Assembly (NCBI RefSeq): GCF_026914265.1
Contig: NC_069124.1
Coordinates: 22,506,592 to 22,570,591, forward strand
From: Mya arenaria
Lineage: Eukaryota; Mollusca; Bivalvia; Myida; Myidae
Reading direction: 5' to 3'
Length of the DNA: 64,000 bases
The notes under the pieces were generated by a model. It ran no database searches, was not told the DNA's origin, and worked only from the letters and a program-made list of their open reading frames with translations. Positions within the stretch are counted from its first letter, which is position 1. Each line of letters begins with the position of its first letter. Below, one piece after another: positions 1 through 64,000 of this stretch. Both the position numbers and the translations under genes were made by a program.

Positions 1-985
1 TCATTCCTTACTACATATCGTTTTGAGTCGTACTCATTCCTTACTACATATCGTATTGAGTCGTACTCATTCTTACTACATATCGTATTGAGTCGTACTC
101 ATTCCTTTCTACATATCGTTTTGAGTCGTATTCATTCCTTACTACATATCGTTTTGAGTCGTACTCATTCCTTACTACATAGCGTTTTGAGTCGTACTCA
201 TTCCTTACTACATATCGTTTTGAGTCGTACTCATTCCTTACTACATATCGTTTTGAGTCGTACTCATTCCTTACTACATATCGTTTTGAGTCGTACTCAT
301 TCCTTACTACATATCGTATTGAGTCGTACTCATACCTTACTTCATATGGTATTGAGTCGTACTAATTTCTTACTACATATTATACCGTACTAATACCTTA
401 CTATAAATCGTACCGAGTCGTACTAATACCTTACTATAAATCGTACCGAGTCGTACTAATACCTTACTATAAATCGTACCGAGTCGTACTAATACCTTAC
501 TATAAATCGTACCGAGTCGTACTTATACCTTACTATAAATCGTACCGAGTCGTACTCATTCCTTACTATGAATCGTACCGAGTCGTACTAATACCTTACT
601 ATAAATCGAACCGAGTCGTACTAATACCTTACTATAAATCGTACCGAGTCGTACTAATACCTAACTAAAAATCGTACCGAGTCGTACTAATAACTTACTA
701 TATATCGTACCGTGTCGTACTCATACCTTACTATAAATCGTACCGTGTCGTACTCATACCTTACTATATAACGTAACGATTCATACACATACCTTACTAG
801 ATATCGTACCGAGTCCTACTCATACCGTACTATAAATCGTACTGAGTCGTACTCATACCTTACTATAAATCGTACCGAGTCGTACTCATACCTTACTTTA
901 TATCGTACCGATTCGTACTGATACCTTACTATATACCGTACCGAGTCATACTAATACCTTTTGAGTTGTACTCATACCTTATTCG
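1..985. repeat. 33-bp minisatellite array
   Basis: About 30 tandem copies of a 33-bp unit run from the left edge. The left third uses a unit containing TCATTCCTTACTACATATCG; from about 390 a variant with TAATACCTTACTATAAATCG takes over, and both share GAGTCGTAC. The right end decays from about 900. Because 33 is a multiple of three, one frame stays open across many copies and gives an 11-residue repeat peptide (positions 88-393). This is a by-product of the unit length and I do not call it a gene. The array continues past the window edge, so its full length is unknown. Confidence 0.95.
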
Positions 986-1442
986 TGGCATAACGTATCA
1001 AACCCAAATCTATATGCGTTCACATCTTCTATAAACTCGTGGAAAGCCGCAGTATTCTTAACCATACCGAACAGAAGTCCTACATATCTGTAATTGTTTC
1101 TGTAACTATGTCAGAAAGCATCAAAGGAGCTTCGTACTTGTATATAGACTTGAAGTAACTGAGGAAATATCGTGAAAGACCAATACATATCGCAGAGACC
1201 TTAAAACTACCGTGCAATTATTTAGACGAACTGCTCTCAGTCAATCCATCCAACGCCGCGGTGAACTCGTATTTTTTTTCGGTTTACAATGTTAAGAAGA
1301 CAAAATTGTTTATATATAATTGTTTTATGTACGTGTTTATTTGTGTTGACGTTAATAGCATTTGCTTTGACATTCTGGGCTTATAATATAACCAAGTGAA
1401 AGACCTTCCGTAAATAAATGTTCAAAGTTTAACGTTTATATA
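986..1442. other. Unassigned sequence
   Basis: No gene, RNA or repeat structure is recognised between the minisatellite and the next inverted-repeat element. Confidence 0.5.
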
Positions 1443-2032
1443 CACTACTAACCACGCGTTTTTGCAAAAAAACGCGTTGCAAACGCGAGAGAGATTGCTT
1501 CATAGCGGGAAATCGCGGCTATATATCCCGCTGTAGGCAACGCGGTGGTGCGCGTCATCGCCGCGTTCATCATTGCTACCGCTTACGACTTCCGAAAATA
1601 TGCACGCGGCGAATCGCCGCGATGCGACTTATCGCGATTTTTGTTGAACAAGTTGACAGTAGCGTCTTAATACTTTCACAGTTGCAAAGCATACTTTTTA
1701 GAGATCAAGCAACGTTTTAATACGAACCAAGAATTTTAGATAACTGATCGAGTTTGTGTGTGTTAAATAAAACTGACTAGAATTAAAGGTATAGAACGGG
1801 AACTAAGAACACGCCTTCAGAAAATTGACAGCTACCTTAATTACCGTTAATTAAACTTCGCTTCGCCGCGTATCGCCGTGACTCGACGCGGTGGAACGCG
1901 GTGGAACAACGCGGTTGGCATTATGTTTTAATTGACGCGTATAGTGAAAATTAGATCGAAAAAGATAACGTCCGTGGTAAGGAAAAATCGCGGCGATGTT
2001 CGAAATGTGCAAAAAATGCGTGGTTGGTAGTG
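1443..2032. mobile_element. CpG-rich MITE with CACTAC ends and TA target site
   Basis: Terminal inverted repeats of about 24 bp are seen: the left end starts CACTACTAACCACGCG and the right end, read in reverse, starts CACTACCAACCACGCA. A TA dinucleotide flanks both sides (1441-1442 and 2033-2034), consistent with a TA duplication. Much of the interior is rich in CGCG and CGCCGCG words, unlike the AT-rich surroundings, and just inside the left end an ACGCG / CGCGT pair forms its own small hairpin. There is no transposase reading frame, so this is a non-autonomous element. The superfamily is not certain; a TA duplication fits Tc/mariner-like elements better than CACTA elements, which use 3 bp. 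Confidence 0.7.
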
Positions 2033-3325
2033 TAAGCATATATGTAATTTTGTACACATGCTGTTTGCTTGATATAAAGCTTGTGTTATAAAGAAGAATG
2101 GCTTGAATTGCTACGATGACTGCTTGATTTGTTCAGTTGTCCCGATGGTGATTAGTCCCCACCCCCGCGGCCTCCAAAGCTTCAATGGAACGCCAGCTAT
2201 CGTACGATGTATGTTTACGACATATTTCTGTGTATAATCTGAATATTGCTCGCGATTTAAATAGTCAATATGCATGAAACAGATTAAAATGTGTAGCTGT
2301 TTCTTTTAAAATGGCTGATCATAGCAAATACTACACAACATCAAAAATCTTAATGATCGGAATAGAAAATGAAGCATTATAACAAAGACTTTATTATGAT
2401 AAAATATTACATTAACAATTCAAAGTGTATTGTGTTTTTTTTTTGTTATTTACTCAGCACCAGACATAACAAAGTAGACATATATAGTGTTTCTACTTTG
2501 AGTTTACAAGATCTTAAACGAAAAAAGGGAAAAAAATATCTCTTAATAAATGATGTCTGTATTTTAAATGCCAAAAACACAATAGCCAATCAACAGCCAG
2601 TGTTCTTGCAGTGAACAGCACAACGTCTGGAGTACATTGCTGATTAGACACGAATGCACTAATTTGAGGCACAATTTAAACAAAAAACTTTTGTCTACGA
2701 ATAATCAAAGTGCGGCATGCCGCACTTCCTTAACGAATAATTTGATAACACGTTCCAATGACATAAGCGAGATGTAGTTTATAAGGTTCAAAACTTCCTT
2801 CTTCGTTATGTCGAAATTACAACGTGTGGTGCATAAAACATATATTTTGCCTAATATTCGTGTATTAATGTCACCGTAAATTATTTGATTATCTCAAATT
2901 GTTGAATATCTGGAAAATAAAATTGTTATATTGAAACAAACACGTTTTATGTTATAACCCAAACAACAATCAATACAGTTGCATTCGATTGAAGAAATCT
3001 GGGGCCGTGATAACAAATGCCTGAGTTCAAAATCAAGACTCAAAATAGCAAATCTGCATTGTATCTTTCCTTCTAGAAAAGCATTGATTGTGATTTTTGC
3101 TGTATTATGCTACTATTTGAATGTTTTACCGCTATTTACACTATGTTCTTTTGTAAAACCATGCAACAAAGATGAGTTTGTGTTCCTTCATAAGAATGCG
3201 TTCGGAGTCTAAGTCTAGACTAGTACTTCAGACTGTACGTTATCATGGCCCCAGGAGTTCTAGAATTCTCATTAATTTATACCTGACAATAAACACAATG
3301 TTAAAACAAATATTCAAATATTAAA
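2033..3325. other. Downstream flank of RASL12, no gene seen
   Basis: AT-rich sequence beyond the RASL12 stop codon. It must contain that gene's 3' untranslated region on the minus strand, but I could not fix a convincing poly(A) signal near the stop. Short open frames here have no recognisable protein features. Confidence 0.5.
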
Positions 3326-3647
3326 TCAATTAAAAATCTTAAAACTTTTATTGAATAGCTTGAAGCTTGTGGGAGTCTTTTTATTTGGTGATTTTTCGTC
3401 CTTTTTGTCGGCGGCACCGTTTCTTGGAGAACGTGGTCTGGTTTTCAATCCCGACTGTAGTCTTTCCTCTGATATAAACAAAGGTGGCGGACAGACTGTG
3501 TGTTTGTCTCCCCTGTGTTTTTGTATTGAATAAATTAGTCCGTGAAATGTGTCCTCCACACATTCGTATTCCTCCGCTGCTGTACACTCAAAAAATAGTC
3601 CGTCAAAGTCACAACTGAGTGCTTGTCCTTCGAGTTTCGTGATTTGC
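3326..3647 (-). CDS. RASL12: RASL12 exon 5 (last)
   Basis: Acceptor TTTGTAG. It encodes the QITKLEG helix, FFECTAAEE (G5 region), then a basic, disordered-looking tail with LFISEER and the final FKIFN before the stop at 3326-3328. It joins exon 4 in frame through a split Arg codon. Confidence 0.9.
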
Positions 3648-6600
3648 CTACAAAGATTGACAAAACATGGCGTTTATGGTGTTTCTTTAATGTAAAACTA
3701 CAGTCGTAGTCCGTTGGCTCGAGCTCGCTTGGCTCGAATTCATCGCTGGCTCAAACAAGATGCAAAGAATCGATTTTTTCATACTGAAGGTAAACATTCC
3801 CTCTTGGCTCGATTTTTCCGAGATTCGAGGTATTTTCGCCGGTCCTTGAGAGTTCGGGCCAACGGGGTTCGACTGTATCCATTATCTTAAACCGATCATG
3901 GCATGACACGCAACGCCCATAGATTAATTGTGTATTAGAAAAGCAACCTTTTTATAGATAGCGTGAAGTTAAAGAATGATTCTCTGACACTTTACAGGTA
4001 GCTTCGTAGGCAGCTATTTTTTGCTGAACAGTGCAAGCTTTCTTTCTCAAAGAAAGAATATACTATAGCGTAGAACTAGTTTGCATTGCCATACATCCAG
4101 TTTTCTGACAAGTTGCACATAAATCAGAGAAAATCGCGTTGTTATGGCCTATAATACAAATATCCGATTCTGTTGGAATTATTAGAATGTGCATTTTACT
4201 ATAATTTTATGATGGAAAGGCCTAACTAACTGATTTATATTATTAAGTGTATGGTTTATTCGTATTGGCAGCCAGTAGGCATTGAATGTACACATGTATT
4301 CGTAAATCAAATATGAAGGAAACCGTGTAATACTTTAAGTGACTCGCTTATGTTTTTGGACCAAAATTTAGTTTTTCCGGTAATGCATTTAAAAATCAAC
4401 AACACTTATTTAATCATTATTTTACTCTATGATATCGAAATTGCAGTAAAAAATACGCACCCATGCCGGTAAAGTAAAGAAAAAAATAGTAAACAGCCGG
4501 CTTAACCACCGGGACTTTAACAACAGTAGGAATAATGTTGACCTCTTACAGAATGATAACATCACGTGATAATGTCAATCAACCAATCTCGCAACACCAC
4601 AGCCGTAATTAATTTTCAATCGCGTTATAAACGCCAAAGAAAATTGTGGTCTTCAAAGACGATATTTGAGCAAATATCAACATTTGCTGAAGGGTTCCGG
4701 CTTTTGGTATTTTTGTTTCAAAACTCCTTATGATTTGCCACACTTTATTTCGTAATTAAAAAAGTGCATTTTGCAAACCATGAGCGAGTCACTTTAAAAG
4801 TTCTTCAGTTTCTAAAATATCAAATGTCCCAGATTTCAGAGAGGCATCAATCACTTTTCAACTTCTTTACCATCTTACTCACTGAGTAAACTATACCAAT
4901 TAATTTTCATTTTATCAACTGATACATGTGCTGAACGTCTAGGACGGCCTCTCTGTTATCACTTCAAATGGAATAATTTTATGAGTAATCTAGTGCAGTG
5001 AGTATTCGTCGTATGATTGCACTGTTCACTGTCATGATTACGAACGGTTTCAGGTCGGAGTTCAGACTCAGGTGGCAAACTGCAAATCTTTCTTTCATTG
5101 TTACTTTCCCACAAGTTGAGTACTGATGATGAAATTTGGTGATTATTTTTGTTTTTATCTTAAATTGCTCAATCCCGTATCTTTAGTTTTATTTTTTTTG
5201 TAAAACGAGAAGAAAAAAAGTTTTTTAATATAATAAAAGTGCTTTTCTGAGTCAGAGGTTGGACTCGGACTTGAGACTGTTTGTAATCATGGCTCCTCGG
5301 GCCATCATTTAGAACTTTCAAGTGAGTGTCCCGAGTTCATTGTATTTCTTTCTAGATGAATTTTGACGATGAATTTTCTGAATTTAATTTCTGTACGAAA
5401 TCGTACAATTATTAACATTTATTTTTTTGTAAATTAATGAAAGGGCTTTTCTGAGTTTGTTTCCATATTTGGACTGGTCGTTATAAAAGCCGCTGATATC
5501 AAATGGAAGACGACCGTCTGACGGAGCACTGTCAAAACATTATTTTGGAAACAGGTTTGTCGAAGGGTTTGGAGAAACTTATCATCTAGCTAAACTCCGG
5601 TAATAAAACGAAGGCGGGGCTCTTTAAGTGGCATAGACTGCCCTTTGTTTCATTTAAAATGTTATCTTTGTTTTAAGTCTTCATTTCAAACAAAATGTTG
5701 CCTTCCGACGTAGCACATATGACTTAATTTATCACGTGGTATTCACGCACTGATAATGCATACCTGTAACGTTCAAGGTCAGACTTATTTCCAACGAGCG
5801 CCACAGGACAGTCTTTCCCCGTGGCCTTCAAATAGTCAGTGACCCTGACCAGATAATCCCGCGCAGTGGCGAAACTGTCCCGGTCTGTTATACCGTACAC
5901 GATCATGTATGCGTCCGCCCAACTATAGTACCGATCACTATTCGAGTCGTCCTGGAATAAATTGAAGGTATACCTTATTGTACTTCTTTAAGATAAGAAT
6001 TGGTAGTCCATTATTTCATTCGTCCTTAAGTCTTTGTTTGACGTTATAATGTGTGCTCTTGTGTGTATTTGATCCGACCCATTATACTTTTTGAAAAAAG
6101 TATATATTGGATGTGTGCGACATTTACGATGCTATACTTTTGGGGGGATTTTATTCATTCTGGGAGTAGATATTCGTCCCAGATTCATTGAAATGTTTTA
6201 AATAGTACTTGCTTGTCTATGACATTTATGGTGTATTCGTGTTCTACCAGTTTGAGCCCTCCCTATGGCAGAAGGTCTGTGTTTTATATGATTAATTCCA
6301 ACCAAACTGGAAAACCGCATTCATATTTCATGCTTTTAGATAGCGTTCTCAAATTTGACACAACAACTTGCTAAAAACAATGTACCGGTTGTATTCTGAC
6401 TATGTCTGTTTATATTTGGTATATAATCCATTTATGATTACTGTTTGATTTGATCTCCTTGTCTGTTTCATAGCTGTGTGTAGTACATACTATTTTCGTT
6501 TTATATATTTGAACCAGCATGGACACTCTTCTGCCTAGGTATAAATGCTCAAGAGTGTCAAATATATTGTGTGCATTGTTTAAAACCTATAATGAGAAAA

Positions 6601-9600
6601 TAATACAAACACACTTTAAATATCTGGCATTTGAAACCTAATATTACTTCAATTATATACAAGTTTTAACTATTTCTGCCAAATTCAATAGGTACAAGTT
6701 CTTCATAACCCGTATTACCCTGTCCCTTTTCTGCAGCGACCTATCCTTTTTAATCCTGGCTTAAATCCTAAGTATGCTTACAATCTTGAAGGGTTCTAAC
6801 AGATCTAGTCTGGAGTTCCTTCCCCTTACACTATCATTATAAAATGGAATATCAGTACGCATGGAAGCAGGCAAATGATATGACTTACGTTCGTGTCTCT
6901 AACTCATTGTAGTTCGGTGCCTTGCCTAAACAGAGTTTTTAATGTTCGACTTCCAGGCTTGTTCCTGTAGTTTTCATTCTTTTATTAGTGTATTAAGTCA
7001 TTAATCGTCACGTGAACATTGCTGTAACAAGCTCCGCCGCTAATAGCATGAGAAGTATGGTAGCATTCTTGAAAGGTTCTAAATGTGATGTCTGGAGTTC
7101 CTTCCCCTTACACTATCCTTATCGAATGTAATATCAGTATGCATGGAAGCAGACAAAAACTTTAATTGCTTCCAACGAACACCGATTGGATGAATATAAC
7201 GATTTTTCACTGATATTCACCATAATGCATTATGCTTATGGTTTTTCGATGGGTATGCACCGATGTAGCAAAAAGTTGAGTCATGACTTCATAAATGTTA
7301 GTTAGCGTATGCCGCGATAAAGTTGTATGTATATTTAGGGTTCGAATTTCTATTTCAACTAGCAGATTGTTACATTTAGGTGATAAAACCAACTAGCAAA
7401 TTGATACAAATCCTAGAATTGTTATTTTTTTAATTATCTAGTTTTGTCATCGGTCTGTGCAAACATTCTATATCATCACTCGTCCGCAGTCATTTTTAAT
7501 GTGCATCCTCAGTCCTGAACGCATTGTCTTTAAGGGTCCATAATTTTGAAAGATGTGCGTCATAAGTATGAATGGTTTTAAAGGGACTAGATCACAGATA
7601 ATAAAAAAATCGGCAAATACCGTATTTCCTCAAAGCATGCATTCACATGCGATCTAGTAGGAGGCCGATAATACATCAGTTTTCATGATTAAACGACTAA
7701 TCAACAATCATGTTGCTGTCTTCTCTGAGCCCCCCCCCCCCCCCCCTATAAAAAATAGCGTATAATGGTTTCCGAGTTTAAATCATACAGATAATTTTAC
7801 CGACGATATTTTAACACTGGGATTAAGGCGGTAGACTACCCCGGTAAACTTTGAATTGGAAACTTAACAAAGATAACTTTTCTTTTTTCAAAGTTATTTT
7901 TGTTTAAAGTCTCCATTCAATCAAAATGTTGCCTTTCGACGTAGCATTTAAGACGTAATTTGTCACGTGGTATACACACACTGACATAATATGATATACG
8001 GATCCAGACCACGGTACATTTCTTATGCCTTCTCCATTGTTCTTATTGATAGAATAAATCATAATTTCTTTTGGAATCTTGGCAAGCATCTGAAAGAACT
8101 AATGAAAATAGCAGTCAACCGCCACAAGCACTCAGTGTTGTCAAACACAAATCTACCATCGAAAACAAGGTAATGGTATCATACTTTGGCGGTGCTTTGT
8201 TGTTTAAAACATTGAAAGGAAGATAAATCATCATGCATCTTGTTTAATAGAATGAGACCTGCTTAATAATAATAAGCTACAAAAAAATCTAAAAACGACT
8301 TTTGAAAACAAACACAGTAAGATTCTGAAAAAGAAGGCAAAATGTGTCTAAATAATACAGAAAATGTAAGCGTTGAATTGAAAATAGATTTTATCTGACA
8401 GTTTGTTCTTGAACATGTCTGTTTCATTTGATCTGATGGTGATCCTTCTTGTTTTGAGATTACATTATCACCGTTCTTCAATCAGTGGAATTTTTTAAGA
8501 TGATGATGTTTAAAAAGCTACTTTCCTAATCGACCCGCGGTGTCGATTTGCACGTCAAATTACTGAGGGTAGGACATAGGTAGTCCTATCAATTAGATAT
8601 AATTCACTATAAACAGGTTCCTCTTAAAATCATCATTAACATCATTGTGGTTTTCATTACGAAAGATAGAAAACCAATACAAAACAATTCTTAGAAGATT
8701 GTTTGAGGAAAGTGAAAAAAGCCAATTGTTGTAATAATAGTGGGTGTGTAAGCTTATTTATACTTGCACTCGGGCAAAGCCCATTCAGCGAATGCTCCGA
8801 CAAGATTGTTAGTCATTTTAAGGTTTTGGTGCAAATTGCACAGACAGTTAGAGTTACACTAGTTATTTAACGTGCACCAGTGGATATTCTGGATATGTCC
8901 GTTTATATTTGGAATATAATCCATTTATGATTACTGTTTGTTTTGATCTCCTTGTCTGTTTCATAACTGTGTGTAGTACATACCATTTTGTTTTGTTTTT
9001 ATATTTAAAACCAGCATGGAAACCCTTCTGCCTAGGTATAAATGCTCAAAAGTGTCAATATATATTTTTGTATTGTTTAAAACCTTTTATAAGATAATAA
9101 ATACAAACACACTTTAAATATCTAACCTCCAAAATCTAATATTACTTCAATTAAATATAAGATCTAACTATTTCTGCCAAATTCAATAGGTTCAAGTTCT
9201 TCATAACCCTTATTACCCTGTCCCTTTTCTGCAGCGACCTATCCTTTTAAACCCTGGCTAAAATCCTAGGTATGGTAACATTCTTGAAGGGTTCTAACAG
9301 ATCTAGTCTGGAGTTCCTTTCCCTTACAATACCGTTATCGAATGAAATATCTTGAAAGCAGACAAAAACTGTAATTGCTTCCTCCGAACACCGATTGAAT
9401 GAATATAATGATTTTACACTGATATTCACCATAATGCATTATACTTATGGTTTTTCGATGGGTATGCACACATGTAGCAAATATTTGAGTCTGTAAAGAA
9501 CAAATCAATCATGATTTTATAAATGTCAGTTAGCGTATGCCGCGATAAACTTATATGTACATGTGGGACTCGAATTTCTATTTCCACTAGCATATTGTTA

Positions 9601-12600
9601 CTTTTAGCTGAAGAAAACCAACTAGCAAAGTGATACAAACACTAGAATTGTTTTGAATTATTCAGTTTTGTCGTCGGTTTGTGCAAACATCCTACATTAT
9701 CACTCGCCATCAGTCATTATTTTCATGCCTATCTCGAGTCCTGGACGCATTGTCTTTCCTGTGGATGCATTAATATGAAAGATGTGCATTATAAGGCTCC
9801 ATCGTTTACAGGGACTAGATCAATAAAAAATCGGCATATATCGTATTTCCTTAAAGCATGCCTAGATTTGTCAATGCGAGCTAGTAGGATGCCGATAATA
9901 CATCAGTTTAAATGATTAAGTGACTAAACAACAATCATGTTGCTGTCTCAGCTGAGTTTCCCCGTATAAAATAATAGCGTATAATGGTTTCCGAGTTTTA
10001 ATCATACAGATAATTATACCGACGATATTTTAACACTGGGATTAAGGCGATAGACTACCCCGGTAAACATTGGATTGGAAACTTAAAACAAAGATAACTT
10101 TTTCAAAGTTATTTTTGTTTTAAGTCTCCATTCAATCAAAATGTTGCCTTTCGACGTAGCATTTATGACGTAATATGTCACGTGGTATACACACACTGAC
10201 ATAATATGATAATACGGATCCAGACAACGGTACATTTCTCATGCCTTCTCCATTGTTCTGATTGATGGAATAAATCATAATTTCATTTGGAATCTTGGCA
10301 ATCATCTGAACGAACTAATGAAAATAGCAGTCAACCGCCACAAGCACTCAGTGTTGTCAAACACAAATCTACCATCTAAAACAAGGTAATGGTATCATAC
10401 TTTGGCGATGCTTTGTTGTTTAAAACATTGAAAGGAAGATAAATCATAATGCATCTTGTTTAATAGAAGGAGACCTGCTTAATATAGGCAACAAAAAAAC
10501 TATAAAGACGACTTTTGAAAACAAACACAGTAAGATTGTGAAAACGATGGCAAAATGTTTTCTAGTTATCCAGAAAATGTAAGCGTTGATTTGAAAAATA
10601 TATTTTATCTGACAGTTGTTCTTGATAATGTCTGTATCATTTGATCTGATGGTGATCCTTCTTGTATTGAGATTACATTATCAACGTTCTTCAATCAGTG
10701 GAATGTTTTAAGATGATGATGTTTAAAACGCAACATGCCCAGTCGACCCGCGGTGCCGATAAGCCCTTCAAACTAACGAGGGAAGGACATAGATAGTCCT
10801 ATCAATTAGATATAATTCACTATAAACAGGTTCCTCTTAAAATCATCATGAACATCATTGTGGTTTTCATTACGAAAGATAGAAAACTAATACAAAGCAA
10901 CCTTAGTTTTAGAAATGTTCAGGTGTTTTCTAACGTAGGTTTTTAGCAAACTATTTGGTGGAATTCTTAGAAGATTGTTTGAGGAAAGTGAAAAAAGCGA
11001 AATGTAGTAATAATAGTGGGTGTGTAAGCTTATTTATACTTGCACTCGGGCAAGGCCCATTCAGCGAGTGCTCCGAAAAGATTGTTAGTCATTTTAAGTT
11101 TTTGGTGCATAGTGCACAGACAGAGCTACACTAGTTCTTTAACATGCATGTGGATATTCTGAATATGTATGTTTATATCTAAAATCTAATCCATTGATGG
11201 TTACTGTTCATTTTGATCTTGTCTGTTTCATAACTGTGTGTAGTACATACTATTTTTGTTTTATATATTTGAACCAGCATGGACACCCTTCTGCCTAGGT
11301 ATAAATGTTCAAGAGTATTAAATATATTGTTCGTTTTGTTTAAAACTTATAATTAGATAAAACATACAAACACACTTTATATATCTGGCATTAAACATAA
11401 TGTTACTTTAATTATATATTCTAACATTTTCATCCAAATTCAATAGGTTCAAGTTTTTCATTACCCTTAGCACCCTGTCCCTTTTCTGCAGCAGCTTATC
11501 GTTTTTATAACCTGGCTAAAATCCTAAGTATGGTTACATTCTATAAGGGTTCTAACATATCTACATTGCAGTTCCTTCCCCTTACACTATCGTTATCGGA
11601 TGGAATATCAGTATGCATAGATGCAGACAAAAACTGTAATTGCTTCCTCCGAACACCGATTGAATGAATGATTTTGCACCGATGTTCACCATAATGCATT
11701 ATGCTTATGGTTTTTCGATGGGTATGCAACGATTAAGCAAGATTTGAGTCAGTTTAGAACAAATCAATCGTGAATTCATAAATGTCAGTTGGTCGTACGC
11801 TGCGATAAACTGATAAGTATATTCAGTGTTGGAATTTCTACTTCCACTAGCAGATTGTTATATATTTAGCTGAACAAAACCAACTATCAAAGTGATACAA
11901 ACACTAGAACTGTTTTAAAATATTTTTAATTTGTCATCGGTCTGTGCAAACATCCTACATCACCACTCGCTAGCAGTCATTCATTTTGGTGCGCATCTCA
12001 GTCCTAAACGCATTGTCTTTCCCGAGGATATATCATCCTTAACGATTACTCCCAAAACAAATATACCGCAATTAATACAACTGTTTTAATTTACGAAAAG
12101 GATGAACAAACATCGAAAACCATGGTTCGTATGAAGGAAACCGTGTTGAATTTGAAAGAAAGGTGCAGAAAACTGATATTTCTACCTCATAATAGGATAG
12201 TTGATCACTGTAAATCTTTTAGCATTCACCAGTCATTTAATATTTGTGCGTAATCAGCTATTACACACACGGTTACAATCGTGTTATCAGTAATTAATAT
12301 ATTCATAAATGCATTATTTAGTAAGTAGTTAATGATTTATCAATCAAAATTTATATTTGTTATAAATGTGTTTACATTGATGTTAAGTACGTGTTTCTCT
12401 TTAAAGATGTGCGTCATAATGATTCATTGTTTTAAGGTAATGTGTGCACAAACTACTCGAGGGACTCACAGAGTTTCGTTCCGGACCAATGGGTTTGTTA
12501 TATGACACTTTTTAGAAGATAATGTTGAAAGATGATTTACTGCATAAATAAATAAATTGTCATTTAGACTTACGGTATTAAGGTTCCCAATAATAAACTC

Positions 12601-15600
12601 TGATGTAGTTCGCCTTGTCTGCCTTGACCTTGCAACAACCACAGTGAAACCCCGTTGGCTTGAACTCATTTGGGTCGATTTCCTTGTTGGCTCGAACTCA
12701 ATGTAAATGACCGATTTCTTTATACTGAAGGTAGGCATTCCCGCTAAGCTTTAAATCCCAGAGGCTCGTGGGGTTTTTTTGCCGGTCACTGTGAGTTAAA
12801 GCCAACGGGGTTCGACTGTAGTATGATATATACTGATCTAGACCGCGATGCATGGAATATCGTATGCCTTCTCCATTATTCTCATTGATAGAATAAATCA
12901 TAATTTCATTTGGAATGATTTTGAATCTTGGGAAGCATCTGAACAAACTTATGAAAATAGCAGTCAACCGCCACAAGCACTTAGACTTGTCAAACACAAA
13001 TCTACCATCTAAAGCTAATGGTATCATACTTTGGCGGTGCTTGCTTTGTTGTTTAAAACACTGAAAGGAAGATAAATCATCATACATCTTGTTTAAAAGA
13101 ATGAGACGTGCTTAATTTAAGCTACAAAAAACTATAAATACGACTTTCGAAAACAAACACAGTAACATTGTGAGAAAGAAGGCAAAATGTTTCTAAGTAA
13201 TACAGAAAATGTAAGCGTTGATCTGAAAACAGATTATATCTGACAGTTTGTTCTTCAATCAGTCGAATGTTTTCTGATGATGATGTTTAAAACGCTACAT
13301 TCCTAGTCGACCCGCGGTGCCGATTTGCACTTCAAATTACTGAGGTTAGGACGTTATTAGTCTTATTAATTAGACATAATTCACTTTAAACAAGTTCGTC
13401 TTTTAATCATAATGAACAACATTGAGGTTTTCGATATGAAAGAATACAAATGCAAAGCAATCTATGTTTTAGAAATCTTCAGCAGCCAAATGTATTAAAC
13501 TTGGATAAGTTGTCCACAGGTTATCTTAAGGGTAGTTTGCACATTAAAAAGATTTCATTGGTTAATATCTTAAATTGTATAATTTTGGATAAAAACTGAC
13601 CAATCAATGAATACATATGTGAAAAACTACAGAAACAAGCTCAGTAGCAAAAACATAAACATAAACCCGGTTTGTTGGCACTGGGTAAACGCCAAAGACA
13701 TAGAACACAGACACACAAACAATCACAAACAAGAAACATAGACGAACAGCACAAAACTCCACAAACAACTAAGTGCATGTATACTGTATATAAAAACATA
13801 GGTAGGTTTATCAAGGATTGTTAGGTACCGCCTTGGAACCCTTTGGCCAACTTTAACCAAGCTAAAGACTTAACCAGTTTTATAGAATTGGCTGCAGGTG
13901 TCTACTGACGTAAAAGTTTTTAGGAAGCCATACGTTGGAAGTCTTTGAAGATTGTTTGAGAAAAGTAAAAATAGAATGCCTAATGTAATAACAATTGTGT
14001 CAGTCTAAACACTTCAGTACTGCGTTGACAGCTCTAACCTTAATTTTATAAATATTTGTTTTTTGTTGTCCAGAATAACACTAGAGACCGTTTCTTGGTA
14101 ACACATTTATATTACGCTTTTGGCAACGGTTGACAAGAATAAAGAGCTGATTTAAGTGTTATGCCTCCGTCACACATTCACGCATTATGCTGCCTTTCTT
14201 GATAGGACTATTTCCGATTAAAATTTGTCAAAGTCTGATAAAGATCCTGTGATTTGTGGCTGGAAATTCAAAAAATTGTTAGAATATTGATTTAACCACG
14301 ACAACAATCAGATAGTGTTAAGGAAGCGACCCGATTAAGTCGTTTCCAGCCGAATTCGTCCCGATTATCCCGTTCTCAATCCGATTTTTAGCCGATTTAT
14401 ATACATCTTTCGCATGGTCTGACAGTAAGAATTCAGAAAGTAACAATGAAACGACGCTGATGGAAGACATTGGGAAGATCTGGACGCAATCTGGACTCAA
14501 TCAGCTAGAAACGGCAATGAAGTATTTTTCAAGATCATACCCTTCCTCAGGACACCGTCCAGACACCGTTGAGACAAAAAAAAATTACGATTTTGATCCG
14601 ATACAGCAGAAGCTGGTTCCCGATCCGTAAGACTCTGTTAAGAACGTTAACGACTGCGTTCAGACAATGTTAGGATATTCCTGATAAAAAATTTCGTGGC
14701 GTAGCGCTGTCTGATCTCAAACGGGAGCAATAATCGATTATGTGTGACCGCCGCATAACATGATACGATTTATTATATTGTCGTACGCCTTTGTACACCG
14801 CGATGCACGAATTATCATATAAAAGCATCCACTACTGTTGCGGTAGTATATTATTATTTCAATTTGTTTATACATAAGCAACTATAAGAAAGAAACTAAT
14901 GAAAGTGAGAGTGACCTGGCACCGGCTCTCAATGTTTTCAAACCATTATCAATTAGTCCGGCTAGCGCAATGGTTATCGTACTCGCTTCTCACAAAGACG
15001 TCCCGGGATCGATTTCCGACTAGGTCACCAACCCGGACAAGTGGGGTTTCTCTGGGCACTTCGCCCCACCCCCTCTCCGAAATACAAGTACACTTTATTG
15101 TAGCATCGTGCCAACGTGAGTGACTTAGCATGTTAAAATAACTACAGTTTCTTAGCAAACGGTAAATAAACAAAGTTTAAACTTATCCAAACACAAACCA
15201 TACATGCAATGATGAATCCAAGGATTGCACCATTAAGATACAAGAAAACTTAAAATAGTTCACACTTGTAGAAGCAGAAAGTAGCTTAGTCTGTTTTATA
15301 GGGTAAGAATAATTTCATATCTTTCCTGTCCAAAAAATGATTTAGAAATTAATGTCACTTAAAAATTTGAATTCATCGGTTATAACCCCTGTTGACCCAT
15401 GTGAGAACCCCTTTAAGTCAGGTGATTCCTCACGCCGATATTGTGATTCAAAGCATATAGAGTCGCCGGGTTCGAAAATCGCTTCTACCAATCTATACTC
15501 CTTCACCGGAGTGTTTTTGAGAATGTATTTAAATTAGCACATCCAAGCCTCTGAAGTTTCAGCCATGTCACAAGATAGACCTAAGTCAGATTGGATTGAA

Positions 15601-18600
15601 AAATCATGTAAATAATATCATAGTTTTAAACTTTACAAACAAGTGAAACGAGGCTGACCTAAGGTTACATACAACCATATAAAATTGATCTAAACAATTT
15701 TCTTATCTTATTGTTATCGAAGGAATTTTAACCTTCTTGTTTTGCGATTACATAATCACCTTTCTGTACTCAGTCGGATTTTTTTAAGTTGATGCAGTTT
15801 AATGGAATACATGGTGAGTTGACCCGCGGTGCCGATGCGCTCGCTTACAGACTATTATTAATTATCCAGACAAGTATCATCAAAATCATTTCAAAATAGA
15901 GCCTGAAGGATCACTGTTTGGCTCGCAGTGATGTAGGGCAAGTTTCAACAATCTCAAACAAAGATATAATCACATACTTCAATTCAAATTACTAAGGATA
16001 AGACATCAGAAGGCTTATTCAATTCGAAATAATTCTCTCTAAACAATTCCGAGGCTTAATCATAATTACATCGTTAAGGTTGTCGTTATAAAAGAAGCCC
16101 AAAACAAAGGAGAAATAATACAGCAATTATCTTTCAAACGTATGGAAATCTCCAGGTGTTTATTGACGTACTTCCTTATCAAGCTCTCGCTAGGGATTCA
16201 AAGCATTTGTTACTTTTCCTGATTTTCACATAAACGTTTACATTACATTACTTTTAATAAAAGTATAACAGGAGATGGCATTCGATATCAGCCCAAAACA
16301 CGTAAATACAGAGAGAGGGTGCTAGTATGCCAACCAAAGCATCTAAAATATAGTTAAACAAAATGCTAGAAACTGTCAAATGCTTGGGAACGCATTTGTA
16401 TATAAAATCAAAGCGCTAAAAGCGCTTAAGAAATCGGTGCGTTCAAACTTAAATAGTTGATTTATCATGATTTATGTATTTTTCAAACAATGTCACTAGA
16501 TGTTAATCGAAAAGATACCCAAGTCCGATGTACAACCACATGTGATAAAACGTTATTCTGTAATTTGCATTATCTTCAGTATCCCAACATGCTGTCCGTT
16601 CTGTCCTGGTTCCGTAATGCCTCTGTCGTTTTGTTCACTTTGACAACTTTATTTTCAAAAAGCACAAGACCCCACACAGGGACAACATAAACACATGTTA
16701 ACATTTAGATGTATACAGTTGCTAGCATATGTTCACGATGGGTACTTATATGTGAACTATTATTTTGCATTTTTGGATATTTTCAAGATACTTTTTACAG
16801 GTTCGTATTTTCAGTCCAAATGCGCCTTGTGTGCCGCATATATTTTAGTTGAATGTCACCCTAAACCTTATTTTGTAACCTGGTGTTTGAAATACTTTTG
16901 TTAAGTCAACAGGCTGATCATGAGAAAATATAACCAATCCGGCTGTTGCATGAAATGTGTATATCTCCACAATTTGTATTATCACTAGATCTGCTTGGTA
17001 GCGGCTTATCGTAATGGAAGTGCGCTGTTCCGTTTGCAATATTCTTAACTTGGTCAGTCTGTGTACGGTTTGTATGCTTCAAAATGGTACTTGTACTCTG
17101 CGCACAGCGTGTGCTGTTCCGTTTGCAATATTCTTAACTTGTGCAGTCTGTGTACGGTTTGTATGCTTCAAAATGGTACTTGTACTCTGCGCACAGCGGG
17201 GGGTTTGCATGTACATTGTATAATGATTTTTGTATATGCTGTTTGTATTTGATTCTAGATGAAAAAGAAGAAGAAGAAGAAGAAGAAGAAGAAGAAGAAG
17301 AAGAAGAAGAAGAAGAAGAAGAAGAAGAAGAAGATAGAATAAAATGGCATTATGTGATATAATTGTTATTATAATATAATTGCTGTTTTTTTTTCTTTTC
17401 TTTCTTTATTGTTTATAAATAAAATGTATCATACCTTTTCAAATGTGTCCATTATGTTGACAATGAGTTCTTGTCCGTCCACGTCCTCTTGTTTTGTGTA
17501 AATGTCCTCTGAAAAAAAGTTAAAAATTGAAAATAACTTGGTACGTATATACCCAGCAAAAAGGGAAAGTATAAACTTTTAACTATTTTAAGGCTAATGA
17601 GCAAAACTTCAAATCACGATAATTTTCCTCAACATGTCAATAAGATTTACTGAAACATACAACCGGATACTTTAGGAAGTAGGTTTTTTTTCAGAAATTA
17701 AGGTATAACGAATCAAAATAAGTTTTAGAGAGTACACTTTGATCTAATTGAAGCAATTTAGAAACCATTACTACCAGCAAGAAAATCAAAGTATTCGTTA
17801 ATTTCCGAAAAAAGTGTGGATTTAAAATGAGATACAATCTTTCGAGCAGTACCTTCCAAAGAAAAGATTGTTTCATTGAAATTCAATTACAAGAATATTC
17901 TTTACTGCTACGTATACACTAATTGATAGAATAGAGCAACATCATGATATAAAAGCTATTAAGACCACCAGGAACATAAAGATCCAATCTTATTCCAGTT
18001 CAAAGGCACAAAAAGCATATGAACGGATTACAAGACTAATGTTGGTGCAAAGCATCAAAGACGTCCAAATGTTGTTGAAACATGACTTAAAGGAAGCAGT
18101 TGCAGTTTACTAGCATACCAAGTTTGAGGTATCTGGTTATCTCTTCATTTATTGAAAGAAATCGGATTTAAGCCTAAGGTCACCGAGACCTTGATCTTAG
18201 CCCGACAGACGTAAAAACAGTTACTCGGAGCGGTGGTCATGCATGAGGGACCTCTACCAAGTTCGATGTCTCTAGGCCTAAGCGTTTTACAATTACTGAT
18301 AAGGAACTGTGTATTTTCAAGGATATCATTTCAAGCTAAGTCCTCAATTAAAATCATTGTAATAAGTTATTGTAATTGAAATACCATTTACTGCGTCCTA
18401 GTTATACCAAACAAGCAACAAAGAAAAGTTTGAGCTTTGATAAATCGGGTCATAAGGGTCGTAAACCAAGCTATAAAAAGACCGTAGCCGACGGGTACAA
18501 GTTATTCAATGTCCAAAAGTTTGTAATAACGGTCAAATATAGGTTTTTTGCATTATGATGTTTCCTTTTTCTTCACTCAGTTAATACAATTGTTTGTTTA

Positions 18601-21600
18601 TAAAGGTTGGTTTTTTTATCAAATATATTTTATAGTGTTTTAACAATAGTAATGTTGGCTGGTCCATTTTAGTCACGTGATCCTCCATAGTACAACATTG
18701 ACACCTATTCCAAACAGACGTTTTCACGCGACGTCAATCAGTAAGTCGAACCATTGTGCGATTTAAACAGTGAGAAACAGTTATTATCTCAGTTCAAGTG
18801 ACACTCTTATTAAAAAAATATATTCACATGTATAACAAACATAAATTTTGACTGAGTAACCTTCATCTACTTACTAAATAATGTATTTATGAAAAATATT
18901 AATTACTGATAACAAGATTGTAACCGTGTATTTAATAGCAGGAAGCGCAAACATATTAAATGATTTGTGAATGCTTAAACATTTTCTGTGGTCTACTATA
19001 GTCTCATAAGGTAGAAATACCGTGTTTTATGCTCTTAAATTAAACTCGGTATCCTTCGTAAGAAACATTGTTTTCGATATGTGTTCATCCTTTTTGGAAT
19101 ATTAAAACAATATTATTAAAGGTGGTAAATCTTATTTGGGAGTAAGAGTGCATCTTAAAATATATCCATTCTTCTGAATATTAGTTTATATTTAGTGCAT
19201 GCTTTTCGGTAATTTATAGAGTTTTTTCAGTGAGATAAAAGTATACAATCAATTTAATATTGGCAATAATAGACAATCAATTCGATATTTGCAATTGTTT
19301 TGTTTTTTAGCACGCTCTTAGACTCGAGGCAAACGTCAGCGGACACAGTGCTACGTTTGCATACAATATTTTCAGAAAAAAACTACAATGAACTGTCATT
19401 TTATTTTAAAGGCATATATAATTTTAAAAAAATGATACCATGTAAGATCGCAATACACATTTCCCCGTGAACACCACAAATAAATATTTCACTCGAGGCT
19501 ATGCATGATTTATGTATTTTACAAAACGTCTTATGCCAAATACGTAAAGCAAACAAAACTTCAGAGACTGGGTGCATCGGCAAAGAAATAGTTATCAGAC
19601 ACATGTCGTGTCTGAGCTAAACATGCCTCGAGCTGTTTAATTGGTTTAGTATTCTTCAATCATATCAATTTCGACATCTGGCATTTATTTATTGCCACAT
19701 ACCATTCATTGTCTATATTATTTACACTATACAAACATACGCTGTTTATACGTTGGGTAATTAAAATACACACAATGTTTACCTATAGATGGGTCGTATT
19801 CCATGATAAAACGTCGGGTGATGAACTTCACTGTCAGAGCTGTAAGATAAGTAGTAAGTAGTGGCATGCCAATAAAGATTATAACAGATTCAACTAGTAG
19901 TCCCCTTTGTTTGAGACTGTTCATTTGTAACAATGGTAAATCGATGTTATATAATCATGCTTCCGAAATATGAACTAGTAGTATCGATATGACTGACACT
20001 TATCGTAAGTAAATCGTATATAATGCTCCCGAAATATGAACTAGCAGTCTCGATTTGATTGAGAAGGTTCATTGGCAACAATGGTAAGTCAATGGTTGAT
20101 TATTGCTTCCGAAATAAACTCACAGTCTCGATTTATTGTCTTAAAAGCTATACATACTACAATAAATCATTTAAAACGTATTATAATATAATTATATATG
20201 TATTTATTGATTATGTGCGTGTATTTTATATGTGTGCATGTAATGTGACGATGAGCTGTTTTGCGTTAGTCAAAATATTTTTTTTGTTATGTTCTGTTCT
20301 ATTCCGTTAACAACGGGAAGTCAACGATATATGCTTGCTTTAGTATAGACAAGCAGTCTTTGATTATTTCATCAATGGTTAGTTAATGGTAGATTTCGGG
20401 TTTCTGGAACAATCCTCTCTAAACTTATCATGCCATGATTTTTATACAGTAGATGTAACAAGCAAAACATAAAACATAGACTTCTCTTTTTAAGTAATTT
20501 TATCAATATAATTGAATTTAATGGAACTATATACTTGCGGTAAAGGTTGCTGTGCATGGTATAAATTATGCCTGAAAATGATCTCAATACCATTGTCGGC
20601 AACATATTGTTTACTTCAATTATAAAAGCTGCACTCTCACAGTTTTACCGTTTTGACAACTTTTTTTTGTTTTGGTATGTGCCAAATTTTGCATAAATAT
20701 CTTAAAACCAGTGATAAAAGACTGCTGACAAAAATCAGATCGCAGTTTTTCATATGTACGTTCGAAAATTAATGTTTTGTGGCTAAAAGCGTTACAAACG
20801 CTTTAAGAAAATGCATAAAACATCAACGTTTGAACATAAATATGAAAACCTGCGATCTTATTTTTGTCAGCAGTCTTATATCACTGGTTTCCATGAAAAA
20901 CTGGCTCGTTCTAAGACAAAAAAATAAGTCGTCAAAACGTTTATTCTGTTATAGTGCAGCTTTAACATACACAGCCAAATCTAATATAGTGGGGTACTTC
21001 CTTATTACCATAACCGTGTTTTGCAAGCACAAAAAAACGTTATTCCGCTAACAGCCCAACATATATTATAAGATAAAGCTATCTTGAAATTATTCGTCGG
21101 TTTCTAGGTTTAGCAGTTCGTTTATAATGATATAGGGTTTGAGCTTAACAGTGGTATGCATTTATACCAAATCTTTCCCCAAAAATGTTTTTATCTGGAA
21201 ACCAACAGATAACATCTGCAGGGATGCGTTTTTGCCACTATTGAATTACAATTCACTGTCTTGACTGACAAGAAATGACCAATATGTTGTAAATTACATA
21301 TTCTGGCCAAAAGCCTGTCAGAATTTACAGAATATACACAAGTAATGATTTGCAATGTTGATAAGCTCTTGCTCAGAATCTCAGCAGGACCCTTGTATAA
21401 ATATGTAAGATTGTAACAGTTACAGAAGGGTGCTGCGCCCTGTCCTTCCTTTTTGGTAGCACCCATCTCTGTCTTATTGGAGACAAGCATGGGCACCCAT
21501 CTGCCCTTATGGAGACCAGCATGGGCACCCTTCTTCCTTAATGGAGACAAGCATGGTTACCCTTCTGCCTTTATGGAGACCAGCATGGGCACCCTTCTGC

Positions 21601-23019
21601 CCAAATGAAGACAAGCATGGGTACCATTCTGCCCTTTTGGAGACCAGCATGGGTACCTTTTTTCCTTAATGAAGGCAAGCATGGGTACCCTTCTGTCCTT
21701 ATGGAGTCCAGCATGGGCACCCTTCTGCCTTAATGGAGACAAGCATGGAAACCCTTCTGCCCTTATGGAGTCCAGCATGGGCACCCTTCTGCCTTAATGG
21801 AGACAAGCATGGGTACCATTCTGCCCTTTTGGAGACCAGCATGGGCACCTTTTTTCCTTAATGAAGACAAGCATGGGTACCCTTCTGTCCTTATGGAGTC
21901 CAGCATGGGCACCCTTCTGCCTTAATGGAGACAAGCATGGAAACCCTTCTGCCCTTATGGAGTCCAGCATGGGCACCCTTCTGCCTTAATGGAGACAAGC
22001 ATGGAAACCCTTCTGCCTTTATGGAGACCAGCATGGGCACCCTTCTGCCTTAATGGAGACAAGCATGGGTACCATTCTGCCCTTTTGGAGACCAGCATGG
22101 GCACCTTTTTTCCTTAATGAAGACAAGCATGGGTACCCTTCTGTCCTTATGGAGTCCAGCATGGGCACCCTTCTGCCTTAATGGAGACAAGCATGGGTAC
22201 CCTTCTGCCCTTATGGAGACTTCATGGACACCCTTCTGCCTTCATTGAATCAAATGCTTCGATTATTAAATATATCTTTCGTTTCGATTAAATTATGTTT
22301 TGATTATAAATGCAAACACACTTTACATATTTGGGTGTTGGAATCTAATATCTCTACATTTAAACGCATTTACCTTTCATTTTCTGTCAAATTCCCAAAG
22401 TTCCCAATTTCTTTCAGTCCTATACAGTATGTTGCAATGAAAACCAGTAAAAATTATTTTTTATCGTCGAAACAAGATTTTGATATATAAGAATAATGAA
22501 CAACATCTGAAAAATTGAATTACTTGTCTCAAGAGTTTTTTAAAAAATATCAGAGATGCGGTTTTAGAGTCTATTACAAGTACATCTTTTCTGTCAAATT
22601 TGAATAAAATTCATCATAAGGAAAAATGGTTTATTGCACATAACTTGTACTACTATCATTTTGTATATTTCAATTAATATCATTTTCCTCTGATGTATAA
22701 CTGTAGAATAGATAATGTGTTGTAAATGATAATTTTGTCACCGGCGTTAATATGATACCAAACTTTAAATATGTACCTTTCTAGAAAAAAATATTATTCC
22801 TATCAGCCCTATACAAATGCCATTTTAACCCTTAGCACCCTGTCCCATACCTGCAGCAACCTATCCTTTTTTTAAAAATCTGGCTAAACCCCTAATAATA
22901 GAATATTTTAAATAAAACGAGGTGCTTGTTTTTATCATTTATCAACCCTTACCTGATTTTCCGACTCCCACTGCCCCTAGCAACACAATGTTAAACTCCT
23001 GCTTCCGCCTCCCACTCAT
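3326..23019 (-). CDS. RASL12: Ras-like protein 12 (RASL12), five coding exons
   Basis: Predicted 235-residue Ras-superfamily small GTPase of the RERG/RASL branch. The spliced exons (23019-22953, 19839-19783, 17508-17435, 5951-5764, 3647-3326) total 708 bp, keep one frame and have GT/AG borders. Visible motifs: P-loop GAVGVGKS (15-22), switch I EYDPSIED (36-43), the DT of the switch II motif (62-63), NKSD base-recognition motif (121-124) and ECTA (149-152). The tail carries LFISEER (about 185-191) and ends in FKIF plus one residue; both match my recollection of vertebrate RASL12 and are the main reason for the name. There is no C-terminal CaaX cysteine, so lipid anchoring is not expected, as in the rest of this branch. 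The position equal to Ras Gly12 is Val, and the Gly60/Gln61 pair is missing, so normal Ras-like hydrolysis is doubtful. The start at 23019 has a good context (ACCATGA). Cellular role is poorly known in the family. Confidence 0.92.
3701..3875. mobile_element. Pogo/mariner-like MITE, copy 1
   Basis: A 175-bp element in RASL12 intron 4, flanked by TA on both sides. The left end is CAGTCGTAGTCCGTTGGCTC and the right end, in reverse, CAGTCGAACCCCGTTGGCCC. A second copy lies at 12642-12818. CAG-starting ends with TA duplication fit pogo/Tigger-type elements. No coding capacity. Confidence 0.75.
4339..4793. mobile_element. TTAA-site MITE, GTGACTCGC family
   Basis: About 455 bp in RASL12 intron 4, bounded by TTAA at 4335-4338 and 4794-4797. 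The left end begins GTGACTCGCTTATG; the right end in reverse reads AGTGACTCGCTCATGG. TTAA duplication is the signature of piggyBac-type transposition. No transposase frame is present. Confidence 0.75.
5655..5757. repeat. Dispersed repeat next to RASL12 exon 4 donor
   Basis: A roughly 100-bp segment containing AAAATGTTGCCTTCCGACG and a TCACGTGGTAT word, ending a few bases from the exon 4 donor. Similar copies occur near 7900-7985, 10120-10205 and 40141-40235. The ends are not defined. Confidence 0.65.
5764..5951 (-). CDS. RASL12: RASL12 exon 4
   Basis: A 188-bp exon with acceptor TTCCAG and donor ACAG/GTATGC. It encodes the central GTPase strands and helices, with WADAYMIVYGITDRDSF and the guanine-specificity motif LVGNKSDL. 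Confidence 0.93.
12043..12400. mobile_element. TTAA-site MITE, ACTCTTA family, reversed copy
   Basis: An insertion in copy 3 of the segmental repeat, bounded by TTAA at 12039-12042 and 12401-12404. Copies 1 and 2 lack it at the matching place, where the flanks meet just before AAAGATGTGCGTCAT in copy 1. Its interior is the reverse complement of the elements at 18797-19154 and 25963-26318. Confidence 0.75.
12642..12818. mobile_element. Pogo/mariner-like MITE, copy 2
   Basis: Second copy of the family at 3701-3875, in the same orientation, with ends CAGTGAAACCCCGTTGGCTT and, reversed, CAGTCGAACCCCGTTGGCTT. TA is intact on the right and CA stands on the left. It is found only in copy 3 of the segmental repeat. 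Confidence 0.75.
13483..13894. mobile_element. 412-bp insertion with CAGCCAA ends
   Basis: An insertion in copy 3 of the segmental repeat, recognised because copy 2 runs uninterrupted through the site (TTCAGGTG). It starts CAGCCAAATG and ends AATTGGCTG, giving short inverted ends with a possible CAG target duplication. It contains a CCCGGTTTGTTGGCACTGGG segment. The superfamily is unknown. Confidence 0.55.
14161..14758. mobile_element. Inverted-repeat element, GTCACACAT ends
   Basis: About 600 bp with ends TTATGCCTCCGTCACACATT on the left and, reversed, TTATGCGGCGGTCACACATA on the right. The interior is richer in CG and shows no convincing protein. The target duplication could not be fixed, so the borders are good to a few bases only. 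Confidence 0.6.
14956..15130 (+). mobile_element. tRNA-derived SINE
   Basis: A tRNA-like head with an A-box-like CTAGCGCAATGGTTATCG and a B-box-like GGGATCGATTTCC, followed by an unrelated body with GGGCACTTCGCCCCACC. This is the standard layout of a tRNA SINE. The short open frames across it on both strands are incidental. Confidence 0.75.
15150..15440. repeat. One-armed copy of the 26.7-27.2 kb hairpin repeat
   Basis: Shares CCAAGGATTGCA, AGAAATTAATGTCA-like and GACCCATGTGAGAACCCC words, in the same order, with 26900-27225. Only one arm of that palindromic element is present here. Confidence 0.6.
15720..16170. repeat. Older fourth copy of the intron 3 segmental unit
   Basis: A more diverged match to the last part of the tandem unit, including GACCCGCGGTGCCGAT and the TCTCCAGGTGTTTATTGACG-type segment, interrupted by about 130 bp of unrelated sequence. 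It lies apart from the three-copy array. Confidence 0.6.
16180..17020. other. Intronic sequence without recognised features
   Basis: Part of RASL12 intron 3. Nothing beyond ordinary AT-rich sequence was recognised. Confidence 0.5.
17021..17199. repeat. 89-bp tandem duplication
   Basis: Two nearly identical copies of an 89-bp unit containing TGTTCCGTTTGCAATATTC and CTTGTACTCTGCGCACAGCG. The high identity suggests recent origin. Confidence 0.85.
17260..17335. repeat. GAA microsatellite
   Basis: About 24 uninterrupted GAA triplets, about 100 bp from RASL12 exon 3, in the intron on its 3' side (in gene orientation). On the transcribed minus strand it reads as TTC repeats. Confidence 0.98.
17435..17508 (-). 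CDS. RASL12: RASL12 exon 3
   Basis: A 74-bp exon with acceptor TTTCAG and donor AAAG/GTATGA. It encodes IEDIYTKQED through the NIMDTFEK segment, where Ras has DTAGQE; here DT is kept but the AGQ is lost. Confidence 0.92.
17520..18796. other. RASL12 intron 2, mostly unassigned
   Basis: AT-rich intron. The stretch at about 18160-18300 (with CCTTGATCTTAGCC and GGTGGTCATGCATGAGG) resembles an old dispersed repeat by its style, but no second copy is in the window. Confidence 0.4.
18797..19154. mobile_element. TTAA-site MITE, ACTCTTA family
   Basis: About 358 bp in RASL12 intron 2. The left end GTGACACTCTTATT follows TTCAA and the right end AAGAGTGCATC precedes TTAA (19155-19158). It is clearly similar along its length to 25963-26318 and, reversed, to 12043-12400. 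Confidence 0.75.
19783..19839 (-). CDS. RASL12: RASL12 exon 2
   Basis: A 57-bp exon encoding ALTVKF through switch I (EYDPSI). The acceptor is TTACAG and the donor ATAG/GTAAAC. It completes the split Ala codon from exon 1 and ends one base into a Glu codon. Confidence 0.92.
19900..20130. repeat. Degenerate short tandem repeat
   Basis: Two to three imperfect copies of a segment with ACAATGGTAAATCGATG and GCTTCCGAAATATGAACTAG. Minor and decayed. Confidence 0.6.
20627..20961. mobile_element. TTAA-site MITE, AGCTGCACTCTCACAG family, copy 1
   Basis: About 335 bp in RASL12 intron 1. The left end is AGCTGCACTCTCACAG; the right end, reversed, is AGCTGCACTATAACAG, followed by TTAA (20962-20965). Internal CTGCTGACAAAAATCAG and TTTTTGTCAGCAGTCTTATA words form a second, inner inverted pair. 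Further copies are at 48394-48739 and 63168-63316. Confidence 0.8.
21455..22245. repeat. 32-bp minisatellite with higher-order structure
   Basis: About 24 tandem copies of a 32-bp unit such as ATGGAGACAAGCATGGGCAC plus CCTTCTGCCTTA. Variant monomers recur as blocks: the marker GGGTACCATTCTGCCC reappears 192 bp and then 256 bp further on (6 and 8 units), so the array grew by copying multi-unit blocks. The repeat peptides read on the minus strand are incidental. Confidence 0.95.
22460..22690. repeat. Dispersed repeat pair, member 1
   Basis: Similar to 24460-24680: both share CGAAACAAGATTTTG, an AAATATxxGAGAT segment and TTCATCATAAG, in the same order. The borders are not defined. Confidence 0.55.
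22953..23019 (-). CDS. RASL12: RASL12 exon 1
   Basis: Encodes residues 1-22 and one base of codon 23: start codon, beta-1 strand FNIVLL and the P-loop GAVGVGKS. The donor is TCAG/GTAAGG. The frame stays open upstream of this ATG but shows no nearby in-frame ATG, which supports the start chosen. Confidence 0.9.
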
Positions 23020-25958
23020 GGTTGGAGCGTTTTGCGTATCAAACAATTGCAGTTCCACCACACATGATTCTCGTGACTCAAATATCCAACAAGCACCAAC
23101 AAATTCGTCGCAAAATCTCGATATGTCGAAACAATTAGTAAACCACAGCTTAAAGCATTCAAACCATCAACAAAACCGGTATAAATTTCTAGCACAGCCT
23201 CTTCTGATATTCCTTATCTCTTTTGTTCTTTATTTCGGAGAAACGTTCAATTCAATATTCCATTCGCTGTAAACAATCCCACTAAGTAGCTCTTATCTAT
23301 CGGCTTGCTCCCGAATTCAAGTCTGGCTTCATCCCAGCTTCCGACATCCAGAACACAGCATGTGGGCACATTATCATAGAAAAGTGTGTGCAAATGTGTT
23401 TTGCAACAATTTAAAATAGCAGAAGATAAATTGAAACTTGAATTAAATATTCTTGGTTGTCAATAAACGGTTAGTTATTAATTGATTAATTGAAAACACA
23501 TGTTGATGGTTGCGGAAGAATATGAAGGAAAAGGAAATTCTAGAAACACTATATAACACCAGGAGTAAATAGTAAGTGGTAAAAATGAAAAGCGTTGTAA
23601 TTTGTTCGCGCGGTTGTTATTAAGGATATATCAACCCTATATTGATAACATTTTATTTTACGTGCAAATTCTCAATTATCTGCTGGCGGTTATATGTACC
23701 TCTAGTTTCAAGGAAATTCATTCTGATAACAATCAAAAACAAAAGAGTAATTTGTTGAAACTATACAGGAGAAAGCTGTTTACATAACAACATGTTGCAA
23801 TGAAAACGGTCAAAGGGCTTCTCTCACCACTAAGAAGAGATTTGATAATGATAAATATATCCTCTGATTCAATCGCTGCGATATCGAGTGCAAAACTATA
23901 AATAGATCATTTTCCGGATATCATTATCGACCAATCAAAACGTTGTATGCATAGCACCATCGCTCTGGTGTACGAGAATGCGCTTAGATCATGAAGATGG
24001 ATAAAAGTTAATTTCTGTGGTCATGACCTTGCGTCTAATTGTGAAAGTAATGCTTCTCTAGTTCCGCAGAAGTAAATGGCCATTTAATGGCCCATTACAA
24101 ATCAGGTACTAATATTTCCAGAATAACTGAGCAGTCAGTCAAGATGTCTTGTTGGTAGAGCATATTATACGTTAATAAACGGGCCGGGTTAAACTTAATT
24201 CCATTCAATTATCAGCTAATTGTTACCAAAGTTTTATTTCATCAGCTATCTTTTAATTAAGGCGTGGACTACAGAATGATTGGCGTTAATAAACCAAATG
24301 AGTTGTTTTTTTCTAAATAAAAAGTGACATTTATTTGGAAAGATTCAAAGCAATTCGATTCATTTTTGTATGGACCATGTTTAATCAGATTTGATATGGA
24401 AGCTCTTTGTTAACTGTTCTTCATAAGAGTATCTCATTTTCCTTGTCAAATGACTAAGTTGTGGTCGAAACAAGATTTTGCTAGACCAGAAAAGTGAACG
24501 CCATGGGAAAAAATGATTTACTGTCCTCCATAATCTTTTAAAAAAATATTTGAGATATGGTTTTACAGTTTATTACATTCGTTTTGTGAAAATTTAATGA
24601 AATTCATCATAAGAAAAAAGGTTTACTGCAGTAAACTTACGTCTGTCATTTTGTACATTTCAATGCATATCATACCTATGCTATTTGTTACCGTTCCGAT
24701 GTGGGAGGTTAATGTGTAGACGAAAACAAAACACACTCAAACATGGCACAGTTAGTTTTATACCGGTTTCATACAGGTGCATTTTAACATATACTATGCA
24801 CTTATTACAACCATTGAAAGCCAAAGTAGGCAACTTACGTCTTTCATCTGCAATCTGTAATATCTGCAATGCTTATAAGCCTTTTGTACTAATTTTAATG
24901 TATACACATTCTGAAAAACAATCTAACAGAAAGCCAGACTAAGTTCATTCACAGTTAAAAGATACTGTACCCAAAATAACCTGGCCTGGTGGAAAACAGA
25001 CTGTCTGGGCTGACAGGTGCTTAGGAAGTCTGTGAAATTCATGATAAGTTTCATTATTTTACACCTCGATCTATTTTACAGCGAACACACCTTTGCAATG
25101 AATTCGTCTGATGTGTGTTGTAAAACAAAGGTTTAAAATTGTGGTTTGGCGAAAATGTGATAAAGAATATGGTAAAACACTTATTTCATTTCGGTTTGAT
25201 GTTCTCTGCATGTTGTTGATTTTTTTTGCTTTTGCGACCGTCTTCTTGTTTATGATTGGTACTTGTGTACAAGTAAATGACACAAGTGCATTAGATACTA
25301 ATTTGTTTACGTCTACATTTGATTACCAAGATAATGCAATTAGTCGGATTTCATTATCTTCAAAGAGTAACTATGCTAATTCAGTTACGTGTAACCGTTT
25401 AATATAAATAAATTTCAGTAGCTATGTACGGCAGTAAATTACTATACATCCAAGGTAGTATAATTAATTTTCAATCAATTTTCAATTAATTTAATGTTAT
25501 TGCGTCGGCAAATTGAATCTATCTTTATGGGCCATAACATAATATATATCTGTGTTTTATTATATTATTTAGTAATAATCTACCTAAACTCCTTTTTATT
25601 ACAAAATAATACTGATTTATACCTTAAAATGTTGTTGTTTTACCAAATGACGTCACTGACTTTAATTGTTTTGTTTTTTCCAGTTGCATATGTTATCATA
25701 AAGTACAATGGAGTCACGTCGTGTTACGCACATGGGTTTGTTTACAGAAATATCACATTTTACCGGTGAATTTTTTTTATAGATTGTCACGTGACAGCCT
25801 CTCGACCAATAAAAAAGGGGAAATATATCATTCATATTATAACATGTACATAGTATATCCTTATGGTGAGGTGTATAAAACCCGATAAAACATGATAAAC
25901 ATCAGACATCAGTCTGAAGTGTTTCATTATATGCCGTAAAAAAGTCCAAAATATTATT
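23020..25958. other. Intergenic, RASL12 upstream region
   Basis: Contains the RASL12 5' flank on the minus strand and the second member of a dispersed repeat pair at 24460-24680. Small open frames at 24.7-25.8 kb are AT-rich, without motifs, and are not called. No TATA box or promoter can be fixed from the sequence alone. Confidence 0.5.
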
Positions 25959-25962
25959 TTAA

Positions 25963-26318
25963 GTGATACTCTTATTCAAAATCAATACATACACATGCAT
26001 AACAAACATAAATTTTAAGTGATAAACCTTTAACTTCAATTTTTACTAAATAATGCATTAATGGAAAATATTAATTACTGATAATGTTACCGTTTTTTAA
26101 TAGCTGAAAAAGAAAAAGTATTAAATTATTGGTGAGTGCTAAAAGATTTACTGTGATCTACTATTGTCTATTAGGGAAAAAATGCCGTGTTTTCTGCACC
26201 TTTCTTTCAAATTGAACTCGGTATCATTCATGAAAAACGTTGTTTTCGACATTTATTCATCCTCTTTAGTATATTAAAACACTTGTATTAAGTGTTATTT
26301 AGGAGTAAGAGTGCACCT
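25963..26318. mobile_element. TTAA-site MITE, ACTCTTA family
   Basis: 356 bp bounded by TTAA at 25959-25962 and 26319-26322. The left end is GTGATACTCTTATT and the right end, reversed, AGGTGCACTCTTACTCC. It lies between RASL12 and the C1q gene. Confidence 0.8.
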
Positions 26319-26754
26319 TTAAACATCACATGTTATTCAGTACGGTTAGAAAATGACGCCACATTCGTTTATTTCACTTCCGGACGTTTCTTTTATCGTT
26401 GCCTATAACATGGTTTACGTTTTGAAATTGCATAGAAATAATCGGGGTAGTATGTCCGATATCATGGTTACGAGGTGATTTTTGCATCAAAATAGATTAA
26501 GTATACTTTATATTTGAGTAAATGGAGATAACTCTGGTAATGTGGCATATAAAGATACAAGATACAAGAATCTTTATTTCAAGTCGGGTATGATAACGGC
26601 AAAAACACATACGCTCAATAAGCTATTTATCGACATAAGGAGTACCAAAGGGGATTATTTCAATCAGATGTACATTGCCCTGAAGAAGTATTGTTTTTAA
26701 TCTTAAAAAGTGCATAATAAGAATGTAAATAACAACAACTGAAAAAAAATCTGG

Positions 26755-27225
26755 GATGAAGGAAAGGAGTGAGGAATCACGTGACTTCAATGAGGTTCTC
26801 ACATGGGTCACCAAGGGAAGAATCGATTTAAACATACAAGTAAATGACGTAAATTATCGTTTTATGAACAAAATGAATAAAACCAACATTTTAACGCATG
26901 TCTGACTTCTTTAATGCTTCTTATTACTAAGAAATGCATACAAAACAAAGAATCAGGCCGCACACAGCGTTGCATCGTTTTACAATATTCCGTCAAGTTG
27001 AAATTTTGCCCAAGGATTGCATCGTTAAAGTACAATCAAATATTCCACACGTGTAGACGCTGAAAATAGCATCGTCTTTTACAGGCTATGAAATACTTTC
27101 ATATATTTTCTGTCGAAAAGAATATTTAGAAATTTACGTCATTTGCTTGTATGTTTACATCGGTTTTGACCCGTGGTGACCCATGTGAGAACCCCGTTAT
27201 GTCGCATGATTCCTCACCATGGTAT
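26755..27225. repeat. Hairpin repeat with arms of about 90 bp
   Basis: The left arm contains GTGAGGAATCACGTGACTTC, GGTTCTCACATGGGTCACC and ACATACAAGTAAATGACGTA; the right arm holds their reverse complements in reverse order at about 27130-27222. The spacer is about 270 bp. The layout suggests a foldback or palindromic MITE. A partial copy lies at 15150-15440. Confidence 0.7.
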
Positions 27226-29051
27226 TGATGTTAACAAACAGAATGAAGTTAACAATGCGCCTGAGCCAAAATTTGTATGTTCTATGTTGATGTGTGTGAT
27301 AAGATGGTTGAAAGCATTTACGAGGTTTATCAAACGAGTTGTAGTAAAAGTTTAAATGGTAAAAAAACAAGAAGTATAGAGAGCAAAACTAATCAAAATC
27401 AATCAAAACGGTTTAATGAGAATTGTAGCCTTGCTAAAAAAAAATCTATAAGACAAAATATTTACGAAAATGTAACATTAACAAGGATTTGTTAAAACAC
27501 GCAAGAAAAATTATATAAAAAGACAATAAGAACTTTTTACGAAACATTCCATACTTAAAATGTAACAAAACTAAAACATTTGACAATCTGAGATCCGAGG
27601 AAGTTTTGGATTAGTTTTAATCGGCAAAAAGAACTATCGAACAATTACTTACATTATTAAGATGTGAAGAAAATTAATCAATATCAGGCTGGCTTTAGAA
27701 ATTGTTACTTTACTGTCGATAACATGTTTGTGTTGAATTTTATTATTTATCACTATTGTACCCCAAAATTAGCAACTACTGTCTACACAATTATGTTCGG
27801 TATTATATAAAAAAATGTAAACTTACGTAGAAATATTTTAATTTTTATTTCATTTGTCAAACATATTCTTATCAATTGTGGTCTTAATAATATAATTCAC
27901 ATTTGCTTCGAAATCATAAATTGCCGACCTGTAATATGTACAGAGACTCACAGAATTATTTTTAATTAATGGTATAGCACTTTTGATAATTCTAGCAAGT
28001 ACTATGATTATATATTGTTCAAAACGATTTTGGAATTGAGATTTATTTAATTGCTACTCCTTATAAGTTGTTAATGTTTATGGTTAAGTTTCGAAACCGA
28101 TTCATCGTCTTCCAATCGAGACCGGAAGCTGGACTGGACTTGATGTATTTTCAAGGAAGTGTCCGTTGTGCCAAGCAAACAGTCGTATTGGACACAGTAC
28201 CATTAAATGTAAAGCTCTTAACAATAGCAGAAAGCGATTAATTGACATGAAAGACAATGTTAATCCAAATGTAATCAAATTTAAATCTTTAATGTGTATA
28301 TTACAATATTGCAAACGTTTTAACCATGTCAATACACATATTTTTACATGCGAACAGCTTTAAAAAAGTGACTAGATGTCTTATTAATATCACACATGTT
28401 CGCTTAAAGCACTGTTAAACATATGTCAATCCTGTTAATTTTCACTTTGTGTATTTGTGTATTGCCTGTTCTTTTCTTTCAAATTGCCTCGTTTCTAATT
28501 ATGTATGCCCTTGTCTCATATACTTTGACCTTTGCCATAGGGGGTTACACGTGGTATACAAGTATATACCATAAACTGTATACAGACAGTATTTGGAAAT
28601 TATAATAAATAATAGTATTATATAGTATGAAATGCAGATTTCGGTTCAAAATTGAGCGGTTTTCTTGATTCCGGTCCTTAATACACAGTGTTTCGGATTT
28701 CGAAGTGTGGGGTCGAGTCGGGGCTGGGAAGGGTGAGTACTTCCATCTTGCTTCCATGGAACCTTAAGTAAATCACCGTTCTCTTTAGTATATATTCGTG
28801 TTCATTTTCAATGTTGGCTGAAGTTTCATTTATACAAATATGTAACAAAATAATGAAATTATGACACTTAAAAAATAATTTACGAATAAAATCGACTAAG
28901 ATCTTTATCCAAATGGCGACCCAGGGGCGTCCAGTTTATTGCTGTCACTGTCGTTAATGTTCCCAGTGAGTTCTGATAAGGTTTGCATTTCAACAAAAAC
29001 ACAGTACATCGAGCCGACAATTGAAAGATATTCTAATACGTGTCAGACAAA
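27226..29051. other. Upstream flank of the C1q gene
   Basis: AT-rich, with no gene recognised. It must hold the promoter and 5' leader of the C1q gene, but no element can be pinned down. Confidence 0.5.
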
Positions 29052-29271
29052 ATGACTGTCATGTTATGTAGTGTATTTTTCGTTGGATTGTTTTCCAGTG
29101 CAGTACTTGCACACACGATAGAAGAAAGGTTGTTGGCTCTAGAGCAAGAAAATGTTGATCTTAAACTACGTTTTAATGCTTTGGAGGGAGAAAACAACAA
29201 CCTGAGAAAGCAAGTTGAACATTTTATTATCAGGATGAAGCCACTGGAAAGCAAAGCTTTTCCATTGAAAA
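29052..29271 (+). CDS. C1q protein exon 1
   Basis: Signal peptide and coiled coil, residues 1-73 plus one base. The donor is AAAA/GTAAGA. An in-frame GTG at 29040 precedes the ATG but is not a plausible start. Confidence 0.88.
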
Positions 29272-31193
29272 GTAAGAACGATATTCATTCATTTTAAACA
29301 TGATCAAACTATTTTCAAATAGTTATCATATGTGATTATGTTTCTAAAGTAAATTTACATTGAGTATATGCTTATATAATGAATAAATATTGCAAGTGGA
29401 ACAGTATAAGTTACTTTCGTTTTTGCCATACGTTTATGTATTTCCTGTATGCATATTTACCTTTGTAATTCATGTTACTTTTCGTTTTTGGCAGAAGATG
29501 CATCGTTCCGAATGCGTTTTCAAAATATCTCTTTCCAGGACAAACTATACCAGAACAGGTGGCGTTCCATGCGTTTCAAGACGGAAATAAATGCATTCAG
29601 AACAAACAAACACTGGTGTATGAACACGCGCCTATCAACGAGGGTAACACGTATTGTTAATTGTCTTATAATTTTAAAAGGACTACGCACCAGTTGATCC
29701 CAAAAATCGGCAAGCAAGAATTTGGTAGATAATGTATTATTGTACATGATTAAAAGAATATACGCAACGATCATGTCGCCCACATGCTGTCTCAGCTAAG
29801 TTTCCCCGTTTAAAAATAGCGTGGAATGTTTTTCGAACACTTTGCAAGTCATGTGATCGTTTCATACACTAGCCTGTCAATCAACGTTTAAAGCAACGTG
29901 CTGTCATTTTCAGCAGTGGCAATCATTTTCAATAGATAACCGATGTTAATCTGTCGGGGTCTGTGCCTACGTTGTTTCGCAGCACTTTTTCGTTTCTTTG
30001 CACTGCGCGTGCTTTTGGGACGCCATGTTGTTTTTTGTATTTAGCATGTGAAAGTCACGTGATGAGTGTCGATGAATATAGCGGCGTTATTTTTTAAACT
30101 CGGTATGTGTAGTCAGTATTATTTTCTTAAATAAGAAAAATACGCAAAACTGCGAAAGATAATTGTGTCGTAAGCGATGTGGTACATCAATAAGTTAAAT
30201 TCAGTGCGATGTACACAACAGTATAAGGTTATAAGTTTTTAACGATTTTCTTTTGTTTATGATATTTTAATGTGACTGTGCAAACAAGTGCATAGTTTTG
30301 ATTTTCACCATTGAACTTTCTTCAATTTGAAGATTCTATCGTGAAATACATCATCGAATATAGTATTTTTTTCAGGTATAAATATTTCCCGACAGATATT
30401 TAAAAAAAATGTGTCGATCCCTCGATTTTACTCTTTAACATTTCAGGGAACGGATATTCTTCAAGTGATGGAATATTTGACGCCCCTCTTGCAGGTCTTT
30501 ATGTGTTTACATGGACAGTTGCCGATTTTCATGACTGGTACAATAATGTTCATTGAGCGATCGGCTTATGAATGTAAATTTGTAACGAGTACATTCGGGC
30601 ATTGTTTTTACATTCTTTCAGTATTAGTGTTTCCATATATATATTTATATATTTCAAGTATTTCAAAAATCCGTTAATTATGGGTGACTTATTGTGGTCT
30701 CTCCATCGCACCGACGCACACGTCGTAGGTTCGTGACGCACCAGCGATACTTTCATACTGCCTTTCATCTGAATTTTGCTGCAGATTGATTATTTATAAC
30801 CTTTATCTGTCTTCACAATCAAGCTAAAAATAAAAAAATGGTATAAACTGATCATTACTAAATAATAAGTTAATGGTATCAATTTTAAATAAAATTATGT
30901 AAAGCGAGTACAATACTTGCCAGGTTTGACTTGATTTAAGATGTTAGTGTCAAATTGCCAATTACAGGTACGCCACAGAATTGATGGCAGATGGGGTCAG
31001 CAGAGGCGCCACCATTGCGGACAACGGGGATACTGACATAGCTACCGGGACGGCTATTGCTCTTGTGAAGTTAAACGCGGGATCGCATGTCTTTGTGCGG
31101 CGTTCAATTGGCGGCGGTTGCAATGTTGTAAATATAGCCGAACGTGCCAGAAATTCGTTTTCTGGTTGGCTGTTGTTCCCTGCTGAAACTTAA
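29052..31193 (+). CDS. Secreted C1q-domain-containing protein, four exons
   Basis: Predicted 213-residue secreted protein. The exons 29052-29271, 29539-29643, 30447-30537 and 30968-31193 total 642 bp in one frame. Residues 1-20 form a signal peptide (VMLCSVFFVGLFSSAVLA); residues 21-62 look like a short coiled coil (LLALEQENVDLKLRFNALEG and on), which in this family drives trimerisation. The C1q domain covers about 78-213: PEQVAFHAFQDG, QTLVYEHAPINEG, GNGYSSSDGIFDAP, GLYVFTWTVADFHDW, then ATIADNG, AGSHVFVRR and the closing FSGWLLFP, all typical of the fold. There is no collagen stretch. Such proteins act in bivalves mostly as soluble pattern-recognition molecules; that role is inferred from the family. 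Two acceptors compete for exon 2: the one at 29539 is chosen because only it keeps the phase that yields the C1q domain. Confidence 0.9.
29539..29643 (+). CDS. C1q protein exon 2
   Basis: Start of the C1q domain (QTIPEQVAFHAFQDG to PINEG). Acceptor TCTCTTTCCAG, donor GAGG/GTAACA, the latter weak. Confidence 0.8.
29678..30080 (+). mobile_element. TTAA-site MITE, AGGGACTAG family, in C1q intron 2
   Basis: Follows TTAA at 29674-29677 and begins AAGGACTACGCACCAG. Further matches to the complete copy at 62189-62656 include ATCGGCAA, CTCAGCTAAGTTTCCC, AAAAATAGCG and AGCATGTGAAAGTCACGTGA. The right end is not found, so the copy may be truncated. Confidence 0.6.
30447..30537 (+). CDS. C1q protein exon 3
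   Basis: Central C1q strands GNGYSSSDGIFDAP and LYVFTWTVADFHDW. Acceptor ACATTTCAG, donor ACTG/GTACAA. The Trp codon is split and completed by exon 4. Confidence 0.85.
30968..31193 (+). CDS. C1q protein exon 4 (last)
   Basis: The C-terminal half of the C1q domain, ending FSGWLLFPAET at the TAA 31191-31193. Acceptor ATTACAG. Confidence 0.93.
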
Positions 31194-31284
31194 TAAATGA
31201 ACGATTCTGTTTAATAGTATGCCTCTATTTAAGTTTATATCTATTCCTTTTAGCCCGATCGTGAAGACACTGACTGAAAGATAT

Positions 31285-31290
31285 AATAAA
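31285..31290 (+). terminator. Poly(A) signal of the C1q gene
   Basis: AATAAA about 92 bases after the stop. Another AATAAA at 31192-31197 overlaps the stop codon itself and is too close to be the likely one. Confidence 0.6.
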
Positions 31291-31329
31291 TCACTTTGGA
31301 GCCTGTTTCCTGGGTAAATACCAGTATGT

Positions 31330-31430
31330 GTGTGCCTTTAAAGTGACTATAAGAGAAGATTCCCTTAGGTGGAAATCGAACCCATGATTCTATTAGGTAC
31401 CTAGCCAATAGACAACGCTCATCCTATATG
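31330..31430 (-). mobile_element. Possible tRNA-derived SINE remnant
   Basis: Read on the minus strand, GGGTTCGATTTCCACC is a good B box and is preceded by a GTCTATTGGCTAGGTACC segment that could be a decayed tRNA-like head. No full cloverleaf can be drawn. Confidence 0.35.
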
Positions 31431-31989
31431 TCTTTATTTTCAATAACAACATCCAAGTCTTCATATTGGGCAACGCATTTAAACAAATGTGTGTTTCTGT
31501 TCGTTGAATGATTATGAAACAACATCCTACTGCCAATATCCATTCAATAAATACAATAATAGTCGTAGTGCAAATATAGGACCTTGCAAACATACATTTC
31601 GGCCATAACATAGAAACATTGTTGTGTAAGAATGGAACTGGAAATTGGAGAGGAAGATGATGATAAGAGGGACGAGAATCACATAAAGAACTGCGATGTA
31701 TTGAAGAAACTAGAGTGACACGGGACGAACGCCAACACTCTACATGTCTTTTTTTCAGTCGAACAAGGGGCATAACTCGACAATAATTATATCCAAAGAG
31801 TTATGGACCTTGCTACACATGTGCATATAGTCAACTGTAACATGTGTAAAAGGTATGCATTTGATTATTTTAGACTTTTATTGAGGTACAAGATGACTTG
31901 GACAATAATACTTGGACAGTTATTGGAGAAAGGAGCATTGATAAAATATGTATTGAGTCACGGACCTATACGTAAGTCTTGGTAATCAA

Positions 31990-32790
31990 AGGATTGAGAG
32001 AATGGAAGGGAAAATGAGGAAGCACATCATTATAGAAAAACACAGACGGGAAGAGGAAAACCGATGAGAAAAAAACACACACAGTAATAACATGTTGAAG
32101 ACTGGGGAACAAGGGAATTAAAACTAGGTAACGAAAGAATAGGTCACCGAAAGAAGAGGAGAGACAACAACTAACAAGTGAAAATCGGGAAACAAGAGCA
32201 GAAGTGAATGTTGGGGTACATGTAAGTAAATGTGTATAAGGTAAAAATAGGAAAAAATGTTATTGAAATGGAAAAGGAAAGACATGGAGAATAGAAAACG
32301 AAAACGAGGAGGCTAGAATAAGAAGATGAGGATACAGGAGTACGTATTATGTGACAAATTGAACGAGGAAAAATTAAGAAACATATGAGGAAGTGACAGT
32401 GGAAAGTGAAAGGGGACAAAGGACAAAGGGTTGTAAAGGAATGAAAAGGAAACATTCGAGAAAAATATATCCTTAAACAGATTTCAAATAAATGCGAACT
32501 GGAAAGCACACAGTCCAAAGATTACAAGAGGATGGGTAATTCTATTAGGATAAGAGAGTAGGATGAAAAGGATTGATATAATATGTTGTTGTGGTGGGGT
32601 TATAAGGAAGGCAAAGTAACGAGAAAGTAATTGCATGAATTTAAAGCGAGATTAAGCGAAGTCCAGTTGCACAGTGGTAAAACAGAAATAAAATAGCAAA
32701 AAGAAGGTGGGTGGTTAACTATACCATTACTCGGTAAGTTAGGCCTCGTGTTATATATTTTGCCAGTTTGAGCGATGTTAGAAAGCAAAA
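31990..32790. other. Purine-biased block
   Basis: About 800 bp in which the plus strand is strongly enriched in A and G (words such as GAAAGAAGAGGAGAG and GGAAAAGGAAAGAC) without a clear repeat unit. The pyrimidine-rich open frame on the minus strand at 32171-32518 is a consequence. No gene is called. Confidence 0.7.
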
Positions 32791-34101
32791 CGGATACAAA
32801 ATAATATTGTATACTAGGATATTAAATATATATTGTGAAGTGATTGATCACACAAATGGTAGACCTACTTTGAGTAATGTTAAAGAACAAGCACGTTGTC
32901 AGAAGTGTCATCTATTGATAAACGAACTACTTAAATGGATGTGAACATTCGAGTACGTGTGTGTTTGCTTGGGTGTGCGAGGACTTTGGCTTTTAATGTT
33001 TGTGCAATTAAACAATGTTAAAGCATGTTTTCGGTTGCGATTTCCTCAAGTAATTAGTCATGTGAAGGTTATATGTTATATTTAATTACTTCCGTTGATT
33101 GCTAAAAGAGCCTATTGGCATGTGAACTTAGCAGGCTGATAACCCCGTTTGACCATCAACGGGTGATAAAATATGTTTCTTACAATAGAACATATATAGC
33201 AATCCCTCTTCAATGGAATCCATTTACAACTTTTAAGTATCGAAGATTTCTGCCACCACAAACTGTTCCTCAAGATTTTGACTAGCTATACTCATTTGTC
33301 AGTATTGTTTAAGTTAATCCTATGATAATACTTTTATATTTCAAGTATAAGAGATGTTTGAAACCCAGATGTAGAAGGGGTGTCATATCATTAGTTGTCA
33401 TGAAAACAGTATTAAACAGAGCATTTGAATGGACTTGTGTTGCTTGGTTGGATTTCATGATATTCTTATTTTTGTTTTGTTTTTAATCAAGGAACAAATT
33501 GCCGGAATGATGACAATATCGGGGTATGAACGCAGTTGGGATGGTTAAAGTGTGTGGAGTTCGAAACAGTTTATAACCCGTGATAAAATCAATCACATCA
33601 AATTAATTTTAAGCGTAAAATTGAAACACTAATGGCAACAATACATTTAACATATCATAAATTTACACTTTCTTACATGTTGATTTAAGTTTTTCGGGGC
33701 CTGACGCAATGCAATCAAGTACAAGATAAAGTATTTTCAATTAACAAGTATATTGTTTTGCGGTGATTCGCGATCCGAACATATCTGAAGATGTTGCGTT
33801 CATCGGAAAATATTCGCAATTTCCGAAAGGCAGTTTATTTATGGAATGGAAGTTGAGGTGTCAATATTTATTTTGGTTAATCTGTAAACATAATTATGAA
33901 ACTAATAAGTTCTTTTGATAACAATGTTATATATTTATAATGCAAGTATTTGAATTAGTTATCTCGAACTTGCCGGAGATGGCTGTCTGTCGATTTTCCG
34001 ATTTCCGTTACTTTTATCGTGCCGCTCTTTAGTTAACCTTCCAAATCAACACGTTTCCGGTTCCGGATGCACAAAGGGCAAATAACCCAGAAATCAGCCA
34101 A
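32791..34101. other. Upstream flank of the ankyrin-DHHC gene
   Basis: No gene recognised. If transcription starts upstream of 33979, the leader would carry two small upstream frames: 33979-34032 (17 codons plus stop) and 34067-34138 (23 codons plus stop), the second overlapping the main start at 34102 in another frame. Confidence 0.45.
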
Positions 34102-34220
34102 ATGGCAACCTGGACAAGCGAACAAACTTCTCTTTTAGAGCCGGGGGCGGACCCTTCGTCCTCCGGTTCTACCACTAATATGCAGAAGGCACATCCAATA
34201 TTCGAAACCATCAAATCTGG
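34102..34220 (+). CDS. Ankyrin-DHHC exon 1
   Basis: Residues 1-39 plus two bases: polar N-terminus MATWTSEQTSLLEPG and the start of the ankyrin region, HPIFETIKSG. Donor CTGG/GTAAGA. Chosen because its phase and sequence join exon 2 and an ankyrin helix (IFETIKSG) is expected at this place. Confidence 0.8.
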
Positions 34221-37200
34221 GTAAGATTTGCGAACATATAGATGCGTTTTGGGTGAAAAATTGACCTGTTTACGACAGTTGCCAACGCAGTGAAAAGTCG
34301 GTCGTGTTCGAACCTGACACTGCAATGCATGTGTCTTTTGCTTAAACTTAAATAAATTGTGTTACTTAAAGACACTGTTTTCGTATGTTTTATATTGTCG
34401 AAAAGCTGATGAAATAACCAAATATCATATCCAATAACACCTCATTTTTGAACATCTTACATATCTTTCCTCTAACTTCATGATGTCTAGATTTCTAAAT
34501 TAAATCCATTTTAAACTGTAGATGGCACATCTAATATTGTCAACTCTTTTTCATTGCTACTTATTATCAGGGGTGTAGAAATGGGCCGGGAGCCGGTAAA
34601 ATAACCCGGTTGCTTTAGCATCTCCACCCGGCTAATTTCCCCACATCAACAAAAATAAAATCTGTTATTTTTTGTCATGTCTGTTCTGTTTACATCCGTT
34701 TAAAACCTTGATTGTTGGTATTGTTAATTTTGCTTTCCGCGCGTTCCGACTACAATACAGCATTAGCTCGATACGTGACGTCATTAGTCGCATCCCCCTC
34801 TGGGATGCTTTTCAAGTATTAGTTTTGGGTTTCCCAGTGTTCCGAATACAATAACATTAGCTCGATACATGACCTTATTAGTCGCATCCCCTGTGCGGAT
34901 GTTTTGAAATTAATGATTTGCGAAGCAATGGAGGGTGAAATAAAAAAAAATTCCAGACACAAAAAAGCGTAGTATTTAGAATGCAACATGAGCGTGTCTG
35001 GCCTTCTGTTAGTCCTATTACCATTTACGCAACAGTAAATTTTATATACGCGTGTTAAACTTAACCAGGTGTAAACAAAATGAACAAGCTTGTGGTGATG
35101 TCACTGCTAAAAATAATCCATTATTTTGATGAATTTTACATGTACGTTGGGTGAAATTTAGTACGCTTTAAATGTCACAAAGTGTCCAGATATTTCTTTT
35201 GGTTATTAAAATGGAATAAGTTAGCTGCAGGTGAAATATCTAAAACTACAGAAAATGAAGTTAGATGTTCAATTTTCAGAGGTTAATAGTGATTCAGTGG
35301 CTGAAAGTAAATAATTGGTAGAGAAGAAATTGCATATATTATTAGAAGGGAATAGCTAGCAAATGTCAAGGCATGTGGTCTGGAATGTTATAATATTATC
35401 CTGAATCTGAATTTGACAGTAGTTTGGTTCATTAGTTAGCCCTCACTGGTGGGTGGGGGGATAGTACTCAATTTCAGTATCATATTATAGTACATTTATG
35501 TTAAGGTTCCCTGTTACAAAATAAACATGCACCAGAAGACTAAAATGTTTGGTTAAAAAGGCTTAAATTCATCCCACAAGGGGCGTTGCCCCCTTGACCC
35601 TAACAGGGGGAGGACACCCAGACCCCCCGCCTACTTTTAGGTTATTCCCTGCTACTTGAATTAATTTCTACACCCCTGTATTATGATATTGATATTAATA
35701 GTCAACAGAAAAAAACAGTATGCAGTCTTCAATAAAGTTGAAAAAAACAACAATTTTTTTAAGACATTACAGTATTGAAACCCAGAGCACCAAATTTCTT
35801 AATTTGACAGTTATTTAAGTATATATTTTTTATGTTTAAAGTAATTTGATACAACTTTATTAGCTATATTTTACTTTTTTCAATAGCTTTACAACATTTT
35901 TTAACCTGATGTTTGTCCGTCATACACTCTACATTATGTTTCATATATATTTGCGTCACGGACACTACGGACCATGGACATTACGGACCAGACATTACGG
36001 ACCAGATTTAGGGACACTACAGACCAGATTTAGGGACACTACGGACCAGATTTAGGGACATTACGGACCATCTTCAGAAACTTACGGACCATCATTTATA
36101 ATGTTTTTTTTTAATTTATTCACTCATTGGTCTTAAATTTGTTAATAAATACTTGAATATTAGTGCTCAGTATGAAAATAATCTTTAATGTACTTGAAAA
36201 ATCCCAGGAAATTCCAATGTTAAACATCAATGTATTTTTAATAAAATATTATAATAATTTGAATAAAGTATAACCTTTAACTTTTTTACTTACGTTTGAA
36301 CAAGATCAACGAATTACACTCGACTGGTTTTTAATGTCAACATGCCATAACCTCATTTTCCGCTAAATCTGAGCCAAAATGATAAATGGCACTGTAACCT
36401 ACCAGTCGGATTGTGTATTGAGCCGTGGGTTCAGTGAAAGTGCGCCGTTACAATGGGTTTTCACACTTTTATGATTGCCAATTAAAGGTTGTCAGTATAA
36501 TGTTTGTTTCTTTTGTAATATACTGCCGATAATTACGGGTACAATTATAACTAATAAACACTAATTAAGGCAACAGAAATTGCCAGTTTTAAACATCAGT
36601 CTGCAAGAAATGCAACAAACACACATCGTTTATTTAATATATGCTCGATTTATTTTGGTAAATAAACTGTTTTGGAAAATATTTCTGCTCGAATTATTTT
36701 GGGAAATAAACAGTTTTGGAAAATATTTCTTCTGTTGCTTTTAACTGATTTAACTGCCGATCTTTCAAATTTCGTTCATTATTGTTCACATAATTGTTAT
36801 AAATGGTCTTTAACACCTTTTGGAATTTCACAAGATTTTATATTGAACCATTGATCTATTCGAACTTCACGGGATTTTTCACAGTTTTATGGAAGATATA
36901 ACATCATACTGAGCACTCATATTCAAGTATTTATTAACAAATTAAAAATTAATGAGTGATTAATTTAAAAAAAAATGTGTTTAAATTATGGTCCGTAAGA
37001 TTCCGAAGATGGTCCGTAATGTCCCTAAATCTGGTCCGTAGTGTCCCTAAATCTGGTCCGTAATGTCTGGTCCGTAATGTCCATGGTCCGTAGTGTCCGT
37101 AATTCATATATTTTTTATGTAATATAAATGTATTAACATAAAAAGTATATTTGCAACATAGTGTTAATGTTGTGTGACACAATGGCCTTTAAATTGATTA

Positions 37201-40200
37201 CTGTTACAGGACCAAATCATTTCATTATTGCAAATAATCCTCGAATTAGATCCATGCATATAACCTACATGAAATTATCCCAAAAATATGAAAGGGAAAT
37301 TGTTTAATAATTGTCATTTGAATAACATGAATTTACATAATAATTTTCTTAAGATCAGTATCATTCTGAATACTGTGATATATAAAAAATTCTCAAAATC
37401 TTGTTTTAAATGGTAACATTTCCAAAAATTTCAAGTTGTAGATTTCCATTTTTTAAAATCTGATTCTGTAAACAATACTATGACACAAAATATTTAAGTA
37501 CAAAAAATCCTGATATTTAAGGTAAACAAATATTTAAAAAAGTGTAATCAATCAACTCTGGCCATTATATAAAAAATGCATTTGAATGCCATAAACAAAA
37601 CACTGTGCTTGTTCAATTTAGGTTTTCCATTCCATAGCAAATTTAAGCAGATTTGTTCATGGACCTATGGTCGTTTGCAAATACTTAGTATGTGTTAATT
37701 GTGAAAAAATACTATTTTACATTAATTCCTTACTTCTTTTCTAGGATGCTGGTCCCAGTTCAGACAGTAATTGAACAGATGGGTGTAGATGTACTGTCTC
37801 TTCGGGATGAGAAAGGTCATACTCCAGCACACTGGGCGTGTCTGGGTGGCCATGCCACTATTCTTCGCTATCTCATAGAACACAAAGCGCCAGTGAATGA
37901 ACCTAGTAACAATGACCTTGGAGCAAGGCCTATTCATTGGGCTTGTGTGAATGGTCATATAGCGATAGTGGATATCTTGGTTCAGGCTGGTGTTGGTCTG
38001 GATGTGACGGACAATAAGGGTTGTACGTGTCTCCTAGTTGCGGCCCAATATGGGCAGACCATGCTGGCAGGGTATTTGATGGGGAAGGGCGCCCGGCTTC
38101 AGATGGTGGACAGAGATGGGGACACAGCCCTACATTGGGCGGCATTTAAAGGTTAGGGGTTGTTCTATTGAAATGAATTTAAATTTAGTAGAATTTATCT
38201 CTCGTGCAAAACTTACCAAGATGTGTTTCTTTCTGTTCTTTGAGAATGAAATTATGTTTGCAAATGGAAAAAACAAAACTGTATAAAGTCTCATTTAAAT
38301 GTATATGAGTTCTATATACATACTATTTAATTTGTCCTTAATGTTGCATGTTAATTTTCATTAATATAGCATTTCAAGCTTCCATTTTTTTAGACCAACT
38401 ATGTCTAAGGACATTTACAAGGGGATAAACATATGATCAAATATTGTCAGGAATCAATTGATGATGATTGAAGTCGTGATAATCAATTGCATTATATCTG
38501 AATTGATTATCCCTATTGGCTGTATTCCCTAAAAGTAGAAAAAATATGGGAGAACAACCGTATTTATTAATAATTTTGTATTCAGCTAGGAAAGAAAGCT
38601 AATTATTAAATAACTCCTTTAAAGTAACAAATATACAGTTAAAGAATTTCCTTTCATGTGCATTCTTTGTTTATTTAACATGTAAGCACAGGCTTCTAAT
38701 TCTTTCAAACCACTTGAGTTTTAACATTTTTATGTTATTTTATTTAGATTTCATTACATAGTCGAACATTTATCGAAATGACTTGACCAATCATTGCCTA
38801 TGATTGATTTCTGATTTTATACCAATTTAAATCCCTGTTTTAATCCCTCCCTCTATTTTTTAAAGGAAAAGCTGAATTGATGAGGCTCCTGATATATTCC
38901 GGCTTCAATTCACGTCAAAAAGACAACTTTGGACAGACACCCCTTCATTTAGCCTGTATCAATGGAGATCTGAATAGTGTAAAGGAACTATGTGAACAGG
39001 TAAGTTTCAACTCTCAGACTTGTGGGGCTGTTTGTTCAGAACTTGGTAAACAATATCATCTTAAATATGAAATAGTTCATGAATTTGTTATTTTTTTTTT
39101 AATAAAACAAGCACAGCTGAAACAGTTGTATCACAATTTAAAAAAATCATCACAAGTGTGTCCATGGAGTTTCCATTGTGGTAGAGGTTTGTAAGCAACA
39201 ATGTTGCCTTCAACAATGCTGTTAAATTTAACAAAGGTAGGAACAATTCTTGGATGACTTTATTAGTAAAATACTTCATTCGTGTTTCCTGACCTAGTTG
39301 TCATAGTCCTTGTAAGGTCAGTTTCGAAATAAAGTTAGCTTCTAGCGCTTGGGAGATATTTATTTGCCATCTTTTTAGCAGAATACTGTTGAAATCTCTT
39401 TTTCTGTAAAAGACTTTTTATACATTTATCTATTATACACATTCATTACAGTAGTTGCTCTCCTTAACTGTAATTAGTAAAAGTACCTTAAGGTCATTAA
39501 GTATTACACTACAGAAGATGGTCTTAAGTTAGAATTGGATCATTTCCTGAACTGTTTAATTCCATAAGTAGACTGTACTAGGGCAAATGTATACTTTTTA
39601 ATTAAAATTCACGTTCTTAAGTTTCAAAAACAAAGAACATCTTTTTTAAGCATGAGTTTGTTTAAGAATGATAGTGTTTCAATAATATTAATGTACACTT
39701 ATGTTTAAATAGACTATAGTGATCTTTTTCAGAATATGATTCTGGACCAGAATAATTATCATTCACCTTTCACACATGTGTAGTCAAGGTCGTGTTGATA
39801 ACAATGTCAATTACAATTCTAATTAATGATGCATTACAGGATGGAGTTGACATTGGGTTGCCTGACAAGAATGGAAAAACACCTCTCATGTTGGCATCTG
39901 GTCGCAAACATACAGCTGTTGTGGACTACCTGAAAGCAGAACTCAAACAGAAAAATAGCTTCTTACCTAAAATAGACTTTTGGTAAAAGTGATTGATTTT
40001 ATTTTATCAAAAAGGGCATCAATAGTCATATTATGAGTAACTTGCGCACATAAATTGAAATTGCTTTGCTGATAAATTGCTATAAAGTTATATCAGTGTG
40101 TGTATACCATCATTGAAAATGATGAAGAAATAGTAATCTTTATTTAAAGTCTTCATTTGAAGCAAAATGTTGCCTTCCGATGTAGCATTTAGGATGTATT

Positions 40201-43200
40201 TTATCATGTGGTTACACACACTGTATATGTACACAAAACTATGTTTGTGACCCTTTTTGCTTTAATAGGGTCCAAAGTAAATAAATCAAGCCCAATCAAT
40301 GCATTCAAGCACGTTTAGAAATTAATTACAAATTGGATGGACATGTATTGTACTCTTTAAACTTAAAAAAAGTGGTGGAAACCAGTTAGTCATCAGGTAC
40401 ATGTACAATATATCATGTGTCTTTACTTTTAAGATAACGTGACAGACTTCTGAACATCCTTTGTTTTTCTTTCAGGTCAATAGTGTTTGGTCCCCCTGGT
40501 AACAGTAAGGGTCCTCTCCTCTTCTTCTTTGTTAACGTGTTATGCTGGGGCTATCCCATGTATATTATAAAGGTAAGTCACAAAAATTCAGATACACAAA
40601 TATTTAACTTTAATAGAAATTTGTTGCTTTTATGACGTTAACATCGGTTTTTTAAAAAAAACAATCCTTGACTTTATGTCCTGTATTTTCTTTAAAAATG
40701 TAGTCGCAGTCTGGCTTATTGAAAAACAATTGTTAATTCAAAATTGTGTGTAACCTCAGTTCAGTATAAGATAAAAAATAAATAGATTCTGGGGCCATAT
40801 TACAAAAGCATCTTAGGTTAAAATTTTACCTTTTTCTTAAATTCAACAATTTTCTTAACTGTTTTACTTCACATGTAGAAAGTGTTATGTCTAGTTTATA
40901 TTCTGCAATTAAAGTATGGACACTTTAATTTTTAAAAATGAAAATTCCATTTTAAAGAATTAGATTTTTGAAGAAATATAACAATTCCAATTTTACACTT
41001 AAGTTTAAATATGCTCAAAAAATAATATGATGCTTCTGTAATACAGACCCTGAGCTTGTTTTGCCATTTTACTTGTGATTGTTTATAGGGAGTATTAGGT
41101 TCAGAAATATACTATATACAATCACATTTCTCCTTTTTGCCAAAACAGTGCTATTTTCCCCCTTTCAAAGCCCCCTGTCCACATTCCCTTAAAATGGGGG
41201 GGGGGGGAAACTCATTGTAGACTGAAATCAGGGTTGAGAGCTATCAATTTCAGACGGCAGTCAAAGCTTTGTTTTTTGGCTTTATATTTGCAATAAATGA
41301 TATTAAAAAGTAACTTGAAATTAATAAATGGCTTTAAAAATAAATGCACCAGGATTCTTAGTCCCTTAATTCTGCAAAGGGACTGCATCCATCACAATGG
41401 CAATCAAAGTTTATTTTCAGGATCGAAACTTTGGATCGATTATCATCCCAGTTGTATTAAGAACGCTTAGAAAACAAGCTGCAAGAAAATAAATTAATGA
41501 AAAAAGTGAAAAGAAGATAATTGTGTTGGTTTTGATTTTTTTCAGTGCCTGCCATACACCTGGTATGACCTTCAGTTCCTGCATATCCTCTTCTTCTGCA
41601 CCAACGTGATTATGTGGTTCTGTCTATTCCACGCGAGCACCACCGACCCCGGGTATCTGCCGAGAAATATCCCCGAATATGACATGGCTATAAAACAGGT
41701 AGATTATGATCAGGTACTAACAGTTTTTGGTTTCGATGCTTGTGCATATAACCAGATCCATGCTTGCATATTTCAACATCCAGGGCTATACATTGAATGT
41801 ATAAAATGCCTTCCTATTATGCAACAGAGTTCCCACAAAATAATCGTAATTTAAAAAAAGAGAGAATTTTTTGCGCTTGCCATAATTGTCAAGGGAGATC
41901 ATACTGAAGAAGAGTGTAACGTACTGTGGTAATGTGGCGCTTGGTTTAGCAAACCATTTCATTTGGATGGTAATGAATACTACTGTTTTTATTGAAAGAT
42001 CTCTCCCGATCGTAATGTCTTCTGCAAGTAAACAAGCAACATGTTTTGTCAAGTTCATGTTTTATCATGAGGATGGCAATTAAACTAAACTAAAGATTAG
42101 CAAGTCTCCTCTCAGAACAATAATTAAATCAGCTGATTTTTACTTACAATTGAAACGTGTGTTCATTTTCTTAGGCTGTAGATGATATGTCATAATATGT
42201 TCAAGAAATGGCATGTTAATTGTTAAAAAAGAGAAAAAAAATCATTGAGAAAGTTGACCTTGAACTTATGTGGCCAGTAGAGTGGGAACCCTGTGGCAAG
42301 TACATTAAAATTGAGATTTACTTGACCAAACATTAACATAAACTCATTGCTGGCGTCAGGTAGGTTGGTAAGCATTAATGTCGAGCCCTGATTATGAAAA
42401 TGTGTGTGCCTGTTTTGTATGCTTGATGCTTGATTAATTGATGTTGTACTTGTTGATACGGAGACAAACATCTTACGCTGTGTTAATTTTGTGTATGCTT
42501 TGAACCTATGAATTAATTGATACTTTCATGTTCAAGCTTCTTATTATAGATAGGTTTAAAAAGTGTGTACGTACAGTGTTCGGCACTAACGGGGTCCCGG
42601 GATCCCGAGGTCACCAATTTTTCGGGAGGAACACCTGAACTTCAAAGTCCGGTATTCCGTCGGGACACTTAAATTTTGACAGATAAATCTAAATATCAAT
42701 AAATAAATAGCGTTTCATGAATTAATTACCTAAATTTGGGTCCCCCTAACTTTCTTGACAGTGCATGTAAAAAAGATATTAATATTAATACGTCGCACAC
42801 ACTAAAACGAAAGTATGGCTGACCTTTTCACTATAATTACGTCATGAATCTATAAATAAACAGGTCATTTCACAGTGCGCATGCGGTTTAAGCTTCCGCT
42901 TTGTTGTTTACATTATCAACAAGGTCAGAGGTGACGGACTTTTATAATCGGTACAATGATTATGGTGAACTAGTTTGCTCATGTGTCAGAACCGCCCAAA
43001 AAGATGCCAAAACTGCTGACTTTGATGCCTTAATGATGCGACCATCGAGTTGTTACAGTAACATTTACGGCACAAAAGACTGGCATCCTACGGAACTAGT
43101 TTACTGGGAAGCCATCCTACTATTCAGCATTCTTTGTTTTATGCCATGATCAAAACATTATAGAAATAAAATTCCCAAAGTTTTATATTAAAATTTATGA

Positions 43201-46200
43201 CATTTTGGCGCGAAAATAAACATACACTATTTTCCAGTTGTCTGCTCTTGCAGTTTGCACTACACTTGTTGGGCAGTCTGATTGATTCACAAGCAAGATG
43301 TAATATTCCTACTGTTTTTCAATCAAAAGCAATGACATCTGACAAGACCCTGAACCTTGGCATTTTTAATGCTTATTTTCCGAAAATCTAAAAATAGTAA
43401 CAACATCAAGTTTTTGTTTACATTGTACCCATTGTGTGACTTAGACATTCTACCACTTTTGAACCCAATCTACCGACTTAAGACCCAAATCTTCCTCTCT
43501 GCCATTGCCAGAGGTTCACATGGGTGACATTGTGCTATAACTAACTTATCATTGCATGCTGTTGAAAACATGTATAATATGGTGTAAACTGGAATTACAA
43601 ATTGAAAAGTAAAAGGCACTGGATTTGTATGTTCAATTTAATATTGAAACAGGCTCATTAATGAAAAAAATGGAAAAAATGGAAGGGACTCTTAATTTCA
43701 GGAAGGGACACCTGATTTCAGATGTTGATGTCCCTTCGGGATCCCTTGGGAAAATGGTTAGTGTCGACCCCTGACGTACAACAATTTATAATACGCTTAT
43801 CCATGAAAATACTGGATGCTGTACTGACAGATCAGTATCTGGTATCATGCCATCACTGTTTTTTGATTGCTACCTTTTGCCCACTACAGTTTTTGTAAAT
43901 TTTTACTGATTTTATTGATGAATTGATAATAGAAATTTGACAGCAACATACTGTATCATTAAAGAATCCTTTTTGGAAATTATTCAACTGCTTAATTTTT
44001 TTAATATTTAAGAAAATGATAAAATTCAATGACGTTATTTCCGGAATGGAAATGGAAATGGAATGGAAATGTCAAACAGATCTCTGAGTGCAGTTACTTT
44101 TGCTACAACTACAGTTCATTAAAACAAGTAAATAAACAAATAATGCATATAATAAAAAGTATATTATGATAGGGAGCTTTACTGACAAGCTGTATCATGT
44201 CTTGTTTGGTGTATTAATATGCATCTATCGAGACCGATGCATGGTTTGTACATGTATTAATTAAATGTATGTAATCATGTTTGTAAGGAAATACAGATAA
44301 GAAAGTAAATGAAGCTTATGTATTGCGCAAATTTGTCACTACTTTAAGAGTCGAGAGATTGGATAAAAACAATAGTGTAATAATACTAGGGTTTTAGCTA
44401 TAAAAGAGTTATGGAAGTGTGCTGCACCATGTCTTTTTTGGTAACACCCATCTGTCTTCATAGAGACCAACATGTGCACTCTTCTGCCCTCAAAGAATTC
44501 AATACTGAATTATATTTCTGTCATATTGCTTAAAACTCATAATTTGATTATACATACTTTACAAAATTTACATATTTGGCATTTGCCAACAAATATTACT
44601 TCATTTGATCACAATTCCTTTTGGTCTTATTAAAAATATTCCAGGTGTACAAAGCCTGAAACAATGTGCCTCCCTTATTTTCTCCCTTACCAGCCTGTCC
44701 CTCTTCTGCAGCACCCTGTCCCTTTTAAAACCTGGCTAAAACCCTAAATACTAAAGAAAGGTTGATAAATTTGTATAAGTCATACCTGTAATAGTTCACT
44801 TCATTTGCTGTCTATTTTATTAGAATAAGCTAAGGAAAAAGGGGAAGGTAGGTTTCTGAGGGATATAACTTATGTTTGCATGCTGTATGGTATCATGTAT
44901 ATATGTGCATTTAACAATTCTGGAGCATTTGTTTTGCTATTGAAGTCAGATTTTATGCTTTTAACAAGGTAACTTAATAATTTACAGATTTACATAGGTT
45001 GCAGAGTTTTTTTGTTTTACATAATTAGATATCAGTGTTGTTTCTTCCTGACTGAACTTCCGCCCCATTCACAACGCTTCAACAAACATTTTTTTATGTT
45101 TTGAATTTATTTATAAATAAAATGTTTGAACCCTAGGTGTATGGATAAGTTTTTGTTTTTTTAAACACACAAATTTTATCACTTTTTTCTTTTCTGTGTA
45201 TTTTTCAAAGCATTCTTAGTAGGCAAAATTATGAAATCCCAATTTTATTCAAAATGATGCATTCTTTCTGATCAAAAGGCCCATTTCTGAAATGGTGAAG
45301 AAACCAACAGGATATGTTATCCATCATAATAAATTATACAGAATAGCTACATAATGAACACTTGAAAAACATTTGTATCATTTTAATAAAGATTTAAGTG
45401 CAAACATAAAATCTGGCTCCAGGCTGTCCAGCATTATCTGGTCTCTTGTGTTACAAGATGGGTTTCGCTGTGTTGGATAAAGAACTTCACATGGACAAAA
45501 TTAACACCTGTTATGTTTATAATATTTGCATTTTATTATCTGTCTGAATTATTACTATGTAGAAAACATTATAAGTAAATAAAATATGTTTTATCTTAAA
45601 ATAAGAAAAAAAAAAGTCATATACGGATCATATCTTACAACTCATAAATGTCATCAGCGAAATAGAAAAAAAACTTCGAAAGGTTACAAACAGCTTAATT
45701 TTTTATATATATATTGAAATTTTGGATGCAATTTTTTTTTGTTTACCGGTACCACATTCATGGCTGAAATTTTACTGTATTTAAACAGAATTCAGATTTT
45801 TAGAAAAAAGACCTATCTAATGTATTGAGAAAATGGCATTTCAGTTTTCAAACACACTACTTTCAGAATTTTGAAACTTTTATCTATTCCTATCATCAGG
45901 TGGCACACTTTGACGAATGGAAGCAGGGCGACAACCCTCTAAGTCGTCTGTGTCACACATGTCGCACGGTAAAACCTCTCCGCTCAAAACACTGCAAGGT
46001 GTGTAACCGCTGTGTGAAGGTGTTTGACCATCACTGCCCCTATATCTACAACTGTGTGGGCGTGAATAACAGGTATGTGCTCGCATATTTCATAAATAAT
46101 GTGATGAATTTTTTAGCATGTTGACTTGTTAACTACATGTCTGGCAATTTTTTTATAATTTTTTTTAAACTATTCTTAGAATACAAGCTACATTTACAGT

Positions 46201-49200
46201 CAGTGAAATTGCAGATAGTCAATCATTTAGTACTAGGCCTAATCATTTATGATTTCAACTTTCGCTGGTGTTCAAATGTCTGCCGTCTGCCACTCATCCG
46301 ATACACAATCCTTGTGTCAGACTTTGCGTTGAAAATGTGTCAGCAAATGAGGTTGTATTCTAAGTCAGTAAGATGACCTGAATGAAATCTCAATGATTAA
46401 GAAGGGCTCGATTGCTTCACTCACTCTGCCCATTCTTAATCATTAAGATTTTAATTCATGTCATCTTACTATTCCATATTCATGTCCATTTGCTGGGTAG
46501 AGAAAGATGCCCATTTTAAAATGCCATGATATTGTTCATATACCCTTGCTGGGTATCAAATCTTTTAACAGAAACAGTTGGCTTATGATGCACTGTATAT
46601 AAAAACGATATGATAAATTGTGATGTTGCATGTATCAAAGAGCTGAAAAGAAAGCAGTATTTAGAATGCTTTCTAATATGCATGTTGCATTTTTGATAGA
46701 ATTATATTTTTAAAATGATGGATGGTAAATGGGTGCATGTCTGAACAATGGAATAAAAACATTTTGTACAGTTGCTTCGCAGAAATCAATCTGAATATTC
46801 ATGGATTAAATTCACTCTCTGATAGTACTTCTATACCTGTTACCCAACTTTTTCAAAGCTTTACACTTGTGTTATGTTCCTTGTTGCTCAAAGCATTTCT
46901 AAGGTTGTCGTAAACTTGAATGTTAGTTCTTGTTTCGAGGGTTTCCTTGTAAAGTGGGATGTATTTGTATGAGGAGGAAAATCCCAGCCAAGCTTTATGT
47001 TGTAGTTCTGTTCTGTTTGCTCTGCATGATTTGGTTTACCTTTCACAACTTATGTTTTTAATAATTTATATACCGGTATAGTGGAGGAATGATAATGTTT
47101 ACACTAACAGTGTATTTGTATGTTGCTACTGTTTGCAAATGAACTCAGCATTTCAATGTTGTAAAGTATTGAATCATTGTGGCCTTTTGCTCTGCTCTAA
47201 CCGATGTGAATTTTGAATTTATTGCAAAATCAATAGTCTTCACACATCAAAGAAAAAACGTTGACTGTTGTCAGCAATTTGGCATATTTTTATAATTATG
47301 TATCTCGTGGAACTACGGAAAAGGAGCACTCATTACCCAGAAAAGGAGCTCTACATGTACTATTAAATTGCATAGATTTAAATTATGCCTGCAAGGACTA
47401 TATGGTAACAAACAAGACTCTCTAAAGAGACTAATGAAACTGACTGTTGGCAGCCGCCATTGAGGCAATACAAATTAACTGTTTCTTTTCACAAATCAGC
47501 TGTTTCTTTTCGTGCAAATAGCATATCAAACGTCCTTTGTTTTACTGAAGGATGAGCATGGTTGGCTTAGTTTATTTGCAAACAGTGGTATGGTATGTTT
47601 ATATGCATGTTCCTTTGTCGTAATACATAGCTGCTTGTTTTGTAGCCACCTCATTACTTATATTTAGACGCACATACTTATTCAATCATATATGCACCTG
47701 TTAGTCATTATCTTATCATCTTGTCATTATCTTTCCATGGGTCAGATAGTTTAAGATTAAGCCCATTTCCAATTACAAAATAAACAATCATGCATAATTC
47801 CCAATTTCGACAATGTTTCATCCTTGAATTTTGATTTCAAATTAAAAGACTTCAGTCATATATTTTCAAATTATAGGTCCAAATAGTTTTTCCAAAAAAT
47901 AATAGAGAAGAGGCCTTCTTATTCACCAATTTACAGGATTCGTTGAATCCATGACTTGTACTCTGTTTTGACATCTCATTATAGGGTTTTTTAACAAAAA
48001 CAAACTTCAGAGAGTTTTCATACTGCTGTTTGAAGGCTGTTTCCCCTATCAAAAACGTGTTCATTTCCCCGAAATTATGATTTTTAATAAAGCCACTAAG
48101 CCAGACACTGTCTCCTTGAAGGAATAAAAAGACAATGATTATTTCTTTTAAAAAGGAACAAGACGTTCTTACAGTATTATAATTATATAAATAAAAGGGT
48201 GAAATTAAAAACATGTATATTATTTCCTGTTGCGTCGTTATTTATTTGTCATGATTTTATATTTTCCTTGTCTTAAAAAAATATCTTCCTTGTCTTAAAA
48301 TTTTTAGATTAAAACATCACTGAACAGTTCACTCCCAACCCACTGAGACTTGTGTACACTTGCATGTTTTCTTTGCCTTTCACTTTCTTTTAAAGCTGCA
48401 CTCTCACAGATTTACCGTTGTGACAACTTTTTTTTGTCTTTGAATGAGCCAATTTTTGCGTAAATTTCTGCAAACCAGTGTTTAAGGCTGCTGACAAAAA
48501 GTCAGATTTTCATATTTCCATTCGAAAATTTATGTTTTATTGCCAAAAGCGTTACTAACGGTTTAAGAAAAATGCATCAAACATCAATTTTTGACCTTAA
48601 ATAGTGAAGTCTGAGATATGATTTTTTGTCAGCAGTCTTATATCACTGGTTTCCATGATTTTTCGCACAAATTTGCTTGTTCCAAGACAAAATATAAACC
48701 AAGAAGTTGTCAAAACATCCAATCTGTGAGAGCGCAGCTTTAAAGCAATACTCTCTACATTTTGCAAAAGTTGATGTTCACTGATTTTTCTGTCTTTTTC
48801 GTTTGTTCTAACATGTAGCTACCACATAGAATCTGTTTGAAACTAGTATCACCCTTAATCTTGAAAAAGTCTGTGATACCTGACCATAGAAATTGTTAGA
48901 ATATGAAACAAAGCTAGAAATTGTCATCTTAAACCAGTGTTCCATATATGCATGGGAGTTGTGTCCATGCATATAGAATGTTATGCTTGGATGGAAAAAC
49001 AACAACCCCAAAATTACACCAATATATCCTTCAATGTTTTGTGTTTTTCGGTGCTTGCTTGAATAATTACCGTATGCATGAAAGAGGTTATAATTAACAA
49101 TATAAAAATGGGAGATATGCATCAGATATATTTTTCTATGGCATATCATGATTGCTTCAAACACAATAGTCTACATGTATGGTATGCGTGCATGAATAAG

Positions 49201-52200
49201 GAAGGATAAAAACATATTATTAATGAAAATACAGAGTAAAAAATGCAGTTTAACACGTCAGTTGATGTAGGGATAATTTTTTTGTAATTGAAAAGAGTTT
49301 AAGGTTTAGTTTGGGTTTGATGTATTCTGCATTTGATTTAAAGTCTGATATCCTAGTTACAGCTACAGTTCTACCTTGAAACCTTTATATTGTCAGTGAT
49401 TTTTTGGGTGCAATTTACTGCCTCTTTAAAGGCTGTTTCCCCTTAGGAAAAACTGTAAAAAAATCAAAAAAATCCAATTTGATTCAAGCAGATTACATAA
49501 ATGAATAAAAAGCAATGAGTTTCTTGAAATATAAACAAAATCTTGACGAGACTGACTCTTTCACAGCATAATGTTTGCATAAAAAAGTTAAAACATGTAT
49601 ATTTGCCATTATACATGTATTAGCTGTTTTGGCCTGATTTTGTATTTTCCCAAAGTCGATATAATATTTTTCACAATTTGCAAGGCACATGTGGTAAAAA
49701 TAATTCCAAAAAAATCACTGAATTCATAGAACACCAAGTACTAGGCACATTTTCAGTAATGTCTTAGGTCTGAGTTTTTATTGAAGTATTTTTTACCATG
49801 TGTAAATTATTGTAAAAAATGTTATTATAAACATATTCAGCATTTTTTAAACATGACGCCTCTTCAAATAGAAATTTTAGAATTAAAAATTGCAGTGTCG
49901 ACGGTAATGAAGAAAATTGGACCTTTGTTTCTACCTAAAAAAGTAGTCAGACATAATTATCAAAACAATATAGCAACATGATCATCGGCTGCAAAATCAA
50001 GATCAGAATCATCAAGCTAATTATACTTGGTATGCATCAAACATTACTCTAACATGTGACTCTGTTCTACCTCATACCAATGTAAGCTCACTTTAATGGT
50101 TTAACATATTCAAATAGTGTTCGAAGTTATATTTTGTCCAATTGGATGGCAGTACTTTTTTAAACCACCGTACATTTCTTTTGAAAATCAACAGTCAGCC
50201 ATCATAGGTTTTAAATAAGGTGAATCAAAAGATTTAAACAGGTGGGGTCAGTAGACAAAATATAATCTCAAACACTAAGCTGGTTAAAGGATTATTAGTA
50301 TGCATTTACCGAAAAAATGGGCCTAGTGTCTGTAACACTTTAGGCCCTGTTATTTTGGCAAATGCATACTTAAGACCTTTAACCATTACTTAAAATTAAT
50401 TCACCCTTAATGACAGTTGTATTCCTGGTCTCGTTGTAGGCACTGGTTCCTATCGTTTGTCATGGTAACAGTGGTCAACATTTATATCACCGACTTTTTC
50501 GTCTACAATCGCATCAGTTCGTTTGGCTGGGATATCCTCACGGTTGTTGGGGCCGTGGAGGCTGTTGTTCTTACCATTGGCACTTCAGGTCTCCTTTGTA
50601 TGATGGTAAGATAGAAGAATAAAGATAGAAACATACGCTATGACGGTCCGGTGAAATCGGAAGGATGTGTTCTGGGTTTGAGTGTTGCTTGTGTGGCTTT
50701 TTTGTGGACCTGTGACGGTGTTGCAAAGATTTCCAACCTTACATTCTTTATATCTATATTTGTCACATTTTCCTTTTCACATAATATTTATTTTTTTAAG
50801 CAATTTTTAAGCAATAGGGACTTTAGGCTTAAATGGTGGATGGGATGGGATGGGATGGGGGGGGGGTTCTATAATACAAAGCTGCTCTTGAGGAGTTCGC
50901 TTTAAAAATGTGACCAAAGTTCATGATAGGAGACACAGTAACATCCTGGCTTATCTAACAAACGAGTCATAAGTGACATTTACCAGAACATATCCGGAAG
51001 ATAATGTTAAGATTTCTGCCCAACATTTTGCCAATCAATTTGGAAGGGAGTTTAAACAATTCTCTGCTAGCAGTTTGCTAGTTTTGTTTAGGAGATAACG
51101 AAGAACTATGAACCAAACTGGACCTTTACGGGTACAAAAGCATGGCAGAAATCTTAACTTAGAAGGTAGTTAGTCAATGTTATGATTTTCGTTACTGACA
51201 GTGGGGGATTTGTTTTCAGAGTAACATTTGTAGGTTTCTGTAACATGGTGATGGTGAACGGTCTGATCTCGATCTGCCTGAGCCTGTACACGATTAAAGT
51301 CCTGGACGAGAACTGGAACGTGGTGTATATCTTCTACATGGGTGTCATGCTGTTCTTCGAGGGAGTCGCGACGTATCTGTCTGGATACATGGTGAGTCTC
51401 GCGTTACATGTACTTCCTGAGCGATGAAGGCCAAAAAGTTTTAAGTGACTTTTTTAAGCACTTTTTCTTGTCCATTCTTTGATAAATACCCAGCTTGTTT
51501 TTGTAACTTAACTAATCAAAATAATTTAAAGTCTGTAACACTGATTTGACGAATTCATTAAATCTTCAAAAATAAAAATGAATATCACAACATTTGCCAA
51601 GAAATCTAAAAGTATATTTGATTTGTTAAGAACAAAGATTATATATAGTACCTTTTAATACCTTTGAATTTGATGTATTCTCCATTATATGTCAGTCATA
51701 TTTGTTTTTCTGTAATAATATTACATGCTTTGTTGAGATAAACTATGCAATTGACAATTGGATAGTGAGATTGGAATAGTGCTGAAATTAGTGTAAACTA
51801 AGTTTCAGCAAGCTTACCTCATAAATGACTTTAAACTTGCAGTTGAACAGTTGAAAATATAATCCTTTCTCCTTTTTTTCAGACGTACCTGGCTATCACA
51901 AATCTCACAACAAACGAGACGATGAACTGGAAGCGCTACAAGCATATGAAGGACAAGGAGGGGAAAATGAGAAACCCGTTTGACAGCGGCTGGAAAGTGA
52001 ATGTGCTGGAATTCCTACACATTATCCCCCTCGAAATGGAATTTCTGGAGAGAGATGATGATAACGAGACCTTGTAATTTATTCTCACGGATTATTTTTT
52101 TTTTAATGCTTTCTTGTTATTTTGTATGCAAATTAACACAATCTCATATTTCAGTTGTTGGCGATAACTGGAGATGACTTGCAGTTTCTGTATTTACCTA

Positions 52201-53213
52201 TTTATGTATATAGACAGTTGTATAGCTTCTTAAAGCCGTTTTATGCATGCACTTACAAGTACATTAAAAAAGAAATAATATGAGTTCAAAGCTAGTTTAT
52301 AAAAAGCTTGAAATCATATTTAGTCTGATTAAATAAAAACTTACTGACATTGTTGCCAATAAAGATTTCATTATCAATTTCATAGTACATAATTATATTT
52401 TTTCACATTGTTTACTGTTTATATAATATAAACATATAATGTAGACAATTATAAAGGTTTATCTATGAAACTCATTAATTAGCACCCCCTTGTAGTGATT
52501 TTTTATGTTCAATATAAAGCTTAAAAAAATCCCTGGCCCCAATATCACAAAAATACTGAAGTCAAATTTCAATCTCAACTCAATTTACCTGATAAAAGCA
52601 TATCATGATTTAAAATCTTGCATGTTTTTATACTTTTTGAAAAGTATTTTCTCATAGAATTTGTTTATAAGATGATTTTGTCAATATTTCAAAGAAACTT
52701 AATTCCAGAGCAAAAAATATACTTGAGTAGTTGTTAAAAAACAAGGAATTGTACTCAAATACAGTTTGGGCTGTAGAATATTCCCTTGGAATCTTGACCA
52801 AAGGCATAAATCTACATATTATATGATAGCATGCCTTTTCAAAGGTGTAAAATTACTTGTTATTTTTGATAGCTTTTGATGTTATGCGGTTAAATGAGTT
52901 AAGACTGAGATTGAGATTTGACTAATTCTTTTCGTGATATTGAGGCCAGCTAGTTCCAAACATCCATCAAGTGTTAACAATATCATCAATAACATGTTGT
53001 TGTTTTTTCTATTTTCAGTGTTTCCACGCTTGTTTCAACATTACAGTCAATGAGAGAATCAATCATAAACGATATAGCTACCTTAAAGATGGAAAGGGAC
53101 AGTTCTATAACCCCTTCCATAGGGGTTATATAAAAAATATAAAGGAGTACTTCCACATGTTACGACCATTTGAGGAGAAAGATGTTGAACTGTTGTCTGT
53201 GAGAACTGTGTGA
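34102..53213 (+). CDS. Ankyrin-repeat DHHC protein S-acyltransferase with alternative 3' exons
   Basis: Membrane enzyme that transfers palmitate from acyl-CoA to protein cysteines. Constant exons 1-7 encode residues 1-409: a short N-terminus, about five to six ankyrin repeats (about 60-255; for example GHTPAHWACLGGHATILRYL, DGDTALHWAAFKG, FGQTPLHLACINGD), two membrane segments (about 279-298, 311-328), TTDPGYLP, then the cysteine-rich domain with DHHCPYIYNCVG (catalytic Cys397). Two membrane exons (50440-50605, 51220-51391) both start in phase 2 and end in phase 0, so only one can be used. Two last exons (51883-52077, 53019-53213) each encode 64 residues with a TTNE or TVNE motif. Predicted proteins are 528 or 530 residues. 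Two membrane segments before the DHHC domain, not four, and the tail KRYSYLKDGKGQFYNPF recall plant TIP1/PAT24 more than vertebrate ZDHHC13/17; the family is sure, the subgroup is inference. Confidence 0.9.
34568..35678. mobile_element. Non-autonomous hAT-like transposon in intron 1
   Basis: 1111 bp with inverted ends CAGGGGTGTAGAAAT and ATTTCTACACCCCTG, flanked on both sides by TATTAT (34562-34567 and 35679-35684). The CAGGGGTG terminus is typical of hAT elements, though those usually make 8-bp duplications. A GC-rich block with CCCCTTGACCCTAACAGGGG sits near the right end. No transposase frame. Confidence 0.8.
35957..37101. mobile_element. Long-arm foldback element in intron 1
   Basis: About 1145 bp with inverted arms of about 200-220 bp (35957-36176 and 36905-37101). 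The outer part of each arm is itself a tandem array of ACGGACCAGATTTAGGGACA units; the inner part is AT-rich (AATACTTGAATATTAGTGCTCAG on the left, its inverse on the right). TTCATATAT-like words lie close to both ends and may be a target duplication. Mutator-like or FB-type origin is possible. No protein is encoded. Confidence 0.8.
37745..38151 (+). CDS. Ankyrin-DHHC exon 2
   Basis: The 407-bp main ankyrin exon, acceptor CTTTTCTAG, donor AAAG/GTTAGG. Encodes at least three complete repeats with TPAHWA, RPIHWA and TALHWA signatures. Confidence 0.93.
38866..38999 (+). CDS. Ankyrin-DHHC exon 3
   Basis: One ankyrin repeat (DNFGQTPLHLACINGD). Donor ACAG/GTAAGT; the acceptor TTTTTTAAAG is unusual but phase and homology agree. 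Confidence 0.9.
39840..39982 (+). CDS. Ankyrin-DHHC exon 4
   Basis: Last ankyrin repeat (DKNGKTPLMLASGRKH) and a linker to the membrane region. Acceptor ATTACAG, donor TTTG/GTAAAA. Confidence 0.92.
40141..40235. repeat. Dispersed repeat, intron 4 copy
   Basis: Matches 5655-5757 and two copies in the segmental array: AAAATGTTGCCTTCCGATG, then ATCATGTGGTTACACACACT. Confidence 0.65.
40476..40572 (+). CDS. Ankyrin-DHHC exon 5
   Basis: First membrane segment: GPLLFFFVNVLCWGYPMYII. Acceptor TTTCAG, donor AAAG/GTAAGT. Confidence 0.92.
41196..41207. repeat. 12-base G run
   Basis: A homopolymer in intron 5 of the ankyrin-DHHC gene; prone to length error in assemblies. Confidence 0.95.
41546..41698 (+). 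CDS. Ankyrin-DHHC exon 6
   Basis: Second membrane segment (FLHILFFCTNVIMWFCLF) and the DPG-like motif TTDPGYLPRN that precedes the catalytic domain in DHHC enzymes. Acceptor TTTTTTCAG, donor ACAG/GTAGAT. Confidence 0.93.
42574..43773. mobile_element. Non-autonomous hAT-like transposon in intron 6
   Basis: About 1200 bp. The left end is CAGTGTTCGGCACTAAC and the right end, reversed, CAGGGGTCGACACTAAC; just inside both ends lie GGGATCCCGA-type words. Flanks share ACGTAC. Inner frames do not look like a transposase. Confidence 0.7.
44388..44745. mobile_element. Dispersed repeat with AGGGTTTTAGC ends, intron 6
   Basis: About 358 bp. The left end is AGGGTTTTAGCT and the right end GGCTAAAACCCT; AATACT flanks both sides (one extra A on the right). 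Contains single CAGCACCCTGTCCC and GAGACCAACATGTGCAC words, linking it to the repeat that carries the 32-bp minisatellite at 21.4-22.9 kb and to three copies in RASL12 intron 3. Confidence 0.65.
45900..46072 (+). CDS. Ankyrin-DHHC exon 7 (catalytic domain)
   Basis: Cysteine-rich zinc-binding domain: CHTCRTVKPLRSKHC, CNRCVKVFDHHC, NCVGVNN. All zinc-ligand Cys/His positions of the family appear to be present. Donor ACAG/GTATGT; the exon ends two bases into an Arg codon. Confidence 0.95.
46340..46500. repeat. Short palindromic element
   Basis: Arms of about 70 bp: CAGCAAATGA, AGTAAGATGACCTGAATG and AATGATTAAGAAGGGC on the left; inverted counterparts GCCCATTCTTAATCATT, CATGTCATCTTACT and CATTTGCTG on the right. 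The spacer is about 20 bp. It would fold into a hairpin in the primary transcript. Confidence 0.75.
48394..48739. mobile_element. TTAA-site MITE, AGCTGCACTCTCACAG family, copy 2
   Basis: 346 bp with exact TTAA on both sides (48390-48393 and 48740-48743). Ends AGCTGCACTCTCACAG and, reversed, AGCTGCGCTCTCACAG. The best-preserved copy of the family in the window. Confidence 0.9.
50440..50605 (+). CDS. Ankyrin-DHHC exon 8A, membrane exon
   Basis: Joins exon 7 as NNRHWFLSFVMVTVVN and encodes two membrane segments, ending LLCMM. Donor GATG/GTAAGA, phase 0. The NRHWF start matches what normally follows NCVG in DHHC enzymes, so this looks like the ancestral form. Confidence 0.88.
50834..50867. repeat. 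GGGAT microsatellite and G run
   Basis: GGATGGGATGGGATGGGATG followed by a run of G, in the intron just after exon 8A. Confidence 0.95.
51220..51391 (+). CDS. Ankyrin-DHHC exon 8B, alternative membrane exon
   Basis: Acceptor GTTTTCAG. It completes the same Arg codon as 8A (AG/A) and reads NNRVTFVGFCNMVMVNG, with two membrane segments around a central WNVVYIF. Donor CATG/GTGAGT, phase 0. If spliced after 8A instead, the frame shifts and meets a stop within eight codons. Confidence 0.85.
51883..52077 (+). CDS. Ankyrin-DHHC last exon 9A
   Basis: 195 bp including the stop. Encodes TYLAITNLTTNETMNWKRY (TTxE motif TTNE) and the cytosolic tail. Relatively GC-rich codons. Poly(A) signals AATAAA follow at 52332 and 52358. 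Confidence 0.9.
   Translation, partial: TYLAITNLTTNETMNWKRYKHMKDKEGKMRNPFDSGWKVNVLEFLHIIPLEMEFLERDDDNETL
52332..52363 (+). terminator. Poly(A) signals after exon 9A
   Basis: Two AATAAA hexamers (52332-52337 and 52358-52363), about 255-285 bases past the 9A stop and upstream of exon 9B. Their use would remove 9B from the transcript. Confidence 0.6.
53019..53213 (+). CDS. Ankyrin-DHHC alternative last exon 9B
   Basis: Also exactly 195 bp including the stop. Encodes CFHACFNITVNERINHKRY (TTxE-like TVNE) and a tail with KDGKGQFYNPFHRGY. Acceptor CTATTTTCAG. Codons are more AT-rich than in 9A. A poly(A) signal AATAAA follows at 53415. Confidence 0.88.
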   Translation, partial: CFHACFNITVNERINHKRYSYLKDGKGQFYNPFHRGYIKNIKEYFHMLRPFEEKDVELLSVRTV

Positions 53214-53414
53214 TTGTTTATTTCACTGTTGGTGTGAAAATAAGATAACGTTTTTGATTGTCAAAAGGTGTATGTTTGAATATATGATGTGGATAATTGA
53301 TACATTTTCAGTTTGTAGGGTTGGAACTTGGATACATTTTTAAAATGAAATTTGGATACGAAAAGAACATTTATAGAAGTCAATGAAAATAGATTTAATT
53401 TATGTCACAGTTCA

Positions 53415-53420
53415 AATAAA
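53415..53420 (+). terminator. Poly(A) signal after exon 9B
   Basis: AATAAA about 200 bases past the 9B stop. Confidence 0.55.
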
Positions 53421-55249
53421 AAAGGGTAAAAATTGGATGTATGTCCTATGACTTCCTTAATTGTTCATATCACTCATGGATGTGAAAATTTTAATTATTT
53501 TCATTGACTTCTAATTCTTAAGTACAATTGTTCTTGTACGTTCAATGTTGGTTTTTGAAAAATGAAATTTTAGTCATATACACGAGTGTTTATCAAAATT
53601 TGGACAATGGTCAAGGGTATTTTTCAGCAGGTAACTGGGCTGTATGTATTCTGCTTTTTTTTGCCCTGTATTTATTGTTCAAATGATGGGTCATTGAACA
53701 AAGAATTATTTCCATTTTATGATGATCAGTATTTTGTTTCGTGTTCTTACTAAACAACCATTGAAAATGACCTTTGAAAATGGCATTAAAAGTTAAAAGA
53801 CCTTATGGGGAAAATTTTGTAAGCCTATGACAAAATTAGTGGTGGGGGAAGGGGAGGGGGGTTTTGTCTCCCGCCATGGATTTCATAATGGCTTATCAGT
53901 ATATGAAATAGATCAGCTGATTTGGCAATTAATTATCAAAAGAAATTGTGGTGCAAAGTAATATGATCTAATTATTTATTTGTGCAATTTAAAAAAAAAA
54001 TTGGTATATTGAAATTATTGCTAGGAACTATTCGGATATAAGAGATTTGATCACATGCAGCATACTCAGTTTGAAACAAATAATGATTAATTTTATGCGT
54101 CAAACATTATATTTCATTTAGGGAATATACATATTTTGTTGGTGATATAGAATTTTTTTGTAAGAATTGAAATTTATTATAAATATACATATTCATTAAA
54201 TTGGTTTATGTATGAGAAATGTGTTTTGTTAATGCCACAAATTTGCAGGTTGTTATGAATTATATAAACATTTTTCATTAGTATAAGTTCAAACTCCTTC
54301 CTTAAATTATCTTTGTATTCAGATCTGACCTCAAAGCATTATTGGTATACCATTGTAAAGTTGTTCATACAAGTAATTATTTGAAAAAGAAAATGTTATC
54401 ATTTGCTTTCCTTGATATCATTCCGATTTCCGAAATGCTTGATTTGATATTTTACAGTGATGTTGTGTTCAAAGTTTGGTTTGCATTGTTCCTAACATAT
54501 TTCATACCATATCATTAATTGTATTAATAAGGTGGGCATGACATTTCATAGGTGCATTCATTTGTCAGATGAGTATTTTCATAGTTTTTCTTTGTGATGT
54601 TATTTATTGTCATGTGCCTTGAGTAATCCCTTTGATGAGGAGAATTTGTACATGATTATGGTGTTGCAAAAGCTATATAAACACCAAAAAAGCATGTATT
54701 TGACAATGTGTTAAATTGACTTTTGTTCTTTTTTGGCTATTTAATGGATGCATGAACAAATATGTCTTTGGTCACAATTATTACTTAATACTTGTTAAAT
54801 AATAATAATGTGAGGGGCTTCCTGACCAGCTCAATGGAATTCTTGCGAATGAATCCTTTTTTTTTTCGTTTTTCATTAAGGCTCAAATTACTTAAAAAAG
54901 AAAGTACCCACCTACCCAGACCTATTTTTTTTTAATTAGGTCTTGTTAATTGTTTTTAATCTTTATACGGAAAAGTGACCAGTAAAACAAGTTGAAAGAG
55001 TCGTATAGAATGAGTGCTGTGAGAAATTACCACAAAAAGGCACTGCTACTTCATGTAAGAGCATCTCTGTTCAAGAAATACTTAGTGAACCAATGAGAAA
55101 ATAGCTAGGAAGGTTAAACTATGCTTACATGAAGTCCATGATCACTTGGGATGGAAATTTTATGAACAACACTGTTACAATCATTCAAAGCACATTCTGC
55201 AAGACAGCTTCAATTGCCACAGACAGCTGCTGAGCTCTATAACACATAT
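53421..55249. other. Intergenic, downstream of ankyrin-DHHC gene
   Basis: AT-rich. No gene recognised. It may include a longer 3' untranslated region. Confidence 0.5.
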
Positions 55250-55445
55250 AGAGGGTGAGAGTGGTCTAGTGGTATAGATGTCTGCCTCCCACCCAAGATG
55301 TTGTGGGTTTGATTCCCACCAGGGAAACTTTCTCACGACCTCTCTAAATAGACACAAGTACTGGTTACTACATAGGAAACAGACTTGAGAGTGATTCTAT
55401 AAGCTATCAGCTTTCATCACATGCTATTTTAAACTTGTACAAAGA
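55250..55445 (+). mobile_element. tRNA-Gly-like SINE
   Basis: The tRNA-like head at about 55253-55325 has an A box AGTGGTCTAGTGGTATAG, an anticodon-loop region CCTCCCACC (CCC-like) and a perfect-looking B box GGGTTTGATTCCC. A body with CTCACGACCTCTC, CAAGTACTGGTTACTAC and GAGAGTGATTCTATAAGC follows. The 5' stem does not pair with the 3' side, so it is a SINE and not a working tRNA gene. Confidence 0.8.
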
Positions 55446-57340
55446 ACATAAAATTATACCGAGATGACATAGTGCACTAAAGGTAGTCCACACATAAGCT
55501 TACCCACGCAAGCAGACTGGTTCAAAACCTCTGATATGATATGATAGCTAGAACACTTTGTATGTGCAATTATATACTTTCTTCCAATCTTTTAGATGTT
55601 TAAATGATTCTAATAGTTAACCTGCAATTAATGTGGAATACTCAGTAGCATATCAGTTTATATGATGTTTTTAAAGAAAAACATGGAAAAAATTCTTAAA
55701 AACTATTATTTTCAGCAGTATGCTTCATAGCATTATTTTAACAAACCTGACAAATGAAGTCGTGCACAATATCATGACAGTAATATATGTAATTTGAAAG
55801 ATAAAAATTGTTTATTGATTTTGTATATTATTTTTGCAATCAAGATCTTTGAATTAATGAGTATGTAGTGCAAGATACATGAGTCACATGTACTGGCAAG
55901 TTCAATAATTATTGATATTTTTACTTACATTTCATAAAAACACATAAATTGATTCATAATGTACAATGGCTTTATTTTCTCCTGATAAGTCCCTTGTGTA
56001 TGACTGTTAATGAAATTGAGTGGCGAAAATAATGTTAGCATGTTGAAAGTTATGTTATTCATATCAGGCGGCCGCTAAAGTATCGCCAAAGAGAAAGAAC
56101 CATCGTGAAAACACGTCATGTGGTCTTAATTTCTCTTGGTTCCAGCGAGAATTAAATCTTGAGGATATCAATGACAAGCAAATGTATCCGAATGCCATAG
56201 AAACAGAATCTTGTAGCTAAGAACAATTTCTTAGAAAATAATTTGAATTATCTTTATGTAAACATAACAGCTATTATTTCTCAAATTTATAAAATTAAAC
56301 TTTAGTTTGCATCTTTGAGTAATATTTTTGGATTCTCATATGAAAACTATCACACGTATATTTTTTCAGCCAAAATTTGGTGCATTGATTAAAACACTCT
56401 TTACATGCAATTATGAAAGCCATAATATATTATACATGTGTACTCTTATAAATGTGTGGGTGAGGATGTCATCATTGGATGAAAACGTTGATGTTTATTA
56501 TTGAAAAAGTTGTATATTTTTACCCGACATCTATTTATATTTTCTATTGTATTAATCATCGTTTGTTTGACAATGCATTTTTTTGTGTCCCTTGTTTAAA
56601 CACAAACTGTCATTTCTATACATATTTCATGTAATCATTTACTTACATTTCAATTGAAAATAAAAAAAGAAAACTATATCAATATTGTGGATTTTTTCCC
56701 TTAAAAACATTTTAAGTGTATTTAAGATGGTCTGTTTTTGTGTCACCTGCTAAATGTGATATTCTGTATGGTGATACCTATGTCTGACGTGGGCAGCACA
56801 CTTCTTTTCTTTCAAGTGATTACTTTTGAATGACTTCTTTTAGGGTCCCCAAACTTGGTATGTTCAAAGGGTAATGGTTAGTAAATGACCCCTATTGATT
56901 TGGGAGTCCTAAGCTCAAGGTCATGGTTTTTGTGTTCCCTACACGCATCTGATTGATGTTGGTTGACACGGATTGATGTCTGATGTACAACTCATCAGAG
57001 TTGAAGTAGTGTTTGGAAGATGGAACTATTGGCTTCCCAAATGCAGATCCCATACCCAATGTTGCAACTTGCAGGACCATTTATTGTGACGTGGCGGACA
57101 AGGAATAGACTTGTCAACTAAGCGTCTAAATCTGCATGGCCGCACACAGGTAGCAAAGGTGTACGTAGAACTCTGGGTACTCCACCAACGCAACATGAAT
57201 GTAGCAAGGATGTGGCACGGACTCGGCATAGACGTGACAATTTAATATTTTGATTTTCTCAAAGACCACGGCATTGTGACAGATACCTAGCATTTTTCTC
57301 AACAGGAACTTTGTCATTAGGTGTAATGGGGGCATTAAAA
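55446..57340. other. Intergenic, no gene recognised
   Basis: Mostly AT-rich. A less AT-rich patch at about 56920-57240 has open frames on the minus strand (56892-57335), but they overlap in several frames, lack recognisable domains and are not called. Confidence 0.45.
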
Positions 57341-58020
57341 GAGTGTTGATGTTATCTAGATTTAACTCCTTGTAACCCAGTAACTCGTGACCGAGATTTT
57401 TAAAGACATTTTTTCTTTACTGAATTTCATGCATTTTAGACGAACATTGTATCAACAACACTTTTCTGTGAGTTTACCTAGTCACAGACTTGATATGATC
57501 AAGAATCGAAGTTAATCTGAAATCAATATAGACAAACATTCAGACCAAGTATCATTCATTTTTGACCCAAATGGTGGCCTCTAGAATGAATTTTTTTTTT
57601 CTTTGATTTGACCTTGTGACCTAGTTCTTGACTGAACATTCTATTGAATCAATTATTTTAAAATCATATAGTGACAATTCCATACTATTGGGTTTTCTTT
57701 AATTTTGCTGCATTACTAACTTTTTGACCCCGGCATGACCCAACATAGAACTTGACCTAGATTTTATTGAGACAAACAATCTGACCAAAATGCATTGATT
57801 TGGTGCCAAAACTGTTTCTCTTGAGTGTGAACAAGACATATTCGAATTGATATAGTGATCTTATTTTTGTCCTAGCATGAGCCAGTATCAAACATGACCT
57901 AATTTATAGACACAAACATTTTAATAAAAGAATCCTTTATAGACAATAATTGTAGCCACCAGATTGTTGATCAACAATTGTGGACAACAGATGGATGGAA
58001 GATGGACATCGAACATTCTT
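57340..58020. repeat. Old dispersed repeat with internal near-repeats
   Basis: Diverged segments recur about every 130-200 bp: TGACCTAGTTCTTGAC, GACCCCGGCATGACCC, GAACTTGACCTAGATTTTA, GACAAACAATCTGACC; it ends with GACAACAGATGGATGGAAGA. From general memory, this wording is common in mollusc genomes as an interspersed repeat; its class is not assigned. Confidence 0.6.
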
Positions 58021-60181
58021 AAAATCATACTCCACCTTTATTTAGCCTTTAATAGAGATATCTGGATAATTTGCTATAAATACAATTGGTTAGACGCTCA
58101 AATGGGTTTCAATATTTCTACCCTCGGAAAGAAAAACAATGAACAGAACATTAAACCCAAAAGTTCATATTATGCTTTGGTTGTCCTTGATGTGTTTCCA
58201 TTTGCTCAAAAGTTATGAATATTCATATAAGGGCAGAATTTAAAAAAACGGTAACATTTTAAATTTCGTTGATTTATTTGATTTATTGGGCACAAAAACA
58301 AAACATTCAATATTCATAACTTTTTAATGATTATATACAACAGATGGTGGGAAGCATGCGTGCGAAAACAAAATCAATTGCTACTTCACATAATGAAAGT
58401 ACTAAGAAAATCTTGTATTAAAAAGACAGTAAAATAATATTTTTGGTAAAAAATCATTATCACAGAACTACATAATCATGCAGCAAACATCAGACCAAAT
58501 ACATATATAAAGATTCTCACCTCTGCCAAATCAAATAGTTTTTATTTGACAGAACTGGGGAAAACAATGACATAGTAATAAGCACATCTATGTTTATTTT
58601 AAAAACAAGTGCACTGCAGAATGAACACTCACAGAAGTCTGTTTAAATTTAAGTTAATCAAGGGACAAAACTCAGCATTAATTTCAGCCAGAGTTATGAC
58701 GCTTGCTACACATGTATTTATTGACTCAATGGCAATATTCAATTGAATATCTTTAATAATTTCAAATGTAAGACCAAAGTTAAAAATTTAGCGCTACAAC
58801 TCCAACAGTAACACTTAGTCTATGACAATACCACAACTGATGAAAAACAGATGTGATAAAAATTCATCAAATATTTTAAAATCCATTTGAGATTCTAAAA
58901 AAACAATTTTCCTTGTGCTTTATTTCTAAGAAATGAACATTTTCCTACAGAGTATGAAGACACTCAAAATGAAAAAAATAGTCCCCAAAATTAAGGCAAT
59001 GAAGGGCATCAACTTCAATGAGCAATAATATTTCAACACTTTAACATTTTAATTTGACTACACATATGTTCAATACAATATGTTTTTTGTATAAGCTTAC
59101 ATTGGCATATTATATATATAGGATTACAAAAAATCTATACATTGCAGCAAAGAACATGCAAATTAATGTACATGTACAGAACATTAAAGGTGAAGGCTCA
59201 AACCAAGATGGAAGCTACGCCTGCCATTATAATTTTTAATATGACCTAACATCAGTCTTGTGTTGCATCCTCTTAATGTGTATTTGTTCACAGGCCATTG
59301 CATCTTAAAGCGATATTTTTATCAATTTGATGTTCAGAAATGCATGGTCACTTTCTATTTTACATTTATATCATATTTTTCACCCATATTCAAATCACTT
59401 CCGTTTAGATTAATGTGGTGTTCATATAATTGTTGCGATTTCTGAAACATTGCAAGAGGTATGTCCCTTAATCTCTTGTTTTACCAATATAATACAATAT
59501 ATATTATTTACATAATTATGAAAAGAGAAATATTGATTGAATATGAACAGAGAAAAACAATTAAAAATACTTTAACATGCAAGTTGAGCTTGTTTTTCGT
59601 CTCACAAATTCTGATTATAGATATGATTTGAACTTATATTACTTGTAATATCAACATGTAAGTTTATTGTCATGCTTACTAGCCCTGCCCAAATGCATAA
59701 CCAGCCACAGTAAAAAGCACACAACTGTCAGTCTTCCATGTATGTCATTTGTTTAAAACAAAAAATTGTCAAAAAAGCCAGAAAATAATTTAATAGTGTG
59801 TGAAATCTTTCCATCTCTCTAAATACACTAGAAATAATTCTTCTCTTCTCATCAAGAAAGCACACATAAAATTGTGCAGAGGTTCAACATATCATGACAT
59901 AATCCAGTATTTTTACAATCTTTCTCAATACTCATAAATCAAAATAAAAAACAGCATTAAGAATTGTGTGCTCTTTATAAAAAATATCAGAATTTGTTAC
60001 CTTCCAAAAAAATTGTGACAATTATCCATATACATGACATTTTTTTGTCTCTTCCACAAAAGACCCTTAGAATGGTACATTTGCTCTTCAATATCAAAAA
60101 TCAAGATATCCTGAAAAACTTCAAGAACTCTCCATACATGTACATTGGAGAATCAATACAGGCCATTTGTGTCAAACAATC
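58021..60181. other. Downstream flank of PHKA
   Basis: AT-rich, presumably containing the PHKA 3' untranslated region on the minus strand. Several TTTATT (minus-strand AATAAA) words occur, and none can be singled out. Confidence 0.5.
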
Positions 60182-60352
60182 TCAGCTAATTGCACACTCC
60201 AGATTCTGGTGGTCGCTCAGATTTAGCACCGTAGCGAGCCCCCGAGCCAAGTATGACATTGTGCCGTAGCGTCCACTGGGAGCAGTGTCGTACAGATGTA
60301 GGCAGATACCAGCCGCACCCAAGGAGTTCTCGGCTACTACATAGGGTATTTT
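60182..60352 (-). CDS. PHKA: PHKA last exon
   Basis: 171 bp including the stop, acceptor TTTTGCAG. Encodes [20 protein letters not shown] through to the CaaX end ECAIS. Confidence 0.95.
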   Translation of the reverse strand, partial: KIPYVVAENSLGAAGICLHLYDTAPSGRYGTMSYLARGLATVLNLSDHQNLECAIS

Positions 60353-63300
60353 CTGCAAAAATGTGTTAGAAAATGATAGTATTGATGTGTAGAAACAACT
60401 CATAATTTTTCAGAGAAAAAAACAACACCCACATATACAGGTATATCCAGGCGTATAAACATGCAAAAACTTAATTTATTTTATAACGATTGTGAAGAAA
60501 ATTATATTGAATTTATATATAATTTGCACGAAAGTATGTTTCAGAGAAAACCCACTAGTCCCGCTTTGTGACCACAAACCAAACTCAGATAAGCCCAATC
60601 CTGGTGCTCCTACAACTGTGCTAACCAGACAACCATCTCTTTTTGATTTATTTGCAAAGTGATAAATAATAAACTTAACAGTGGCATAGATTTTAGGATT
60701 TAGAGGCACTCCATAAAAATAAAAGGTGAGTTAGAAAAATGCCAGAAATTAATGCTGTATTAACAACCTTATCTATATATTTTTTTGCATTATCTATTAA
60801 AGTAAGATTAGACAGATTTTGTGAATTAACGCTGAAAAGTTTCAGTTATAGCATGTTATTTAAATTCATTAAATACCTTGAATATGAACACAATTTAAAG
60901 CACTGAAGTCAATTTTGTAAGCTGAATCATATACCTGTTCCTCTATGAAGATGTCATTTGCCATATGAACAATCTTATCCACGTGTATGACCTGCCCGCT
61001 AAGGTTAATCTTACAATCTCCGTCCACAAGTAGCGTGGTAACCATCAATGCCTCGACCATGAGCTGGCGATACTCGGGCTGAGGGATCATATTGAGGACG
61101 CGTTCTACCTGCAGGGCGAATTTGAACTCTCCTGATGTCATCTCCCGTGTAAGGCTGTGGGCCAAGAAGTTGTTACAGATACTCAGGCCATGGCACTGTG
61201 AATGGAAAAAAAGCAAGAACTTTTGAAATTTGAATTAAATAAGCCCAAAAATTAATGTCAACTTTTTTTAGTGATAAAAGTTTAAAAAAACATTACATGT
61301 TTGTGTAATTTTGTATATTATTCATAAAATAAGCCAATATATTCCTGAAAGTTCAATAAGACTAGTTCATAATAATTATACACTTGCACTTACATGAAAT
61401 AAAAATGAATATTTTAATATGAGTTCAAGAGCTTTGAAACACAATTAACATGATAGGTAAATATAATTTCTAAGTTGAATATCAAAATGTGAGATTTAAT
61501 GTAATTCACTAAAAGAAATCAGGGATATTTTATTTCCATTGCCCTGTGTGTAAAAACATTTACAGACCTGAGTATACAGGCCAAGATGCGCCATACAGAG
61601 GTTGGCTTCATAGCCATCAAAATAAATTAAACTGAGAGACTACCGTAGATGGACCAATAGTAAGTAAATATTACCATCCATACCTTATCAAGCACCTTTC
61701 AGACTTCGGTGAATGGATACCCAGGGGCTACCGTCTAGCCTTTTTCGCCTGAGTAACTTACTTAAGAATTAACATGAAAATAATATGATACTAACAATTT
61801 TTTTCATTTACTATACCTTTTGAAGCACTTGCCAGACTTGCGTGTAGAAGCCAACAGGGACACGGTTGAGTGCTCCGTCTAGACGGCGCCGTCTGAGCCA
61901 CTGACCCTGTCGGTCCTCCATCTCATCATCCATGTCATCGGCATTGGGCTGGACCGATATAGCAGGAAGTTTCTATTGGGGAGGTAAAATAAATGTCTCA
62001 TTACATAGTATGTTCACAAATCATAGTAACGCATAATTTATATGACCATGAATGAGTTGAAAAAATATTATTTTTTTACTAATAATCTTACAATATATTC
62101 AAATTTTAATTATCTTGAGGGCATAATTTTAGGTCATATTTAAGAATATAGATAATGAAATGTATTTAATTGAAATGTCATATATTAAAGGGACTAGACG
62201 CTAGATGATATAACTGCAAGAAAAAAAGAAATTTGTCAAAAACTAACATGAACTTGATATCTTTGTTTACAACACATTGAATGTTAATAACTGATGTATA
62301 ACATTGCTTACGAGACATGTATCTTTTTAAGTTTTTGCTTATTAATTTGAAAATTAAATGGGTCTGACTACCATGTAAATTCTAGTTAATATAAAAATAG
62401 CCTTGGTATACATATATATATGTGTCTGTATTAATCATGTGACTTTCACATGCTAAATATACACACTATAAACTGGGAAACTATTATGCGCTATTTTTAA
62501 ATATGTTATAACCCAGCTGAGAGAGCCACAAAATATTCCTTAAGTCATGTAAAGTGATGCATTATCTGCCTCATTCTAACTCATATTGAAATTCTAGGCT
62601 TGTTTTGAGGAAATACTGTATTTACCAATTTAGGAACTATCTGGTGTCTAGTCCCTTTAATTGCATTTGAAGGCTCAGTGCAAAATGGGTGTAAGTCCTA
62701 TCATTATATGGAGATACATCAGTCTGGCATTGAGCCCTTGATATGTAAATATCCATTTATAATTTTATTAAAGTCAGTATATTTATTACTAAAATTACAT
62801 AATATTCTGAATTCTTATAAAGCTCATAACAGTTGAATAGAATGAAACTTCTCAAAATCCAAACATGACTGTAGGAACTCACATTGATAGCAGACAAGTA
62901 CAATGGATGATAACAGAGAGAGAGAGAAACTGAGCAATCACAGAAAACATTCAATCTCTTATCCTTACTTTCAGACAACAAGAAAAACTACCATCTTAAC
63001 AATTGATTTGATATTAAAAACTCCGACATGACTGACCATCAAATCTGATCAAGAACTGAAATACTGAAAACAGTTGTTTCCAAACTGTAAACCAACATAC
63101 AGAATGGTTTGGCACAATAATCTGAAAGCAATTCTCGAAACAGCTTTTTAATTTCAACACCACTTAAAGCTGCACTCTAACAGACAACGTTTTGACAACT
63201 AATTTTATTTTTAATGCTGACAAAAGATCATATTATATATGACTGCACTGAATGCATTAGCTGAAGACAAAAACTAAAACACTGGCTCAAAACTGTAAGT

Positions 63301-64000
63301 CTGTGAGAGTATAGCTTTAAACAGTCCAACCATACCCTAATTACTTACAGAGGTGTAGAGCATTCAACTTTTATAAGAAACATTCAAAACAGCTATTGAA
63401 CAACACTGAACAGCCAAACCATATCAAGTATTACTGGGCACTCGACATCCTACCATACCCTAACATACAAAATTGATGAACACTTAACTTTCAACATGAC
63501 AGTATAAGACTCAAAACAGAGAGTAAAATACCAAGCTATCTAAACGGCACTGAAACTGTCAAACCATGAGAAAGAAATATTCAGCTATTAATACACAGCA
63601 CTGAAACTGCCAAACCATGCCCTACTTACAGAGATGTTTGGCACACAATTTTACGAATAACACTCCAAACAGTAAATTAACTTTTCAACAGCACTGAAAC
63701 AGACAAACATGCCTAAACACGTGTTACATAACATCATACTGCCCTCCTTTCTGAGTTATAAGGTGCTTAACTTTTAACAATTACACTGTAAACACATAAA
63801 CAGTGAAATAGTTATGTCAACAGCACCAAAAAATTCACACAATGCCAAACTTGTAGTGTTTGTTGAGCACTTATAACTTTCAATATTAAAACTCAGAACA
63901 GTAGGGCACTGAAACTGTCAAACCATGCCCTACTTACAGCAGCCGGGTCCCTCGAGAGGTGCGTTTTTTCTGCTGTTATCGAGCCCACAATGTGGGACCT
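60182..64000 (-). CDS. PHKA: Phosphorylase b kinase regulatory subunit alpha, C-terminal part
   Basis: The last four coding exons seen (64000-63938 cut by the edge, 61972-61817, 61195-60935, 60352-60182), 216 residues, all joined in phase 0. PHKA is the large regulatory subunit of the kinase that activates glycogen phosphorylase; it binds beta, gamma and calmodulin subunits in a cytosolic hexadecamer. Support: [79 protein letters not shown] and [18 protein letters not shown], all close to recalled vertebrate PHKA1/2. The alpha subunit is preferred over beta because of KCHGLS, the VHxAND motif and SAPSGRxGTM-like wording. The protein ends CAIS, a CaaX box; vertebrate alpha is farnesylated at the equivalent cysteine (CAMQ). 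The glucoamylase-like N-terminal domains lie outside the window. Confidence 0.93.
60935..61195 (-). CDS. PHKA: PHKA second-last exon
   Basis: 261 bp, acceptor TTCACAG, donor ACAG/GTATAT. Begins [10 protein letters not shown] and ends NDIFIEEQ. Confidence 0.95.
61684..61757 (-). pseudogene. Decayed copy of PHKA third-last exon
   Basis: About 130 bp from exon 61972-61817, on its 3' side in gene orientation, a stretch matches the last part of that exon and its donor: TACCTTATCAAGCACCTTTC against TACCTTTTGAAGCACTTGCC, then ACCGTCTAG and CGCCTGAG. The matching frame reads [10 protein letters not shown], then a stop where the true exon has Trp, then KVLDK and GTATGG. It cannot code as the exon does, so it looks like an old local exon duplication that lost function. 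Confidence 0.65.
61817..61972 (-). CDS. PHKA: PHKA third-last exon
   Basis: 156 bp. Encodes [20 protein letters not shown] and ends VWQVLQK at donor AAAG/GTATAG. Confidence 0.93.
62189..62656 (-). mobile_element. TTAA-site MITE, AGGGACTAG family, complete copy
   Basis: 468 bp in a PHKA intron with exact TTAA flanks (62185-62188 and 62657-62660). Ends AGGGACTAGACGCTAGAT and, reversed, AGGGACTAGACACCAGAT. Related sequences begin at 7582 and about 9807 in the segmental array and at 29678. Confidence 0.88.
63168..63316. mobile_element. TTAA-site MITE, AGCTGCACTCT family, internally deleted copy 3
   Basis: 149 bp with TTAA on both sides (63164-63167 and 63317-63320). Keeps both ends and a CTGACAAAAGATC word but lacks most of the interior of the 346-bp copy. 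Confidence 0.8.
63321..63937. other. PHKA intron sequence with short recurring words
   Basis: Loose repetition of ACTGAAACTGTCAAACCATG and CCCTACTTACAG at about 63540, 63600 and 63910 suggests a decayed tandem repeat reaching the last exon's donor. Confidence 0.5.
63938..64000 (-). CDS. PHKA: PHKA exon (5'-truncated by window edge)
   Basis: Encodes [19 protein letters not shown] before a strong donor GTAAGT. A linker region of the protein, less conserved, so assignment rests on frame and position. Confidence 0.75.

Follow-up and report, generated by a model that had tools for sequence, protein, structure and literature searches.

An ankyrin-repeat DHHC gene of Mya arenaria whose C-terminal half may be chosen by splicing

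The gene and its exons

The window (the whole stretch of 64,000 nucleotides analysed here) carries a predicted ankyrin-repeat DHHC gene on its forward strand. Exon 7 encodes the DHHC cysteine-rich domain, and alone scores 65.4 bits against PF01529 (cut-off 28.7). It is followed by two membrane exons, 8A and 8B, and by two last exons, 9A and 9B. Upstream exons on the same strand matched the Ank families in Pfam; their ankyrin matches in the PDB include HIP14/ZDHHC17 chains, though not as top-scoring hits. The assignment to the ankyrin-repeat DHHC genes follows from the ankyrin, hydrophobic and DPG-motif exons upstream on this strand, which presumably share a transcript with exon 7. The cysteine-rich domain is found in all four predicted isoforms (82.9-96.4 bits, same cut-off), and by PF01529 membership the gene product is a putative DHHC S-acyltransferase. 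It may be akin to Patsas and TIP1. The features are listed below; the upstream set (37745-41698) is approximate and its list may have gaps.

37745-38151, 38866-38999 and 39840-39982 (all approximate), forward strand: upstream ankyrin exons, placed by visual inspection of open frames and splice sites
40476-40572 (approximate), forward strand: hydrophobic upstream exon, placed by eye
Ending at 41698 (approximate), forward strand: DPG-motif exon, placed by eye
45900-46072, forward strand: exon 7, DHHC cysteine-rich domain (DHHC ... NCVGVNN), PF01529 match, ending 2 bases into a codon
50272-50392, no strand: palindromic dispersed repeat, MITE-like by shape, adjoining 8A upstream
50407-50416, forward strand: TTAATGACAG, branch-site-like element of 8A, from a motif search
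50440-50605, forward strand: exon 8A (RHWFLSF...), two hydrophobic segments, 166 bp, phase 2 in and phase 0 out
51192-51201, forward strand: TTACTGACAG, branch-site-like element of 8B; the AG within it doubles as the rival acceptor (start 51202)
51220-51391 (or 51202-51391), forward strand: exon 8B (RVTFVGF...), two hydrophobic segments, 172 bp, phase 2 in and phase 0 out
51883-52077, forward strand: last exon 9A, TTNE and NPF..G...N (PaCCT-like), 195 bp including the stop, 64 codons
52332 and 52358 (span 52332-52363), forward strand: AATAAA signals for 9A, by motif
53019-53213, forward strand: last exon 9B, TVNE and NPF..G...N (PaCCT-like), 195 bp including the stop, 64 codons
53415-53420, forward strand: AATAAA signal for 9B, by motif

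The coordinates and phases that an earlier note had given for exons 7, 8A, 8B, 9A and 9B were reproduced, and all borders are canonical GT-AG. Exon 7 ends in AACAG/GTATGT; 8A is bordered by TTGTAG/G and ATG/GTAAGA, and 8B by TTTTCAG/A and ATG/GTGAGT. The codon begun by AG at the end of exon 7 is completed as Arg by 8A and also by 8B (51220 start). All four joins of exon 7 through 8A or 8B to 9A or 9B are in frame and open to the stop, so the frame allows up to four C-termini, as had been proposed. It was also correctly stated that the frame forbids 8A together with 8B: the 8A to 8B join runs into a stop 7 codons past the junction. If both are left out, the frame is lost in 9A or 9B, with stops at 51923 and 53131. 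A common entry and exit phase, and a frame broken by using both or neither, are the frame features of mutually exclusive exons. Frames and splice dinucleotides thus permit four proteins and forbid both-or-neither use of 8A and 8B. Judged from the genomic sequence, this is probably a gene in which the C-terminal half is chosen by splicing, and we infer that all of these exons are spliced in the animal.

The acceptors differ in strength. By a simple pyrimidine-tract score, those of 8A, 9A, 9B and exon 7 lie in the 97th to 100th percentile of all forward-strand AGs, 9A being the strongest. The 8B acceptor (51220) is weak, at the 42nd percentile, and an in-frame rival AG 18 nt upstream (start 51202) reaches the 88th. 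The near-equal lengths and the two Arg codons that had been pointed out for 8A and 8B depend on this choice: they hold with the 51220 start, but with 51202 the exon has 190 bp and the split codon becomes Ser. In the branch-site-like TTACTGAC, the A (51198) precedes the last base of the acceptor AG (51219) by 21 nt; used as a branch site, this element would favour 51220 over 51202. The motif TTAMTGACAG occurs at 2 sites in the window, one before 8A and one (51192) before 8B, both at branch-site distance. Its expected number per window is 0.39, and two or more sites anywhere were found in 6 of 100 shuffles.

The last exons and the membrane exons

The earlier description of 9A and 9B as twin last exons held in each point: both have 195 bp and 64 codons, carry TTNE or TVNE, and are followed by their own AATAAA (52332 and 52358 for 9A, 53415 for 9B). 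They share 22 of 64 residues (z 14), and none of 2000 shuffles was as good. Of 65 bases per codon position, 35 agree at the first, 35 at the second and 16 at the third (Fisher p 1.2e-4). Third positions are thus at random level and the first and second are not, which argues for long coding constraint on both exons. By these comparisons the two are clearly homologous coding exons, and old ones.

T240 and E243 of the TTxE motif are kept in both tails. The TTNE of 9A is the full motif, and the TVNE of 9B lacks the second Thr. Both tails have a PaCCT-like Asn in the stretch NPF..G...N, which we take to be a form of the PaCCT motif. In DHHC20 the second Thr and the Glu of TTxE touch the DHHC domain, and a role of the PaCCT Asn is described in the same source (PMC8059564). 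Tail 9B therefore lacks one of the two contacts to the DHHC domain. The second Thr is also absent in 7 of 13 other DHHC rows of this genome (the rows come from 18 genome loci, with exact duplicates and motif-filter failures dropped), so 9B need not be inactive.

Exons 8A and 8B each encode two hydrophobic segments, and are alike in length and hydropathy. Their sequences are not significantly similar: a gapped alignment has 13 identical residues (z 0.2), and 813 of 2000 shuffles did equally well. The Pfam score behind exon 7 rises to 79.1 bits with 8A and to 83.6 bits with 8B. In a shuffle control, two of five shuffled versions of 8A equalled or exceeded the real one (84.4 and 79.5 versus 79.1 bits), and none of five did so for 8B. 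The gain is therefore uninformative for 8A and slightly supportive for 8B, and Pfam was no longer taken to prove that 8A encodes a DHHC helix pair. The view of the two as a related exon pair thus stands by position and hydropathy, but not by sequence similarity or by the Pfam score of 8A. They are candidate mutually exclusive exons rather than duplicated exons.

Pfam scores of the four C-terminal halves were 96.4 (8B-9A), 93.6 (8A-9A), 84.3 (8B-9B) and 82.9 bits (8A-9B). Behind exon 7, 9A thus exceeds 9B by 10.7-12.1 bits, and 8B exceeds 8A by 1.4-2.8 bits. Without exon 7 the order of the membrane exons reverses, 8A-9A scoring 21.2 and 8B-9A 15.4 bits against PF01529, both below the cut-off of 28.7; 8A-9B and 8B-9B then gave no DHHC match in Pfam. 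The structures of ZDHHC9, DHHC20 and ZDHHC5 (8hf3, 6bml, 9oa6) were matched over the DHHC domain through the TTxE region; to our knowledge, these three enzymes have no ankyrin repeats. Against ZDHHC9, the 8A forms scored 68.3 and 69.8 bits and the 8B forms 54.3 and 52.9 bits, so that 8A is ahead by about 15 bits in a comparison without shuffle control. Against DHHC20, likewise without shuffle control, the 8B forms (56.8 and 61.0 bits) are ahead of the 8A forms (52.7 and 54.6 bits) by 2-8 bits. The match runs through the membrane part for the 8A isoforms with ZDHHC9 and for the 8B isoforms with DHHC20.

These scores bear on an alternative limited to two isoforms, 7-8A-9B and 7-8B-9A, in which each membrane hairpin is linked to its own tail. 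The Pfam ranking, with 8B-9A at the top and 8A-9B at the bottom, is a weak hint in this direction, as is the higher GC3 of 8B (0.74) and 9A (0.67) than of 8A (0.58) and 9B (0.44). The frame links nothing, however, as all four combinations are open. The best matches to ZDHHC9 and DHHC20 are 8A-9A and 8B-9B, which do not fit the proposed pairs. Such linkage is conceivable, but we consider it unlikely.

Continuation of the DHHC domain was also examined by a test that takes neither 8A nor 8B for granted. Every AG from 46073 to about 51882 was joined to exon 7, and the residues that follow were scored with a matrix built on 22 DHHC stretches. Over the 16 residues past NCVGVNN, 8A ranked 1st and 8B 3rd of 285 AG sites; over 8 residues they ranked 3rd and 5th. 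On both strands of the whole window, the 16-residue scores of 8A and 8B were reached by 24 and 42 of 6244 sites, respectively. Every one of the 22 training stretches, each itself part of the scoring matrix, far outscores both exons. A pseudo-exon scan of both strands, with thresholds derived from 8A and 8B themselves, gave 30 acceptor-donor pairs in compatible phase and 140-200 bp long, of which 4 were open: 8A, 8B with two acceptors, and one non-hydrophobic pair overlapping exon 7. From these results the alternative membrane exons are likely to be real.

If they are not, a single membrane exon (8B) might be used and only the last exon would vary; 8A would then be a cryptic exon of intron 7, or a dying one. 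Exon 8A is no better than its shuffles against PF01529, and it has a second stop-free frame, so its open frame says little by itself; a dispersed palindromic repeat also lies directly upstream. Against this reading, the acceptor of 8A is better than that of 8B, and 8A ranks first of the 285 sites as a DHHC continuation and leads by about 15 bits against ZDHHC9. Its GC is 0.47, versus 0.32-0.38 in the flanking introns, its 166 bp are unchanged in a second copy of the locus described below, and it has a branch-like element in common with 8B. We regard the use of a single membrane exon as quite doubtful, and retain the choice between 8A and 8B as the preferred reading.

The repeat upstream of 8A (50272-50392) has at least 48 matches in the genome among those listed, including itself and its second copy. 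Its RNA (50270-50445) is predicted to form a strong hairpin (-58.9 kcal/mol, z -6.2). The hairpin was rejected as a gene-specific splicing control because the element is a repeat dispersed in the genome, though it might still affect 8A. Competing docking sites, in the form of inverted repeats pairing intron 7 with the intron between 8A and 8B, were sought as well; none was among the 20 pairs listed.

A short exon between 8A and 8B might also restore the frame, and the two would then be used in sequence. There are 18 open phase-bridging segments, the best with a combined splice score of -2.0, near that of 8B (-0.8). Exon 7 (13.2) and 8A (9.5) score far higher, and the peptide encoded by the segment would have 11 residues. 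With both exons in use, four helices would separate TTxE from the DHHC domain, which would break the core of the enzyme (PMC8059564). Sequential use is therefore very improbable.

The second copy and the history of the exons

From position 1605 on, most of the window recurs on the same contig 2.24 Mb away. In comparisons of pieces over 300 bp, the long pieces of this second copy are 94.6-99.3% identical, and 34568-35678 and most of 41860-44746 have no long match. Exons 7, 8A, 8B, 9A and 9B are intact in it with their splice sites. Exon 7 differs at 9 of 171 positions, all nine changes being synonymous. Exon 8A has no difference in 166 positions, 8B has one in 172 (synonymous), 9A three in 195, and 9B two in 195 (synonymous). 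Two of the changes in 9A are non-synonymous and mild (E to D and R to K). Summed over the four alternative exons there are 6 differences in 728 positions, versus 14.5 expected at the intron rate (p 0.010). Two of the six are non-synonymous (p 0.019), both of them in 9A. The single-exon tests are weak, with p values of 0.036 for 8A, 0.14 for 8B, 0.46 for 9A and 0.25 for 9B.

We read the second copy as an unpurged second haplotype, because a probe taken some 0.7 Mb upstream of the window likewise has a duplicate (97%), with the order preserved, and four other DHHC loci of this genome occur in pairs whose members lie on one contig and score the same or almost the same. Alternatively, the copy may stem from a large tandem duplication. 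On the downstream side, the probe at about 0.7 Mb landed in a dispersed repeat and was uninformative. An assembly artefact that stitched exons of two alleles or paralogues together might be suspected from the several near-identical pairs on one contig and from the duplication of the window itself, but it is extremely unlikely, as the order 8A-8B-9A-9B and matching introns occur in both copies, and the best 50 genome candidates scored for these exons included no close third copy. Viral contigs were searched as a source of relatives and gave no match.

The earlier note had regarded 8A and 9B as the ancestral pair, with 8B and 9A nested between them. The evidence for such a pair is divided: ZDHHC9 prefers 8A and DHHC20 prefers 8B, and Pfam prefers 9A. 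The full TTxE motif also speaks for 9A as the canonical tail. Against ZDHHC9 and DHHC20 the two tails differ by under 5 bits, sometimes in favour of one and sometimes of the other. The nested insertion was given up, since two local duplications explain the order without it, and neither Pfam nor the solved structures single out 8A-9B. The history was most likely one of two separate local exon duplications giving 8A-8B-9A-9B. As 8A and 8B show no significant similarity, their duplication might be older or faster evolving than that of 9A and 9B, or there might have been none at all.

Possible consequences and known relatives

In the proposed mechanism the ankyrin and catalytic exons would be constant. 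The final two membrane helices of the DHHC core, TM3 and TM4, would come from exactly one of 8A and 8B; either 9A or 9B would bring the TTxE/PaCCT tail together with the poly(A) site. Aberrant 8A-8B or skip products would presumably be removed by nonsense-mediated decay. Swapping 8A and 8B might alter the acyl pocket; swapping 9A (TTNE) and 9B (TVNE) might change the tail and its coupling to the active site. This is proposed because the helices of DHHC20 line its acyl cavity, and the second Thr of its TTxE contacts the DHHC domain. A swap of membrane topology, as had been suggested, is unlikely: both exons have two hydrophobic segments, so the topology should stay unchanged.

In DHHC20 four helices form the acyl cavity. 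Its end is closed by Ser29, Tyr181, Val185 and Leu213, and also by Ser217 in simulations; changes of Tyr181 shift the chain length (PMC8059564, PMC9006032, PMC9105814). Residue 181 is Asn in both 8A and 8B, Tyr in DHHC20 and Leu in ZDHHC9. Asn was found at this position in none of the 13 other genome rows and in neither of the 2 PDB rows. The main gate would thus be common to 8A and 8B, and any difference should come from other positions; a chain-length switch at the acyl-gate residue is not obvious. By an ungapped count back from TTxE, residues 213/217 are Gly/Ala in 8A and Tyr/Met in 8B; this register is our assumption, and the MAFFT alignment puts those columns elsewhere. A deeper pocket might be predicted for 8A from the small residues Gly/Ala, but only as a lead. 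A changed acyl-chain preference is plausible.

More far-reaching is the idea of a combinatorial enzyme, in which 8A/8B would swap the wall of the acyl-CoA cavity and 9A/9B would independently swap the TTxE/PaCCT tail. One ankyrin head would then serve four enzymes differing in chain preference, activity or location. We put this forward as a speculative reading with a small chance of being right. The choice of fatty acids and protein substrates by DHHC enzymes is unsettled, and the gene would offer natural comparisons of one part at a time. If the reading is true, a fixed ankyrin and catalytic core with exchanged cavity helices and a separately exchanged TTxE/PaCCT tail would be a ready-made comparison set. 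If the splice choice depends on the tissue, it might be a new mode of S-acylation regulation. Annotation of such loci may well overlook some isoforms.

Adjacent exons that replace each other are known from tandem duplicated exon substitution, with 236 events in 214 human genes and events in 154 fly genes (PMC9741552). Such events are described there as frequent in membrane proteins and at C-termini, and tropomyosin has several, including a C-terminal one. Exons 9A and 9B, adjacent and homologous, fit this type by sequence; 8A and 8B differ from it in that they are not recognisably homologous. For mutually exclusive non-homologous exons, the functional importance is described as unsupported (PMC9741552), which counts against 8A/8B. 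No word beginning with DHHC occurs in the main text of that paper. Splice isoforms are stated for several Drosophila DHHC genes (PMC9374236). A non-exhaustive literature search of titles and abstract openings gave no description of a comparable exon swap in a DHHC gene. Alternative C-terminal halves made by splicing would most likely be a known kind of event, occurring here in a DHHC gene.

The ankyrin-repeat DHHC enzymes AKR1, HIP14/ZDHHC17, HIP14L/ZDHHC13, TIP1 and Patsas likewise have ankyrin repeats upstream of the helices and the DHHC domain (PMC3234281, PMC12795455, PMC9374236, PMC8059564). The window gene differs from them in having two choices of post-DHHC helices and two choices of tail. 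Like DHHC enzymes generally, it has TTxE and a PaCCT-like tail. Another locus of this genome (C4:67.09 Mb), which we take to be the HIP14 orthologue, is presumably more HIP14-like than the window gene. Its GTGAGT donor follows NCVG, 4 residues before the position seen in the window gene, and its tail is split.

A second copy of the window

Most of the window (1605-64000) was found in a second copy on the same contig, at C3:24743001-24813000, 2.24 Mb away. The long pieces of the two copies share 94.6-99.3% identity. A site about 0.7 Mb upstream of the window is likewise duplicated, with its order kept, and comparable pairs occur at four further DHHC loci. The second copy is probably an unpurged haplotype.

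Repeats and neighbouring coding matches

The window contains the following repeats and coding matches outside the ankyrin-DHHC exons:
21473-22248, tandem array with a period of about 64 bp
30948-31190, + strand, weak C1q-domain match (19.6 bits, under the cut-off of 23.7)
46367-46470, further inverted repeat
48389-48744, further inverted repeat
50272-50392, palindromic dispersed repeat with a strong predicted hairpin
60872-61234, - strand, KPBB_C (phosphorylase b kinase C-terminal domain) match, 51.8 bits

The hairpin of the palindromic repeat comes from folding; among the matches listed the repeat numbers 48 genome-wide, its own locus and the second copy counted. Shifted self-matches between the window and the second copy revealed the tandem array. 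The C1q-domain match, upstream of the ankyrin-DHHC gene, might perhaps represent a single exon of a C1q-domain gene. The KPBB_C match lies downstream of the ankyrin-DHHC gene, on the opposite strand.

Another DHHC gene in the genome

Another DHHC gene, which we take to be HIP14-like, is located on a contig labelled C4:
C4:67094729-67097905 and C4:67089801-67094800, DHHC gene

In this gene a GTGAGT donor follows NCVG, four residues before the equivalent of the exon 7 end in the window gene; its TTNE motif and the final part of its tail lie in different open frames.
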